From Anthopleura xanthogrammica (taxonomy: Eukaryota; Cnidaria; Anthozoa; Actiniaria; Actiniidae), in the NCBI GenBank assembly GCA_964019055.1, contig OZ025214.1, forward strand, positions 11,049,101 to 11,113,100: a stretch of 64,000 nucleotides of DNA, in the 5' to 3' direction. Below the pieces are notes generated by a model. It did no database searches and had not been told where the DNA came from. It saw only the letters and a program-made list of their open reading frames with translations. Position 1 is the stretch's first letter. Each line of letters opens with the position of its first letter. Shown piece by piece: positions 1 through 64,000 of this stretch. The position numbers were made by a program, and so were the translations under genes.

Positions 1-441
1 TCACACAATCCCGAAAGATTGTTCTTTGATTCTGTGGTTTTATTTTTTGGGCTTTTTTCGTTTTCTTGAGCTGAGCGCCGAACGAACTTCTGCTAAATTC
101 ACTAGTGTCAGAACCGATTATCCACAGGTAGCCCATGCAGAGAAAACGAAACATTTAAGCAACTTTTGGAAATCTAAGTATTTTCTAATACTTTCTTCTA
201 AAAATTCTAGTTTTATAATCGTAGTTTCAGAGTATTGATGTGTTGACTTTTTCTTGGGTATCTATGTCTGAGTAATGGATCTGTTATATTAAAGGCGTAT
301 AGGCTGGACGAGAAATCATGTTATTCTGTTATCGGCTCATGAAATCTACATCGACTTAAATAAACAAACGCGGTACTAAATAAAGCTGAATTAAATTGAA
401 CGTTCAAAAATGTAAAGTGATTTATAGGAATATATCTGAAG
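1..441 (+). repeat. Left terminal inverted repeat of the 1-6111 transposon
   Basis: Begins TCACACAATCCCG and matches the reverse complement of 5668-6111 with few substitutions and small indels. Similarity stops just after the shared block that ends ATCTGAAGT. It may extend left of the window. Confidence 0.85.
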
Positions 442-2592
442 TATAGTATGTTATATTAATACTCACTTGAAAGTGTCAGGCTTGTTTTAGGTTTAAGATG
501 CGCCGACATAATCTGCGCGATACTGATCGGCTGTCTGCCTTGAATATATTCAGTTTTTAAACCGAGTCGTGCATACTCTATACGAAGAAACGACAATATC
601 CAGGTCAAAAATGGTTTAGAGAAGATGTTCAAATAGAATCTTGAACTGTGCATGAACATTCCTCTACAATCTTCGTGAGTCGTGTAATGTAAGGCTCTTT
701 TATCTTTCGAGTGATGTCTGAAATATCCACTTCCAGGTCAACACATACACTGCGTAAGATATCCACCTTCAAGGTCACTAGTTTATTACGATGGACAAGG
801 TCACAAATATTGAAACCTGATGACAATATTGGATGTTGAAGAGAAACCTCTTTCATAATATCAACGCAAAGAAAAGAATGGTGAGATTCGGTTTCGGGTG
901 CAATGTCATCCTGAACCATAATTTGCTGCGCATCTTGATTTTTTGCCGGAAATAGATTGGTTATTAAGCAATCGCTTCTTTGTAGCAACACGGCTAAAGA
1001 AACCAGTGAAGTTAGTACTTCGTTGGGTGAAAACATACGTGCCCCATTGTGGTCTCTCAGCGTAGCCATTGCTCTTGATACGTCACGAGGGTCTGCTTTC
1101 ATCCCACTGTCTTCTCCCAATTGAAACTGTTCAAACAAGAACTTGGTTTGTTTTTCTGAAAAACGCGTTTTCTTTGATGTTGTCTTTAAGGCCCAGCCCA
1201 TTGGAAAGACCGCTGTTAAATTGAAACACTCTTCTGCTTCAGTCTGGACACTAGGAACGCGGCCTCGTCCTTCTTTCAACATAGAAGCATACTTTTTTCT
1301 AGCTTTATCATACAAGATCTCTTGTTCAGGTAACCTCTTATGCTTTCCTATGTCCAGGTGTGCCTGGAGGGATGAAAAACGGTTGTAGGCCTTTACACAT
1401 CCTTCTTTAGGACACAAGAAAAGAGAGCCTTTCTCTTCTTCTTCGATGTCATCTTGATTTTGTTTCTTAGGAGCAGTTGAACAATCTTGATCTGCTCTAG
1501 ACCTTTTAACATATCTTTGCCTTATGGTTCTGAACATTGACGCGTCATTTTCTTTCGGAGCTGGCTTCGCCAATACCTCTAGCATTTCTGGTTCCTTCAT
1601 TCCTTCAATCTTTGACTACGGTATCAATTTACCCTTGCCCACATTGAATGCTCTCCAGACCCGTAGTCCAGATTCCTCATACTCGAAATTGTTGAGTAAA
1701 CTAATCCCCTCTAATTTCATGGACAAAGTGCTGCATGTTGGTGTAACAGCAACAAAACTCGCTCTTACTCCAATCGCACGCTGACCAGATTCAATGGCAG
1801 TTTTCAACTGAAGGGCATTAGTAACATCGTGGTCTTCATTCACGTACATCTCCCTTGATTGTTGCTGCTTGACGGTCACATACATCCTTTCCGCCTTGGG
1901 GGTCTGAAAAGTCATTCCGCACTACAGTAACTCCCACAGCTTCACCTGCCAGCTTGGCTGAAATGATCGTAGTTCCACTGTGATAACAACCTGCGTTATC
2001 TGCCTTATAATACGCTTTTTTCAACTCTGGCATTTTCTCTTTTCAGTGAAAGGAGGCAGTCTCTCATGATGAAGGTCACAGTATCACTGTCCTGTGTGCA
2101 ACTCTGGAACACATGCACAATATTCTGAGTTTCGAAATGCTCATTATCTTTCGACTTTGTTATAGCGAAAGTAATATGACAGGGCAAGCCTCGTTTTGCA
2201 AACCAGTCGGATTGTGCCTCGCGGTATTTCCGCGGCATAAATTTCATTGCCCAGTCCTGAACTAACAGCACCGACTGGTTATCGAGCTTTGACAAGACAT
2301 GATGCTTTGCCTCGGCTTGATGCACATAGCGCAGTTGATGAGCTTTCCAGTTAATGATATCAGTTTTTGCTTGTTTAAATCTATGTTGCATTTCAGCTTT
2401 TTCTTCTTCAGAACAATCAGCATTCGAGCACTCGATTTCTAAAGTACTGACAACGTCTTGAAGCATGGAGCATTGTGCACACAATTCATCATGAACATGG
2501 TCGCATTCCTCTTTGTAGTTGGCATCTGTCGGGTCACTCAGAGCGTACGTTCTGCAGTGATCGGGTATTTTTGAAGATGCAGCTGCATGTAC

Positions 2593-2902
2593 CTATAAAT
2601 CATAGAAGACATTGTAAGCATCAGTTCTTTGTTCTTTAATACAATTTGTTAAGCTCTATCTGTATTGAAATTTGTAAGCAAAAAGTCTTCCAATGTTATG
2701 CCTAAAACTGTTTCCTTTGTGCCAATTTCCAAACTTGTGACGGCCACAATAAATGTTATTTCAAATTTTCTCTGTTAACATAATGATGAAGTTTCCCCAT
2801 TATCATTTCAGCCGCAATATATTTTCATAACATCCCATGGAAAACTATCAATTCGATAGGACTTAGGGTTAAAATTAACAAAAATAACTCTAGTATAACT
2901 AC
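2593..2902 (-). other. Intron of the transposon gene
   Basis: On the minus strand the coding block ends ...NDYK at 2903, followed by GTAGTT. Coding resumes at 2592 after ...TTTATAG, continuing the same protein family (DHCRTYALSD). The 310-bp gap has stops in the coding frame. Confidence 0.65.
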
Positions 2903-3713
2903 CTTGTAGTCATTTTTTAAGTAATGCTTCGTTGAACGAACTCTCTGTTTGATCTCTCTTGCCCATACTTGAGTCTTGCCACAATCAACTAGTTTGTCTA
3001 CTAGTCTGTCCAGTTCATCAAATCCCTCCGAACCCTGAGCTGTAAAATTATCAAGTCCTTGAAGACTTTTACGAACAGAAGCAGAACACACAGCGATGAC
3101 TCTTTGCAATGTTCGCTTCCTCAACGGTTCAAAATCCGTTTCACTACAAAACTGTTGATACTGATTTACGATACATTCGGGGATCATCGTCCGGATAACA
3201 TTTGGGGTTGTTATGACCTCTCCAGTTGACAATTTCAAGAGCTTTTCTCCAAAAGGAACGATAGCTAGTGATGGCTGGAATGAATTCTATCAATTCATTT
3301 AGTGACAATTTATCCGCCATTATTGACGATATCTGTCGTCTTGTGCTCCAGTGTTTAGCACTCAGGTAGCTTTCAGCCAATGCCTCAAGCAGCTCTACCT
3401 CTTTTTCGCTTCTGAAGAAAACCACTTCTTTCTTCGACTTTCCTGTGATTTTACGCTCACACACTTCGTTCCATACCTTTTCCGCATCATCTGGAGCAAG
3501 AACATCAAGCACTGCAGAAAATCGTTGTTCAGCTTTACGAAGGTATCGGCGCTTAGTACGCTCATGTGCTGAATCCCATGGAACTGACAATGAATGTCGA
3601 ACAGGACTTATATCTCTAAGTCGCAAGAAGCAATTCAACTACTGCGGCGACTCAGGGTTGTCACTGGTATCGCTTTTTTCACTTTCTTCTAGATCGTCTT
3701 GTGGTTTATAAAT

Positions 3714-4037
3714 GCTTTCGGCCTTAGGTCTTCCTCTTTTAACTGGTGTTTCATCAGTGACAGGAGAGAGGAATGGAACATCCGAGCCAAGAATGCTTTC
3801 GGCCTTAGGTCTCCCTCTTTTAACTGGTGTTTCATCAGTGACAGGAGAGAGGAATGGAACATCCGAGGCAAGAATGCTTTCGGCCTTAGGTTTTCCTCTC
3901 TGAACTGGTGTTTCATCAGTAACCGGAGAGAGGAATGGAATATCCGAGCCAAGAATGCCTTCGCGCTTAGGTCTTCCTCTCTTAACTGGTGTTTTATCAG
4001 TAACCGGAGAGAGGAATGGAATATCCGAGCCAAGAGT
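3714..4037 (-). repeat. Four 81-bp tandem repeats encoding AT-hook motifs
   Basis: Four exact-length 81-bp units. Read on the minus strand in the frame of the transposon gene, each gives 27 residues with a core RGRPK (one unit has RGKPK) after SPVTDxTPV. RGRP flanked by basic residues is the AT-hook minor-groove binding motif. The reading frame continues to a TAG at 3639. The repeats likely supply DNA binding to the transposase N-terminal half. Confidence 0.75.
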
Positions 4038-5667
4038 ATTATCATCAGCCTATGGTTTATAAAAAAGATACATTTTCATAAGTAAGTAGAACGAAAGCTG
4101 ATCATCAATGTGAAAGGTGAAAAATGAACTAATAACATAAGCTTGTCCAATACCCCAACGATGAAATGTGCGGAGCATTATTTCCCCAGGCACTAATACG
4201 ATGACGTTTTTCCCTACGTTCTCTGTCCGCTCAATGAATTCCTTATCGAATTTATTCGCCATTTATACATTGAAAACTAGGAAACTGGAAGTGGCAGGAA
4301 AACGGAGTCAAAAGCAAAAAGCAAATCGATTAAAATACTATTCAACAAGATAAACTTACTAAACTGAAGACACTCAAACAGTTCACAATTTCTTCTACAT
4401 CACTGGATATATCCCTCTCAGAAGATAATTATTTACTTGCATCAAACTTCATCCGACAATTTACGCAGATTCCTTGAAGAGTTCAAAGGCAATTTAAATT
4501 CAGGAGCAATGAATTTTACTATTTTTTGGCCAACTGAGGAAACATATGTTTCTTAGCCGGATACGTTTACTTAGACACAACCAATACCAGCCTTTCTAAG
4601 AGGGTCCTGAAGTAGAGGGGGGTCCTAATCCTATTTCCCAGCCCAAACTTTTGCAAAATCCCAGTCCCAGATATGCAAAATCCAAGTTCGAGTTCGAGAG
4701 TTCGAGCTAGAGAGTTATAGAGAAATCCCAATCCAGTAATGGCTAAATCCCAGTCCCAGTGCATGAAATCTCATTTTCCAAGCCCCAAAAAGGCGAATAT
4801 CAGCTCCCATTTTACCCCACACTTTGTTATCCCATGACATGTTGTACTCGCCTAATTAATGATAATAAGTATAAGGAATTCGTAGAAACACATGCGTAGC
4901 TAAGTCTCTATGCACACTGCTAAAATCAATTGAACACCAACACCAGTCAATACCTTCACGCCAACTTACACTAGAACTTGGTCCTACGCAGTGCAATAAA
5001 TTGTATAAAAGAAACACAAAATAGGCTGTAAATAGCCTTATTAAACATTGTATACTTACCTGATCCTACAGGGATGAGTTCTTCTGCTGAACCAAGAATC
5101 TTTATTGATTGATTCAAAGTAATTCCTTTTTGTGCGGATGGCAAATTATTATCCTTACAGTGACCTGAAATTACCTGCGGAATACAGCATAGCTTGCTTT
5201 TTCTTCTCCAACCAATCCCAAGCTTTGATATGTGACTTGGACAAATAGTCATTTCCTCTAAATTGGCAGGCTTCTCAAAAATCCCGCTCCTTGACAAAAT
5301 CAACTCAATCTCTGTTTCGACTCCAGAAAACTGTAAAAATCTCTTGTGGCTCTTTATGTCCTTACTACATGATTTAAAAAGAACAACAGTTGCTGAATGA
5401 TTTCTGGGACGTTTATCTGGGCCACAACTTTCACCAACGATAGTTTGAAAAGAGCAAGACATAACTGTGCAAGAGAGCACCTTCAAGTCCTAAACTATAG
5501 ATTCAGGTTTACTCAGTACCAGTCCAAAATAGAATTTATTTGATGTAACCGCATTCAGCATCAGACGTCGATTAGCAACTACAGGTTAGAAGCAAACATA
5601 TGACATCAGCTAACAGTAATTAAATAATCATTTTCAGCTGAATAGTATAAAATATAGAATACAAGAA

Positions 5668-6111
5668 CTTCAGATATATTCCTATAAATCACTTTACATT
5701 TTTGAACGTTCAATTTAATTCAGCTTTATTTAGTACCGCGTTTGTTTATTTAAGTCGATGTAGATTTCATGAGCCGATAACAGAATAACATGATTTATCG
5801 TCCAGCCTATATACGCCTTTAAAATAACAGATCCATTACTCAGACATAGATACCCAAGAAAAAGTCAACACATCAATACTCTGAAACTACGATTATAAAA
5901 ATAGAATTTTTAGAAGAAAATATTAGAAAATACTTAGATTTCCAAATGTTGCTTAAATTTTTTCGTTTTCTCTGCATGGGCTACCTGTGGATAATCGGTT
6001 CTGACACTAGTGAATTTAGCAGAAGTTCGTTCGGCGCTCAGCTCAAGAAAACAAAAAAAGCCCAAAAAATAAAACCACAGAATCAAAGAACAATCTTTCG
6101 GGATTGTGTGA
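5668..6111 (-). repeat. Right terminal inverted repeat of the 1-6111 transposon
   Basis: Reverse complement of the left TIR, ending CGGGATTGTGTGA. The following bases (TAAAAAAAATGG) have no visible partner because the left flank is outside the window. Confidence 0.85.
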
Positions 6112-7072
6112 TAAAAAAAATGGAAGTTTTGAGGCACTACCACATATATTATTTTTTGCTGATTTTGAGCTTGTAGCGGGCTTTCATACTGAAGAGTAGC
6201 GAGTACAGTATACTTATGTGGTCTACAAAAAATAGGAAAAATGCTGAGGCAAAAACAAAAACTGCTTTTCGATTAAGGAAAGACTAATATATGTACGTGT
6301 AACCTTAGATTTTTTTCGGATGCGTCACAAAGTTCCAGGAGAGTGAACAAAAATGAGCCTAATTTGAAGTTCGCTGGCAGCGAAAATTGACCTGTTTTGG
6401 CTCATGCAGTTTTTCTTCGATTTTTCCCGTTTAATAAGATATTTTGAAAAACTAGACTCATTGGTGTGTATTTGGCACCTAGCACTATCTATACACAAAA
6501 TATGAGCCAAATCCATTTATTGACCATGTCCGCGATTTCACGGATTTTCTTCGATTTTTACAGACATTCACTCTTAATTATTTAACAATTTATTGTTTGC
6601 GTAATATAGTCAGCAAGATATAATTTTGTGTACAATGTAAGACATATATATTGGAGCGTATTGTTTTGACCTCGAAATTGAGCTGCATTATAACATGCTG
6701 TAAGGAGTCTATAGCAGAATGTTGTTGAATTATTACTCAATATACTGTAACCTCCCATGAAGCGCTCACTTGCTATCGCAGTGCTAGTGTGTCATTGGAA
6801 AATGCCTATCGTCTTTTTTTCTATCCATGGAAATCAAAATACAGTTGAGAATTTTGCTCCTGACAATTATTGACATTGAAACCCAGTAAAAAGGTGATAA
6901 CCGTCAGTTTGTGTTGTGTGCTTGATAATGATGATGGTGAGTTAATAGTAACATACAGTCATTTGAAAAAAGGTTGTCCCTGACCGGCTCCGCGACTGCG
7001 CGACTGAACCGAAACAGAGTATGGGTAGAAATCGCTGAAGCGCTTAATTATTCGCTCTGAAGTAGTTGTTTT
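6112..7072. other. AT-rich DNA without recognisable gene
   Basis: Short, low-complexity ORFs only. I see no repeat partner within the window and no RNA gene. Confidence 0.5.
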
Positions 7073-7929
7073 TTATAAGTAATAGCATGACTTGATGGTG
7101 ATTAGTGATTAAATGTCCCCGAAAGCCGAGGGAGGTTTTGTTGAAGTCCCGACGCCAAAGGCGGAGGGACTTTAACTAAACCTCCCGAGGCTTGAGGGGA
7201 CATTTAATCCCTAATCACCCGAAATGTCATGCTATTAGTTTGTAATATTATGATTGCCGAGGAATAAAACTGCTCTTAGGAAATATGTTAGCTTTCGTAC
7301 GATGCATAAATTACAAAGTTTAACAAAGCTGTTGATATGCGGCATACTTTAGGGAATTTGCCTTTGTTAAATGCGAAAATGGCGAATTGAACCAGCATTC
7401 ATTCATTCGTGGTGCTGTATTCTAATTCACTTTGGTTGGCCTAAAGCGGTATTAATGAAGTGTTTTCAAACCGTCATGATTACGTCACAAATAGTAAGAA
7501 AAATTCCCAATCTAGTCAACGCATGCGCAACGATTACTCAATGGTTCCCACAAGTGCTGGGGTGTTCAATAGTGTGTAGTCCAGAGTCATTGCGCAAAAT
7601 TTTCGATTGGGTCAATGCTACCCAGCCATGGTCCCGGTGATTGTCATATGAGGGACCATGCCTCATGGATAGTGATGAGGGATAAACATTGAAAGGGTTG
7701 CTGCTTATATTATCTGATTAGTAAGCATAATATCATGATTACTTCGGGATCCATTGTTTCCAGAGGGATGTTTAAGGTCTAACATCCCCCTAGATGAAAA
7801 GCGATGAGAGATATTTAGTCTAAATATCCCTCATGAATCCCTACGGCGTCGGGACTTCAAAAAAACCTCCCTCGGCTTTCAGGGGAATTTAATCACTAAT
7901 TACCCGAAATGTCATGCTATTACTTATAA
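7073..7929. mobile_element. MITE-like element, copy 1
   Basis: Starts TTATAAGTAATAGCATGAC and ends with its complement. Roughly 60-bp imperfect TIRs contain GATTAGTGATTAAATGTCCCC. An internal copy of the TIR sits near 7225. A related copy lies at 57965-58692. No transposase ORF. Confidence 0.75.
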
Positions 7930-9365
7930 ACATACCGAGATTTACTCAGTAAAATCCTGTGTAATAAATGTTCGTTCGTTCCTTTTGCCCACCAATCACA
8001 ATTTGCGTATCGCTTTTTCAGGTGTTAGAAAAACGATACGTCCAATCAAAAGCCGGCAGCAACAGGCTCCACTGCTGTTTCTAGTGAGACTTTCGACTAA
8101 ACTAGAAAGTTTTTATTTCAAAACATGAATGAAACTATATTTTAGACGACAAAACCAAAGAGAAAATCGACGAATTGCCTATAGTAAAGCGGAGAAAAAG
8201 CTGCCTGAGATGTAAATCTATTGCATTGCCAGAAATATTGGACATTGTCAGCGGTGGTACGCATGAATGAAAATGAAGTGGTTTTCTAGAGGAAAAATAT
8301 AACTACATGGTTTCCAAGCACATATTTATATTCAACTATGATGTTAGTAAAACAATTCTTGCCAAAAAATAGTTACTTGACAATCAAAAGAACAACTATT
8401 ATTTTTCTGTTGATAAGCCTCACCACAGGAAGCCCATGAAGGACAAGAAACAAGTTTCAAACGTAAATCGTTACTTTAAGCTTCCTTATTGTATCTCAGC
8501 AGTCAATAGGAGCTTGTAAAAACAAAATGGCGATATTTAGGGGATTTTGAAACTGTTTGGAGCAGTTCTCTGTGGTTTCTTGTCATTTTTAACTGAAAAC
8601 TACGAGCTAACAACGCGTCGAATCGCTTAAAATTTAACCTAACTTCAAGCTTCTTGGGAACCTTCATTCTGAAGGCATGCTGTCTATTTTGAGCGGTTTT
8701 GGATTTATTAAACACTCGTTTGGTGATATCGAGGTGGAGCTCTTTTACTTTTAAATTTTTTCGAGCTCAAATAAGACGATTTTGGGGTCAAGTGTGGCCA
8801 GATTTATAGACGATGTATGGAATCTAGAGCTTTCGAAGCCTTTCGAAGGCAAGTAGTCCGGGAACCAATATGTCGCATGATTCAATGATCATTTTACGCT
8901 TATTTAGTAGCTTGTAGGGTGGGTTGTTTGTCGCGATGTGGAGCTCAGAGGAAATAAAACCCTATTCGCCGTAAATAGAGGAAGCTCTATATTCCCCATA
9001 CATTTCCTATAAGACTCGGCGGCTATTTTGTAAGCTGAAACGCATCATTGCGCATGGATGAGCAGGCTCATGTCCCATATTTCTGGCAATGGGAAAAGTT
9101 CTTTAAAAGTACTGACAACTTAAACAACAACAAGGAAAGGCAGATTCAGTTGCTTTTGTAAGAAGAAGACTTCGGTGAGACCAAAACTAGAAAGTTTGAG
9201 TTCAAACCATGGATGAAAATATAATTTAGACGACGAAACCAAAGAGAAAATCGATGAAATACTAATAGTAGAGCGGAGGAAAAGCTGACCGAGATGTAAA
9301 TCTCGTGGAAAAGTTCTTAAAAATATATTAAACAGCAACTAACGAGGAATTGCAGCTTTGTAAAA
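7930..9365. other. AT-rich intergenic DNA
   Basis: Two short stretches, about 8080-8215 and 9165-9300, resemble each other (both contain AAACCAAAGAGAAAATCGA), so diverged repeat copies are present. No supported gene. Confidence 0.45.
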
Positions 9366-9470
9366 AAGGTAAAGGTAAAGTAACTTTATTTAACGTCTAG
9401 CTCCGAAGGCCGCGCACTAACCAACTGAGCTACGTCTGCTACTACGTCTGCTTTGTCGTGTAAGAAGGCG
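9366..9470 (-). mobile_element. tRNA-derived SINE fragment
   Basis: On the minus strand it reads GCAGACGTAGCTCAGTTGGTTAGTGCGCGG, a tRNA 5' half with a good A-box, followed by an A/T-rich body ending in a GTAAAGGTAAAG-type tail. The tRNA 3' half is lost, as in SINEs. Confidence 0.6.
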
Positions 9471-10215
9471 ACAGAAACTTCGGTAAGCTTTCACAATCAT
9501 TTATGGTGTAAATTAAACTGAAGTCTAGAAGTTGAAAAGATTAAACTTAGAAACCGAATTAGAAGTTAATAAGAATAAGTTTTTATTATGCTTGTAAAAC
9601 AGCGTTGTAAGATAAAGAATTATTCAATATAATTTTTAGTTTGCAAACTGAGCTTTGTTTACAAATTTTGTAAACTAAAATAGTCTCTGTGATTAAGTGA
9701 TTAATTTCCTCTAGCTAGTTGGTTTGCAATTTGAATTGAAATCTACAATCACTTCACGTGAACCACAGAAAATTGTTTTTATTTTTGCTTTTTTAGCCAG
9801 TGTTGACAAATGAATGCAATTCCTTTTAGCCATAGCTTGATGAAAAGGAGTAGAAGGATATTTAATTGAACATTTGTCTTTTATAAAAATAAATCTAAAC
9901 CAAACGATTATAAAATAACAAAAAAATCCTCCTTTGAAGTGAGCTGTGAAGCGTGACGTGCCGAGTGACGTCATCCAGTAAATTTACTTCAAAAGGGTAA
10001 AACAAGATGGCGACTACCTGTGGCTTATCTGGCCGAGCGTGATTTCTGGTTTTGCGAAGAGCGAACTTCTCAGTCAGAGATACCCAAAAGGCACCACACT
10101 AACGCTTGCTCTTGGATTTACGGGCTTTAGTTGGCTGGGGAGTAAACACCCCGAGAGAATTTTGTGCCACAGACGGGGGACTGGTTAGACTAATATAATA
10201 TATAGATTTAGGCAC
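9471..10215. other. AT-rich intergenic DNA
   Basis: Short ORFs only; no recognisable domain or repeat boundary. Confidence 0.4.
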
Positions 10216-11115
10216 TGCCTAAAAGCGGAGCTCCCATAAATAGTATATATAGTGCTAAAAACGTGACAATTGTGTGACGCGGCATAACGCCGGTTATAGC
10301 GTTACCACTTCTTTTGATTTTATCAGAACCCAGAAGGAAAAACTAAAAGAAAAACCATCATTTTAAGCCTTCAAAAGCATTAGAAAACTTTTCAATTCGA
10401 AGAAAAATAATCATAGATTGTAGAACATATGAATACATGTAATAGATCAAAGGATTTTATTCAGCAAATCTTAAGTTATACGTTTTTTTAGGTGGAAAGT
10501 GAACTACACTGAAAATTGTTGAAAAATATTATAAGTTTAAGCTTACATTCACTTGAACTTCACATGTAACAAGAGACATATTCATTAATGCAAGATAATA
10601 ATTTTCTTTGTTAGTAAGTTGGTCTTTGAAAAGTTTTTTTATTCTTAACTCTATTATCGAGCGAAATATAAGACATAAGACATAAGCTTATCCATAAAAA
10701 AAACCAAGCTCATCATTTTTGCGATTGTGTGATAATAATAGCTGGAAAAGCCCGATAAATAGCAATATTTGGTGTTATATGTATTCCTTTTTCATATTTC
10801 ATTCAACATTAAAATAAATTATTTATAAAAAATGTCAAAATATCAATATGCTTATGAAATATGGAATCTTGTTTTGACATCAGAATTCCTCGCGTGAGGC
10901 TCGCTGGCCGTCAAATATATTTTTTCAAAGAACTAAGTCTTTTTACTAAGTCTTAGCCTTTTTTTCTTGAAATGGGATCAAAAACAAAATTTCAAAGCTT
11001 CAAATATCGCTTTTTTGGTTCACAAGTATTGAAGAAAAAGATGATAAAAATCTAAAATGCAGTAAAAACGACAAACTATCCAAGTTTTTCTGACAATTTT
11101 TGCCGAAGCAACGTC

Positions 11116-11121
11116 CTTGGT
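11116..11121 (+). repeat. Target site duplication CTTGGT, left
   Basis: Identical to 16832-16837; lies directly outside the AGTAG terminus. Confidence 0.85.
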
Positions 11122-12301
11122 AGTAGTATACGAATGAGGTTTCTACATCATAGGTGCACCGGTGCTCCGGAGCACGCCGGTGTCCACCGGTGCTCTCCCC
11201 GGGCCCCTCTCCGGGCCCTTAGGGGGAGGGGGTGGTCAGCGTTAGAGTCATATCTATTTTTAGATTGCGGGCTGCCTAGGCCCGCAAGGGGAGTTTGACG
11301 GTCTGGATGAGAGTCGGATTGATTTTCAGATTTTCATGTTTTATTATCACTGAAAATATTTCTTTAATTTTTGGTAAATATTCTGATCTACTCATTACAC
11401 CATAAGGTCTTCCATGAATTCTGTCTGATTTGTATTTTACGTATTAATTCGTCTTCAAACAATGAGGCACGCGCCATGAATTCTCTTTATCGTACTGTGG
11501 TTTAGCAATAATCCTAAACGATTATCCATTTCGAAATCATACCCAGTATGTCTTATGAATTTCTTAGTTGCTTTTAGGTTAGGAATTTATTTCTGGACAT
11601 AAATTCTGATCTGGAGTCAGAGATGCTAACCATCACACTATAAGGTCCTTTTTGGTTCCAAACAGCTAAAATTCATAATTATGTTACTAGCCTGGATGGG
11701 AAGACACTATTCAACAGGTGGTATTTCTAATTTGATTGTACACATTAATCTTCGAGATACTGATTTATTGTTCATTATGTACACATAAATATCACATTGT
11801 ACTTTACTTTGTTTAAGCAAACAAAAGCTATTGTTTCCATCAACACATGATGTTTATCTTGGATTTGTCAAAATCAATTTTGAATAAATTTGTTTTCGGA
11901 GGTTGTGTTTTGAGTGTCACTGGAAATATTTCTTTATGTTTCAGAGAAAAAATATGATCTTAATGGGAATCGAACCTATAATCTTCTGATCTAGAGTCAG
12001 ACGTGATAACCATTACACTATAATTGTCCTCGTAATAGACAATAACTACGCGATTTATTGTATGATTCTATTTCTCGTTCAGTGGCAAAGCTTTTGTCAA
12101 GGTTCTTTATTAATTTTGATATCAATATTACAACTTAGAATTTTTCCCACTTGGGTAATGAAGGAAAGTATTCGAGATCCGTTTCGTGGTTTCCTTCTTC
12201 TTCCATTTGTTCATCTTCATGTTTTGGTACAATGAGTTTCAATCTGTTTGACTTTAACGACAGCTGGTGAATAGAATCGCAGTCATTACAGCAGTAAAAT
12301 G
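11122..12301 (+). repeat. Left TIR of the mini-Polinton (1180 bp)
   Basis: Nearly perfect reverse complement of 15652-16831; mirror coordinates sum to 27953 throughout. Outer part is GC-rich with palindromes. Inner part contains the 3' end of the zinc-ribbon gene and three tRNA-like segments. Confidence 0.9.
11956..12027 (-). tRNA. tRNA-like segment, CUA anticodon, degenerate acceptor stem (left TIR)
   Basis: Exact mirror of 15926-15997. Keeps Pol III A- and B-boxes and a 5-bp anticodon stem; the acceptor stem pairs in only three positions. Probably a tRNA-derived relic. Confidence 0.4.
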
Positions 12302-13034
12302 TTTTCTTTGTGTTCTGTAGATTAGCTGGGAAAACGGTTGTACAAAAGTCACAGTGAACTACATCGTTTAGATGACCGGAGTGACCTTCATGCCAATGGC
12401 AAGTTGGGCACCGCACTACAGATATCTTGAGAAACTGTCGGGGTTCTTGACAAACGTGACACTGTCTTTGTTCTTCTTCATCAGAATTCGATTCCTCGTC
12501 CATGCTTTGCTCTTCCTCTTGTTCCGCCTCTTCATCATCACTACTTTGTTGTTCCTCTTCTTCATCATGCGGTTCATGATTATGGGATTGATCATCAGTT
12601 GACTGACTTTCAGTCTCACTCTCATCCGTGTCTTCACCTTCCGGTTGCGTAGCAACAAGATCTACCAACAATTTCTGATTTCCAATTAGATGTTTGTTAA
12701 TGCCCAGTTCTACCAATCCATTAGTAAACGTTTTTAAACCTCTGGGTGGTCTAACATCGGGGTTGTAAGGTAATAAAGCATATTCAACTAATTCCTTCAT
12801 GCTTGTGACTGGCATTCGTCGTTGATGATAAGTCATTTCTCCATGCGAATTCCAATACAAAATGTCCTTAGAAGCGGCCATACTGTGGAGTACATTTAGT
12901 GCCTTCTCCCTGGGTATGCTTTTGGAAAGCTCCTGTACCATCTGATCAATTTCATTGTCCAAAGGCTCCTCCTCACTAGAGGCCTCGGAGTCTGATACAT
13001 CTTCCTCGGAATTTTCAGAATATCTTCGCTTCAT
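12135..13034 (-). CDS. Acidic zinc-ribbon protein with Polinton adaptor C-domain
   Basis: About 299 residues from ATG at 13034; the frame is open upstream but only via a TTG. N-terminal MKRR stretch and acidic Ser/Glu segment, then a domain (ILYWNSHG..., VELGINKHLIGNQ) that matches in outline the C-terminal half of the proline-rich adaptor of the palindromic element (LNTPEDFVRNENR). Next comes a long Glu/Asp/Ser/Gln linker, then a Cys-rich region: CHVC, CPTC, CDFC and CCNDC, likely binding zinc. Ends LPKWEKF. The last 54 codons lie in or at the TIR edge and are repeated at 15652-15818. Probably a virion or DNA-binding protein; function is inferred. Confidence 0.7.
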   Translation of the reverse strand: MKRRYSENSEEDVSDSEASSEEEPLDNEIDQMVQELSKSIPREKALNVLHSMAASKDILYWNSHGEMTYHQRRMPVTSMKELVEYALLPYNPDVRPPRGLKTFTNGLVELGINKHLIGNQKLLVDLVATQPEGEDTDESETESQSTDDQSHNHEPHDEEEEQQSSDDEEAEQEEEQSMDEESNSDEEEQRQCHVCQEPRQFLKISVVRCPTCHWHEGHSGHLNDVVHCDFCTTVFPANLQNTKKTFYCCNDCDSIHQLSLKSNRLKLIVPKHEDEQMEEEGNHETDLEYFPSLPKWEKF

Positions 13035-13093
13035 GATGATCCCTAATGTCTTAACAAGATCCAAATGAATATCGAGGGATTACGAAGGACTAT

Positions 13094-13414
13094 TTATAGC
13101 AAGAAAACATTCCCAGCCAAAGGGGATGCAATATCTTTTACAAATCTGCCGCCCTTTTGGCCTAAAATTATTTTCTTTGTTTTGAAAGGCACTGATGAGT
13201 CTGCTAGTGTTCTGATGTCATTAGCATGAGACCTCAATGTTTCTTTTTGAGAGTAAGTAAGTGGAATAACTCCTTTCAATAGATTATGACAGACCTCGCA
13301 CACTACATGAACTTGTTCAGGAGTGGCAGTAGCGAGCAAGACTTTTCTCTGAGGTTCAGGACAACGAACTAAAAAATGCAAATAGCCAAAATTATCAACA
13401 AGTAATCGACTCAT
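13094..13414 (-). CDS. Small Polinton protein (pX-like), 106 aa
   Basis: ATG at 13414, 59 bp upstream of the zinc-ribbon gene's ATG, same strand. The core (VVCEVCHNLLKGVIPL, then basic helix and GGRF near the end) aligns by eye with the 111-aa protein of the palindromic element (AICEVTLNVLRGVVPI...GGNF). I know this family as a companion of Polinton ATPases; it usually has a basic body and a hydrophobic tail. A core or membrane-active virion role is inference. Confidence 0.7.
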   Translation of the reverse strand: MSRLLVDNFGYLHFLVRCPEPQRKVLLATATPEQVHVVCEVCHNLLKGVIPLTYSQKETLRSHANDIRTLADSSVPFKTKKIILGQKGGRFVKDIASPLAGNVFLL

Positions 13415-13612
13415 GTTCTCTCTTCGAAAGACGTGTTGAAATAGTAAATCATCTGAGATGCATCTACTATTTATTCTAGTTTATTATACCAACCTATACT
13501 GTGCCAACCTAATCTTGCACGTCACGAAAGAGAGTGTATTCATGATTTACTCTTTGAAACAAATGTGGTTTCGCAGAATGGCATACATCTCAACCTAACC
13601 TAGCCTAGACTA

Positions 13613-14015
13613 GTCGAGCCGAGCCTACAAGCCAAGCCCTTTGGCTCCGAGCCTATACGAGCCGAGTCGAGCTGCGAGCCAAGCCCTTAGGCTCCGAGCC
13701 TACAAGCCAAGCCCTTTGGCTCCGAGCCTATACGAGCCGAGTCGAGCTGCGAGCCAAGCCCTTAGGCTCCGAGCCTATACGAGCCGAGCCGAGCCTACGA
13801 TCGAGCTAAGCCCTTAGGCTCCGAGCCTATACGAGCCGAGCCGAGCCTACGATCGAGCTGAGCCCTTAGGCTCCGAGCCTAAGAGCCGAGCCGAGCCGAG
13901 CCAATACGAGCCGAGCCGAGCCTACGATCGAGCTGAGCCCTTAGGCTCCGAGCCTAAGAGCCGAGCCGAACCAATACGAGCCGAGCCGAGCCTTAAAGCT
14001 CCGAGCCTAAGAGCG
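13613..14015. repeat. GAGCCGAGCC-rich tandem repeat between divergent genes
   Basis: Imperfect units combine GAGCCGAGCC, TACGATCGAGCTGAGCCCTTAG and GGCTCCGAGCC. The stretch is much more GC-rich than its surroundings. It lies between the minus-strand small protein and the plus-strand ATPase, so it could hold a bidirectional promoter or replication signals. Confidence 0.7.
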
Positions 14016-14078
14016 AGAAAGGTCTATCATAAAATAGCGTCTCCTTCAAGAATTAGTCTTATTCTTCAAAGACACGAG

Positions 14079-15599
14079 ATGGGGCGGTTGTGTCCTATTT
14101 GTGGCAAGTCCGTGCAACATGTATGGTCTCATTTAACTCGTGTCCACAAGATCAGTGGTCCTGAGCGAGCACTCTTACTTCAAGGAAAACATATGCAAAC
14201 AATTGGTCAGCGGTTTAGTGCCTACCCTCAGGCTCGAAATGTTGAAGACATAGAATGCGAATGGTTTCAATTGCTACACCCCTTTACGGCCATAGTGGCA
14301 GGAATGACTGGATCAGGTAAAACAGTTTGGGTACAGAATCTGCTCGAACGTGCGAGAAAAGTAATAACACCCCCACCACAACGAATCGTTTGGAGTTATT
14401 CCCAATGGCAACCTGCTTATGAAGACATGTTACAGACAGTGCCAGGCATAGAGTTTGTTAAAGGAATACCGTACGACTTAGATGAAGATAGTTATTTTGA
14501 CCCTCAAATTAATAATGTGATCGTGATTGATGACCAAATGACCGAAACGTCCAACGACAAAAGAATCATGAATTTATTCACCAAAGGATCTCACCATCGC
14601 AACCTCAGTGTCATCTTCCTTCTACAAAACCTTTATTTCCAAGGAAAAATCATGCGAACTTTGAGTCTGAACGCTGCGTACCTTGTTCTGTTTAAAAACC
14701 CAAGAGACAAGCTACAAATGATGACTTTGGGGAAACAGATGTACCCGGGAAAAACAGAACAGTTTATTCAAAAGTACGAGGCCGCTGTCCAACGACCTTA
14801 CGGATATCTTTTTGTGGATCTCAAACCCAATACTCCAGAGGAGTGCAGACTTCGAACCAATGTTCTCCCTAATGATCATGTTGTTTTACAGTCGAACCCT
14901 ACGACAACATCACAGCATGGTGGACAATCAGAAGTCATGCAATCTATTGCCAACTATTTCGAACGTCAGAGCTATTTACAGTCCCCCGTACTCAAAATAC
15001 TGCAGAATTTAGAGGAGCAGATGGCTAGTATCCTAAAGGAACCCAATGTCCCTGCGGAGCTAAAATTCAAAGAATATACGCAACTCTACAATCGATACCT
15101 CAATCTAGAACAGCAGCTTCAACGAAGTAGTTTGCCACACAAATCAAGGTTGGAAATGGTGCAAACATTACAGACACCGCCATCAGCTGGTCCTTGGCTT
15201 CCCACTAATTCAACAACTCCAGGAAACGTTCCCTCAATAAGTCTCACCAGTGACAGTGGCTATGTAACGCCTAAACCAAAGACCCCTTCCTTCCTAGAGC
15301 GACTAACCTCTAAAATTAGAACCCCTTCTTTTGAACCCAGTATAGCCGAGGTACCTTCTACTCCCTTAAAAACCACGACGGGTTTTGATCAACCCTCTTC
15401 TTCCAGCACCCCTAAAACACGATCTCTTCCTACCCAACTTGATTTTCCACCCCCTCCCCCATCAAGTAAAGAAAAACCTATCAAGTGGATTAGTTATCAG
15501 GACGCCCATAAATACAAAGATGTAGTCTTAGAGCCTCCACGTCGTTCACAAAGACTGAAAGCCATGGTCAAGTCATTACCCAAGTGGGAAAAATTCTAA
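14079..15599 (+). CDS. Polinton packaging ATPase (FtsK/HerA, A32-like) fused to adaptor segment
   Basis: 506 residues from ATG at 14079. N-terminal C2H2 finger (CPICGKSVQHVWSHLTRVH, residues 5-23). Walker A GMTGSGKT at about 75-82; Walker B VIVIDDQM at about 146-153; ATPase domain to about residue 265. It should drive DNA packaging into capsids. After the ATPase comes a segment (SPVLKIL..., EPNVPAELK, YNRYLNLEQQ) that in the palindromic element sits at the start of a separate adaptor protein. Then a Pro/Ser/Thr-rich tail with PPPPPSS and a basic end LPKWEKF shared with the zinc-ribbon protein. Intact frame. Its orientation is opposite to the other two genes. Confidence 0.85.
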   Translation: MGRLCPICGKSVQHVWSHLTRVHKISGPERALLLQGKHMQTIGQRFSAYPQARNVEDIECEWFQLLHPFTAIVAGMTGSGKTVWVQNLLERARKVITPPPQRIVWSYSQWQPAYEDMLQTVPGIEFVKGIPYDLDEDSYFDPQINNVIVIDDQMTETSNDKRIMNLFTKGSHHRNLSVIFLLQNLYFQGKIMRTLSLNAAYLVLFKNPRDKLQMMTLGKQMYPGKTEQFIQKYEAAVQRPYGYLFVDLKPNTPEECRLRTNVLPNDHVVLQSNPTTTSQHGGQSEVMQSIANYFERQSYLQSPVLKILQNLEEQMASILKEPNVPAELKFKEYTQLYNRYLNLEQQLQRSSLPHKSRLEMVQTLQTPPSAGPWLPTNSTTPGNVPSISLTSDSGYVTPKPKTPSFLERLTSKIRTPSFEPSIAEVPSTPLKTTTGFDQPSSSSTPKTRSLPTQLDFPPPPPSSKEKPIKWISYQDAHKYKDVVLEPPRRSQRLKAMVKSLPKWEKF

Positions 15600-15651
15600 G
15601 TTGTAATATTGATATCAAAATTAATAAAGAACCTTGACAAAAAGCTTTGCC
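15577..15651 (+). repeat. 75-bp duplicate of internal TIR sequence at the ATPase 3' end
   Basis: The ATPase's last codons (LPKWEKF), stop and AATAAA-containing 3' UTR match 15793-15868 almost base for base. The ATPase terminus therefore came from, or was overwritten by, TIR sequence. Confidence 0.75.
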
Positions 15652-15818
15652 AATTTTACTGCTGTAATGACTGCGATTCTATTCACCAGCTGTCGTTAAA
15701 GTCAAACAGATTGAAACTCATTGTACCAAAACATGAAGATGAACAAATGGAAGAAGAAGGAAACCACGAAACGGATCTCGAATACTTTCCTTCATTACCC
15801 AAGTGGGAAAAATTCTAA
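15652..15818 (+). pseudogene. Duplicated 3' end of the zinc-ribbon gene
   Basis: Encodes the last 54-55 residues of the 12135-13034 protein (YCCNDC... to LPKWEKF) without a start. It is the inner end of the right TIR, a gene-end copy carried by TIR expansion. Confidence 0.75.
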
Positions 15819-15925
15819 GTTGTAATATTGATATCAAAATTAATAAAGAACCTTGACAAAAGCTTTGCCACTGAACGAGAAATAGAATCATACAATAAAT
15901 CGCGTAGTTATTGTCTATTACGAGG

Positions 15926-15997
15926 ACAATTATAGTGTAATGGTTATCACGTCTGACTCTAGATCAGAAGATTATAGGTTCGATTCCCATTAAGATC
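15926..15997 (+). tRNA. tRNA-like segment, CUA anticodon, degenerate acceptor stem (right TIR)
   Basis: Cloverleaf order is present: D-arm with TAGTGTAATGG (A-box), anticodon stem TCTGA/TCAGA closing the loop CTCTAGA (anticodon CTA), T-arm with B-box GGTTCGATTCC. The T-stem has one mismatch and the acceptor stem only three pairs. The head resembles eukaryotic tRNA-Gln (GTGTAATGGTTA). A CUA anticodon would read UAG, but poor acceptor pairing makes function doubtful. Confidence 0.4.
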
Positions 15998-16304
15998 ATA
16001 TTTTTTCTCTGAAACATAAAGAAATATTTCCAGTGACACTCAAAACACAACCTCCGAAAACAAATTTATTCAAAATTGATTTTGACAAATCCAAGATAAA
16101 CATCATGTGTTGATGGAAACAATAGCTTTTGTTTGCTTAAACAAAGTAAAGTACAATGTGATATTTATGTGTACATAATGAACAATAAATCAGTATCTCG
16201 AAGATTAATGTGTACAATCAAATTAGAAATACCACCTGTTGAATAGTGTCTTCCCATCCAGGCTAGTAACATAATTATGAATTTTAGCTGTTTGGAACCA
16301 AAAA

Positions 16305-16352
16305 GGACCTTATAGTGTGATGGTTAGCATCTCTGACTCCAGATCAGAATTT
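16305..16352 (+). other. Second tRNA-like head (right TIR)
   Basis: Reads GGACCTTATAGTGTGATGGTTAGCA, then a TCTGA/TCAGA stem enclosing CTCCAGA. D-arm and anticodon arm are present; the T-arm is lost. Its mirror in the left TIR is at about 11601-11648. Confidence 0.45.
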
Positions 16353-16544
16353 ATGTCCAGAAATAAATTCCTAACCTAAAAGCAACTAAGAAATTCATAA
16401 GACATACTGGGTATGATTTCGAAATGGATAATCGTTTAGGATTATTGCTAAACCACAGTACGATAAAGAGAATTCATGGCGCGTGCCTCATTGTTTGAAG
16501 ACGAATTAATACGTAAAATACAAATCAGACAGAATTCATGGAAG

Positions 16545-16575
16545 ACCTTATGGTGTAATGAGTAGATCAAAATAT
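16545..16575 (+). other. Third tRNA-like head fragment (right TIR)
   Basis: GACCTTATGGTGTAATGAGTAG repeats the same tRNA 5' pattern; nothing of the 3' half remains. Mirror at about 11378-11408. Confidence 0.35.
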
Positions 16576-16831
16576 TTACCAAAAATTAAAGAAATATTTT
16601 CAGTGATAATAAAACATGAAAATCTGAAAATCAATCCGACTCTCATCCAGACCGTCAAACTCCCCTTGCGGGCCTAGGCAGCCCGCAATCTAAATATAGA
16701 TATGACTCTAACGCTGACCACCCCCTCCCCCTAAGGGCCCGGAGAGGGGCCCGGGGAGAGCACCGGTGGACACCGGCGTGCTCCGGAGCACCGGTGCACC
16801 TATGATGTAGAAACCTCATTCGTATACTACT

Positions 16832-16837
16832 CTTGGT
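16832..16837 (+). repeat. Target site duplication CTTGGT, right
   Basis: Directly follows the CTACT terminus and matches 11116-11121. Confidence 0.85.
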
Positions 16838-16896
16838 TTGTCTGAGAGTTTCTCCAGCTAGTTTACACAATTTTTGTCGATTTTTTACGAAATATT

Positions 16897-17607
16897 TAGT
16901 AAATAAACCCCTCCTGGCGGCTGGGATATCGGCTGATAATGTCCGAGGATGAGAAATGGTCCGAAAAAAGAACATTTGGCCGAGAAGCGAAGCTTCGAGG
17001 GCAAATGTGATATTTTGAGGACCATTTCTCATCCAAGGACATTATCAGCCGATATTCCAGTGAGCCAGAGGGGGTTTATTTATTTTATAACCCAACGACT
17101 TCACTGAAATGAATTCAGCAAACTGCATGGACTCGTCATCTCCAGAGTTTTCAAAAAATGATTTTCTCTCGTCTCCAAGCTGGATATAAAAACAATTATT
17201 TTGGTAAATGAAAGCTGTTTGACATTGAATTATTCTATTGTTTGACATTTGTTGTCGAATTCTTTGTTGATTTTTAGTAGTTTATAAAAACAATTTCGAA
17301 AACAAACCAAAAACTTCATTCACGAAACATAGATGCTTACCATTGAAGACATTTATAGTATATTTTGTTGATTTTTTCATGTTTCCTGGCGTAGTTTTCT
17401 CAACCAGTCTTTGTATTTTACTCTCACTTGTTTGTAAAAAGCGAGTTTCTTTGTTTTCCGTGTTTTTTCTTTTCTTTTTTAACGTTTTTACCTTCTGCTG
17501 GACGAATATCACTTCGGACGGGGGATATCGCCTGATACCCGTCCTGCACGTGACACATTTGAACCAATGACAGCGCGCGAAAATTCATCGTTGGGTTATA
17601 ATAGTTC
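16897..17607. mobile_element. MITE with AACCCAACGA ends and adjacent 190-bp hairpin
   Basis: 16905-17090 is a long imperfect hairpin (GGATATCGGCTGATAATGTCC and its complement). It is followed by a unit bounded by ATAACCCAACGA (about 17088) and TCGTTGGGTTAT (about 17600). The flanks rejoin in repeat copy B, so this is an insertion. Related DNA lies at 35805-36204 and 50174-50876. Confidence 0.6.
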
Positions 17608-18080
17608 ACATTAATGAATTTACTTTCTATGAAGTGTTTTCTACGGAACTGAAATATTATTCTTGCAGTATAATCAGGTTTTTCTGGTCCACAGGCCACT
17701 TTTTCTCTCACTGAAGTTTCAGTCACGAAACTTCATCGTAAGATTAAGATTCTTCCCTCCCTTAGTCTTCTTTAGCAAGTCGCTAAAGTCGAAAAATTGT
17801 TTTTCTTCACTTCAAGACATGACTTTGATTAAGAAAAATACTTCTTGATCCATCTTTGACTACATTATTACGATTATTTCTGTGCATTTGCGAGTAAGCA
17901 AAGCGCGCGGGAACCATGTGCATAGTGGTACACGGACGAACGTATGTATGTATGTATGTATGGACAATAGAATGACGTAATCAAGCCATGAAAAATCAAC
18001 TCGATGGATTACCATTTTTTCTTAAGTATAGTGTTCCGCTCGCGCGGGCCTTCGGCCCGAGTGGGAGCTCCGCTAATATA

Positions 18081-18412
18081 GATAAATCATTAATATTTGG
18101 CATACTTCTTCCTCTTCATTTTAAATCGTAATCGTTTTTTTAACTTACTTTTGCTTTGCAATTAAAATCAATAGTATTTGAGTAGGCTTCATTAAAATAA
18201 GAATCTCATGATTGTGCTGAGTAACGGTAGCGGAGGTAAATGGTGTGGGAGCATCACTCGTTGTATCGGTTTGCACCCACATGCTGAGGGTAAACGTTGT
18301 CAGCCTCACGAATGGGTTATCATAAAGGGCCTTTGCGGTATCTGTTTTTCTAGGAAACTGTAGGACTTTGTCTTTCGCTACGATAAAGAAAGGAAAGACA
18401 GGGTAAATAGAT
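18081..18412. other. AT-rich DNA with a short repeat shared with ~51010-51110
   Basis: 18210-18320 (GTGTGGGAGCATCACTCGTTG) resembles 51020-51120, both next to a GGAGCTCC element copy. No gene. Confidence 0.4.
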
Positions 18413-18610
18413 CCTTTTCGAATATGGAGTCTATCACCTCAAACGAGGAGTCCTAGAATGTCCCGAATGTAATGAGTGATAATTATTGTGTTTTGAAATC
18501 CGGAGTATTATAGTCCCGGATGCTGTAGTGGAAATCATTGGGTTTCGACATCCGGGACATTCTCATTCTTCTCGTTTGACGTCATGGACGCCATATTCGA
18601 AAAGGGTATA
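18413..18610. mobile_element. Small MITE, ~200 bp
   Basis: ATCCTTTTCGAATATGG near 18413 faces its complement CCATATTCGAAAAGGGTAT ending near 18610. Inner arms include GAATGTCCCG and CGGGACATTC. No ORF. Confidence 0.6.
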
Positions 18611-19164
18611 TTAAGTAAGATCAGACAAAACAAGACAAGAGACGTCAAACCGAACAATCTTTCACATTCTTTTTTTTTTTTTTTTATTCTTTAATTCTTG
18701 TTCTTTTTCGTAGATTTTTCGTCACAAAATTTTAGTTGCAGAAAGTACTGTAGATTTTTTGGCCATGTTCTGTATGAAGTGGGGAGCAGAGGGACTGGGG
18801 CGAGAACCAATTTCTACCTTCAGTTACTACTCTCCGCTTTTTGTAACGGGTCAAAAAAAAGCCAAAAAAAAAATAGAAGGGAGTTCGAGCTCGAGGTTTA
18901 AGAGGAGTCGAAACTGTTGATCAAAGTGAGTACTTTTGATTTGCACTGCGTGTTTGATTTTTTTTTTTTAACTCTTTTGTGTTATGGAAGACACTAATTT
19001 GACCTAAACAGAAAAGGTATTTAAAGCCGTTAATAAATATAATAATAAAGCCGATAATAATTCAGCTATAAATTAACAGTAGCAACGTAGTAAAACGTTT
19101 ATCGAAGTAAGTAGATATACTGTGGGTCTTTGGACTGACCATTGTAGAATAAGTGCTTTAATGG
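18611..19164. other. AT-rich DNA with homopolymer tracts
   Basis: T-runs at about 18670-18690 and 18958-18970. No supported gene. Confidence 0.4.
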
Positions 19165-20233
19165 GGACGAATGGACGAATGGACGAATGGACGAATGGAC
19201 GAATGGACGAATGGACGAATGGACGAATGGACGAATGGACGAATGGACGAATGGACGAATGGACGAATGGACGAATGGACGAATGGACGAATGGACGAAT
19301 GGACGAATGGACGAATGGACGAATGGACGAATGGACGAATGGACGAATGGACGAATGGACGAATGGACGAATGGACGAATGGACGAATGGACGAATGGAC
19401 GAATGGACGAATGGACGAATGGACGAATGGACGAATGGACGAATGGACGAATGGACGAATGGACGAATGGACGAATGGACGAATGGACGAATGGACGAAT
19501 GGACGAATGGACGAATGGACGAATGGACGAATGGACGAATGGACGAATGGACGAATGGACGAATGGACGAATGGACGAATGGACGAATGGACGAATGGAC
19601 GAATGGACGAATGGACGAATGGACGAATGGACGAATGGACGAATGGACGAATGGACGAATGGACGAATGGACGAATGGACGAATGGACGAATGGACGAAT
19701 GGACGAATGGACGAATGGACGAATGGACGAATGGACGAATGGACGAATGGACGAATGGACGAATGGACGAATGGACGAATGGACGAATGGACGAATGGAC
19801 GAATGGACGAATGGACGAATGGACGAATGGACGAATGGACGAATGGACGAATGGACGAATGGACGAATGGACGAATGGACGAATGGACGAATGGACGAAT
19901 GGACGAATGGACGAATGGACGAATGGACGAATGGACGAATGGACGAATGGACGAATGGACGAATGGACGAATGGACGAATGGACGAATGGACGAATGGAC
20001 GAATGGACGAATGGACGAATGGACGAATGGACGAATGGACGAATGGACGAATGGACGAATGGACGAATGGACGAATGGACGAATGGACGAATGGACGAAT
20101 GGACGAATGGACGAATGGACGAATGGACGAATGGACGAATGGACGAATGGACGAATGGACGAATGGACGAATGGACGAATGGACGAATGGACGAATGGAC
20201 GAATGGACGAATGGACGAATGGACGAATGGACG
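19165..20233. repeat. Perfect 8-bp satellite (GGACGAAT)n, ~133 units
   Basis: 1069 bp of GGACGAAT with no visible variant unit. Because 8 is not a multiple of 3, every frame on both strands repeats the same eight codons and stays open, producing false ORFs of over 350 residues. Confidence 0.97.
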
Positions 20234-20234
20234 C

Positions 20235-20603
20235 ACCTTATTATAGAAAATTAACGCGCCATGAAATTAACGTGAATTTGAAAAAAATCGCGTTAGTTTA
20301 AGTCGTGTTAATTTATTTTAATGTTAATTTCCATATCATTAATAAAGTGGAACGTTGATTTTCACGATATCAATTTCTAGTAATTTTATTTTCGTTTTTC
20401 ATTCTACAAGCTCTTAATTTTCACTTTCAGATGAGTTATCTTTGTGTCCATCGCGTTAATTTCATTTAAATGGGAATTTTGGTTTCTCTTTTGAGTTAAT
20501 TTTCTTCATTTGGAAGTATTTTTGCCCTCGATTCGCGTTAATTTAAGTTGCGCTAATTTCTAATACTTTAACTTCGTGGAGCGTTAATTTCCTATAATAA
20601 GGT
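20235..20603. mobile_element. MITE with ACCTTATTATAG ends
   Basis: ACCTTATTATAGAAAATTAACGC at the left faces GCGTTAATTTCCTATAATAAGGT at the right. The interior is made of TTAATTT-rich short repeats. It directly abuts the satellite. Confidence 0.7.
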
Positions 20604-21109
20604 ATAATGAACTATTAATGGAGGAGTGAAGGAACAAACATTACTACATCACTGAATACACTCAATACTGACAGACAAATCTAATGGTTTGAAATTTTCT
20701 TTATTTAATTTTTAGTCAAAGCAGAGTCATATTCAAGCTACGGTACAACCGCATTTTCTATTTCCCTTTATTACTTTAAAAACGTATACCTTTTTTTTTA
20801 AATTAAATTATTTTACTTGCTTTTTAAGTGTGCTCGTCTGCTAAGATTTGTACCAAAGCAGACGAGAAGCCCCTTAATACTTATATTTACTTAGACAAGA
20901 CAATTTATTCCACCAGTAGGTACCAGCAAGTCAGCCACATTTGCAAACTAAACTCTTTTCTTGAGATTCTTAGCATCTAAATAAATAAAAAAATATATAT
21001 ATAAAACTAAAGTTGAGCATTGGGATTGCTAGCCTTAAAAAACAACAAGCATTATATCTTAAGTGCGCTTGGGATGTGGGTTGCATAGGAGTATATATGC
21101 TGGTTCGTC
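20604..21109. other. AT-rich intergenic DNA
   Basis: No supported gene. 21003-21040 resembles 29360-29400 (GGGATTGCTA...CCTTAAAAA), a dispersed repeat fragment. Confidence 0.4.
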
Positions 21110-21295
21110 CTCTAACCAGTCGCGTGGCAGGGACCCAGGATCTGAGGAGGGGGGCACCTAGATTAAAAATTAATATCCAAAAATTTGGGCGTGCATTGAC
21201 ATCACACATCAGATAATGAAAGGCTCGATCCGAATATTTTAGGGGGCGGCCGCCCCCCCCCCCCCCCCCCCTCGCTACGCCACTGCCTCTCACCA
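21110..21295 (-). repeat. Dispersed repeat with poly-C/poly-G tract
   Basis: On the minus strand reads GGCAGTGGCGTAGCGAGG, then a G run of about 20, and continues with GGTGCCCCCCTCC. The GTGGCGTAGCGAGGG opening is common at the start of invertebrate short retroposons. Copy is partial. Confidence 0.5.
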
Positions 21296-21648
21296 ATATA
21301 AGGCTTGCTTCTATAGCAAAATTTTATAGCATGTTAAATATGTTTTTGTCTTTTATGCTATAAGATATTTGATTCCCCCTACTTCTTCAGTTTTCTTCCA
21401 TCCGTAAAAAATAACCAATATGTACATGTTGATTTAAAGTTTTCATTATTCCAAAAATGTAGTATGGAGTGTGTATAGAGGATACACGGCCTTCAGGCCT
21501 ACCGTGTATAAATTCAGAAGATGCGGCTGATGAAGATGATGTTGTTGTTTTTGTTGTTTGATAAAGATGAGCCTGATTACTGATATTTTGAATCAAATGA
21601 GAAGTTTTAGGCTTCGTACAACTGGGCCAAGCCCATTCAGAGTTTATC

Positions 21649-21909
21649 TTATTGACCATAAAATTTACCTTCGTTCGAAGGAGCATCGCCTGGCCATGGA
21701 GGACCATTGCCTGATAGAGCATCGCCTAGAACAGCATCGCCTGGTAGAGCATCGCGGAGAGGGTCCACGCCTGGAGGACAATTGCCTGAAAGAGCATCGC
21801 ATGGAAGAGCATCGCCCGGAAGAGCATCGCGTGGAGAACCATCAAATGCTACTGATAGTCCTATTAACAATGCCACAACAACCAGACAAAGCATATGTTG
21901 AGAAGCCAT
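21649..21909 (-). CDS. Small secreted peptide with GDAxP repeats
   Basis: 86 residues from ATG at 21909. An apparent signal peptide (residues 1-21, hydrophobic LCLVVVALLIGLSVA) is followed by imperfect repeats of (R/G)DALPG / GDALSG and two cysteines. The repeats are also visible in the DNA as GCATCGCCTGG-type units. A GTAAAT after ...SNEG could be a splice donor, so more exons may follow at lower coordinates. It looks like a secreted repeat peptide or precursor. I do not recognise the family. Confidence 0.5.
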   Translation of the reverse strand: MASQHMLCLVVVALLIGLSVAFDGSPRDALPGDALPCDALSGNCPPGVDPLRDALPGDAVLGDALSGNGPPWPGDAPSNEGKFYGQ

Positions 21910-22417
21910 TGCTTAGTAGTGGAAATGTATCTACGGAAACAAGAATCCCACCATAAAATTGAAGAAATACGATAAAACTGAAATACAGAAATCTAGCACC
22001 ACCATTTCTACCTCTACCACTGCTCCAGTGATTTTAGTTAGAAGAAAGAATATATCAAATAGTTACGATGTTAATATTGAGCAATAGAGAACTATATACA
22101 AACTTAGAATATAGTCAAACTCTTTCAACCAATCAGCAATCAGAATTTAAGAGCACGTCTCTCTAAGAACAGACCACTGGCTCTCGGTTCCAACAATATA
22201 TTTCTCTTATGTTTTTACCATCGAAAGTTATATCTATGCTCACTACGGAACTGTGCTTAGAATCGTTTTAAATTGAATTTTCGAGTTGCTATTCGAATTT
22301 TTGTCAACCGACCCCAAATCAATCAAAAGACGCCGATTTTCGAACTCACCGAGGCCTAATTTCAAAGTCCGATTTCTCTTTTTTTCCTGCAAATGAAAGC
22401 TTATTTTTTTAGTTTAA

Positions 22418-23113
22418 ACTGAAGCTTAGTGCAACCTTTGACTAGAAACGGCAAACAAAATTGGAATGTGCAAATTACGGGGAAAATAAACCTAACTGAT
22501 CGAGACTACTGAACGCGTGACTTGTCGCGGGTTTTCTGTGGTGTAAAATGAGACCTGAACGGCCGTAATTCTTCATAAACCGGATAGACTTCAACGGCCG
22601 TAATCATTCTGTACCGGATAGCGGGTTAACATTCAAAAAAATAGTGTAACGCACTCATTTAGTAACAGTCAAGTTTCTTTCAGTCAAATTCGCTTATGAA
22701 CAAAATCAATACCAAACGACGTCCTAATAAATATACCTTACGGTAGGGCATCTTTACTTGACTGTTACTGTCGGAGTGCGTTACACTATTTTGAATCTTA
22801 ATTGGTAATCTGGTTACAGAACGATTACGGCCGTTGAGGTCTCATTTTACACCACATGAAACCCTCGATTTTTGTAGTAGACTTTTCCACAGTCCCCCGC
22901 TCGGCCGCTGCACTCTCACGCTGAGAGACTGTAACGGTAGAATGGTAGCGTTTCTCTGATTGGCTGATATATCTACTGTTCTATCTCCTCTTTTATTGGT
23001 TGACTAGTGAGTCACGCGTTCAGCAGTCTCGATCAGATAAGATTATTTTTCCCGTAATTTGCACATTCCAATTCTAGTCAGAGGTTGCACTAAGCTTCAT
23101 TTTAAACTAAAAC
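22418..23113. mobile_element. Nested MITE inside the 22.2-24.7 kb element
   Basis: GTTTAAACTGAAGCTTAGTGCAACC faces GGTTGCACTAAGCTTCATTTTAAAC. Inner arms include TGGAATGTGCAAATTACGGG and GTAACGCACTC, both with complements. Noncoding. Confidence 0.65.
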
Positions 23114-23442
23114 TAGACGCTCTTGGAGCGTTCACTGGGTTGCCTTTGCAAGTTTTCTAGAGCTCGATGATGAACATTCCAAGACTCGCCAAGCTAATCC
23201 CGCTTACTTATTTAGCGCAGGAGTTTTCCTTTCCTGTGGACTGAACAACCTGACTGACGACAGGTTTGATTGCGTTACTAACGCGTTTTAACGAGTATTA
23301 AGTTACTTGTTAACCTAGACTACCTTAAAGACTAGCATGTCTGATGAAATAACTGTATTTATTTCAGGATCGAAACTGCTCACTGCCAAATAATATTTTT
23401 TATATCAAAATGAAATTTTGGTTATAGAGCATTTTCACCCAC

Positions 23443-23760
23443 TCACAAAGTAGTCATATGGTTGTACCAAAGAAAATAAATGTTCTGCATTTTTTTTGTC
23501 CTGCTTGGTTCGCGTTCAAGTCTTACAGCATGGCAGTGTTCACATATTACACTATTAAGCTTATAGTAATTAAACTTTGAATAACTAGACCTCAAGTCAT
23601 TTACTGAGTCTTTATTATCACCACTATATACAGTTACAGATAAATGCATAGCTTCCTCAAAAATATCACAGTCACTGAATGTATTCTCGATCCAATCATC
23701 GATTGTTTGATATACAAAGGCACTGGTCAACAGTGTGAGTTGAACGAATGATATTGTGCC
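23443..23760 (-). CDS. Possible exon, unrecognised protein
   Basis: After TTTTAG on the minus strand, an open frame of about 105 residues begins at 23760. It has balanced composition (IDDWIENTF, CDIFEEAMHL, a CEHC pair). It may be an exon of a gene carried by the inverted-repeat element. Other ORFs nearby (23879-24169) did not join in a consistent reading frame, so no gene model is offered. Confidence 0.3.
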   Translation of the reverse strand, partial: GTISFVQLTLLTSAFVYQTIDDWIENTFSDCDIFEEAMHLSVTVYSGDNKDSVNDLRSSYSKFNYYKLNSVICEHCHAVRLEREPSRTKKMQNIYFLWYNHMTTL

Positions 23761-24660
23761 CTAAAACCTACAGCAATTCAATAGAATAATACCGATTATG
23801 ACTACATAAATAAACAACGATTTCACCTTGAGTTTCAGTGAATTTTCTGTGCTCTGACACATCCTGTCATCGATGCAACTATTCAACATGCCGTCTTGGC
23901 AGTTCACTTTCTCGTAGATCACAACTGATCTGCTCGTCTGACTTCAAGTTCTTGTGGTCAGCTTCAAAGTTTTGCTTGTCAATTGTTTTGTAGTTTGTCT
24001 CCGTATAGTTTCTATTTGAGATCTGGCAAGATCTAGATTGGCTAGTTTGGCTAGATAGTTCTAAGATTATCGTAGTTTGCTCATAGATTATCATAGTTCT
24101 CTCTGTACCTGGACCCGGTTGGGCCAACCCGTTCCAAAATCGCTCAATTATATCTCTATCTAAAGACAATGGTAGGCCACATGCCTACAGAAATAATACC
24201 TCGATCACAAAAACCCTAAGTAGTTCTTTATCGACGAAGGAATGATGCAATGATGCGACCGAGCAGACCGAGCAAAGACAAATACCTCATGCTCAATTTT
24301 ATCATGTGATTTATTCTGTCAACATGTATCCAATCATATTTGAGAAATAGACAAACCAAAACTCCATTGGACAGACGATTGCTATGGTTACGAGTTTTGT
24401 CCAATCATCGCGACGGGGAAAAAGAAAAAAAACGAACCTCATTTTAAGACTGGTTTGCCACCATAGCAATCCAGTAAAAAATAAGCTTTTATTTGAAGAA
24501 AAATCCGAGAAAACGGACTTTGAAAGTAGGCCTCGACGAGTTTGAAAATTGGCATCTTTTGACCAATTTGGGGTCGGTTGACAAAAATTATAATAGCTAC
24601 TCGAAAATTCAATTTAAAACGATTCTCAGTCCAGTTCTGTAGTGAAAATAGATAGCACTT

Positions 24661-25540
24661 TCACCGGGCTGAAGTTAGCCGTACATTCAGCGGCACATTC
24701 GACGCTCATACATCGCGAAATCGAAAGTAAACCTCACTCGAAAACCACCTAATATTGTGTAGAAAATTACCGGCTTCTTCCTGATTTCAATAATATTTGG
24801 CACAAATCGGTTGGAAGCTTCCGGCATGCCATAGCACTCGACACTTAAAATTTTAGAGCGTTCGCTCGAATTACGATATTCAATCCTTAATAACTCACCT
24901 CAAATGTATTCGATTCATCTAAAATTCAAAAACCAAATTGATATTGCTCTACTCTGCTCAGGGCATTAAAATTTCTATCTTGTATATTTGGAAATTTATC
25001 AGCCCGTCAATATGGAACATTTTAAAGTTTGAACCAAGTTCAACGATTAATAACTTGTCGTCCATTATTTCCCTCGCCCTCAAACCCACTTTTATACACG
25101 TTTTATACACAAACAATATAAAAATATGCTAAAAAGGAACCCGAAAGACCCGTTGTCTACTCATCGACACGTGAAACCCGACACAAATACGAATAGTATT
25201 TCCTCTAGCGCACTTCCACGCACAGAATTCGTACTTTCAAACTTTAATAACTTCTCTCGAATTCATCCGATTCCTCTCAAAATCATTCAACAACTGCTCC
25301 ACTGAGCCCAGGGCAGAGGGTTTACGAGTGTTATCTTTTATATTTAGAATTTTATCACCTCGTGAATTCCGAATTTTTTCAAGTTTGAACCAAGTTCAAG
25401 CATTAAAAACTTCTTTCAAATTTCTTCGATTCCTCTAAAAATCGTAAACCAAACTGATCTTACTCTATTAGGCCCAGGGCACAGGGTTTAACATTTCTAC
25501 CAGATATATTTGGAGCTTCCCTATGTTTGGGTTTAGATAT
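24661..25540. repeat. Three diverged tandem units of ~200-280 bp
   Basis: Stretches at about 24890-25130, 25240-25400 and 25400-25520 share TTCGATTC(A/C)TCTAAAA..., CCAAACTGAT...TCT and GCCCAGGGCA. No gene. Confidence 0.5.
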
Positions 25541-25599
25541 ATACCGGCAGTGGCATAGCGACAGAAGCAGACACGTAATTGTTTGGTAATTAGTTGGTA

Positions 25600-25638
25600 G
25601 AATAAGAATAAGAATAAGAATAAGAATAAGAATAAGAA
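25600..25638. repeat. (AATAAG)n microsatellite
   Basis: Six to seven uninterrupted AATAAG units. Confidence 0.9.
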
Positions 25639-26019
25639 ACATTTTTCTGCCCAGCCAATATCTACCACCACAACATCACTGAATTATATTATTATCATGA
25701 ATATCATGAACATAACATAAACAATGTCACTATAATTTCCTAGATAGGAAAATTATGCTTTCTTATAACGGAGATTGTCTACAAGTATCTCATCCGCAAA
25801 ACTGGTTTCTCTTTTATGCTTTATAATGACGTGTCCTTTAGTACGTTAAAAAACTCATTAATATTCAACGACCATTTTGTCCAATCCGATGCTCACTTTT
25901 GGTCACGAGGAAAACATTTTATACCGCATAAAGTACTTTTCAAATTTAAAGCCCGGGGAGGGATTTGAATTCGGGCCAAGGGAATAATGGGGTAGAATAG
26001 AAGAACAATGGAATGCAAA

Positions 26020-26075
26020 TGAACATGAAGCATTATATAATGGCACATGTGTCTTTATATAATGCTTCATGTCCT
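26020..26075. repeat. Hairpin (ACATGAAGCATTATATAA)
   Basis: ACATGAAGCATTATATAA and its complement, separated by about 15 bp. Confidence 0.8.
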
Positions 26076-26150
26076 TAGGCAGTACAAAAATGAAATATAA
26101 CAGGCATTGAATAATCATAACATTTATTTCGTGATTGCTTTGTTACTTAC

Positions 26151-26450
26151 TCAAATGAAAAGTACAATTGTTGAATACTTCCTGGACAAACTTAGTCAAC
26201 CAAAAGTTCAGGGTCTCTGCATTCATGTTGGCGATATTCGTTTCTAATGACTGTACTATTCCAATGTCAATTTCAAACGAACGCTGCTCTTTGGAAGAAT
26301 CTTTGTTGGCTCTACCAATTTGCCATTCGGAAAAGACTTTAACGGCCCACTTCGTAGAGGAACGTATGGACTTTGGGATGTGTTCTTTTCCAATGTGTTT
26401 TTTTCTTCTTCTTTAGACTTTGGTGGCCTAAACTGCCGCTTTGGAGGCAT
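26151..26450 (-). pseudogene. Captured exon: N-terminal domain of Crypton-derived/KIAA1958-like family
   Basis: From ATG at 26450 (MPPKRQFRPPKSKEEE), then a frame change in an A-rich run near 26393, then a block with IPKSIRSSTKWAVKVFSEW, and LNFWLTKFVQEV. The pattern (P-S-T, trp-rich helix F-x-x-W, LNxWLxKFVxEV) matches what I know of the domain before the recombinase-like DUF3504 in KIAA1958, ZMYM and QRICH1. The exon ends at a GTAAGT donor (26150-26145). A lone exon with a frameshift inside a TIR element suggests capture. Confidence 0.5.
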
Positions 26451-26695
26451 CTTGTTACTTATCCAAAAGCTAGTCCCGAAAGACTTCACATGCAAATGAA
26501 ATACTGAAAAAGTTCTGCACATTTGAATTTCTAATTTTATTCATCTATTATTACTGTAGGTCAATTCCCAAATGCAAACAACCCGCCTTTTTCTTTTGTT
26601 TTCTCGCATCAATACATGATAATTTCATCGATATTGGACAAAATGGTCGTTGAATATTAATGAGTTTCTTAAGCTATTCAATAAACTCGCAGCAC

Positions 26696-26758
26696 GTGTT
26701 TTATCAGGTATAAAATCCCTCGGGCTTCGCCCTCGGGATTTTATACCTGATAAAACAC
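26696..26758. repeat. 63-bp hairpin with 24-bp perfect arms
   Basis: GTGTTTTATCAGGTATAAAA continues to CCC and faces its exact complement across a TCGGGCTTCGCCCTCG centre. Confidence 0.9.
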
Positions 26759-27512
26759 TCCTGCTCGTTTATTAAACACTACTAATGCTCAGGCGTTTTT
26801 GAAATAAAAAATATATCTTTCCAAACTCTGAAGCTTTTTATTTTTTGGGTAAAATACTTTGCATCTTTGTATTTGTATGTACAATACAAATGGATATATT
26901 CTTATTCTGGTTTTGACCTCCAAAGAACTGTCTCGTTATTATTAACCACGAAGACTCGAGCTGCAATTTGTTATACAATATATTCGCATGCATGGCAAGC
27001 GTTTAACTTTTTCTTTTATTCGAAATATGAAAAAACGTATTGAATGCGAATATATATATTATATATATAACCTTTTCTTGAAGTTTGAACAAGATATTAT
27101 TTTATTCTTGCATTAAAGAATTTGTGCGGTTGTCCAATCCCACACTTTTTTGTGAGCTCACTCGTAAAAAAGATTGTTAGAATCATCGTCGTAACTCTGC
27201 GCTTCATGCCATTATCATTAATTATTCTTTTAAACATAAAAATAAGCATACATATAAGTGAAATATATTGAAATTTCTACCCCCGTTCTTTGGAAAAAGG
27301 CTTGAAATAAAGAAAGGCACAAGGGATGCACGAACTCTATCTAATTTTAAGCATCATCCACTGTAACCCATGTGTCAATATGTGAATAGCTTTAGTAAAT
27401 AACTTTGGCCGTTTTCTTCAAACGTTATCAATGTTCTGAGTCATCTCAGCAATACATAGGTACCTGGTTAGATTCGAAGTTCTTTGTCTTTCTTTTCTTC
27501 TCCAAATAAGAA
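26759..27512. other. AT-rich intergenic DNA
   Basis: No supported gene, RNA or repeat boundary; a TA run lies near 27050-27070. Confidence 0.4.
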
Positions 27513-28138
27513 CTGAATAGCTTCTTCTTGATTCATCATATTAAAGATGGCCCATCCCTATCTAGACGAATCTAATTGGCTGAGTAAAACGTTTCATTAT
27601 GATTGGCTGAATGGTTTCCACACATGTCTTCAGCTTGTATTTATATCTAAACGTTCAAAACCTATTACGACCTAAAATTATTCAAGAAATGACTAGACAA
27701 TAATTCAGTAAGAGCGTAAAGAAGACAGAGAAATTGAAAACATTACACAAACTGAACTGAACTTTTATCTAAGCAAATTCATAGTGGCTGCAAGAACAAA
27801 GACGTGGAAAGACTACAACCGGTACTGAGTTTGAGTCGCTACACAGGAAACGGCGATAAGTAAGCTCATTTTATGGAAAATGATAACACAGTGAGCCAAG
27901 AATCCACCTGAGTTTGTTTGCGTATATTCAGATTTATTAACAGTGTTCATATTTTTCTTGTTATTTTTTAGCAAGGTCAATTTCAATAATTATGAATCAC
28001 TTTAATATTTATAATTATTCTATTCATCACTGACAAGATGTTGTCGATGTTTGATAAATAATAAAAAGTTGAAGTTTATATATTTATCTTGGATATTTCA
28101 TTGCTATCTATACAATAAACAGAACTACATTAGATAGG

Positions 28139-28218
28139 CGCTTGGAGATACGAATTTTATCTTCTGGTGTTGATAATCTCTCACTCGTTTTTCGAAGATA
28201 AAATTCGTATCTCCGCGC
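28139..28218. repeat. Hairpin (GGAGATACGAATTTTATCTTC)
   Basis: A 20-21-bp arm with its complement about 35 bp downstream. Confidence 0.85.
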
Positions 28219-28234
28219 GCCCCTGTAATATCCT

Positions 28235-29330
28235 CTATTTAGATAGTATATATGCATATATTAGTAATAATGTAGTAGTTACATAGTATTTTAGGTGTTT
28301 AATATTATATTTATAAGTTAGATTTTAGCAGTTATTGTACTTATTATATTATCTTTATGTTTTGGCTATTATTTTTATTATTTGTTATTTTATTTCCTCA
28401 ATGCGCATTTGATCATATTATCGCATGGAATTTTTGCATTATTAAAAATAAATATTATCATTAGTATTGTACTTTCGCATCCAGTAAGGTTTTTCTTCTT
28501 TCTTATATAAAATAAATAGTTTTAAAAACACTTGCAAAGTGAATGCTGAATATTGAACTAGTAAATAAACCTTTTTCCAAAATGGCGGCTTCAAATTCAA
28601 ATGAGTTGCAGCTGGAGTCTCCGTCTCAAAAAGTTGGTTCAGTGTTTGGTAAGATATCTTTTTATTGAAAGCAGCTGAAAAGTACTGAATATTTTTACTG
28701 AAGAATACGTTAAAGAAAATAAGAGAATAATTCTTTATAATATTTAGATATTCTATAGTAGTTAGTTGATTTAACACTGAAGAAAGTTGTAAAATTCCAG
28801 GTGGAAATAATCTTATGCGTGTGAACATCAAAGTCTAGATAATTCAATTCATAAGACGATAACGTGGACTTTGCTGTACACCTATTTTTTTTTTTTTTTT
28901 TTTTTAATGTTTGTCGGAGTTAAAAGATAGTTAAAAAATGGTAGTTGACTCCAAGATATTATAGCTATTCTTGGTTTTTACAATGACCTGTCTCTTATGA
29001 GTTATCTCCTATTGCCTATTGTCTATCGCCTTTGGATCAGCCAACTTCTTTTTGAAATAGCTATAGGTGTATATATAATACTTACCTGAAGTATGAGGTT
29101 TGATTTTAGTTACACAAACGATAAACGACACAATAATAAAATGAATATAAATGTTTGATGCTCAGTCGAACATATTATGAAAGTAAATTTTATCAGCGTA
29201 ATTTAATTTCACACACAATAATAAATATCATAGTAAATGTTTACCAAAAATATTAAAAAAACTCTCGCAGGTTTTTTTTTTTTTTTTAATTTTCGCAGGT
29301 TTCATGACACCTTAGTTTTGCAGTCTTTTC
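28235..29330 (+). repeat. Direct repeat, unit 1 (partner 31360-32585)
   Basis: Shared in the same order: GTAGTAGTTACATAGTATTTTAGG; AGTTAGTTGATTTAACACTGAAGAA; ATCTTATGCG...; GATGCTCAGTCGAA. Diverged, noncoding, with a T-run near 28886-28906. Confidence 0.6.
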
Positions 29331-29892
29331 TCGAATTTTGTATCTTAAGTAAAACAGAAAACTAGAGTTAAGTATTTGGGATTGCTAACCTTAAAAAGTT
29401 AACCAGCAGGAGTGATGTACGCTGCATGGCTTCATAAATTATTTGCCTCCATTTTTTTCCATTTTCGCTTCCAGAATCCTAACTTAAGTTAAAGTTTGAT
29501 ATCACCGATTTTTTTCAAGTAAATTTTTAAAAATCATTTTTTTACGCTGATAAAATGTACTTCCCTAATATTTTCGAAGCTAGAAGCTTTTTACTCTGTT
29601 ATTAATTCTAGTAAGCCTAGCAAATTGTGTCACGTAGAAACCGAAGATGTGTGCAGTGGCACGTATGTCTCATTAGCACGTTATCTAACTCTCAAGCTTA
29701 TTTGCATGCAAATTGAAACTTTGATTATATGAAATCGTTTTGTTTGTTGTTATTCTTATCCATCGAAAACTATACCTAAAACATGCGATACGTTATATAT
29801 TGCTATAGCTTTTTAATCGAAAGACCTTAAAACTATTATGCCGCAAAAGGTTTTTCCACTTCTGCTATTTTCATAAACATGCGTGGTTTTTC

Positions 29893-30690
29893 ACACCATC
29901 GCCAGAAATTCCGAACGGACATGCGCAGTTAAAGTCATGATACTTATAAAATTCAGGGCTCAAATATGGTGGGAAAAGTATTGAGAAATTTCGATAAAGT
30001 AAAATATTTTAATTTTAACTGGATAAATAAGCCAGCCCGAACCTCAAATACAATAAAGTGTATTCGAACTTTCATTTGATCTCAATTTAATTCCGTTGGT
30101 GATAGTTTTCAGCTCGGTAATTACATTTTAATGCCAAGGACTATAATAGTCAGACATTACAGTGGATTATCATAAGAATACCTGAACCTGGTCTCACATC
30201 TTCGGCTCTCAGCTCAAAATAGTCAAACACTTTTTCCTTCCCGAACTTCCAATCGATTGAGGAAGTATGTCTTGAGCATTTCACGAAATTTCAGAAGAAA
30301 GAATTAAATTTTCGTCTCGGTTTTACGAGGTGAAGTTTAGCATTAACAGGGCTTCCATTTCTGCCTCCATCTTGAGATGTAACTTGACTTTGGAGTACAA
30401 GATGAAGCGCATTTTCACACTGAACTCTTCTAAAAGTTGTTTATTCCATTTATTCAATCTTGTTTAAAATCTTGGGTAAAATATCAACTGTGGAAGTGCT
30501 ATTTAATGCCAAAAAAAACCCTTTTTCTTGTCGAGACGCCATTATTATCGCAACGTTCCGGAAAGGTAAACATTCAATTGTCACATTCACAATAGCCCAA
30601 TCACAATCGAATCATATGAATAATGATGAATAATAAGCTCCGCCCAAAATGGTTCGGAATTTCTGGCGATGATAAAAAATGAAATGAAAT
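29893..30690. mobile_element. Probable MITE with CGCCAGAAATTCCGAAC ends
   Basis: ATCGCCAGAAATTCCGAAC near 29900 faces GTTCGGAATTTCTGGCGAT near 30655-30673. No ORF. Confidence 0.5.
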
Positions 30691-31359
30691 AAAAGGTAGC
30701 GAATGATTATTTTGATTGACGGAAGCAAAAACCAAAGTTAAATTGCTACCTGTTTATGAAACTAGCAGTAAAAGCACGGAAAAAATAAGTGAATACGGAT
30801 ATTTTTGCCCAACCATACTCAATGTAAGATAACAGAAGCATGATGGATTGCTGTGAAAGAGCATGCGTTACTTGACCAAGCCTCTAGGCTGAACGCCCGC
30901 TGTCTGGGTGTATAATAAATGCAATATATATATTTTTAAACTTAGTAAGGTTAATGGAACTTCTAGAAAGAAGAATACAACCTGGAGATATGTTGAAACT
31001 CTTCAGCCAATCACAATGAAACGTTTTACTTAACCAATTAGATTCGTCTAGACGGGGGATGGGCGCAGTGGTCACCTTAATATGATGTATCAAGAAGAAG
31101 CCTTGACAATTTTTGCTGACAATTGTTTTTCAAGTGAGCTCAAAAAAAAACACGAGTAACATTGGACGACTGAACAAATCCTTGTTTGAAAGAATGAAAT
31201 AATATGGTGTTAAAAATTTAAGAAATGGCTATATATATTCAACATTTAGATTTAATACAACTACTGAGTTAAATATAAGATACCTGTGTTTTTCAGATGT
31301 TCAATTTAATTTCAATATACGATATATAAGATCATTTTAAATAATATATTATATTTAAG

Positions 31360-32585
31360 GGGTTTTAGATAGTTTATATGCATATATTTATGTAGTAGTT
31401 ACATAGTATTTTAGGTTTTTGCAATTGCTTTAGACTTCAACGGGTCTTACTCTCAGTACTGAATATTTTACGCACAGAACACGAAACTGGAGTATTGCCA
31501 GATGATCTGTAAAGAAAAGCAGAGAATAATTATTTATATCTAGATACTGCTATAATAGTTAGTTGATTTAACACTGAAGAAGATTGTAAAATTCAGAGGG
31601 AAAATAATCTTATGCGGGTGAACATCAAAGTCTAGATAATTCATAAGACAATACCGCGTGGGCGTTGCAATACACCTATTTCAAAAAGAAAAAAACAAAT
31701 GTCAGAGCCAAAAGAGATAGACAATAGGCGATAGGCGGTAGCTCACTCTAAGAAAGAAAGGAATTATGGAATTATAAGTCTAAACACCAATAATAGAGTT
31801 TTTATTAATGTTTTCGTCGACTACAAACAACACTAAATATATCAGTCAACACTAACCTCGATGTTCAGTTGAATTGACGAGAATTCCAGTACGAAACACA
31901 AGTTTTTCTAGCTATTCTTGGTTTTTACAATGAATTGTCTCCTATGGCTTACCCTCTATCGCCTATTATCTATCGCCTTTAGCTCAGACAACCTTTTTTT
32001 GAAATAGGTGTATACATAATACTTAACTGAGGTATGAGTTTTGATGTCTTTTAAAATGACACAAACGATAAACGGCCAAATAATCAAATGATTATAAAGG
32101 TTCGATGCTCAGTCGAAAACATTAGGAAAGTGAATTTTATCAGCGTAAGAAATTTATTTCGCTGGAAAAAAAATGGTGATATCAAAATTAAGGTGAATTT
32201 AGGAATTTGGAAGCGAGCATGGAAAAAATGGATTGAAATTCCGCCATGCCAATGTTTTGCCATACCTTAGTTTCGAAAAATTGGTTCGACATTATATAAA
32301 AGCGATAGTCAGGCAATATCAGTATTTATTGCAGTAGTACATCAAGCTGATCTGAAAAAATAATAATAGCCAATCAGAATCGAGAAAATTTTCAAAACTG
32401 AGGGGTCATCCTTAGTAGCTCTGCGACTCGGGAAATAGTTTTTGTATTATTATTTTAATTTCCCACTCAACAATAAATATCATAGTAAATGTATACGAAA
32501 TATTAAAAAAACTCTCCTGACAATTTAATTTCATCTAAGATATAAAGTTTAATAAGTCAATTTTCGCAGGTTTTATAACACCTCA
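31360..32585 (+). repeat. Direct repeat, unit 2 (partner 28235-29330)
   Basis: See unit 1. Contains two short segments (about 31715 and 31955) resembling TATCGCCTATTGTCTATCGCC. No gene. Confidence 0.6.
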
Positions 32586-33231
32586 GAGGGATGGTGGTAT
32601 GATTGTTGGCAATAGACCCCTAATATAACCTCATGACGTGAACATGACGTGAACATGACGTTTAATACCTAAACTACCACAATCTTTTTAGAAATCTCGA
32701 TTGTATTCAAATGTTCAAAACTCCTATAAGAATACCATGACCATATTTAGCTTTTATTGACTGGGATCGAGGAAGCCAGTGTGTTTTGTGGTCCCGAGAC
32801 GACGATGTTTCCCGAGGCGTAACAGAGTGTCAAGGAAAACAACACAATTATTTGATTTTTTTGATTCTGTGACTTTAAAAACTTAGAAGAACTCTTACGT
32901 TTCCTCTCGCCCAATCAGAGTACGAGAAAAATGGACTTTGACAGTTGGCATGGTATATAACAATGGGACAATAACAGGACGTTTGGAGGGCATATTGTTT
33001 ATTTGTGGCCCGAGTAAAATCAATTTTGCGCCGGAGCGCAGCGAGGGTGCAGACGATACTACTAGGGCCACAAATAAACAATGTATACTAGGGCTTAAGC
33101 ACTACAACATATATTTGATTATATTAAGTAAAGAGTGTTTAATTAAAGTATTGCAAGCCATGATTTTATTTTGTTTGTGTGAGTCACTTTTAAAATATTT
33201 CATTGAATTTATTATCTAGGTACTTTAATAT
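32586..33231. repeat. AT-rich DNA with MITE-like fragment (shared with ~57150-57740)
   Basis: The TTTGTGGCCC...GGGCCACAAATAAAC inverted pair (33003-33080) and GCCCAATCAGAGTACGAGAA (32910) both recur at 57190-57240 and 57690. Confidence 0.55.
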
Positions 33232-34572
33232 ATAAAAGCGGAGCTCCCATAAATAGTATATTTAATGCTAAAAACGTGACAATTGTGTGACGCGGCATAA
33301 TGCTGGTTATAGCGTTACCACTTCGTTTGAATCCAGGAGGAAAAACTAAAAGAAAAACCATTATTTTAAGCCTTCAAAAGCATTAGAAAACTTTTCAATT
33401 TGAAGAATAATAACTATAGATTGTAGAACATATGAATACATGTATATAACAAAGGATTTGATTCAGCAAATCTTAGTAATCAAAGTTGTAAGTTTTTTAG
33501 GTGGAAAGTGAACTACACTGAAAATTGTCGAAAAATATTACTGATAAGCTTAAGCTTACATTCACTTGAATTTCACATGCAAAAGAGACATTCATTAATG
33601 CAAGATAATAATTTTCTTTGTTAGTAAGTTGGTCTTTGAAAAGTTTTTTTTTCAGATTTATTCTTAACTTTATTATCGAGCGAAATACCTTACAAAAACA
33701 TAAGCTTGTCCATAAAAAAAAACAAGCTCATCATTTTTGCGATTGTGTAATAGTAATAGCTGGAAAAGCCCGATAAATAGCAAATATTTGGTGTGATATG
33801 TATTCCATTTTCATATTTCATTCAACATTAAGATAAATTATCTATAAAAATGTCAAAATATACATATGATTATGAAACTGGAATCTTGTTTTGACTTCGC
33901 GTGAGGTTCGCTGGCCGTCAAATATATTTTTTTCAAAGAACCAAGTCTTTTTACTAAGTCTTAGCCTTTTTTCTTGAAATGGGATCAAAAACAAAAAAAT
34001 CAAAGCTTCAAATATCGCTTTTTTGGTTCACAAGTAATGAAGAAAAAGATGATAAAAATCTAGAATGCAGTAAAAACGACAAACTATCCAAGTTTTTCTG
34101 ACAATGTTTGCAAAACCAATGTCCTTCGTTGGCTTGTCTGAGAGTTTCTCCAGCTAGTTTACACATTTCTTGTCGATTTTTTACGAAATATTAGTTAAAA
34201 TTAATGAATTTATCTTCTATGAAGTGTTTTCTACGAAACTGAAATATCATTCTTGCAGTATAATCAGGTTTTTCTGGTCTACAGGCCACTTTTTCTCTCA
34301 CTGAAGTTTCAGTCACGAAACTTCATCGCAAGATTAAGAATCTTCCCTCGCTTTCCCTCGTTAAATCTTCTTTCACTAGTCGCTAAAGTCGAAAAATTGT
34401 TTTGGTTCGCTTTGAGACAGACATGACTTCGATTAAACGTATTTTTCGCATTGCAAAAATAAGAAAAAATACTTCTTGATCCATCTTTGACTACATTATT
34501 GCAATTTTTCTGTGCATTTGTGATTAAGCAAAGCGCGCGGGAACCCTGAGCAAAGTGGTACACAGACGGACG

Positions 34573-34622
34573 TATGTATGTATGTATGTATGTATGTATG
34601 TATGTATGTATATATGTATGCA
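34573..34622. repeat. (GTAT)n microsatellite
   Basis: About eleven units, slightly interrupted; precedes the (GTCT)n run. Confidence 0.9.
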
Positions 34623-34846
<224 letters not shown>

Positions 34847-34918
34847 TGTACTCGATTTTTTCTTAAGTATGGTGCTCCGCTCGCGCGGGCCTTGGGCCCG
34901 CGCGGGAGCTCCGCTATA

Positions 34919-35460
34919 ACGTGTGTACATTTTGTAAGCTTTAGGTCTTTATCAGTGAATTTGTAATGAGAGAAATCTTTATATAAAATGTGTTCTCCCC
35001 TTTAGTTTTCGCTTAATGTAGCGCATAGTCTTTGCCCAACTAAAGTAAATCTAAACAGTTTTAACTCCTTTGATAATTGTGATAAAGATAAATATACTGT
35101 AGTATATTTAATATACTGTAGTATATTTAAGAATCTTCTAAAGGCTTTTTTACTCCGACGAAGGACTAGCGTCCGAAACGTCAGTAAGTGATCTTTCTTG
35201 TTTTTTACGGTGTAAAATTTAACTTTTTATCACAACTGTTTCATTAGAAACACAGACGCAGCCCACACTAGCTTACCGCTAGTTATCATCTCCTTTGATA
35301 ATTGATGAATGAGAGATGTCACCGTACAGGAGAAAATAGTATGCAAAGTGGGCTCCTTTAGTTCATGGGATATATCTTCCATCTTTTGGAAATGATATAT
35401 GTTCATTGTAATTTGCCGTCACAGAAACGAGAGCAGATCAGTGTCGCGTTTCCAGTTATC
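34919..35460. other. Intergenic DNA
   Basis: Contains a short direct repeat ACTGTAGTATATTTAA (35096-35130). Nothing coding. Confidence 0.4.
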
Positions 35461-35742
35461 TTATATATCGTGAAAATCAGTCCACTTGATGACATTACCC
35501 TCGGCTGTAGAACATTTGATTGCAAGGGTTGATACCTCGCTTGCTGTCAGCACCTTGTCCCACACGTTAACACTCGCCAGGTTTATTTGGAGAGAGATTA
35601 ACGCTGTCAAAGCCTGTTTTTTTTTATTTTTTATTTTTTTTATGTCACCTTGACTTTTTGATATTCCATCAACGTACATCGTGTACCTGCTGTCTACATT
35701 AGTCCACGTTAGACATATATGATGCCACTGTTCCTCAAACAC
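35461..35742 (-). pseudogene. Pentraxin/LamG-like domain fragment
   Basis: Contains WHHICLTWTN...MYVDG, the first half signature of pentraxin/concanavalin-type domains, and VNVWDKVLTASEV...KCSTAEGNVIKW, the end of such domains. The middle, normally about 60 residues with calcium-binding acids, is replaced by a short lysine-rich stretch from an A/T run. No start or splice context could be set. Most likely a gene fragment. Confidence 0.55.
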
Positions 35743-35804
35743 TAGAGGAAAATGGCGGAAAATGTAAAGAGCACCGACTGACTGACCTAAATATGGATGA
35801 ATTG

Positions 35805-36204
35805 ATATTTAGTAAATAATCCCCTTCTAGAGGCTGGGATATAGGCTGATAATGTCCAAGGGTAAGAAATTGTCCGAAAAAAAAGAACACTTGGCCGATA
35901 ACGAAGGCTTATCCTCGAGAACCCAGGGGTAAAACTCTGTCGCTCGTTTCTCGAAAACAGAAGAAAAACCCTCGGGCACGAAGTCTGTTGGAACTTGTTC
36001 CAGAAGTTGAAATTCCATAATGCGAATATCATAGTGTGTAACGACATTGCATTCTTTGTATAACTATACTTCTGCTGGGGTCGATCAATCAGAAAAGAGA
36101 TGAATTTCCACTTACGGAACAAGTTCCAACAAACTTCGTGCACGGGGGTATTTTCCACTGCTAGCGAGAAACGAGCGACAGGATTCTACTCCTGGGTTCC
36201 CGAT
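35805..36204. mobile_element. MITE-like repeat interrupted by the palindromic Polinton
   Basis: Starts ATTTAGTAAATAATCCCC and shares GGCTGATAATGTCC with 16905 and 50190. An inverted pair (GGAACTTGTTCC... ; AACGAGCGACAGG...CTGGGTTC) runs up to the insertion point. Noncoding. Confidence 0.5.
36199..36204 (+). repeat. Target site duplication CCCGAT, left
   Basis: Directly precedes the AGTAG terminus; same as 50143-50148. Confidence 0.88.
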
Positions 36205-36485
36205 AGTAGATACAGAATGAGAGTTCTACCACAGGATCCTTGCGGATCCTTGTGGATCCTTGTGGATCCACCATTGTGGATCCATGGATTCGATTCCGGA
36301 GATTCCGGATCCACTCGGATGCGTTCGACCGGATCATTAGGATTGTTCCGGACTCGTGCGGACTCATGGATTTTGTTCCGACTCATGGATTGTGAATCCG
36401 TCGAATAAAAATTATTTTATAGCATCCAAAACTGTAAACTTTGGATGTCTTGAGATCACGTTTATTTTTAGACTCAGGTCGATTG
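36205..36485 (+). repeat. Subterminal GGATCC-rich region, left end
   Basis: Repeated GGATCCTTG(C/T)/GGATCCA units and GATTCCGGA pairs within 150 bp of the terminus. Such iterated palindromic words could be protein-binding sites for replication or integration. Confidence 0.55.
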
Positions 36486-36569
36486 CACCACAGCGACATG
36501 AGGATGACGTCATGATTTATTTTATGATTAGGTGAGATGTTGAAGACTATAAATTAAGAGTTTTCCAGG

Positions 36570-36773
36570 ATGGTTTTAGTTATACTTGAGGTGTGCCTGC
36601 TGATGTTACTCACGATCATACCTCTGATTTATTGTCTTGTACAAGATACATTTTACTGCCCTCTGTGGCATATACACGAACTCGTTGACGGTCATTATCT
36701 ACATCAAGATGTCAAGTACGATAGCACAGGGTATCTTATGTGTCGACAATGCGGTGGTTATGGTTGTCACTGA
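36570..36773 (+). CDS. Small membrane protein with Cys/His pairs (left arm)
   Basis: 67 residues from ATG at 36570. A hydrophobic N-terminal segment (about residues 2-24, LVILEVCLLMLLTIIPLIYCLV) is followed by CPLWHIH and a C-terminal CRQCGGYGCH that could bind zinc. It overlaps the next gene by 65 bp in another frame. First ORF from the element end. I do not recognise it; the TM-plus-metal-site layout argues it is real. Confidence 0.5.
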   Translation: MVLVILEVCLLMLLTIIPLIYCLVQDTFYCPLWHIHELVDGHYLHQDVKYDSTGYLMCRQCGGYGCH

Positions 36774-37251
36774 TGAGGTGGAGATGGTCGCGAAAGCAAG
36801 GGTTCGACAACTTCTAGAGTTTTTATACGTTGAACTCTGTCATAGAGCGATGATGGAACTATCCACCAGGGAATGTGAGGGCTGTCTAAGAGAGTGGCTT
36901 AGTCAACGCGACCATGCGTGTATGATGACTAGTGATCATGATGTGTGGACGTTTTTCTTTGACGATGTCAAGAACTCGATTGATTTGACCATGATACGAG
37001 ACTTGTGTATACATTTTGTCCAACTGGTAGATTTACCAATGTCCTCAGAATGGGAGACTTTTGTGTACAACCTCCCAAGTATGAACTCTTGTGTGGCAGA
37101 AATGATAGCAAGTGATATGTCATGGCCCGATAGTCAACATAAGAGAATAATAATGGACTTTGTGACTGACATGTGTGATACCATGCGTAGCAGCCACATC
37201 CTGTCTTCAGAAATATTTAATGAGTTTGTAAACACTATGTTAATGAGTTGA
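36709..37251 (+). CDS. Element accessory protein with CEGC...SQRDHAC motif (left arm)
   Basis: 180 residues from ATG at 36709; the frame upstream is open but begins only with TTG. Central CEGCLREWLSQRDHACMM resembles a Cys/His motif (CxGC...SQxxHxC) I have seen in uncharacterised proteins of Polinton-type elements. The rest is helical with scattered cysteines. The stop lies beside AATAAA. Function unknown. Confidence 0.6.
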   Translation: MSSTIAQGILCVDNAVVMVVTDEVEMVAKARVRQLLEFLYVELCHRAMMELSTRECEGCLREWLSQRDHACMMTSDHDVWTFFFDDVKNSIDLTMIRDLCIHFVQLVDLPMSSEWETFVYNLPSMNSCVAEMIASDMSWPDSQHKRIIMDFVTDMCDTMRSSHILSSEIFNEFVNTMLMS

Positions 37252-37313
37252 ATAAAAGAAATGTTTTTGTAGATCGAGAATCAGTTTCGTGTCTGACTTC
37301 AAGGGAGAAAGAC

Positions 37314-37535
37314 ATGGGTTGTGGGTGTTTGAGCTCTATCCCCAATCTTAACCTTCGAAATATTTTTCGAAAAATTCGTTGTGTCCTCGCATGCTGTGGG
37401 GGGCAAGTAATTATTGAAAACTCTCAGATTGATGGAGAACGACAGGCTCCTGGAAAAACTGTATTACAACCTCAATCAAGCAGGCAGCCTCGGAAGCGTG
37501 GATGCTTTATTCCATGCTGTAAAAAAGAAGAATAA
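37314..37535 (+). CDS. Cys-rich small protein with N-terminal MGCGC, overlapping integrase (left arm)
   Basis: 73 residues from ATG at 37314. Starts MGCGCLSS, a glycine-cysteine start typical of myristoylated/palmitoylated proteins. Another cysteine cluster lies in the middle (CVLACCGG) and a third near the end (RGCFIPCCKKEE), with basic residues around. The last 104 bp overlap the integrase start in another frame. Coding status is inferred from start context, composition and compact layout. Confidence 0.45.
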   Translation: MGCGCLSSIPNLNLRNIFRKIRCVLACCGGQVIIENSQIDGERQAPGKTVLQPQSSRQPRKRGCFIPCCKKEE

Positions 37536-38511
37536 GAAAGTCACTAAGAAAGAAGTTCAAGAATGGTTAAGAGGTCGGAGAGTGTATTCTCTTCACCGAC
37601 CGGCTATTAAACATTTCCGTAGAAATCGTGTACTAGTTGGGTCAATCGACTCTGTATGGGAGCTGGATCTGATCGATATGCAATCACTTAAGAAATACAA
37701 TAGCAATTACAGATACCTGCTTACCTGTATTGATGTGCTGTCAAAGTATGCATGGGTTGTTCCAATTAAGAATAAAAGTGCTCCAACTCTAGTGGATGCA
37801 TTCAAGCAAATATTAAGTGATTCAGAGCAACGTCAACCAACCAAAGTCCACACGGATCGCGGGAGTGAATTTACGAATCGATTGTTCCAGTCGTTTTTAA
37901 AAGAAAAGAACATCGAATCTTACCACACTTTCAACGATGTAAAGGCCAGTATCGTGGAGCGTTTTAACCGTTCGATTCAGCAACGAATATATCGCTACTT
38001 TACATGGAAAGGAACACTGAAATATATAGATGTATTACCTGATATTGTTGATGCATACAATAACTCGTATCATAGGAGTATTAAGAGAGCACCAGTGTCA
38101 GTAAACAAGAATAATGAAAATGAAGTGTGGAAAACTTTGTACGGAAACACATTGATGAGGAGACCACCCTATAAATTTATAGTGGGAGACCAAGTACGAA
38201 TTTCCAAGAACAAGAAACTCTTTGAGAAGGGATACTTGCCTAATTGGAGTGAAGAAATTTTTACTATTTCAAAGCGAATCCCTCGAAATCCTCCAGTATA
38301 TAAGTTGAGAGAATTTGACGGGGATGTACTAGAAGGAACGTTTTATGAGCAAGAACTACAAAGAGTTAAGACCAAGGGAGAGGAAGAAGTTTATAAGATA
38401 GAGAAGATATTAAGAACACGTAAACGCGGTGGAAATAAGGAGTATTTTGTAAAATGGTTAGGGTACCCAGAGAAGTATAATAGCTGGGTCTTGAGTAGTG
38501 ATATTGAATAA
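37432..38511 (+). CDS. Polinton integrase (rve fold) with C-terminal chromodomain (left arm)
   Basis: 359 residues from ATG at 37432. Retroviral-type integrase core with catalytic candidates D79 (WELDLID), D142 (HTDRGSEF) and E176 (SIVERFN), spaced 33 residues between the last two. A basic region and beta-rich C-terminal part follow, then a chromodomain-like end (about 312-359: EEEVYKIEKIL..., EYFVKWLGY...NSWV), which may guide insertion to marked chromatin. It would join element DNA to host DNA, giving the 6-bp duplications seen. The stop is inside AATAAA. Intact in both arms. Confidence 0.93.
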   Translation: MENDRLLEKLYYNLNQAGSLGSVDALFHAVKKKNKKVTKKEVQEWLRGRRVYSLHRPAIKHFRRNRVLVGSIDSVWELDLIDMQSLKKYNSNYRYLLTCIDVLSKYAWVVPIKNKSAPTLVDAFKQILSDSEQRQPTKVHTDRGSEFTNRLFQSFLKEKNIESYHTFNDVKASIVERFNRSIQQRIYRYFTWKGTLKYIDVLPDIVDAYNNSYHRSIKRAPVSVNKNNENEVWKTLYGNTLMRRPPYKFIVGDQVRISKNKKLFEKGYLPNWSEEIFTISKRIPRNPPVYKLREFDGDVLEGTFYEQELQRVKTKGEEEVYKIEKILRTRKRGGNKEYFVKWLGYPEKYNSWVLSSDIE

Positions 38512-38566
38512 AGATTATAAGACCTAACGCATTGTGTGTCTTGTGTTCATTTGACGATCAACCAAT

Positions 38567-39319
38567 ATGAGTACGGGTCAATTTTATATTACTCTCCCGA
38601 GTAATAGTTCCATGGATGTATATCCAAATAACACTCTAGCTGAATATAGAGTGAAACTTCCCGAGCGTATGGATTTAGTAGGGGCTTGGGAAGTAGGGCT
38701 TGCCTCCATAACATTCCCCCACACCTGGTTTAACATTGTTTATGAGGATCAAAGTTTTTATTACGATGAGGGTACTGGACTATGGTCAGTAAGCAGGATT
38801 CCGATAGGCTATTACACGTCAGTCACTGATGTCATTAACAGTATAAATAAAGCAATCACAGACGAGGGAATAACAGGCATCTCCCTCAAGTTAGATAATC
38901 GATCTCAGAAAGTCACAGTGACGTTAGGTACTGGAAAGAAGTTGAGTTTCGAAAATTATCTAGGAGTGATCTTAGGATTTGGAAGTGATATCATCCTAGA
39001 CAAGACGACCGAAGCACCCTTTGTGAGTGATTTGAATATTGGTCTTCAATCACTTTATGTTTATTTAAACATCATCGAAAGCCAAGTGGTGGGTGATACC
39101 AGAGCTCCTCTATTGCGCATTATTCCGGCTCGAGGCAAAGACGGAGAAATCATAACGATCGAATATGACAATCCTCAATATCTCCCTCTGGCCACCAAAG
39201 AATTTGAGACTATGGAGATCCTTATAACGGATGACACGGGGAAAAAAGTCCCATTTGAACGTGGACGCGTGGTGATAACATTGAGTTTTAGACTTCATCG
39301 ATCACCTTATTTTCGATAA
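38567..39319 (+). CDS. Probable Polinton minor capsid (penton-type) protein (left arm)
   Basis: 250 residues from ATG at 38567. Opens QFYITLPSNSSMDVYPNNT and then LVGAWEVGLASITFP, a strongly conserved start I know from uncharacterised proteins encoded near Polinton capsid genes in cnidarians. Mostly beta-rich with no TM segment, compatible with a jelly-roll penton. Sits between integrase and core protein, one base before the next ATG. Minor capsid assignment is from family context and has not been shown directly. Confidence 0.65.
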   Translation: MSTGQFYITLPSNSSMDVYPNNTLAEYRVKLPERMDLVGAWEVGLASITFPHTWFNIVYEDQSFYYDEGTGLWSVSRIPIGYYTSVTDVINSINKAITDEGITGISLKLDNRSQKVTVTLGTGKKLSFENYLGVILGFGSDIILDKTTEAPFVSDLNIGLQSLYVYLNIIESQVVGDTRAPLLRIIPARGKDGEIITIEYDNPQYLPLATKEFETMEILITDDTGKKVPFERGRVVITLSFRLHRSPYFR

Positions 39320-39320
39320 C

Positions 39321-39730
39321 ATGAGAAAACAGCAAGGAGGACACATGATGGTGTTTCACGGTGAACCTTTTCAGAAAGGATATGGACTTGGTTCTTTTTT
39401 CCAATCCCTAGCAAGAAAAGCCTTACCATTATTACGAGAAGGTGTCAAAACGGCAGGCAAAGCAGCCCTCAGCCAGGGGCTAATATTGCAAGAGATGTTT
39501 TGGCTGGGAATAATTTGAAAGATTCTACCAAGGCAAGGTTACAGCAAACGGCGCAGACTATGAAAAAACGAGCCTTCGATAAGATCACCTCCCAAGTTGG
39601 AAGCGGTAGATCGAGACGAAAAAAGACTTTAAAACGAAAGACTTCGCAGAAAAAGATCACTTCACCTCCGACTTGCAAAGCGAAAAGAGCTAAGATAGTT
39701 CTCGCGAGCAAAGACATTTTCGGACGTTAG
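39321..39730 (+). pseudogene. Basic core protein gene, frameshifted (left arm)
   Basis: ATG at 39321 follows the upstream stop by one base. The frame is lost near 39473-39476, where this arm is one base shorter than the right arm. It ends early at 39518, and the rest of the coding sequence continues in another frame to 39730. The intact copy is at 46385-46795. Confidence 0.8.
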
Positions 39731-39731
39731 G

Positions 39732-41063
39732 ATGGCATTCGTACACCCTCACTCCACTCCGTGCACGAAAAGTGAATTGGATTTGTTTACGATACCACCT
39801 ACCCAAGTTGTTGTAGATAAGAGTCAGTGGATCGAGTATCAACCCATATCATCCATATCCTCAACGGCACCCATAGAATTTCAAGTAACGGGGTCAGAAA
39901 ATTACCTTGACTTAGCAAAGACCATGTTGTTCATCAAAGTGAAAGTGACCAAGGCTAATGACACGAGTCTCACAACTGATGAAAAAGTTGGACCTGTCAA
40001 TAATTTTTTACAAAGTTTGTTTAAACAAGTGGATGTGTTTCTCAATGGTATTCAAGTAACGCAGTCTACTGGAACGTACAGTTACAAAGGCGTACTCGAA
40101 ACGATTTTGAACTATGGTTTGTCAGCCAAGAAGTCCCATCTTACAGCAGGTCTGTATTACAAAGACACAGCGGGAGAGATGGATGAAACAGACCCAACAT
40201 CGGGTGGAGCCAATGTCGGACTCAAGACACGCTATTCCCTTACTCAGAAAAGTTATATCGTGGATTTATGGGGCCCCCTACACTGTGACATGCTCTTCAG
40301 CGATCGCCTTCTCCTAAATCATGTCGATGTGACTATAAAACTAAACCCTAACAGCCCGGCGTTCGCTTTGATGTCAGGAGAAACGAACCCCAATTACAAG
40401 ATTGCGATTCAAAGTGCCAACCTGAAAGTTCGTGCTGTGAAAGTAAGCCCAGTCTTACAACTTCAGCACCTGAACGAGTTAAAGAAAGGAATGAGCGCCA
40501 TATACCCAATACGGAGGACAGATTGTAAGACATACACCATACCCACAGGCAACCCATCGATACATAAAGGAGATATATTTAATGGTCTGGTACCTAAACG
40601 TGTGGTGTTAGCGATGGTGGATTCTGATGCGTTTAATGGAAGTTTTATCAAAAATCCTTACAATTTCCAGCTGTATGGAGCCACGTCCATCAGCCTAACC
40701 ACCGACGGAGAACAGATACCCTTCAAACCCATTACTTTAAAACTCGCAAGAGCTGGTGAAATGAACTTCATGGAAGCGTATCAGACCTTATTTTCAGGAA
40801 CGGGTAGACTGTTTGCAGATTCTGGTATAGATATCGAAAGACAAGATTACAACAAAGGTTATGCCATCCTGGTCTTTAATTTAACCCCAGATCTCTGCGG
40901 TTCTTCAACACATTTAAATCAGAAACTGAAGGGAAACGTATCCTTAGAAGTACAGTTCAGCACAGGCCTACCCAACGCAGTCAACCTCATCGTATACGGA
41001 GAATTTGAATCCACAGTCGAGATTGACTTTGCACGTCACGTGACCTTTGACTACTCAGCATGA
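39732..41063 (+). CDS. Polinton major capsid protein (double jelly-roll, F54H12.2-like) (left arm)
   Basis: 443 residues from ATG at 39732. Contains SELDLFTIPPTQ, KSQWIEYQPISSIS and LSTGLPNAVNLIVYGEF-type blocks known from 'F54H12.2-like' proteins, which correspond to Polinton/adintovirus hexons. Beta-rich, no TM segment. Forms the icosahedral shell by homology. The stop overlaps the protease start (ATGA). Intact in both arms, with no difference that changes the protein. Confidence 0.85.
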   Translation: MAFVHPHSTPCTKSELDLFTIPPTQVVVDKSQWIEYQPISSISSTAPIEFQVTGSENYLDLAKTMLFIKVKVTKANDTSLTTDEKVGPVNNFLQSLFKQVDVFLNGIQVTQSTGTYSYKGVLETILNYGLSAKKSHLTAGLYYKDTAGEMDETDPTSGGANVGLKTRYSLTQKSYIVDLWGPLHCDMLFSDRLLLNHVDVTIKLNPNSPAFALMSGETNPNYKIAIQSANLKVRAVKVSPVLQLQHLNELKKGMSAIYPIRRTDCKTYTIPTGNPSIHKGDIFNGLVPKRVVLAMVDSDAFNGSFIKNPYNFQLYGATSISLTTDGEQIPFKPITLKLARAGEMNFMEAYQTLFSGTGRLFADSGIDIERQDYNKGYAILVFNLTPDLCGSSTHLNQKLKGNVSLEVQFSTGLPNAVNLIVYGEFESTVEIDFARHVTFDYSA

Positions 41064-41515
41064 ACACTGGACAGATAAAAGACATTATTAAGAAAGACCT
41101 TATTACTAGAAGAAAGTTTGGAGGCGTGTTTGCTGTAAATCGCCTTCCACATTCCGTAGACTTTTACCCATGCGGTTACATAGTAAATACAGACCCGAGT
41201 AACAAACCAGGCAAACACTGGGTAGCCTTTTATTTTATCACCCCAGAACAAGGAGAATTTTTTGATAGTTACGGACACTCTCCCGAATTTTACAGTATTA
41301 CATTTTTGAACTTCCTCGATCGAAACAGTAGGCATTGGAGTTTTAATAATAGAGAACTGCAAAGTACACTGACTGCTGTCTGTGGGGAATATTGTATTTT
41401 TTATTTAATGCATCGAGCACGGGGTGTCAGCATGAGTGACATTGTAAACCTATTTACTTCAGACAAAGTGTGTAACGACCACATGGTCTATGAATTTGTA
41501 ATGAAGCATATGTAA
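41060..41515 (+). CDS. Adenovirus-type maturation cysteine protease (left arm)
   Basis: 151 residues from ATG at 41060, overlapping the capsid stop. Catalytic candidates H53 (GKHWVAFY), D69 (EFFDSYG), Q101 and C112 (CGEYCIFY) follow the order of adenain/Ulp1-like proteases. In relatives it cleaves virion precursors during maturation. Length is short compared with adenain (about 204). AATAAA follows the stop at once. Confidence 0.88.
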   Translation: MNTGQIKDIIKKDLITRRKFGGVFAVNRLPHSVDFYPCGYIVNTDPSNKPGKHWVAFYFITPEQGEFFDSYGHSPEFYSITFLNFLDRNSRHWSFNNRELQSTLTAVCGEYCIFYLMHRARGVSMSDIVNLFTSDKVCNDHMVYEFVMKHM

Positions 41516-41577
41516 CACAATAAACTAAGAAAATAAGTTTTTGAATGATTTATTTGATATATTTCTCGTTTACAATT
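41516..41577. terminator. Convergent 3' ends with poly(A) signals on both strands (left arm)
   Basis: Only 62 bp separate the protease and adaptor stops. AATAAA occurs on the plus strand just after the protease stop and again on the minus strand (complement of TTTATT near 41545). Mirror at 44538-44599. Confidence 0.6.
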
Positions 41578-42363
41578 TTAATAGTCTATCCAGTTTAAAG
41601 TTTTTTTCCCTTTAAGACCTCGTCTCTGTAAAGCGGGAGAAACGGGTCGCTTTCTTGGTCGACTAGGAGGGGTGGGTTGGGGTGATGGTGATGAAGCAGA
41701 AGGGGTCATGGAAGGGAGTCTTCCACCTGCTTTAAACGAAGTCAACAACCGTCTTCGATTCTCGTTTCTCACAAAGTCTTCAGGAGTATTTAATTTCGCC
41801 AGAATCTGGGTAAACTTGTCTCTTCCGGTGGGAGAAAATCCCTTCCTCGTCCTCACGAGGTCATTAATCAAATCAGAAATGCTGGATCCCTTGACTGATT
41901 TTCCCTCCAATGACACCTACTCCTTCTCATCCCATTGAACAGCCTCAGGGGTCTTCTTTATCCAGCGCAATAGCCCCTGAGCTTGACTTCGAAACTTGTT
42001 AGGGACCGTTCCAAGGATCTCTGATTCTGGAACCGATTGTGTTTGGGTTTCCAGTGGAGGCTGCTCCTGTGAGGGTGGCGGTGGGGGTTGGGGTTCCCGT
42101 GGTGTCGCGTCTGTGGCGTGAATTCGTACTGAAGGCACGTAGCTTTCACGCTGCTCTTGTAAATTCAAGTAGCGATGAAATAATTGGTCATGATTCTTGA
42201 TCTTAATCTAGGCTGGCAAGTTTGGATCTTGTAGCGTATTGTTCATTTGTTGGTTGATTGAACTCATCGATTTGACTAGCGGTGAAGTTTGAATATCGTT
42301 TCGTTGTTGAATGATATGCATCACCTCCTCGGGAATTAAATACATTTTCCTACTGTGCTTCAT
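41578..42363 (-). pseudogene. Proline-rich adaptor protein with two in-frame TAG codons (left arm)
   Basis: Mirror of 43752-44537. ATG at 42363 overlaps the stop of the upstream gene. Same two TAGs, at about 42210-42208 and 41919-41917. Faces the protease gene tail to tail with only 62 bp between them. Confidence 0.7.
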
Positions 42364-42695
42364 AATTTCTTTGATATGAGGCTGGCGAGAACGGACAAGA
42401 CTGGTGGTATTAGGAATGGGAGAAAGTTGCCTCCTGTCTGATTCAAAAACTTTCTTTTCTTCGTAATGGACGCCTTTTTATCTACCAAGGCACGCAATAC
42501 TCTCTTGTAACGCTTAAGTTTTTTCTTTTGTTGTTCACTAATGGGCACTACACCTCTTAATACGTTCAAGGTCACTTCACAGATCGCTTTGATTAATTCA
42601 GCGTTACAACACTTGAGAATAGCATGTCGTAATTTCGGGTCAGATTTGGCCAGTACGCGTAGAAAATCTGCGTTGTCTCTCAGTCGACGAGACAT
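42360..42695 (-). CDS. Small basic protein with hydrophobic tail (pX-like) (left arm)
   Basis: 111 residues from ATG at 42695. Basic, helical (CEVTLNVLRGVVPI, KKKLKRYKR), ending in GGNFLPFLIPPVLSVLASLI, a membrane-seeking tail. Homologous to 13094-13414. Probably a core or membrane-active virion protein. Confidence 0.75.
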   Translation of the reverse strand: MSRRLRDNADFLRVLAKSDPKLRHAILKCCNAELIKAICEVTLNVLRGVVPISEQQKKKLKRYKRVLRALVDKKASITKKRKFLNQTGGNFLPFLIPPVLSVLASLISKKL

Positions 42696-42728
42696 TCTCA
42701 AATGATTCGATTAGGCGATGACAGTTGT

Positions 42729-43357
42729 TTAAATACGCTTAACATAAGCCGCTTGTTGCTCATCTGGAAAGATCGAGGTACGAAGTCGAATTTTTTCCGC
42801 AGTTGAAGGGTGTAAGTCGAAGACTAAGTACCCATAGGGGTGTTGGATAGCATCTTCATAACTTTCCATCACGTATTTCGTAGAGCGGGGAAAAGCTTGT
42901 CTTGCTAGTATGGAGACTCCTAAAGAATCTCTAGGGTGTTTGAAAGTCACGATATAGTGGGTATTCAGAGAAATCGTCCTCGAATGTTTTCCCGGTGGAA
43001 AAAGATTTTGAACTAAAAATAATGTGGAAATATTGTGGTGATGACAACCTTTGGTGATAACATTCACCATTGTATCTTTACTCGTACTTTCGTTCATGAG
43101 GTCATCCAGAACGAGGACACCAGCTGTGTTATCAAACAGTGGATAAATATCTTCCGGAAATCCTTGGATAAATTGAATGTTAGGGATTTCTCTTTCCATC
43201 GCTAAGAACCGCGGTTGAAACTCGCCGTAGCAATACACAATCTTTTGGATCGGTTGATTGAACATCTCATTCACATTTCGTAAAAGTTTTTCAGTCCAAT
43301 AGGTTTTTCCAGAAAACGTCGGACCACATACTTGAATGTCGATCTTTCCAGATGAGC
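42729..43357 (-). pseudogene. Packaging ATPase, N-terminally truncated at the palindrome spacer
   Basis: Single copy, lying in the spacer and the inner left arm. It has Walker A GPTFSGKT (43325-43302), Walker B GVLVLDDLMN (about 43121-43092) and a C-terminus ending at 42729 within the arm. Upstream of IDIQVC the sequence turns into reverse-complemented ATPase 3' end and soon hits a stop, so the natural N-terminus (a zinc finger and lead-in of about 65 residues in the 14079-15599 homologue) is missing. Closely related in core to that ATPase. Without a proper start it is likely inactive unless a GTG (43274) or other start is used, which would lose Walker A. Confidence 0.8.
42777..43338. other. 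Asymmetric spacer of the palindrome (562 bp)
   Basis: The only unmirrored DNA between the arms; filled by the ATPase core on the minus strand. Arm identity stops at GATCGA|G versus GATCGA|C. Confidence 0.9.
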
Positions 43358-43419
43358 AACAAGCGGCTTATGTTAAGCGTATTTAAACAACTGTCATCGC
43401 CTAATCGAATCATTTGAGA

Positions 43420-43755
43420 ATGTCTCGTCGACTGAGAGACAACGCAGATTTTCTACGCGTACTGGCCAAATCTGACCCGAAATTACGACATGCTATTCTC
43501 AAGTGTTGTAACGCTGAATTAATCAAAGCGATCTGTGAAGTGACCTTGAACGTATTAAGAGGTGTAGTGCCCATTAGTGAACAACAAAAGAAAAAACTTA
43601 AGCGTTACAAGAGAGTATTGCGTGCCTTGGTAGATAAAAAGGCGTCCATTACGAAGAAAAGAAAGTTTTTGAATCAGACAGGAGGCAACTTTCTCCCATT
43701 CCTAATACCACCAGTCTTGTCCGTTCTCGCCAGCCTCATATCAAAGAAATTATGA
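43420..43755 (+). CDS. Small basic protein with hydrophobic tail (pX-like) (right arm)
   Basis: Identical protein to 42360-42695, 111 residues. ATG at 43420 lies about 80 bp from the spacer edge. Its stop TGA overlaps the next ATG (ATGA at 43752), implying coupled translation. Confidence 0.75.
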   Translation: MSRRLRDNADFLRVLAKSDPKLRHAILKCCNAELIKAICEVTLNVLRGVVPISEQQKKKLKRYKRVLRALVDKKASITKKRKFLNQTGGNFLPFLIPPVLSVLASLISKKL

Positions 43756-44537
43756 AGCACAGTAGGAAAATGTATTTAATTCCCGAGGAGGTGATGCATA
43801 TCATTCAACAACGAAACGATATTCAAACTTCACCGCTAGTCAAATCGATGAGTTCAATCAACCAACAAATGAACAATACGCTACAAGATCCAAACTTGCC
43901 AGCCTAGATTAAGATCAAGAATCATGACCAATTATTTCATCGCTACTTGAATTTACAAGAGCAGCGTGAAAGCTACGTGCCTTCAGTACGAATTCACGCC
44001 ACAGACGCGACACCACGGGAACCCCAACCCCCACCGCCACCCTCACAGGAGCAGCCTCCACTGGAAACCCAAACACAATCGGTTCCAGAATCAGAGATCC
44101 TTGGAACGGTCCCTAACAAGTTTCGAAGTCAAGCTCAGGGGCTATTGCGCTGGATAAAGAAGACCCCTGAGGCTGTTCAATGGGATGAGAAGGAGTAGGT
44201 GTCATTGGAGGGAAAATCAGTCAAGGGATCCAGCATTTCTGATTTGATTAATGACCTTGTGAGGACGAGGAAGGGATTTTCTCCCACCGGAAGAGACAAG
44301 TTTACCCAGATTCTGGCGAAATTAAATACTCCTGAAGACTTTGTGAGAAACGAGAATCGAAGACGGTTGTTGACTTCGTTTAAAGCAGGTGGAAGACTCC
44401 CTTCCATGACCCCTTCTGCTTCATCACCATCACCCCAACCCACCCCTCCTAGTCGACCAAGAAAGCGACCCGTTTCTCCCGCTTTACAGAGACGAGGTCT
44501 TAAAGGGAAAAAAACTTTAAACTGGATAGACTATTAA
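43752..44537 (+). pseudogene. Proline-rich adaptor protein with two in-frame TAG codons (right arm)
   Basis: One continuous frame from ATG 43752 to the stop at 44537, interrupted by TAG at 43905-43907 (codon 52) and 44196-44198 (codon 149). N-terminal part (SPLVKSMSS, DPNLPA, HRYLNLQEQ) matches the segment fused to the ATPase at 14079-15599. Middle is proline-rich (PPPPPSQEQPP). C-terminal part (GKSVKGSSISDLINDLVR, LNTPEDFVRNENR) is a domain common in Polinton-linked proteins. Both stops interrupt conserved parts, so these are nonsense changes or read-through codons. Confidence 0.72.
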
Positions 44538-44599
44538 AATTGTAAACGAGAAATATATCAAATAAATCATTCAAAAACTTATTTTCTTAGTTTATTGTG

Positions 44600-45055
44600 T
44601 TACATATGCTTCATTACAAATTCATAGACCATGTGGTCGTTACACACTTTGTCTGAAGTAAATAGGTTTACAATGTCACTCATGCTGACACCCCGTGCTC
44701 GATGCATTAAATAAAAAATACAATATTCCCCACAGACAGCAGTCAGTGTACTTTGCAGTTCTCTATTATTAAAACTCCAATGCCTACTGTTTCGATCGAG
44801 GAAGTTCAAAAATGTAATACTGTAAAATTCGGGAGAGTGTCCGTAACTATCAAAAAATTCTCCTTGTTCTGGGGTGATAAAATAAAAGGCTACCCAGTGT
44901 TTGCCTGGTTTGTTACTCGGGTCTGTATTTACTATGTAACCGCATGGGTAAAAGTCTACGGAATGTGGAAGGCGATTTACAGCAAACACGCCTCCAAACT
45001 TTCTTCTAGTAATAAGGTCTTTCTTAATAATGTCTTTTATCTGTCCAGTGTTCAT
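44600..45055 (-). CDS. Adenovirus-type maturation protease (right arm)
   Basis: Same 151-residue protein as 41060-41515 with H53, D69, Q101 and C112 kept. Start overlaps the capsid stop. Confidence 0.88.
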   Translation of the reverse strand: MNTGQIKDIIKKDLITRRKFGGVFAVNRLPHSVDFYPCGYIVNTDPSNKPGKHWVAFYFITPEQGEFFDSYGHSPEFYSITFLNFLDRNSRHWSFNNRELQSTLTAVCGEYCIFYLMHRARGVSMSDIVNLFTSDKVCNDHMVYEFVMKHM

Positions 45056-46383
45056 GCTGAGTAGTCAAAGGTCACGTGACGTGCAAAGTCAATCTCGACT
45101 GTGGATTCAAATTCTCCGTATACGATGAGGTTGACTGCGTTGGGTAGGCCTGTGCTGAACTGTACTTCTAAGGATACGTTTCCCTTCAGTTTCTGATTTA
45201 AATGTGTTGAAGAACCGCAGAGATCTGGGGTTAAATTAAAGACCAGGATGGCATAACCTTTGTTGTAATCTTGTCTTTCGATATCTATACCAGAATCTGC
45301 AAACAGTCTACCCGTTCCTGAAAATAAGGTCTGATACGCTTCCATGAAGTTCATTTCACCAGCTCTTGCGAGTTTTAAAGTAATGGGTTTGAAGGGTATC
45401 TGTTCTCCGTCGGTGGTTAGGCTGATGGACGTGGCTCCATACAGCTGGAAATTGTAAGGATTTTTGATAAAACTTCCATTAAACGCATCAGAATCCACCA
45501 TCGCTAACACCACACGTTTAGGTACCAGACCATTAAATATATCTCCTTTATGTATCGATGGGTTGCCTGTGGGTATGGTGTATGTCTTACAATCTGTCCT
45601 CCGTATTGGGTATATGGCGCTCATTCCTTTCTTTAACTCGTTCAGGTGCTGAAGTTGTAAGACTGGGCTTACTTTCACAGCACGAACTTTCAGGTTGGCA
45701 CTTTGAATCGCAATCTTGTAATTGGGGTTCGTTTCTCCTGACATCAAAGCGAACGCCGGGCTGTTAGGGTTTAGTTTTATAGTCACATCGACATGATTTA
45801 GGAGAAGGCGATCGCTGAAGAGCATGTCACAGTGTAGGGGGCCCCATAAATCCACGATATAACTTTTCTGAGTAAGGGAATAGCGTGTCTTGAGTCCGAC
45901 ATTGGCTCCACCCGATGTTGGGTCTGTTTCATCCATCTCTCCCGCTGTGTCTTTGTAATACAGACCTGCTGTAAGATGGGACTTCTTGGCTGACAAACCA
46001 TAGTTCAAAATCGTTTCGAGTACGCCTTTGTAACTGTACGTTCCAGTAGACTGCGTTACTTGAATACCATTGAGAAACACATCCACTTGTTTAAACAAAC
46101 TTTGTAAAAAATTATTGACAGGTCCAACTTTTTCATCAGTTGTGAGACTCGTGTCATTAGCCTTGGTCACTTTCACTTTGATGAACAACATGGTCTTTGC
46201 TAAGTCAAGGTAATTTTCTGACCCCGTTACTTGAAATTCTATGGGTGCCGTTGAGGATATGGATGATATGGGTTGATACTCGATCCACTGACTCTTATCT
46301 ACAACAACTTGGGTAGGTGGTATCGTAAACAAATCCAATTCACTTTTCGTGCACGGAGTGGAGTGAGGGTGTACGAATGCCAT
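45052..46383 (-). CDS. Polinton major capsid protein (right arm)
   Basis: Same 443-residue protein as 39732-41063. Confidence 0.85.
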   Translation of the reverse strand: MAFVHPHSTPCTKSELDLFTIPPTQVVVDKSQWIEYQPISSISSTAPIEFQVTGSENYLDLAKTMLFIKVKVTKANDTSLTTDEKVGPVNNFLQSLFKQVDVFLNGIQVTQSTGTYSYKGVLETILNYGLSAKKSHLTAGLYYKDTAGEMDETDPTSGGANVGLKTRYSLTQKSYIVDLWGPLHCDMLFSDRLLLNHVDVTIKLNPNSPAFALMSGETNPNYKIAIQSANLKVRAVKVSPVLQLQHLNELKKGMSAIYPIRRTDCKTYTIPTGNPSIHKGDIFNGLVPKRVVLAMVDSDAFNGSFIKNPYNFQLYGATSISLTTDGEQIPFKPITLKLARAGEMNFMEAYQTLFSGTGRLFADSGIDIERQDYNKGYAILVFNLTPDLCGSSTHLNQKLKGNVSLEVQFSTGLPNAVNLIVYGEFESTVEIDFARHVTFDYSA

Positions 46384-46384
46384 C

Positions 46385-46795
46385 CTAACGTCCGAAAATG
46401 TCTTTGCTCGCGAGAACTATCTTAGCTCTTTTCGCTTTGCAAGTCGGAGGTGAAGTGATCTTTTTCTGCGAAGTCTTTCGTTTTAAAGTCTTTTTTCGTC
46501 TCGATCTACCGCTTCCAACTTGGGAGGTGATCTTATCGAAGGCTCGTTTTTTCATAGTCTGCGCCGTTTGCTGTAACCTTGCCTTGGTAGAATCTTTCAA
46601 ATTATTCCCAGCCAAAACATCTCTTGCAATATTAGCCCCTGTGCTGAGGGCTGCTTTGCCTGCCGTTTTGACACCTTCTCGTAATAATGGTAAGGCTTTT
46701 CTTGCTAGGGATTGGAAAAAAGAACCAAGTCCATATCCTTTCTGAAAAGGTTCACCGTGAAACACCATCATGTGTCCTCCTTGCTGTTTTCTCAT
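46385..46795 (-). CDS. Basic core/minor virion protein, intact copy (right arm)
   Basis: 136 residues from ATG at 46795. N-terminal GYGLGSFFQSLARKALPLL, an amphipathic helix region (GVKTAGKAALSTGANIARDVLAG) and a very basic C-terminus with SRRKKTLKRK. This plan is familiar from Polinton proteins compared with adenovirus core/cement proteins (pX/pVI type). It could bind DNA inside the particle and disturb membranes; both are inference. The left-arm copy is frameshifted. Confidence 0.75.
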   Translation of the reverse strand: MRKQQGGHMMVFHGEPFQKGYGLGSFFQSLARKALPLLREGVKTAGKAALSTGANIARDVLAGNNLKDSTKARLQQTAQTMKKRAFDKITSQVGSGRSRRKKTLKRKTSQKKITSPPTCKAKRAKIVLASKDIFGR

Positions 46796-46796
46796 G

Positions 46797-47549
46797 TTAT
46801 CGAAAATAAGGTGATCGATGAAGTCTAAAACTCAATGTTATCACCACGCGTCCACGTTCAAATGGGACTTTTTTCCCCGTGTCATCCGTTATAAGGATCT
46901 CCATAGTCTCAAATTCTTTGGTGGCCAGAGGGAGATATTGAGGATTGTCATATTCGATCGTTATGATTTCTCCGTCTTTGCCTCGAGCCGGAATAATGCG
47001 CAATAGAGGAGCTCTGGTATCACCCACCACTTGGCTTTCGATGATGTTTAAATAAACATAAAGTGATTGAAGACCAATATTCAAATCACTCACAAAGGGT
47101 GCTTCGGTCGTCTTGTCTAGGATGATATCACTTCCAAATCCTAAGATCACTCCTAGATAATTTTCGAAACTCAACTTCTTTCCAGTACCTAACGTCACTG
47201 TGACTTTCTGAGATCGATTATCTAACTTGAGGGAGATGCCTGTTATTCCCTCGTCTGTGATTGCTTTATTTATACTGTTAATGACATCAGTGACTGACGT
47301 GTAATAGCCTATCGGAATCCTGCTTACTGACCATAGTCCAGTACCCTCATCGTAATAAAAACTTTGATCCTCATAAACAATGTTAAACCAGGTGTGGGGG
47401 AATGTTATGGAGGCAAGCCCTACTTCCCAAGCCCCTACTAAATCCATACGCTCGGGAAGTTTCACTCTATATTCAGCTAGAGTGTTATTTGGATATACAT
47501 CCATGGAACTATTACTCGGGAGAGTAATATAAAATTGACCCGTACTCAT
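46797..47549 (-). CDS. Probable minor capsid protein (right arm)
   Basis: Same 250-residue protein as 38567-39319. Confidence 0.65.
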   Translation of the reverse strand: MSTGQFYITLPSNSSMDVYPNNTLAEYRVKLPERMDLVGAWEVGLASITFPHTWFNIVYEDQSFYYDEGTGLWSVSRIPIGYYTSVTDVINSINKAITDEGITGISLKLDNRSQKVTVTLGTGKKLSFENYLGVILGFGSDIILDKTTEAPFVSDLNIGLQSLYVYLNIIESQVVGDTRAPLLRIIPARGKDGEIITIEYDNPQYLPLATKEFETMEILITDDTGKKVPFERGRVVITLSFRLHRSPYFR

Positions 47550-47604
47550 ATTGGTTGATCGTCAAATGAACACAAGACACACAATGCGTTAGGTCTTATA
47601 ATCT

Positions 47605-48684
47605 TTATTCAATATCACTACTCAAGACCCAGCTATTATACTTCTCTGGGTACCCTAACCATTTTACAAAATACTCCTTATTTCCACCGCGTTTACGTGT
47701 TCTTAATATCTTCTCTATCTTATAAACTTCTTCCTCTCCCTTGGTCTTAACTCTTTGTAGTTCTTGCTCATAAAACGTTCCTTCTAGTACATCCCCGTCA
47801 AATTCTCTCAACTTATATACTGGAGGATTTCGAGGGATTCGCTTTGAAATAGTAAAAATTTCTTCACTCCAATTAGGCAAGTATCCCTTCTCAAAGAGTT
47901 TCTTGTTCTTGGAAATTCGTACTTGGTCTCCCACTATAAATTTATAGGGTGGTCTCCTCATCAATGTGTTTCCGTACAAAGTTTTCCACACTTCATTTTC
48001 ATTATTCTTGTTTACTGACACTGGTGCTCTCTTAATACTCCTATGATACGAGTTATTGTATGCATCAACAATATCAGGTAATACATCTATATATTTCAGT
48101 GTTCCTTTCCATGTAAAGTAGCGATATATTCGTTGCTGAATCGAACGGTTAAAACGCTCCACGATACTGGCCTTTACATCGTTGAAAGTGTGGTAAGATT
48201 CGATGTTCTTTTCTTTTAAAAACGACTGGAACAATCGATTCGTAAATTCACTCCCGCGATCCGTGTGGACTTTGGTTGGTTGACGTTGCTCTGAATCACT
48301 TAATATTTGCTTGAATGCATCCACTAGAGTTGGAGCACTTTTATTCTTAATTGGAACAACCCATGCATACTTTGACAGCACATCAATACAGGTAAGCAGG
48401 TATCTGTAATTGCTATTGTATTTCTTAAGTGATTGCATATCGATCAGATCCAGCTCCCATACAGAGTCGATTGACCCAACTAGTACACGATTTCTACGGA
48501 AATGTTTAATAGCCGGTCGGTGAAGAGAATACACTCTCCGACCTCTTAACCATTCTTGAACTTCTTTCTTAGTGACTTTCTTATTCTTCTTTTTTACAGC
48601 ATGGAATAAAGCATCCACGCTTCCGAGGCTGCCTGCTTGATTGAGGTTGTAATACAGTTTTTCCAGGAGCCTGTCGTTCTCCAT
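47605..48684 (-). CDS. Polinton integrase with chromodomain (right arm)
   Basis: Same 359-residue protein as 37432-38511 with all three catalytic acids; ATG at 48684. Confidence 0.93.
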   Translation of the reverse strand: MENDRLLEKLYYNLNQAGSLGSVDALFHAVKKKNKKVTKKEVQEWLRGRRVYSLHRPAIKHFRRNRVLVGSIDSVWELDLIDMQSLKKYNSNYRYLLTCIDVLSKYAWVVPIKNKSAPTLVDAFKQILSDSEQRQPTKVHTDRGSEFTNRLFQSFLKEKNIESYHTFNDVKASIVERFNRSIQQRIYRYFTWKGTLKYIDVLPDIVDAYNNSYHRSIKRAPVSVNKNNENEVWKTLYGNTLMRRPPYKFIVGDQVRISKNKKLFEKGYLPNWSEEIFTISKRIPRNPPVYKLREFDGDVLEGTFYEQELQRVKTKGEEEVYKIEKILRTRKRGGNKEYFVKWLGYPEKYNSWVLSSDIE

Positions 48685-48802
48685 CAATCTGAGAGTTTTC
48701 AATAATTACTTGCCCCCCACAGCATGCGAGGACACAACGAATTTTTCGAAAAATATTTCGAAGGTTAAGATTGGGGATAGAGCTCAAACACCCACAACCC
48801 AT
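48581..48802 (-). CDS. Cys-rich MGCGC small protein (right arm)
   Basis: Mirror of 37314-37535, ATG at 48802, overlapping the integrase start. Confidence 0.45.
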   Translation of the reverse strand: MGCGCLSSIPNLNLRNIFRKIRCVLACCGGQVIIENSQIDGERQAPGKTVLQPQSSRQPRKRGCFIPCCKKEE

Positions 48803-48864
48803 GTCTTTCTCCCTTGAAGTCAGACACGAAACTGATTCTCGATCTACAAAAACATTTCTTTTAT

Positions 48865-49407
48865 TCAACTCATTAACATAGTGTTTACAAACTCATTAAA
48901 TATTTCTGAAGACAGGATGTGGCTGCTACGCATGGTATCACACATGTCAGTCACAAAGTCCATTATTATTCTCTTATGTTGACTATCGGGCCATGACATA
49001 TCACTTGCTATCATTTCTGCCACACAAGAGTTCATACTTGGGAGGTTGTACACAAAAGTCTCCCATTCTGAGGACATTGGTAAATCTACCAGTTGGACAA
49101 AATGTATACACAAGTCTCGTATCATGGTCAAATCAATCGAGTTCTTGACATCGTCAAAGAAAAACGTCCACACATCATGATCACTAGTCATCATACACGC
49201 ATGGTCGCGTTGACTAAGCCACTCTCTTAGACAGCCCTCACATTCCCTGGTGGATAGTTCCATCATCGCTCTATGACAGAGTTCAACGTATAAAAACTCT
49301 AGAAGTTGTCGAACCCTTGCTTTCGCGACCATCTCCACCTCATCAGTGACAACCATAACCACCGCATTGTCGACACATAAGATACCCTGTGCTATCGTAC
49401 TTGACAT
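48865..49407 (-). CDS. Accessory protein with CEGC...SQRDHAC motif (right arm)
   Basis: Mirror of 36709-37251; ATG at 49407, unchanged protein. Confidence 0.6.
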   Translation of the reverse strand: MSSTIAQGILCVDNAVVMVVTDEVEMVAKARVRQLLEFLYVELCHRAMMELSTRECEGCLREWLSQRDHACMMTSDHDVWTFFFDDVKNSIDLTMIRDLCIHFVQLVDLPMSSEWETFVYNLPSMNSCVAEMIASDMSWPDSQHKRIIMDFVTDMCDTMRSSHILSSEIFNEFVNTMLMS

Positions 49408-49546
49408 CTTGATGTAGATAATGACCGTCAACGAGTTCGTGTATATGCCACAGAGGGCAGTAAAATGTATCTTGTACAAGACAATAAATCAGAGGTATGA
49501 TCGTGAGTAACATCAGCAGGCACACCTCAAGTATAACTAAAACCAT
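49343..49546 (-). CDS. Small membrane protein with Cys/His pairs (right arm)
   Basis: Mirror of 36570-36773; ATG at 49546, unchanged protein. Confidence 0.5.
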   Translation of the reverse strand: MVLVILEVCLLMLLTIIPLIYCLVQDTFYCPLWHIHELVDGHYLHQDVKYDSTGYLMCRQCGGYGCH

Positions 49547-49630
49547 CCTGGAAAACTCTTAATTTATAGTCTTCAACATCTCACCTAATCATAAAATAAA
49601 TCATGACGTCATCCTCATGTCGCTGTGGTG

Positions 49631-50092
49631 CAATCGACCTGAGTCTAAAAATAAACGTGATCTCAAGACATCCAAAGTTTACAGTTTTGGATGCTATAAA
49701 ATAACTTTTATTCGACGGATTCACAATCCATGAGTCGGAACAAAATCCATGAGTCCGCACGAGTCCGGAACAATCCTAATGATCCGGTCGAACGCATCCG
49801 AGTGGATCCGGAATCTCCGGAATCGAATCCATGGATCCACAATGGTGGATCCACAAGGATCCAATCGACCTGAGTCTAAAAATAAACGTGATCTCAAGAC
49901 ATCCAAAGTTTACAGTTTTGGATGCTATAAAATAATTTTTATTCGACGGATTCACAATCCATGAGTCGGAACAAAATCCATGAGTCCGCACGAGTCCGGA
50001 ACAATCCTAATGATCCGGTCGAACGCATCCGAGTGGATCCGGAATCTCCGGAATCGAATCCATGGATCCACAATGGTGGATCCACAAGGATC
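49631..50092 (-). repeat. 231-bp tandem duplication in the right subterminal region
   Basis: CAATCGACCTGAGTC at 49631 recurs at 49862, and the two 231-bp units are almost identical. The left arm has one unit. Confidence 0.88.
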
Positions 50093-50142
50093 CACAAGGA
50101 TCCGCAAGGATCCTGTGGTAGAACTCTCATTCTGTATCTACT

Positions 50143-50148
50143 CCCGAT
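50143..50148 (+). repeat. Target site duplication CCCGAT, right
   Basis: Directly follows the CTACT terminus; same as 36199-36204. Confidence 0.88.
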
Positions 50149-50173
50149 GACGACGTAGGCTTCGAGGACGGTA

Positions 50174-50876
50174 ATTAGTAAATAAACTCCCTTCTGGCGG
50201 ATGGGATATCGGCTGATAATGTCCGAAGATGAGAAATGGTTCGAAAAAAGAACATTTAGCCGAGAAGCGAAGCTTCGAGGGCAAATGTGATATTTTGAGG
50301 ACCATTTCTCATCCAAGTGAGCCAGGGATTTATTTATTTCATAACCCAACGACTTCACTGGAATGGATTCAGCAAACTGCATTGACTCATCATCTCCAGA
50401 GTTTTCAAAAAATAGTTCTCTCTCATCTCCAAGCTGGATATAAAGACGATTCTCTCGGTAAATGTAAGCTGTTTGACATTGAATATTCCATTGTTTAACA
50501 TTTATTTAGTTGTCTAATTCTTTGTTGGTTTTTAGTAGTTTATAAAAACAATTTCGAAAAGAAACCAAAAACTTCATTCACGAAACAACACTGATGCTTA
50601 TACCATTGAAGCCGACATTTACAGTATATTTTGTTGATTTTTTCGTATTTCCTGGCGTGGTTTTTTCAACCAGTCTTCGTATTTTACTCTGACTTGTTTT
50701 TAAAAACCGAGTTTCTTTGTTTTCCATGTGTTTTCTATTCTTTTTTTTTTTACGTTTTTGACTTCTACTGGACGAATATCACTTCGGACGGTGGATATCG
50801 GCTGATACCAGTCCTGCACGTTGCCCATTTGAACCAATGACAGCGCGCAAAAATTCATCGTTGGGTTACAATAATG
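50174..50876. mobile_element. MITE/hairpin repeat, copy related to 16897-17607
   Basis: Begins AATTAGTAAATAAACTCCC, followed by the GGATATCGGCTGATAATGTCC hairpin (right half shortened), then a unit with ATAACCCAACGA (about 50340) and TCGTTGGGTTAC (about 50868). Confidence 0.6.
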
Positions 50877-51123
50877 AATATATTTTGATGGACATTTTTC
50901 TTTTATTAACATGTTATCAGACATTATCTCATAGACACTTTAAACTTACCGTTATTCATTATTTAGTATAACTTTTTAGTATAATTATAATCTCATTAAA
51001 TTGTACTTGGTAACTGTCGCGTAGCTAATTGGTGTGGGCGCATCACTTGTTGTATCGGTCTCCACTTTCCCACATGCTGAGGGTTAACACTGTCAAACTC
51101 ATAAAAGGGTTCTCGTAAAGTTC

Positions 51124-53092
51124 TCGTATTTAATTCGAAGAAAAATAATTATAGATCATAGAACATAAGAATACATGTATAGAACAAAGGATTTTATTCA
51201 GCAAATTTTAATTTATAAGTTTTTAAGGTGGAAAGTGAGCTACACTGAAAATTGTCGGAAAATATTATAAGCTTAAGTTTACATTCACTCGAACTTCACA
51301 TGTAACAAGAGACATATTCATTAATGCAAGATTATAATTTTCTTTGTTAGTAATTGGTCTTTGAAATTGTTTTTTCAAAATTAATTTTTTTAAACTTTAT
51401 TATCCAGCGAAATATCTTAGAAAAACATAAGCTTATCCATAAAGCCGTGGCTACACGAGCGATATTTTGCTTGTACGTGCACAAGCAACGGGATTTTTTG
51501 AAATCACCAACGCGCGGTGAAAATTTTGTAAGCCACCCTTACACAGGCGACGCAACAGCTGAAAAAAATCGCGAAGAATTTTTGCCGGAAATTGAATGAG
51601 TTGAATGTTTGGTGACAAAGTCGCTGACTTTATCGCTAGTGTATAGCCACTCTGCAATGCTTCTCTTGCACTCGTGACGCGACTTAAACTTAACAATCCA
51701 ATAAAGTGTAAGAACCAAAAGAAAACTTCGGATTTTTTTAAAATGTTGGCCGTTTTGGCCAAGATTTGTCGCTCGTGTAGCCACCAAAGCGCGTTGGTGA
51801 TTTTTAAAAATCGCGTCACCTGTTCAAGCAAGATATCGCTCGTGTAGACGCGGCTTAACGGCCAACACTGATTTCTAAAAGAAAAAAAACCTTGTTTTGG
51901 TTCTTGCACTTTATTAGATAGATAAGATTTAGTTGCGTCGCGAATGCAAGGATTGGCCACACGAGCAAAAAAGTCCATTAGTTTGTTGCGAAAATTTCAA
52001 CTTTCTTGATTTCTCGCAACTTTTTTTCGCGATTTTTCAGCTGTCGCGTCGCCTGTGCAAAGGTGGCTACACGTACGATTTCACCGCGCGCTAGTGATTT
52101 AAAAAAAAATTGCGTCGCCTGTGCAAGAACAAAATATCGCTCGTGTAACAGCGGCTTAAAACACAAACAAGCTCATTTTGCGATTGTGTAATACTAGCTG
52201 GAAAAGCCCGATAAATAGCGAATATTTGGTGTAATATGTATTCATTTTTCATATTTCATTCAAAATTAGAATAAAATATCTATAAAGATGTCAAAATATC
52301 CATATAATCATGAAATATGGAATCTTGTTTTGACATCAGAATTCCTCGCGTGAGGCTTGCTGGCCGTCAAATATATTTTTTCAAAGAACTAAGTCTTTTT
52401 ACCTAGTCTTGAAATGGGAGGAAGAACAAAAAACTTCAAAGCTTCAAATATCGCTTTTCTGTTTCACAAGTAATAAAAAAAAGATGATAAAAAATTAAAA
52501 TGCAGTAAAAACAACAAAAAAATAGCTTGTCGAGAGTTTCTGCAGCTATAGTTTACACATTTTTTGTTGGTTTTTTACTAAATATTAGTCAACATTAATG
52601 AATTTACCTCGAAAAAAAAAAACTATGAAATGTTTTCTACGGAACTAAAATATTATCCTTGCAGTGTTACCAAGTTTTTCTGGTCTACAGGCCACTTTTT
52701 CTCAAACTGAGGTATCAGTCACGAAATTTTATCGTAAGATTAAGAATCTTCTCTCGCCAAATCTTCCTTAGCAAGTCACTAAAGTCGAAACATTTTTTTT
52801 CCTTCACTTTAAGATAGACATGACTTGGATTAAACGTATTTTTCACTTTGAAAAAAAAGAAAACATATTTTTGATCCATCTTTGACTACATTATGCTGAT
52901 TTTTTTCTGTGCATTTACGAGTAAGCAAAGTGCGCGGGAACCCTGTGCATTGTGGTACGCGCCCGGACGTCGAATGAACAATAGAATGACGTAATCAAGC
53001 CATGAAAAATCAACTTCATGGGTTACCATTTTTTCTTAAGTATAGTGCTCCGCTTGCACGGGCCTTCGGCGCGTGCAGAAGCTCTGCTATAA
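51124..53092 (+). mobile_element. 'GGAGCTCC' repeat element, copy C (5'-truncated)
   Basis: Joins the family at TTAATTCGAAGAAAAATAAT and ends near AGAAGCTCTGCTATAAT. A MITE (51443-52157) is inserted at the A-run where copies A and B read CATAAGCTTATCCATAAAA. Confidence 0.65.
51443..52157. mobile_element. MITE with GCCGTGGCTACACGAGCGATA ends
   Basis: AAGCCGTGGCTACACGAGCG faces CGCTCGTGTAACAGCGGCTT. Inner copies of GGCGACGC/GCGTCGCC and CTCGTGTAGCCAC make it multiply palindromic. The ORFs in it are noncoding side effects. Confidence 0.75.
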
Positions 53093-53292
53093 TAAGTAAC
53101 AATAAACAGAGAATAATAATAATAATAACTCTACTTATACAATGATTGCTGGTATGGAGCAATTTTTAAAGATGAAAAAAAAAATTCTTCATCAATCTTT
53201 GACTACAATATTGCTGTTGTTAACGATGTTTTCTCTGCATATGCAAGCTTTACTTTGCAGTCATGCGGGACCCCTGTGGTGGTACAGGGGCG

Positions 53293-53325
53293 AACGTCGT
53301 CGTCGTCGTCGTCGTCGTCGTCGTG
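53293..53325. repeat. (CGT)n microsatellite
   Basis: About ten CGT triplets. Confidence 0.9.
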
Positions 53326-56300
53326 ATACGGACAAGCCATGATGTCAACTTTAAAACTGATCAACTTGATGGCTATATATTATTTCTGAATATAGGCCAT
53401 AACATTAATTTTACCCTGAAAAGTAAACCATTTTAGTCCCTTTCTCAGTTCCTAGCGCCATGTTACAGTTCGAATCGAAAAACTGTGGGCTCCTAGATAT
53501 ATTCCAGGAATGTTCTATTGTTTTTTTGGCCAATCAGAAATGACTCTCTAACCACAAGATGATGGAACGATAAGAATAACGTTTCTGATTGGTTAAGAAA
53601 CATTCTTGAAATATTTCTAATATATCCCACGGTTTTTACATTCGCACTGTAAAAGGTTGCCGTACTTTTACATCCAAGCGAAACATTATATTGACCTTGT
53701 AATAATTGTCCAAGGTGTTTAAAAAAGGTTTCTATGGTGCAAAGGTGCAAAGGTTTCGATGCAAAGGCACGGCTATACCTTTCAAGATGGCACATGAAAC
53801 TATGAAGAGGACTATTAATTTCATAGCTCTAAAAAACTGTCCCTGGCTGATTCGCTTGTAGCAAAACTGTTAGACCTTCTATTTTAAGTTTATCGAATTC
53901 TGGATACAACACTTTAAAACGATCAAATTGGAAAAGAAATGAAATAACAATAAACGGCTAAGCTTTGCGTTATTTAACACGATTAAGGAGTCCTTAAGAC
54001 TAGACGAGCAAATGTATAGGAGAAACTGAAGGTGTTTTTAGTGGGTGATAATGTGCGGGTATTTAAATGAGACCCGTAAATACCCTTAAACCCCAAGAGT
54101 GCATATGCAGAGTGATATTTTATAAGTTATCACCGGCTATCATGCTATAATTCATATAAAGGGCGACGAAGAACCCCTTTTTCAACCACTGACGTCACCA
54201 GCTTTGAACTGTTTTTGTAAAATATTTTGGAAGGCGAGGTGGTTTGAATATTTTTTTGGTGTTTTCTTTTCTGTTTGTCATATTTCTTCTTCTTCCTCTT
54301 TTTCTTGTCAATTCTTATATCTATTATGTTTGTTGAACATATAACGTTTTTTATTTGCTTTTATTTTGTGTTTGCTTTATTGTTTTGATTTCCATATTTC
54401 TTTATGTACTTCGCTTATTTTTGTTTCGTTAATAAAGGGTCTGATCCTCTTTAGAGCACCAACGCCAGATGATATTTTTTTAGAAAATTTCACTGATATG
54501 CTTCTGCCATGATTCATTGACAGAAGCGATTTTGAAGTCTTAGTGGGCTTTATGTCATGATTAATTACTCACTTAAATATGCAGTAAATCACCAGACTTA
54601 CATTATCGGTTCTACGCTACGTCAAATGTACATTGTATGCATGGTCTGTGCCATCTCAATGAGTTATATATATATAAAATATTGCTATAATAGCTAGGTG
54701 TAAAAAAATGTAGGAGAAAGAAGATAGTGAATTTTAGTAATGATTGAGACCTGAAGCTCTTTGTCCATACGCTTCATTCGTGTCTTGTATTTATATATTT
54801 GGTTTGTTTGTGTATTTTTTTTTAGCTTCAGATAAAGAACATTGCTAGGTGTTCTTCAAAGTTCAAAATTTATTTAACCCTTTTTTTCATTTAAATATCT
54901 CCATGGAAACCCCCAAGCTACCAAGCAACGGGTTCGCGGTATCATCATATAATAAATTAGTTATTTTTTTTGTCAAAGAAAACTTTAAATAATCAATTGA
55001 TATGTCGAAAGTAAAGATCGCCATCTAACTACTAAATGACCCCTAACGGCAAAGCTTCACAAAGGCAAGACCGAAGTGATTATCTTTAAAATCAATGATG
55101 TGAGTATTGGTATCCATGGAGTATCTTTAGAGCTATTATTCTGGAAGGTGATAAAGTCATTCAGAAAGCAATGATGATATATAGTGAGTAGTTTGTTCAA
55201 TTTATTCCTTCAAATTTACCAGCACTATAGGTGACCTCAGAAACGCGGTACCATTTCAGTCAGTCAAGGTTGATAATTTAGGGGAAATTATTACTTCCAC
55301 AAAAGGTAAGTCAATTTTGGTATTCATTTTCTGGTGAGATGGAGGAATTTACCCTTTTTAATAAACAAATGCGAGCAAAAGGCTTTTTGATGTCAACCTT
55401 AAAACAGGCCACTCTCAATACTAGTGGCTTTGAAAGTTGGGCTGAAAGGAAAATCCGATTTCAAGAAAACACACTTTGTATTGATGGAAATAATACCATT
55501 TATTTCGTATGGTTATTTCACTATCTCAACCACACCACTGACCATTATCAAGGCTAATTTGAAAGTTGGGCTAAAATTGTTGCTGTTTATTTCTTAATAA
55601 TTTCATTATATCCGACTACAACATACCACTCTCTTAGTTACTTCGAAAAAAAATATTTTTTAAAGGAAATTCTTTTTTTCTCGATGGACTTTGTGCCATT
55701 TCTTTTGTTTGTTTGTATTTATATGTAATAATATATAAAAATTGGGCTAAAAGAAATGTTTGCTTTTTTTTATTAATTTTATTATGTCAAACTACAACAG
55801 ACCACTCTCTTAGTTACTTCTGAAAAAAACTTTTTTAAGGAATTTCGCTTTTTCTCGATGGACTTTGTGCCTTTCTGTTTTGTATGTATAACCATGTTGA
55901 TGCCTAACTTGCATATAATGTACCAAGAGCTATCGTTATCAATTCACTAGGATGTGGAAAATATTACAGACAGATTGAAACGTTTGTCTTTCGTAGACGC
56001 ATGCAAATTATTTTTTGGCTCAATCGATCGGCTATTTTTCTTGAATTGCGAGAAATTGATAGAGTATTCCTTTTTGTTTTGTTTTGCAATTTATGAGGAA
56101 AAAATCTTTCTTCATTTTCTTCTGGTTTGGTTTTGCTTTTCAGTTTTGTTTTAGTTTTTGTTATGTTTGTTTGTTTGTTCGTTTTGGTTTTGTTGTTGTT
56201 GTTCCTGCTTTTATTGTTGTGTTTTTGATTTGCTCATTTTTTTATTTTATTTTGACCAATATGGCAGCCAAGTCTTTTTGCTGTTTTATAATTGTAATTT

Positions 56301-57110
56301 TAGTGCTGGGAGGCGAAAAGACCCCTGATTATAATTAAAACCTATAACTTCTTCACCCTCCCCCTTCCCAAAAATAATTACTATTAATAACAATCAATAT
56401 ATAATTACTATTTCTCGTCTTCTCCTTCTGGTTGTTTCTGTCCTTCCCAAACTCAGTCAACGTGACCTTTTTTTTGGCTTGTTTTTTTTTAAAGTACACA
56501 TTTTATGAATATGCTTCTTGCTATCATCATTATCATTTTAGTCTTATTCTTCTTGATCTTTCAATTCTTTTTTTCCTTCCCACGCTTCCTATTCTATTTT
56601 TGCTATATTTTATTTATTAATATCTTAATAAGAATATTTTTCTTCACCCAATACTTTTTTTACAACTACTACGGCATTGATCGATACCATTAACTATGTT
56701 GATACTTATACGGCTTGCTGCTGCTGTTGATGATTCTGCTCCTTATACAACTACTACTACTGATATCAATAATACTTTAGCTTTATTGCAGACTCCCCTC
56801 GGTTGTAATACTCCTTTTAATGTTTTGCCAATTATTTCTATATTTTGAGAAATGTCTTTTTTTATTTCTGGAACTATAAACGTAGTGTGTGCATACAAAT
56901 AACGATTTATAAACTTGTGAAAAAATTCGACGATTAGTAGGACAACAAGGGTACTTGTACTTGTTTCCAAAGATAACTGATATCATTTCTCCTATCATTA
57001 TCCACCCACGTGCACGCACAATATTTCACCACACATGATTCATCAAAACCGTACAATAATTCTGATCGTTAGCAGAAATAAAGAATTATTTAAATAAAAA
57101 AAAACCATCA
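53326..57110. other. AT-rich intergenic DNA
   Basis: No convincing gene. 55560-55700 and 55738-55870 are diverged direct repeats (GTTGGGCTAAAA..., CACTCTCTTAGTTACTTC, TTCTCGATGGACTTTGTGCC), period near 177 bp. 53515-53640 contains a small inverted repeat (AACATTC(T/C)T...). Long T-rich stretch at 56100-56650. Confidence 0.45.
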
Positions 57111-57780
57111 ATTATAATCTTGCCAATGGCATAGCTTTGCCATGGCAACAATATCATGACTTTTGGAGGGCGTATTGCTTATTTGTGGCCCGAGTAACTT
57201 CAATGCAAACGATGCTACAAGGGCCACAAATAAATAATATGCACGAGAAAAGTCAGGTCATTATCATTATCGATCATTAATATACAAGACCGAATTATAA
57301 AAATGCTTCAATATCAAAAGTTGGAATTTTAATATAATTTTTTTTTATTCAAAAATGAAGTTGTTATACATTCAAAACAAGAAAAAATCAAACGCACGCG
57401 CTTTTACATGGTTTCCTTAAAATCTGATTGGCTGCAAGCAGTCGTAAGACATTCTCTCAACTAATCAGATCGAAGCAGGGCGGTAATTAACATTTATTGT
57501 CGGGGACCGAAGGAAACAGTGTGTTTTTTTGGTCCAATCGTCGTCTTCGGACCACAAAACACACTGTTTTCCCGAGGTTCCCGTCAATAAGTGTTTTGTT
57601 ATATACCAAGTGTCAAATAACACAACAAAATTATGAGAGTCGTTGCCGGGGAAACATCGAAACTTGTTCACGTTCACGTAATACCCTCTCGCCCAATCAG
57701 AGTACGAGAAAAATGGACTTTGACACTTGTTATATAACAAACGCATTTGCATCCGCGTGCTTGACCTAACGCGTTTGGCC
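57111..57780. repeat. MITE-like fragments shared with 32586-33231
   Basis: TATTTGTGGCCCGAGTAA...GGGCCACAAATAA (57178-57236); a hairpin around AACAGTGTGTTTT...AAAACACACTGTTT (57507-57571); and CAATCAGAGTACGAGAAAAATGG near 57695. Confidence 0.55.
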
Positions 57781-57964
57781 CGCTACACTGAACGTTTTAG
57801 TGAGGGCAGTTTAATATTTGCCCTTGTGTATTGATGATAATGATGTTTAGTCACCGATAGTGATCAGTTTAAATAACATATTTGAGTGGATGCATGACAT
57901 AAAGATGTGTTAGAATGTGTAGAAGTTCTGAGCCAGCGCAGATCGTCAGTCAAAAGCATTAATT

Positions 57965-58692
57965 GTAAGTAATAGCATGACTTGAGGGTGATTAGTGATT
58001 AAATGTCCCCGAAAGCCGAGGGACGTTTTGTTGAAGTCCCGACGCCGAAGGCGGAGGGACTTCTACTAAACCTCCCGAGGCTTGAGGGGACATTTAATCA
58101 CTAATCACCCGAAATGTCATGCTATTAGTTTGTAATATTACGATTACCGAGGAATAAAACTGCTCTTAGGAAATATGTTAGCTTTCGTACGATGCATAAA
58201 TTACAAAGTTTTACGAAGCTGTTGATATGCGGCATACTTAAGGGAATTTGCCTTTGTTAAATGCGACAATGGCGAATTGAACCAGCATTCCTTCATTCGT
58301 GGTGCTTTATTCTAATTCACTTTGGTTGGCCTAGAGCGGTATTGATGAAGTGTTTTCAAACCGGCTTGATTACGTCACAAATAGTAAGAAAAATTCTCGG
58401 CTAGTCAACGCATGCGCAAAGATTACTCAATGGGTCCCACAAGTACTGGGGTGTTGAATAGTGTGTAGTGCAGAGTTATTGCGCAAAATTGTGATTGGTA
58501 TATTAGGGACCATGCCTCACGAATAGTGATTAGGGATATTTAGACTAAATATGCCTCATGATTATAGTCATGAGGGATATTTAGACTAACTATCCCTCAT
58601 CACTATTCATCCAGGGGGATGTTAGACCTTAAAATTAAACATCCCTCTGGAAACAATGGATCCCGAGGTAATCATGATATTATATATATTTA
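57965..58692. mobile_element. MITE-like element, copy 2 (partner 7073-7929)
   Basis: Starts TAAGTAATAGCATGACTTG and follows copy 1 closely to about 58500, then diverges with an inverted internal segment (ATTTAGACTAAATATGCC). Confidence 0.7.
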
Positions 58693-58826
58693 TATGTCAC
58701 CTTGTTGCGAGCAACTAATCAGAAAGACAAAACAATTATTACATCCCTTCATAACTAAAATCGCACCTCACACCCCGCAGTTTAACTCGGTTTCATAACA
58801 ACATATGATATATATCAATACTATCA

Positions 58827-59410
58827 ACACTATACCTCTCTTATTAACACTATACCTCTACTATCAACACTATACCTCTGCTATCAACACTATACCTCTG
58901 CTATTAACACTATACCTCTGCTATCAACACTATACCTCTAATATCAACACTATACCTCTGCTATCAACACTATACCTCTGCTATCAACACTATACCTCTG
59001 CTATCAACACTGTACCTCTGCTATCAACACTATACCTCTGTTATCAACACTATACCTCTGTTATCAACACTACACTTCTGCTATCAACACTATACCTCTG
59101 TTATCAACACTATACCTCTGCTATCAACACTATACCTCTGCTATCAACACTGTACCTCTGCTATCAACACTGTACCTCTGTTATCAACACTATACCTCTG
59201 TTATCAACACTATACCTCTGCTATCAACACTATACCTCTGTTATCAACACTATACCTCTGCTATCAACACTATACCTCTGCTATCAACACTATACCTCTG
59301 CTATCAACACTATACCTCTGCTATCAACACTATACCTCTACTATCAACACTATACCTCTGCTATCAACACTATACCTCTGCTATCAACACTATACCTCTG
59401 TTATCAGCAC
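58827..59410. repeat. 20-bp minisatellite, block 1
   Basis: Units of TATACCTCTGCTATCAACAC with a few variants (GTTATC, CTACTATC). About 29 units. Opens all frames because 20 is not a multiple of 3. Confidence 0.95.
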
Positions 59411-59902
59411 TATATAATGGTAATTGAACTAAGTGGAGTGCAATTTGGTCTGATATCAAACGCGCGATAACAAAATCACACGACCGCGTAGCGGGAGTGT
59501 GATTTGTAATCGCAAGTTTGATATCAGACCAAAATTGCACGACACAAAGTTCAATTATCACTTTATTATATCCATTTTGAAATCATACTAGATAGACACT
59601 AAATTTGTGATAAATACAAAAGTATTTATTCACAAATAGCCAGTATTTTGTTTCTTTTTGTAACAAAAAATTCCAGTCAAACTTGAGAAAAGCTACATTT
59701 TATGTTCCTTATTTGCTGTAATCTGATTGGCTGATTACATACAATCCTGTAATCTGATTGGTTACCTTTTCTAGTGTTGCATTGTGATTGGCTGACAAAA
59801 AGATGCGATTCGGACTCAAAATAGTGCGATTCGTGCTTGAATCAATCTACTGAGAGCCAATCAGATTACAGGATTTGCTAGTGATTTCAAAGTGGATATA
59901 AT
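59411..59902. mobile_element. MITE inserted in the minisatellite
   Basis: Splits the array. Contains TGGTCTGATATCAAAC and its complement, TTGAACT.../AGTTCAA arms, and CTGTAATCTGATTGG repeats near 59725-59765. Noncoding. Confidence 0.6.
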
Positions 59903-60250
59903 AAACCTCTGTTATCAACACAGTACCTCTGCTATCAACACTATACCTCTGCTATCAACACTATACCTCTGCTATCAACACTATACCTCTGTTATCAACA
60001 CTATACCTCTACTATCAACACTATACCTCTGCTATCAACACTATACCTCTACTATCAACACTATGCCTCTGTTACCAACACTATACTTTTACTATCAACA
60101 CTATACCTCTGCTATCAACACTATACCTCTGCTATCAACACTATACCTCTGTTATTAACACTATACCTCTGTTATCAACCCTATGCCTCTGTTACCAACA
60201 CTATACCTCTGCTACCAACACTATACCTCTGTTATCAACACTATACCTCA
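59903..60250. repeat. 20-bp minisatellite, block 2
   Basis: Same unit as block 1, about 17 units with more variants. Confidence 0.95.
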
Positions 60251-61959
60251 GGTAGTCATGGGCGACATTGTTTCCCATTCAGCGGTTCTTCGAGGAGAAG
60301 AAATGAGTCAGAAAAGGTGACCTTTTTGACGATGTTTATGTCAAACTTTGCAATGTCGTACAACATCAAGAGACATCTTAAAGTTGTCGGGATATCTTCA
60401 CCATGTCACCGATTAAGTGTATATTTCTTACGTTCAACGCAAGGCTCAAACTTTAAAGCCCCTTGGATGTGCAAAGGAGGTATTTTGATTTCATACTCAT
60501 GCAGTGTACGTATTTTTTATTGATTGTTAGTTTTAACATAAAATCCCGAACTGAAAAGTAATATGCATTCAAAAAAACTCATGTATAATTCATAAGCCTT
60601 TAGACCAATTGGTGTATCGATCTTTATACCCGATAGAGTCTTTTTCATCAATAAGCTTAATAAACAATACTAATGAGGACAGCTTCATCAGAGGTATAGG
60701 GGCCTCCAAGTTTAGATGAAGACTTTGAGCCATCATCAAGGTCAGTGTCGCTTACAGGTACGATCACTGACGACCCACGACATCTAGTCGATTAGCAATC
60801 ATGTCTTGAGACTGGCATGCTATCTTCAAAATGTAGGAGCCTACATATGACAGTGCACACGAACCTCAACTATTCAAGAAACTTACGTACAAACCTCAAT
60901 GGAAGTGTAAAAGTCGATGTTCGCGACGTATATGGACGTTATTATCCGACCAAAGGCTTATGAATTGTTCATGACTTTTTGAAGCTTTTCAATAAAATCT
61001 CAGATCGTGTTTATCAAGCCAATTCAAACAACGTCCAAATAATATATATATAATGCCAGCATCAAAAGTTAATTAGTAAAATGCCTTAAATAAAACTTAA
61101 ACAAGGCTCCTTCTAAATAAATAGATAAATAATACTAATAAATGCGATTAACAGTGGAATCCACAGAGTGGTTCTTCCTCCACTGCATTCCAATTGGAAT
61201 TTAGAAGTTGATTTTTGTCAAACTTAAGAAATTGTCTGTGAACGATACTGTCTGAGCTTCAAGAATATTACGGCTTAACAAGATTCGTATTCTAGGATCA
61301 AAACACCGTCACTAATTAGCTTTTTTAAACAAAACAAAAACAGTATTTGTTTCAATAGGCAATATTCTTTGGTGTAAAAAGAAATGAAATTAAAGTAATA
61401 CATAGAAAAATGCTCATGTTAAACAATACCATCAAAAAATGTTGTTCATGCAATTTCAATTTAGCTGCTGAATGTCTTTTTTTTATAGAACCCTTTAACC
61501 GTAAACATCATATCTTTATTATATCTTTTCAGTGCATACATTTAAGATCCGTGCCGCAACTTAGTTGAAAAAAATGCAAAAACAGGTAAGGCGACCCGAA
61601 TGCAAATTTTCAAAATGTACAACGTGAATCTTTAAACATGCATCTAGCAAAGAAAACAACCGCACGCAATCATTTGAGATTGCAATGACATTGATATTAC
61701 CGCATTGAGCGATGATTTCATGATGTGCGGATGCCGTCACTAGACCTATTTAGCTTCGTGGTTTGGTGTGCTCATTTCAAACCGCCACTCGTGGGATTTA
61801 ACTATTTAATGTGTAGATATTTTAATAGTAGAAGATTTTTCAATGGGAATGTCATATGGTCTGATATGGGCAATTTACATACAAAGCCAAAGAGGTCTAC
61901 TCCGAACAATTCCGAACCTACAAAGTGATGTAAAGCATCCTCATTCAACATAATTTATT
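60251..61959. other. Intergenic or intronic AT-rich DNA
   Basis: No supported gene; may include upstream exon or intron DNA of the ligand gene that follows. Confidence 0.4.
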
Positions 61960-62105
61960 GTTCATATAGGTCCATTGAGGACAGAACGTTTCAAAGACAG
62001 CTTTATAAATCGCTTACACTTTAAGTATATTATTTCCCTGTAACGTTCGTAATGTATGTTTTATGAACGAATATAAAGATTTACTGTACTTTACTTTACT
62101 TTACT
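61960..62105 (+). mobile_element. Possible LINE 3'-end remnant
   Basis: A short frame ending GPLRTERFKDSFINRL..., stop, then TATAAAGATTTACTGTACTTTACTTTACTTTACT. The ending resembles the last residues and TTTAC-repeat tail of non-LTR retrotransposons. Only the tail is present. Confidence 0.35.
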
Positions 62106-62111
62106 ATTCAT

Positions 62112-62397
62112 AAGTAAAATTAACACCCTACAAAACCAGAGAAATCTTTAGTTAATGTGAATCGTCTACAAACAAATCCGTACCTTACGTTTTGATTTCC
62201 CTAATTTTAGGTAACACTTGTCATTTATGCCATTGTTCTGTTCATCTTAACGTCAAGTAAAATTAACACCCTACAAAACCAGAGAAATCTTTAGTTAATG
62301 TGAATCGTCTACAAACAAATTCGTACCTTACGTTTTGATTTCTCTAATTTTAGGTAACGCTTGTCATTTATGCCATTGTTCTGTTCATCTTAACGTC
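62112..62397 (+). repeat. 143-bp tandem duplication covering a splice acceptor and exon start
   Basis: 62112-62254 and 62255-62397 are near-identical. Each has TTTTAG followed by a stretch encoding LVIYAIVLFILTS. Only the second copy reads on into the long exon; the first runs into a stop. Confidence 0.85.
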
Positions 62398-63974
62398 AAG
62401 AATCCAAGCTAAATCTACCAAGTTGGGCAAAATGAGCGAAATTCCAACAAAAAGACTGGAAGGTATATTGCACCCTTGCGATACGGCTCCAATGAATACC
62501 GTTATCCACACTAGTTCGAATGGCGACATCATGTGTCTACGTAAAAACGAAAAGGAACTGGAGAGTCAACTAGAAAGAAATGGCGGCTATAATCGACGCT
62601 ACGCTGCTTCAAGTTTAAAAGAAGCTAAGAAGAACTTCAAAAATATGTTCAAAGTTTATGGGAAAGATTATGAAAACACAACCAATTGGCAGAAATGGCG
62701 ATACTCTGATGATGATGAAGTAAAACAAAAATATTCGTCAACTATTCCAGTTGCGCTGAATGAAGTCAATTTCCTAGAAGATAAAGATAAAAAAACAAAA
62801 AAAGAGCTTAAAAGAGGTCACAGAATGGGTCAAGATGGAAAGCGTGGAGACAGTAGGCAACGAAGATCAAATGATGATTCTGAGATTACAAAAAGGGTGG
62901 ATCCTGGGATGAATATTCAATGCCTTCCAGGAGGCCGACAGACTGAAAAAGGTACCTTGTAATGTCATTGTACATTGATCGAAAATTCTTACAAACAAAT
63001 TTATAATCATAAGGGTGGATCCCTGGATCTACAACTGCGCACTAATAAACTTATTGTATTGTATTGTATAATAAGAAATATTACAGCCATTGAATCCATG
63101 ACACTTGCTGATCGAATACTCCACCACAAAGCAATTAATGCATGTATAAAAGGAACCCGAATATAGCCGCCAATGACTTTCTGAAACAAAGACTAAATTT
63201 AAAAAAATAAGCACCACCATTAGAAATAGCAAGCAGAAAGTTTCATTGCTATAAATATAAATATAATAGAATTTCAGTGAAGGTATTTAGAATCAAAGTG
63301 ACAGAGATTTTTGTGTGTTCAACTGACGACTGGCTAGCCTCATTTAGGTATTTTACCGAGATATTAAATTCTCATAACTTGTCAAGAAATAAAAAAAATA
63401 CCTCTGGATTTCTAATTTTGTTGATATCATTCAAAGCTATAACTTTAGTGAAGTTGTTTTTCTTGACCTGTAGCTTTTTATCATTTAATGTTACTAGACT
63501 TAAATTTTTGAATATTACTAATGTAAGGTATATCCATGGAAACGCCTTTTTCATAGAGTGTATGGAAGAAAGTCAAACAAAGGATCTTATTCCCAAGACA
63601 TTTAAATTACCAAAACTTTAAATATTTATATCCAAGCAACTTTTTTTAATTTATTAATTTATTTTCAGGTATTCATTTATGTCCTGCCTGCCAAAGATGT
63701 ACTGAACTCGCTGGACCTTTTTTTCCTCGTTATATCAACGAGCTGACATGTGATGATTCAATACAAGGAAACGGTTCGCAAATAGGATGTTATCTATCCA
63801 GTAACTACCAGATTGGCACTTGTCAACGGATCAAGATGACTATAGATCTTCTGGTACACAAGAATGGCAAATTTGCGATTGTGTTTCAGAACGAGACTCT
63901 CACAAAATTCCAACAAGTGTACGAGCCTTATACCCACGAGATTAGCACATGCTGCGAGTGTATGGTATTTTCGC
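62354..63974 (+). CDS. Secreted cystine-knot ligand, trunk/noggin-like (two exons, partial)
   Basis: Exon 62354-62951 opens after TTTTAG with a hydrophobic stretch (VTLVIYAIVLFILTS) fit for a signal peptide, then a hydrophilic pro-region with basic sites (KTKKELKR, DSRQRR, EITKR). The donor GT at 62952 joins 63669 (acceptor TTTTCAG) in frame. The second exon is Cys-rich: LCPACQRC, FFPRYINELTC, IGCYL, GTCQRI and CCEC before a GTAAGT donor at 63975. PRYxxE...C...C...CxC spacing recalls trunk/PTTH and noggin cystine knots. The start codon exon and the last exon lie outside what I can model. A secreted, processed growth-factor-type signal is likely; the exact family is uncertain. Confidence 0.55.
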
Positions 63975-64000
63975 GTAAGTCTTTCTTAGAATGTTTTACT

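Follow-up and report, generated by a model that had tools for sequence, protein, structure and literature searches.

Palindromic defective adenovirus genomes, in which the left end is duplicated, carry one genome end twice, head to head, and have lost the right half. The same doubling of one end marks a locus that we examined in the window, a 64,000-nucleotide stretch of a sea anemone (Anthopleura xanthogrammica) contig, OZ025214.1, to which positions given below without a contig name refer. Two kinds of transposon offer further comparison. Vertebrate Polinton/Mavericks are described with the gene order IN-mcp-PW-MCP-PRO / PZ-PM-ATP on converging strands, and Maverick particles are stated not to have been observed (PMC8097293). 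In Galileo, terminal repeats extended by inverted internal sequence have been described (PMC3573991, PMC4168063), and PMC3573991 mentions inverted-repeat expansion in Polintons.

In the assembled sequence, positions 36205-50142 form a palindrome of two arms in mirror orientation: arm 1 (36205-42776, forward strand, 6572 nt) starts with the terminal motif AGTAGATACAG, arm 2 (43339-50142, reverse strand, 6804 nt) mirrors it, and the spacer between them (42777-43338, 562 bp) is single-copy and codes for ATPase. The inverted-repeat blocks (39474-42776/43339-46641, 36253-39473/46643-49863, and 36205-36485/49862-50142) and the arm lengths confirm the initial annotation, which had described two 6.6-6.8-kb arms around a 562-bp spacer. 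The arms align with 99.954% identity over 6525 columns, i.e. with three differences, and chance cannot account for 6.5 kb of inverted repeat at 99.95%. They are distinguished by one substitution (41857/44258), one 1-nt indel (an extra base in arm 2 at 46642), and a 231-bp tandem repeat. The left terminal segment (36205-36485, forward strand) is identical over 281 bp to the right terminus, and a ~231-bp terminal segment that is single in arm 1 stands twice in tandem, with a 2-nt overlap, in the right terminal segment (49630-50095, reverse strand), the inner copy being one base off from both the outer copy and arm 1. The substitution, judged by relatives, and the 1-nt deletion, which breaks a reading frame, look derived in arm 1, and the base change in the inner terminal copy looks derived in arm 2. 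With two derived changes in one arm and one in the other there is no bias, and the idea that repair synthesis had mutated one arm in particular was discarded.

Each arm carries the integrase, both proposed capsid genes, and the protease. On the forward strand of arm 1, a 180-aa ORF with no assigned function (36709-37251; 66% identity to a relative on contig C5) is followed by the integrase with an rve core and a chromodomain (37432-38511; PF00665, E 8.7e-16; PF00385, E 1.1e-10), a 250-aa protein in the minor-capsid position (38567-39319), a 443-aa protein of a conserved family in the major-capsid position (39732-41063), both named from gene order, and an adenain-like protease (41060-41515; PF00770, E 2.1e-4, 21.5 bits against a cut-off of 21.3). 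On the reverse strand lie a frame in the PZ position with two in-frame stops (41578-42363), a 113-aa ORF placed at PM by gene order (42360-42701), and the putative packaging ATPase (42729-43338), which runs a single time through the spacer and, truncated at the fold point, is short of ~79 N-terminal codons. A 136-aa ORF in the PW position is intact in arm 2 (46385-46795, reverse strand) and frameshifted in arm 1 at 39473/39474. The claim that the full set of particle genes is mirrored thus stands for the integrase, the proposed capsid genes, and the protease, but not for the ATPase, which is single and truncated, or for PZ, which is broken by stops.

The candidate double jelly-roll major capsid protein has 146 homologs (120 of the 146 listed) and matched nothing in PDB or Pfam; its single-sequence structure model is poor (pLDDT 34.9). 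The candidate minor capsid protein had no Pfam match above cut-off. Neither the truncated ATPase (E 0.013) nor that of the second element in the window (E 8.1e-5) reached the cut-off of PF04665 (A32-type ATPase). When five proteins were compared with PHROGs, the integrase alone matched, mostly to transposase families, and viral contigs yielded no relative of either the capsid or the integrase protein. No ORF in 36205-50142 exceeds 443 aa or encodes a polymerase. Because the protein-primed DNA polymerase B is absent, the element, as judged from its sequence, is Polinton-derived and not a complete Polinton. The integrase and protease profiles, the gene order, and a CCCGAT pair at its edges (below) agree with its earlier assignment to a Polinton-type element bounded by one target-site duplication (TSD).

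The 290-Mb genome also contains single-unit relatives of 11.3 kb with the same gene order and 6-bp target duplications, such as those on C9 (CACGAA) and C5 (CGTAGG), the latter with an intact ATPase of 281 aa. Set against these relatives, the palindrome proves to be the left half of a Polinton/Maverick-family element present twice, head to head, with the right half missing. The fold-back junction lies at 43338-43339, where, judged on relatives, the joined sequences have ~1 nt in common. In the C5 relative, no ORF of the sequence covered is a polymerase; three other elements have polymerase-like sequence, with weak family scores, ~3 kb past the ATPase, a region which falls outside the half kept at 36205-50142. 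One 3.9-kb derivative of the 11.3-kb element, with 99.9% identity and an internal deletion, has a TSD of its own, which indicates that defective forms exist at separate sites.

The palindrome is directly flanked by CCCGAT at 36199-36204, outside arm 1, and at 50143-50148, outside arm 2, as the initial annotation had claimed. On the strength of this pair a nested or double insertion was rejected. A pair of elements inserted separately in opposite directions, then fused when their right halves were deleted, would fit the mirrored arms taken alone, but the outer 6-bp duplications would have to match by chance (~1/4096 for the 6-bp match alone), the arms would need to be near-identical siblings, and the same coincidence would be required again at a second palindrome on contig C12, making this explanation highly improbable. 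A perfect 6-bp TSD was present in eight of the nine elements tested, including both palindromes, the exception being C21:9552540. The 3-kb flanks have dispersed repeats in common (four matches in direct orientation, 78-86%) and no match in inverted orientation, and the flanks are therefore not mirrored, in line with the earlier statement that they differ. A 30-letter pattern over the joined flanks, allowing up to 3 mismatches, had no match in the genome that could represent an empty site.

The second palindrome, C12:9734338-9745532, derives from a related 5-6-kb element and has a different fold point: its forward copy runs to 9743749, one extra base follows, and the inverted copy begins at 9743751. 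Over 150 bp its arms are 100% identical, its TSD is CATTTA, its spacer is 858 bp, short like that of the first palindrome, and the joined ends have no sequence in common. A longer terminal match at both ends was dropped as proof of this palindrome, since ordinary elements (in the window and on C2, C10, and C15) share it. The earlier proposal to look through the genome for other palindromic copies thus has a related palindrome with its own TSD to show, and no second locus for either junction, a count which, as in all such searches, is a lower bound. That this genome contains two palindromes supports a recurrent process.

It also bears on whether the palindrome could be an assembly or library fold-back artefact. 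Long perfect palindromes are difficult to assemble, and some related elements on contig C3 are present twice, ~157 kb apart, so an uncollapsed duplication is conceivable. However, the flanks are unmirrored with one TSD around the unit, a substitution, an indel, and the 231-bp repeat tell the arms apart, and a genome search turned up no near-identical capsid region at another locus to be misjoined (72-82% identity, with 93-94% reached only by short fragments of the left end, on C20 and C18). Two independent palindromes, the second with another fold point and its own TSD, make an artefact improbable. The 800 bases covered at the right end of the C18 element matched nothing but a dispersed repeat and revealed no terminal repeat.

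Our preferred reading, to which we give an even chance, is that a palindromic, defective-genome-like linear extrachromosomal DNA formed first and was then inserted. While linear element DNA was being replicated or repaired, a strand that had broken or been displaced would fold back close to where the ATPase gene has its 5' end, through snap-back synthesis with a ~560-nt loop; alternatively, two left-end fragments would be joined end to end. Either way the resulting molecule would bear two left termini, and therefore the family's own integrase could presumably insert it as it does a normal element; missing the polymerase and an intact ATPase, it would need helper elements. That the palindrome was the integrating molecule had been proposed before, and the C12 palindrome supports it, but the reason then given, that a duplication made after insertion would be expected to mirror the flanks, proved unsound. 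Repair ending in terminal-repeat homology would leave the flanks and TSD untouched, because the inverted left terminal repeat reads like the right one.

It is accordingly possible, if somewhat doubtful, that a normal insertion suffered a break in its right half, which was repaired by inverted copying of the left half up to the right terminal repeat. The palindrome would then perhaps be an extreme terminal-repeat extension, of the kind described in Galileo (PMC3573991, PMC4168063); inverted-repeat expansion has been reported for Polintons as well (PMC3573991). The doubled unit was already defective, because the two PZ stops seen in arm 1 sit where arm 2 has the same letters (one base differs elsewhere in the frame), and duplication after insertion explains this equally well. 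The 231-bp repeat with its 2-nt overlap could be a second repair breakpoint, whereas palindromic integration requires an extra event for it, and each junction was found at one locus. On the other hand, conversion needs a repair copy that stops in the terminal repeat at both loci and, should the two ends of the repair be independent, gives no specific prediction of short spacers. A single terminal segment in the 93% relative on C20 (one end seen) does not separate conversion from palindromic integration.

Against integration as a palindrome, which stays an inference, stands that searches for either junction hit one locus each, so that no palindrome was seen to have moved as such; C21:9552540, which lacks a TSD, counts against it too. 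The joins share ~1 nt (window) or none (C12), which is little for primed snap-back synthesis. It could about equally be right or wrong that Polinton-family elements of this animal yield palindromic defective genomes, inserted by integrase and caught twice in one genome. If so, integrated palindromes with TSDs would point indirectly to linear replication outside the chromosome that yields defective genomes, as in linear DNA viruses, and the chromosome would record their formation in a self-synthesizing transposon lacking observed particles. If repair after insertion is correct, both loci would be extreme terminal-repeat extensions. Speculatively, the long inverted repeats could supply double-stranded RNA against the family.

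Among the titles and abstract openings searched, we found no description of a palindromic Polinton, nor of palindromic defective adenovirus genomes. Like vertebrate Polinton/Mavericks as described in PMC8097293, the element has an rve integrase, an adenain-like protease, a putative packaging ATPase, a 6-bp TSD, and AGT-type termini, its size is inside the 12.7-24.6 kb range, and the order and strands of the two convergent modules match, minus the polymerase; unlike them, it lacks the polymerase gene, its ATPase is truncated, and its left half is doubled as a palindrome around a 562-bp spacer. With Galileo copies that have extended terminal inverted repeats (PMC3573991, PMC4168063) it shares inverted internal sequence beside the second terminal repeat, but the recruited pieces reported there range from 69 bp to >500 bp, whereas here ~6.6 kb with several genes is involved, and Galileo belongs to the P superfamily, not to the Polintons. 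In its two copies of one end, the loss of the other half, the internal junction, and the proposed helper dependence, it resembles the palindromic defective genomes of adenoviruses. Unlike those, it is a chromosomal, TSD-bounded palindrome.

The initial annotation described a palindrome with a spacer and a CCCGAT duplication, and all of these parts were found in the sequence of the window (C9:11049101-11113100). Arm 1 (36205-42776) and arm 2 (43339-50142) are separated by 562 bp, both ends of the element start with AGTAGATACAG, and the target-site duplication (TSD) CCCGAT flanks it on either outer side. The left CCCGAT is located at one margin of a 289-bp inverted-repeat sequence (35915-36203), which has many relatives genome-wide. 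Three features distinguish the two arms: a single substitution, a 1-nt indel and, in the right terminal segment, a 231-bp tandem repeat. Single-base differences number 3 over 6525 aligned columns, implying that the arms were doubled, or were last homogenised, recently. Where arm changes could be polarised on relatives, they occur on both arms. The flanks had been said to differ, and the 3-kb flanks indeed have no match to each other in inverted orientation, sharing dispersed repeats in direct orientation. The main rival to the origin that we prefer, repair after insertion that ended in a homologous terminal repeat, requires no mirrored flank.

Each arm encodes an integrase with a chromodomain, a 250-aa protein at the minor-capsid position, a 443-aa protein at the major-capsid position, an adenain-like protease, a PM-position ORF and one upstream ORF. 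The proposed mirroring of the full particle gene set holds for the integrase, capsid-position and protease genes but not for the ATPase, which occupies the spacer and its margin as a single copy and is ~79 residues short compared with the 281-aa protein of the relative on contig C5. A frameshift breaks the arm-1 copy of the PW-position ORF; the arm-2 copy is intact. The PZ-position frame (41578-42363) and its arm-2 mirror carry two in-frame stops, as translated in arm 1; the arm-2 letters are identical save one base elsewhere in the frame. Because these lesions are common to both arms, they are older than the doubling, or than a later homogenisation of the arms, and the stops together with the extra terminal repeat agree with repair after insertion. 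The other genes are open, except for the frameshifted arm-1 PW and the ATPase, which the junction truncates.

A genome search (290 Mb, 125 contigs) with the genes of a 5.7-kb relative in the window (11122-16831) detected a second palindromic element, at C12:9734338-9745532, with the TSD CATTTA on both sides and a spacer of 858 bp. Its forward sequence runs to 9743749, and an inverted copy of the end of the 299-aa gene starts at 9743751; the join reads as forward repeat region, one extra base and inverted gene, with no shared bases. The arms are 100% identical across the 150 bp compared. The left terminal repeat is interrupted by ~6.8 kb (9735165 to 9741932), with query coordinates overlapping by 6 bp, a pattern resembling a nested insertion made later.

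The two palindromes are independent, fold at different points and both have the element termini within a TSD, which argues for a process rather than an assembly accident. Before integration, linear element DNA may have turned back or undergone head-to-head joining, giving a palindromic product that the integrase would then have inserted. We judge it an even call, by opinion and not by computed odds, that a palindromic linear molecule was formed first and then integrated. The short spacers of both palindromes support a fold-back, but the joined sequences have only ~1 nt in common in the window, as judged from relatives 84% identical in that region, or none on C12, which speaks against a simple snap-back. 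Repair after insertion, which has been modelled for Galileo, is possible and in our estimation, likewise uncomputed, somewhat doubtful. A second locus with either junction would have been proof that the element moves in palindromic form; the search that had been proposed for the window junction found it at no other locus, and the same was true of the C12 junction.

Single-unit relatives of 11.3 kb lie at C9:12118825-12130088 and C5:10889200-10900492, both with a 6-bp TSD. Together with an element on C100, observed at one end, they are collinear with arm 1 and the spacer (78% over 6.9 kb) and have terminal repeats of ~2.1 kb; the C9 and C5 sequences run on beyond the fold point into the remaining ATPase. 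A 3.9-kb element at C21:3592930-3596845 (TSD TGTGAC) is 99.9% identical to the 11.3-kb element and derives from it by internal deletion; the deletion join has a 2-nt overlap. A genome search with the capsid region found more than a fragment of it at no fewer than seven loci, that is, at least the window, C9, C5, C100, C18 and two on C3, and a fragment on C21; among the loci found, which are lower bounds, only the window is arranged head to head. The C18 and both C3 loci have polymerase-like sequence ~3 kb past the ATPase and on its strand, a weak label (query piece above the cut-off for PF02945, below that for PF03175). The closely similar C3 elements, near 5.52 Mb and 5.68 Mb, both with this sequence, share an orientation and are separated by ~157 kb; they represent either a genuine duplication or a haplotype left uncollapsed.

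The 5.7-kb relative (TSD CTTGGT; terminal repeats of 1179 bp, 99.8%) encodes an ATPase fused to a tail that is PZ-like by eye, as well as 106-aa and 299-aa proteins, and contains no integrase or capsid ORF. Twelve loci of this type have both terminal repeats, including the C12 palindrome; in the other 11, gene matches are in a single orientation. Elsewhere in the window, a long tandem repeat (19161-20301) has three overlapping open frames with MDEWTNGR repeated, and a 461-bp inverted repeat (1-457 and 5651-6111, 96.7%) may represent the two ends of a further element truncated at the window boundary. Small elements on C19, C21 and C1 match the termini of the window palindrome at 80-87% over about 180-240 bp, and the 11.3-kb capsid/integrase elements have terminal-repeat sequence in common with the 5-6-kb ATPase elements (up to 97%), suggesting shared mobilisation or a multipartite arrangement. 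Another small element, C21:9552540-9557706, has 155-bp flanks mirrored on both sides and no 6-bp TSD at the usual termini. The window palindrome, which has its integrase and capsid genes twice and neither a polymerase nor a complete ATPase, would need helper elements; we speculate that the 5-6-kb elements, with their ATPase, PZ-like tail and common terminal sequence, might complement it.

The window palindrome is Polinton-derived. It contains no polymerase ORF, and therefore we do not file it as a complete Polinton. Position-based gene names follow the Maverick order in section 7 of PMC8097293, and the putative capsid identity of the proteins is based on gene order and family conservation rather than on fold. 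From the organisms named among protein homologs, the host is probably a cnidarian. Among 120 homologs listed for the major-capsid position, those named by organism are cnidarian, led by the sea anemones Exaiptasia and Actinostola; among the best 120 of 4300 integrase homologs, those named by organism are from a hemichordate and a lancelet, at 55-56% identity.
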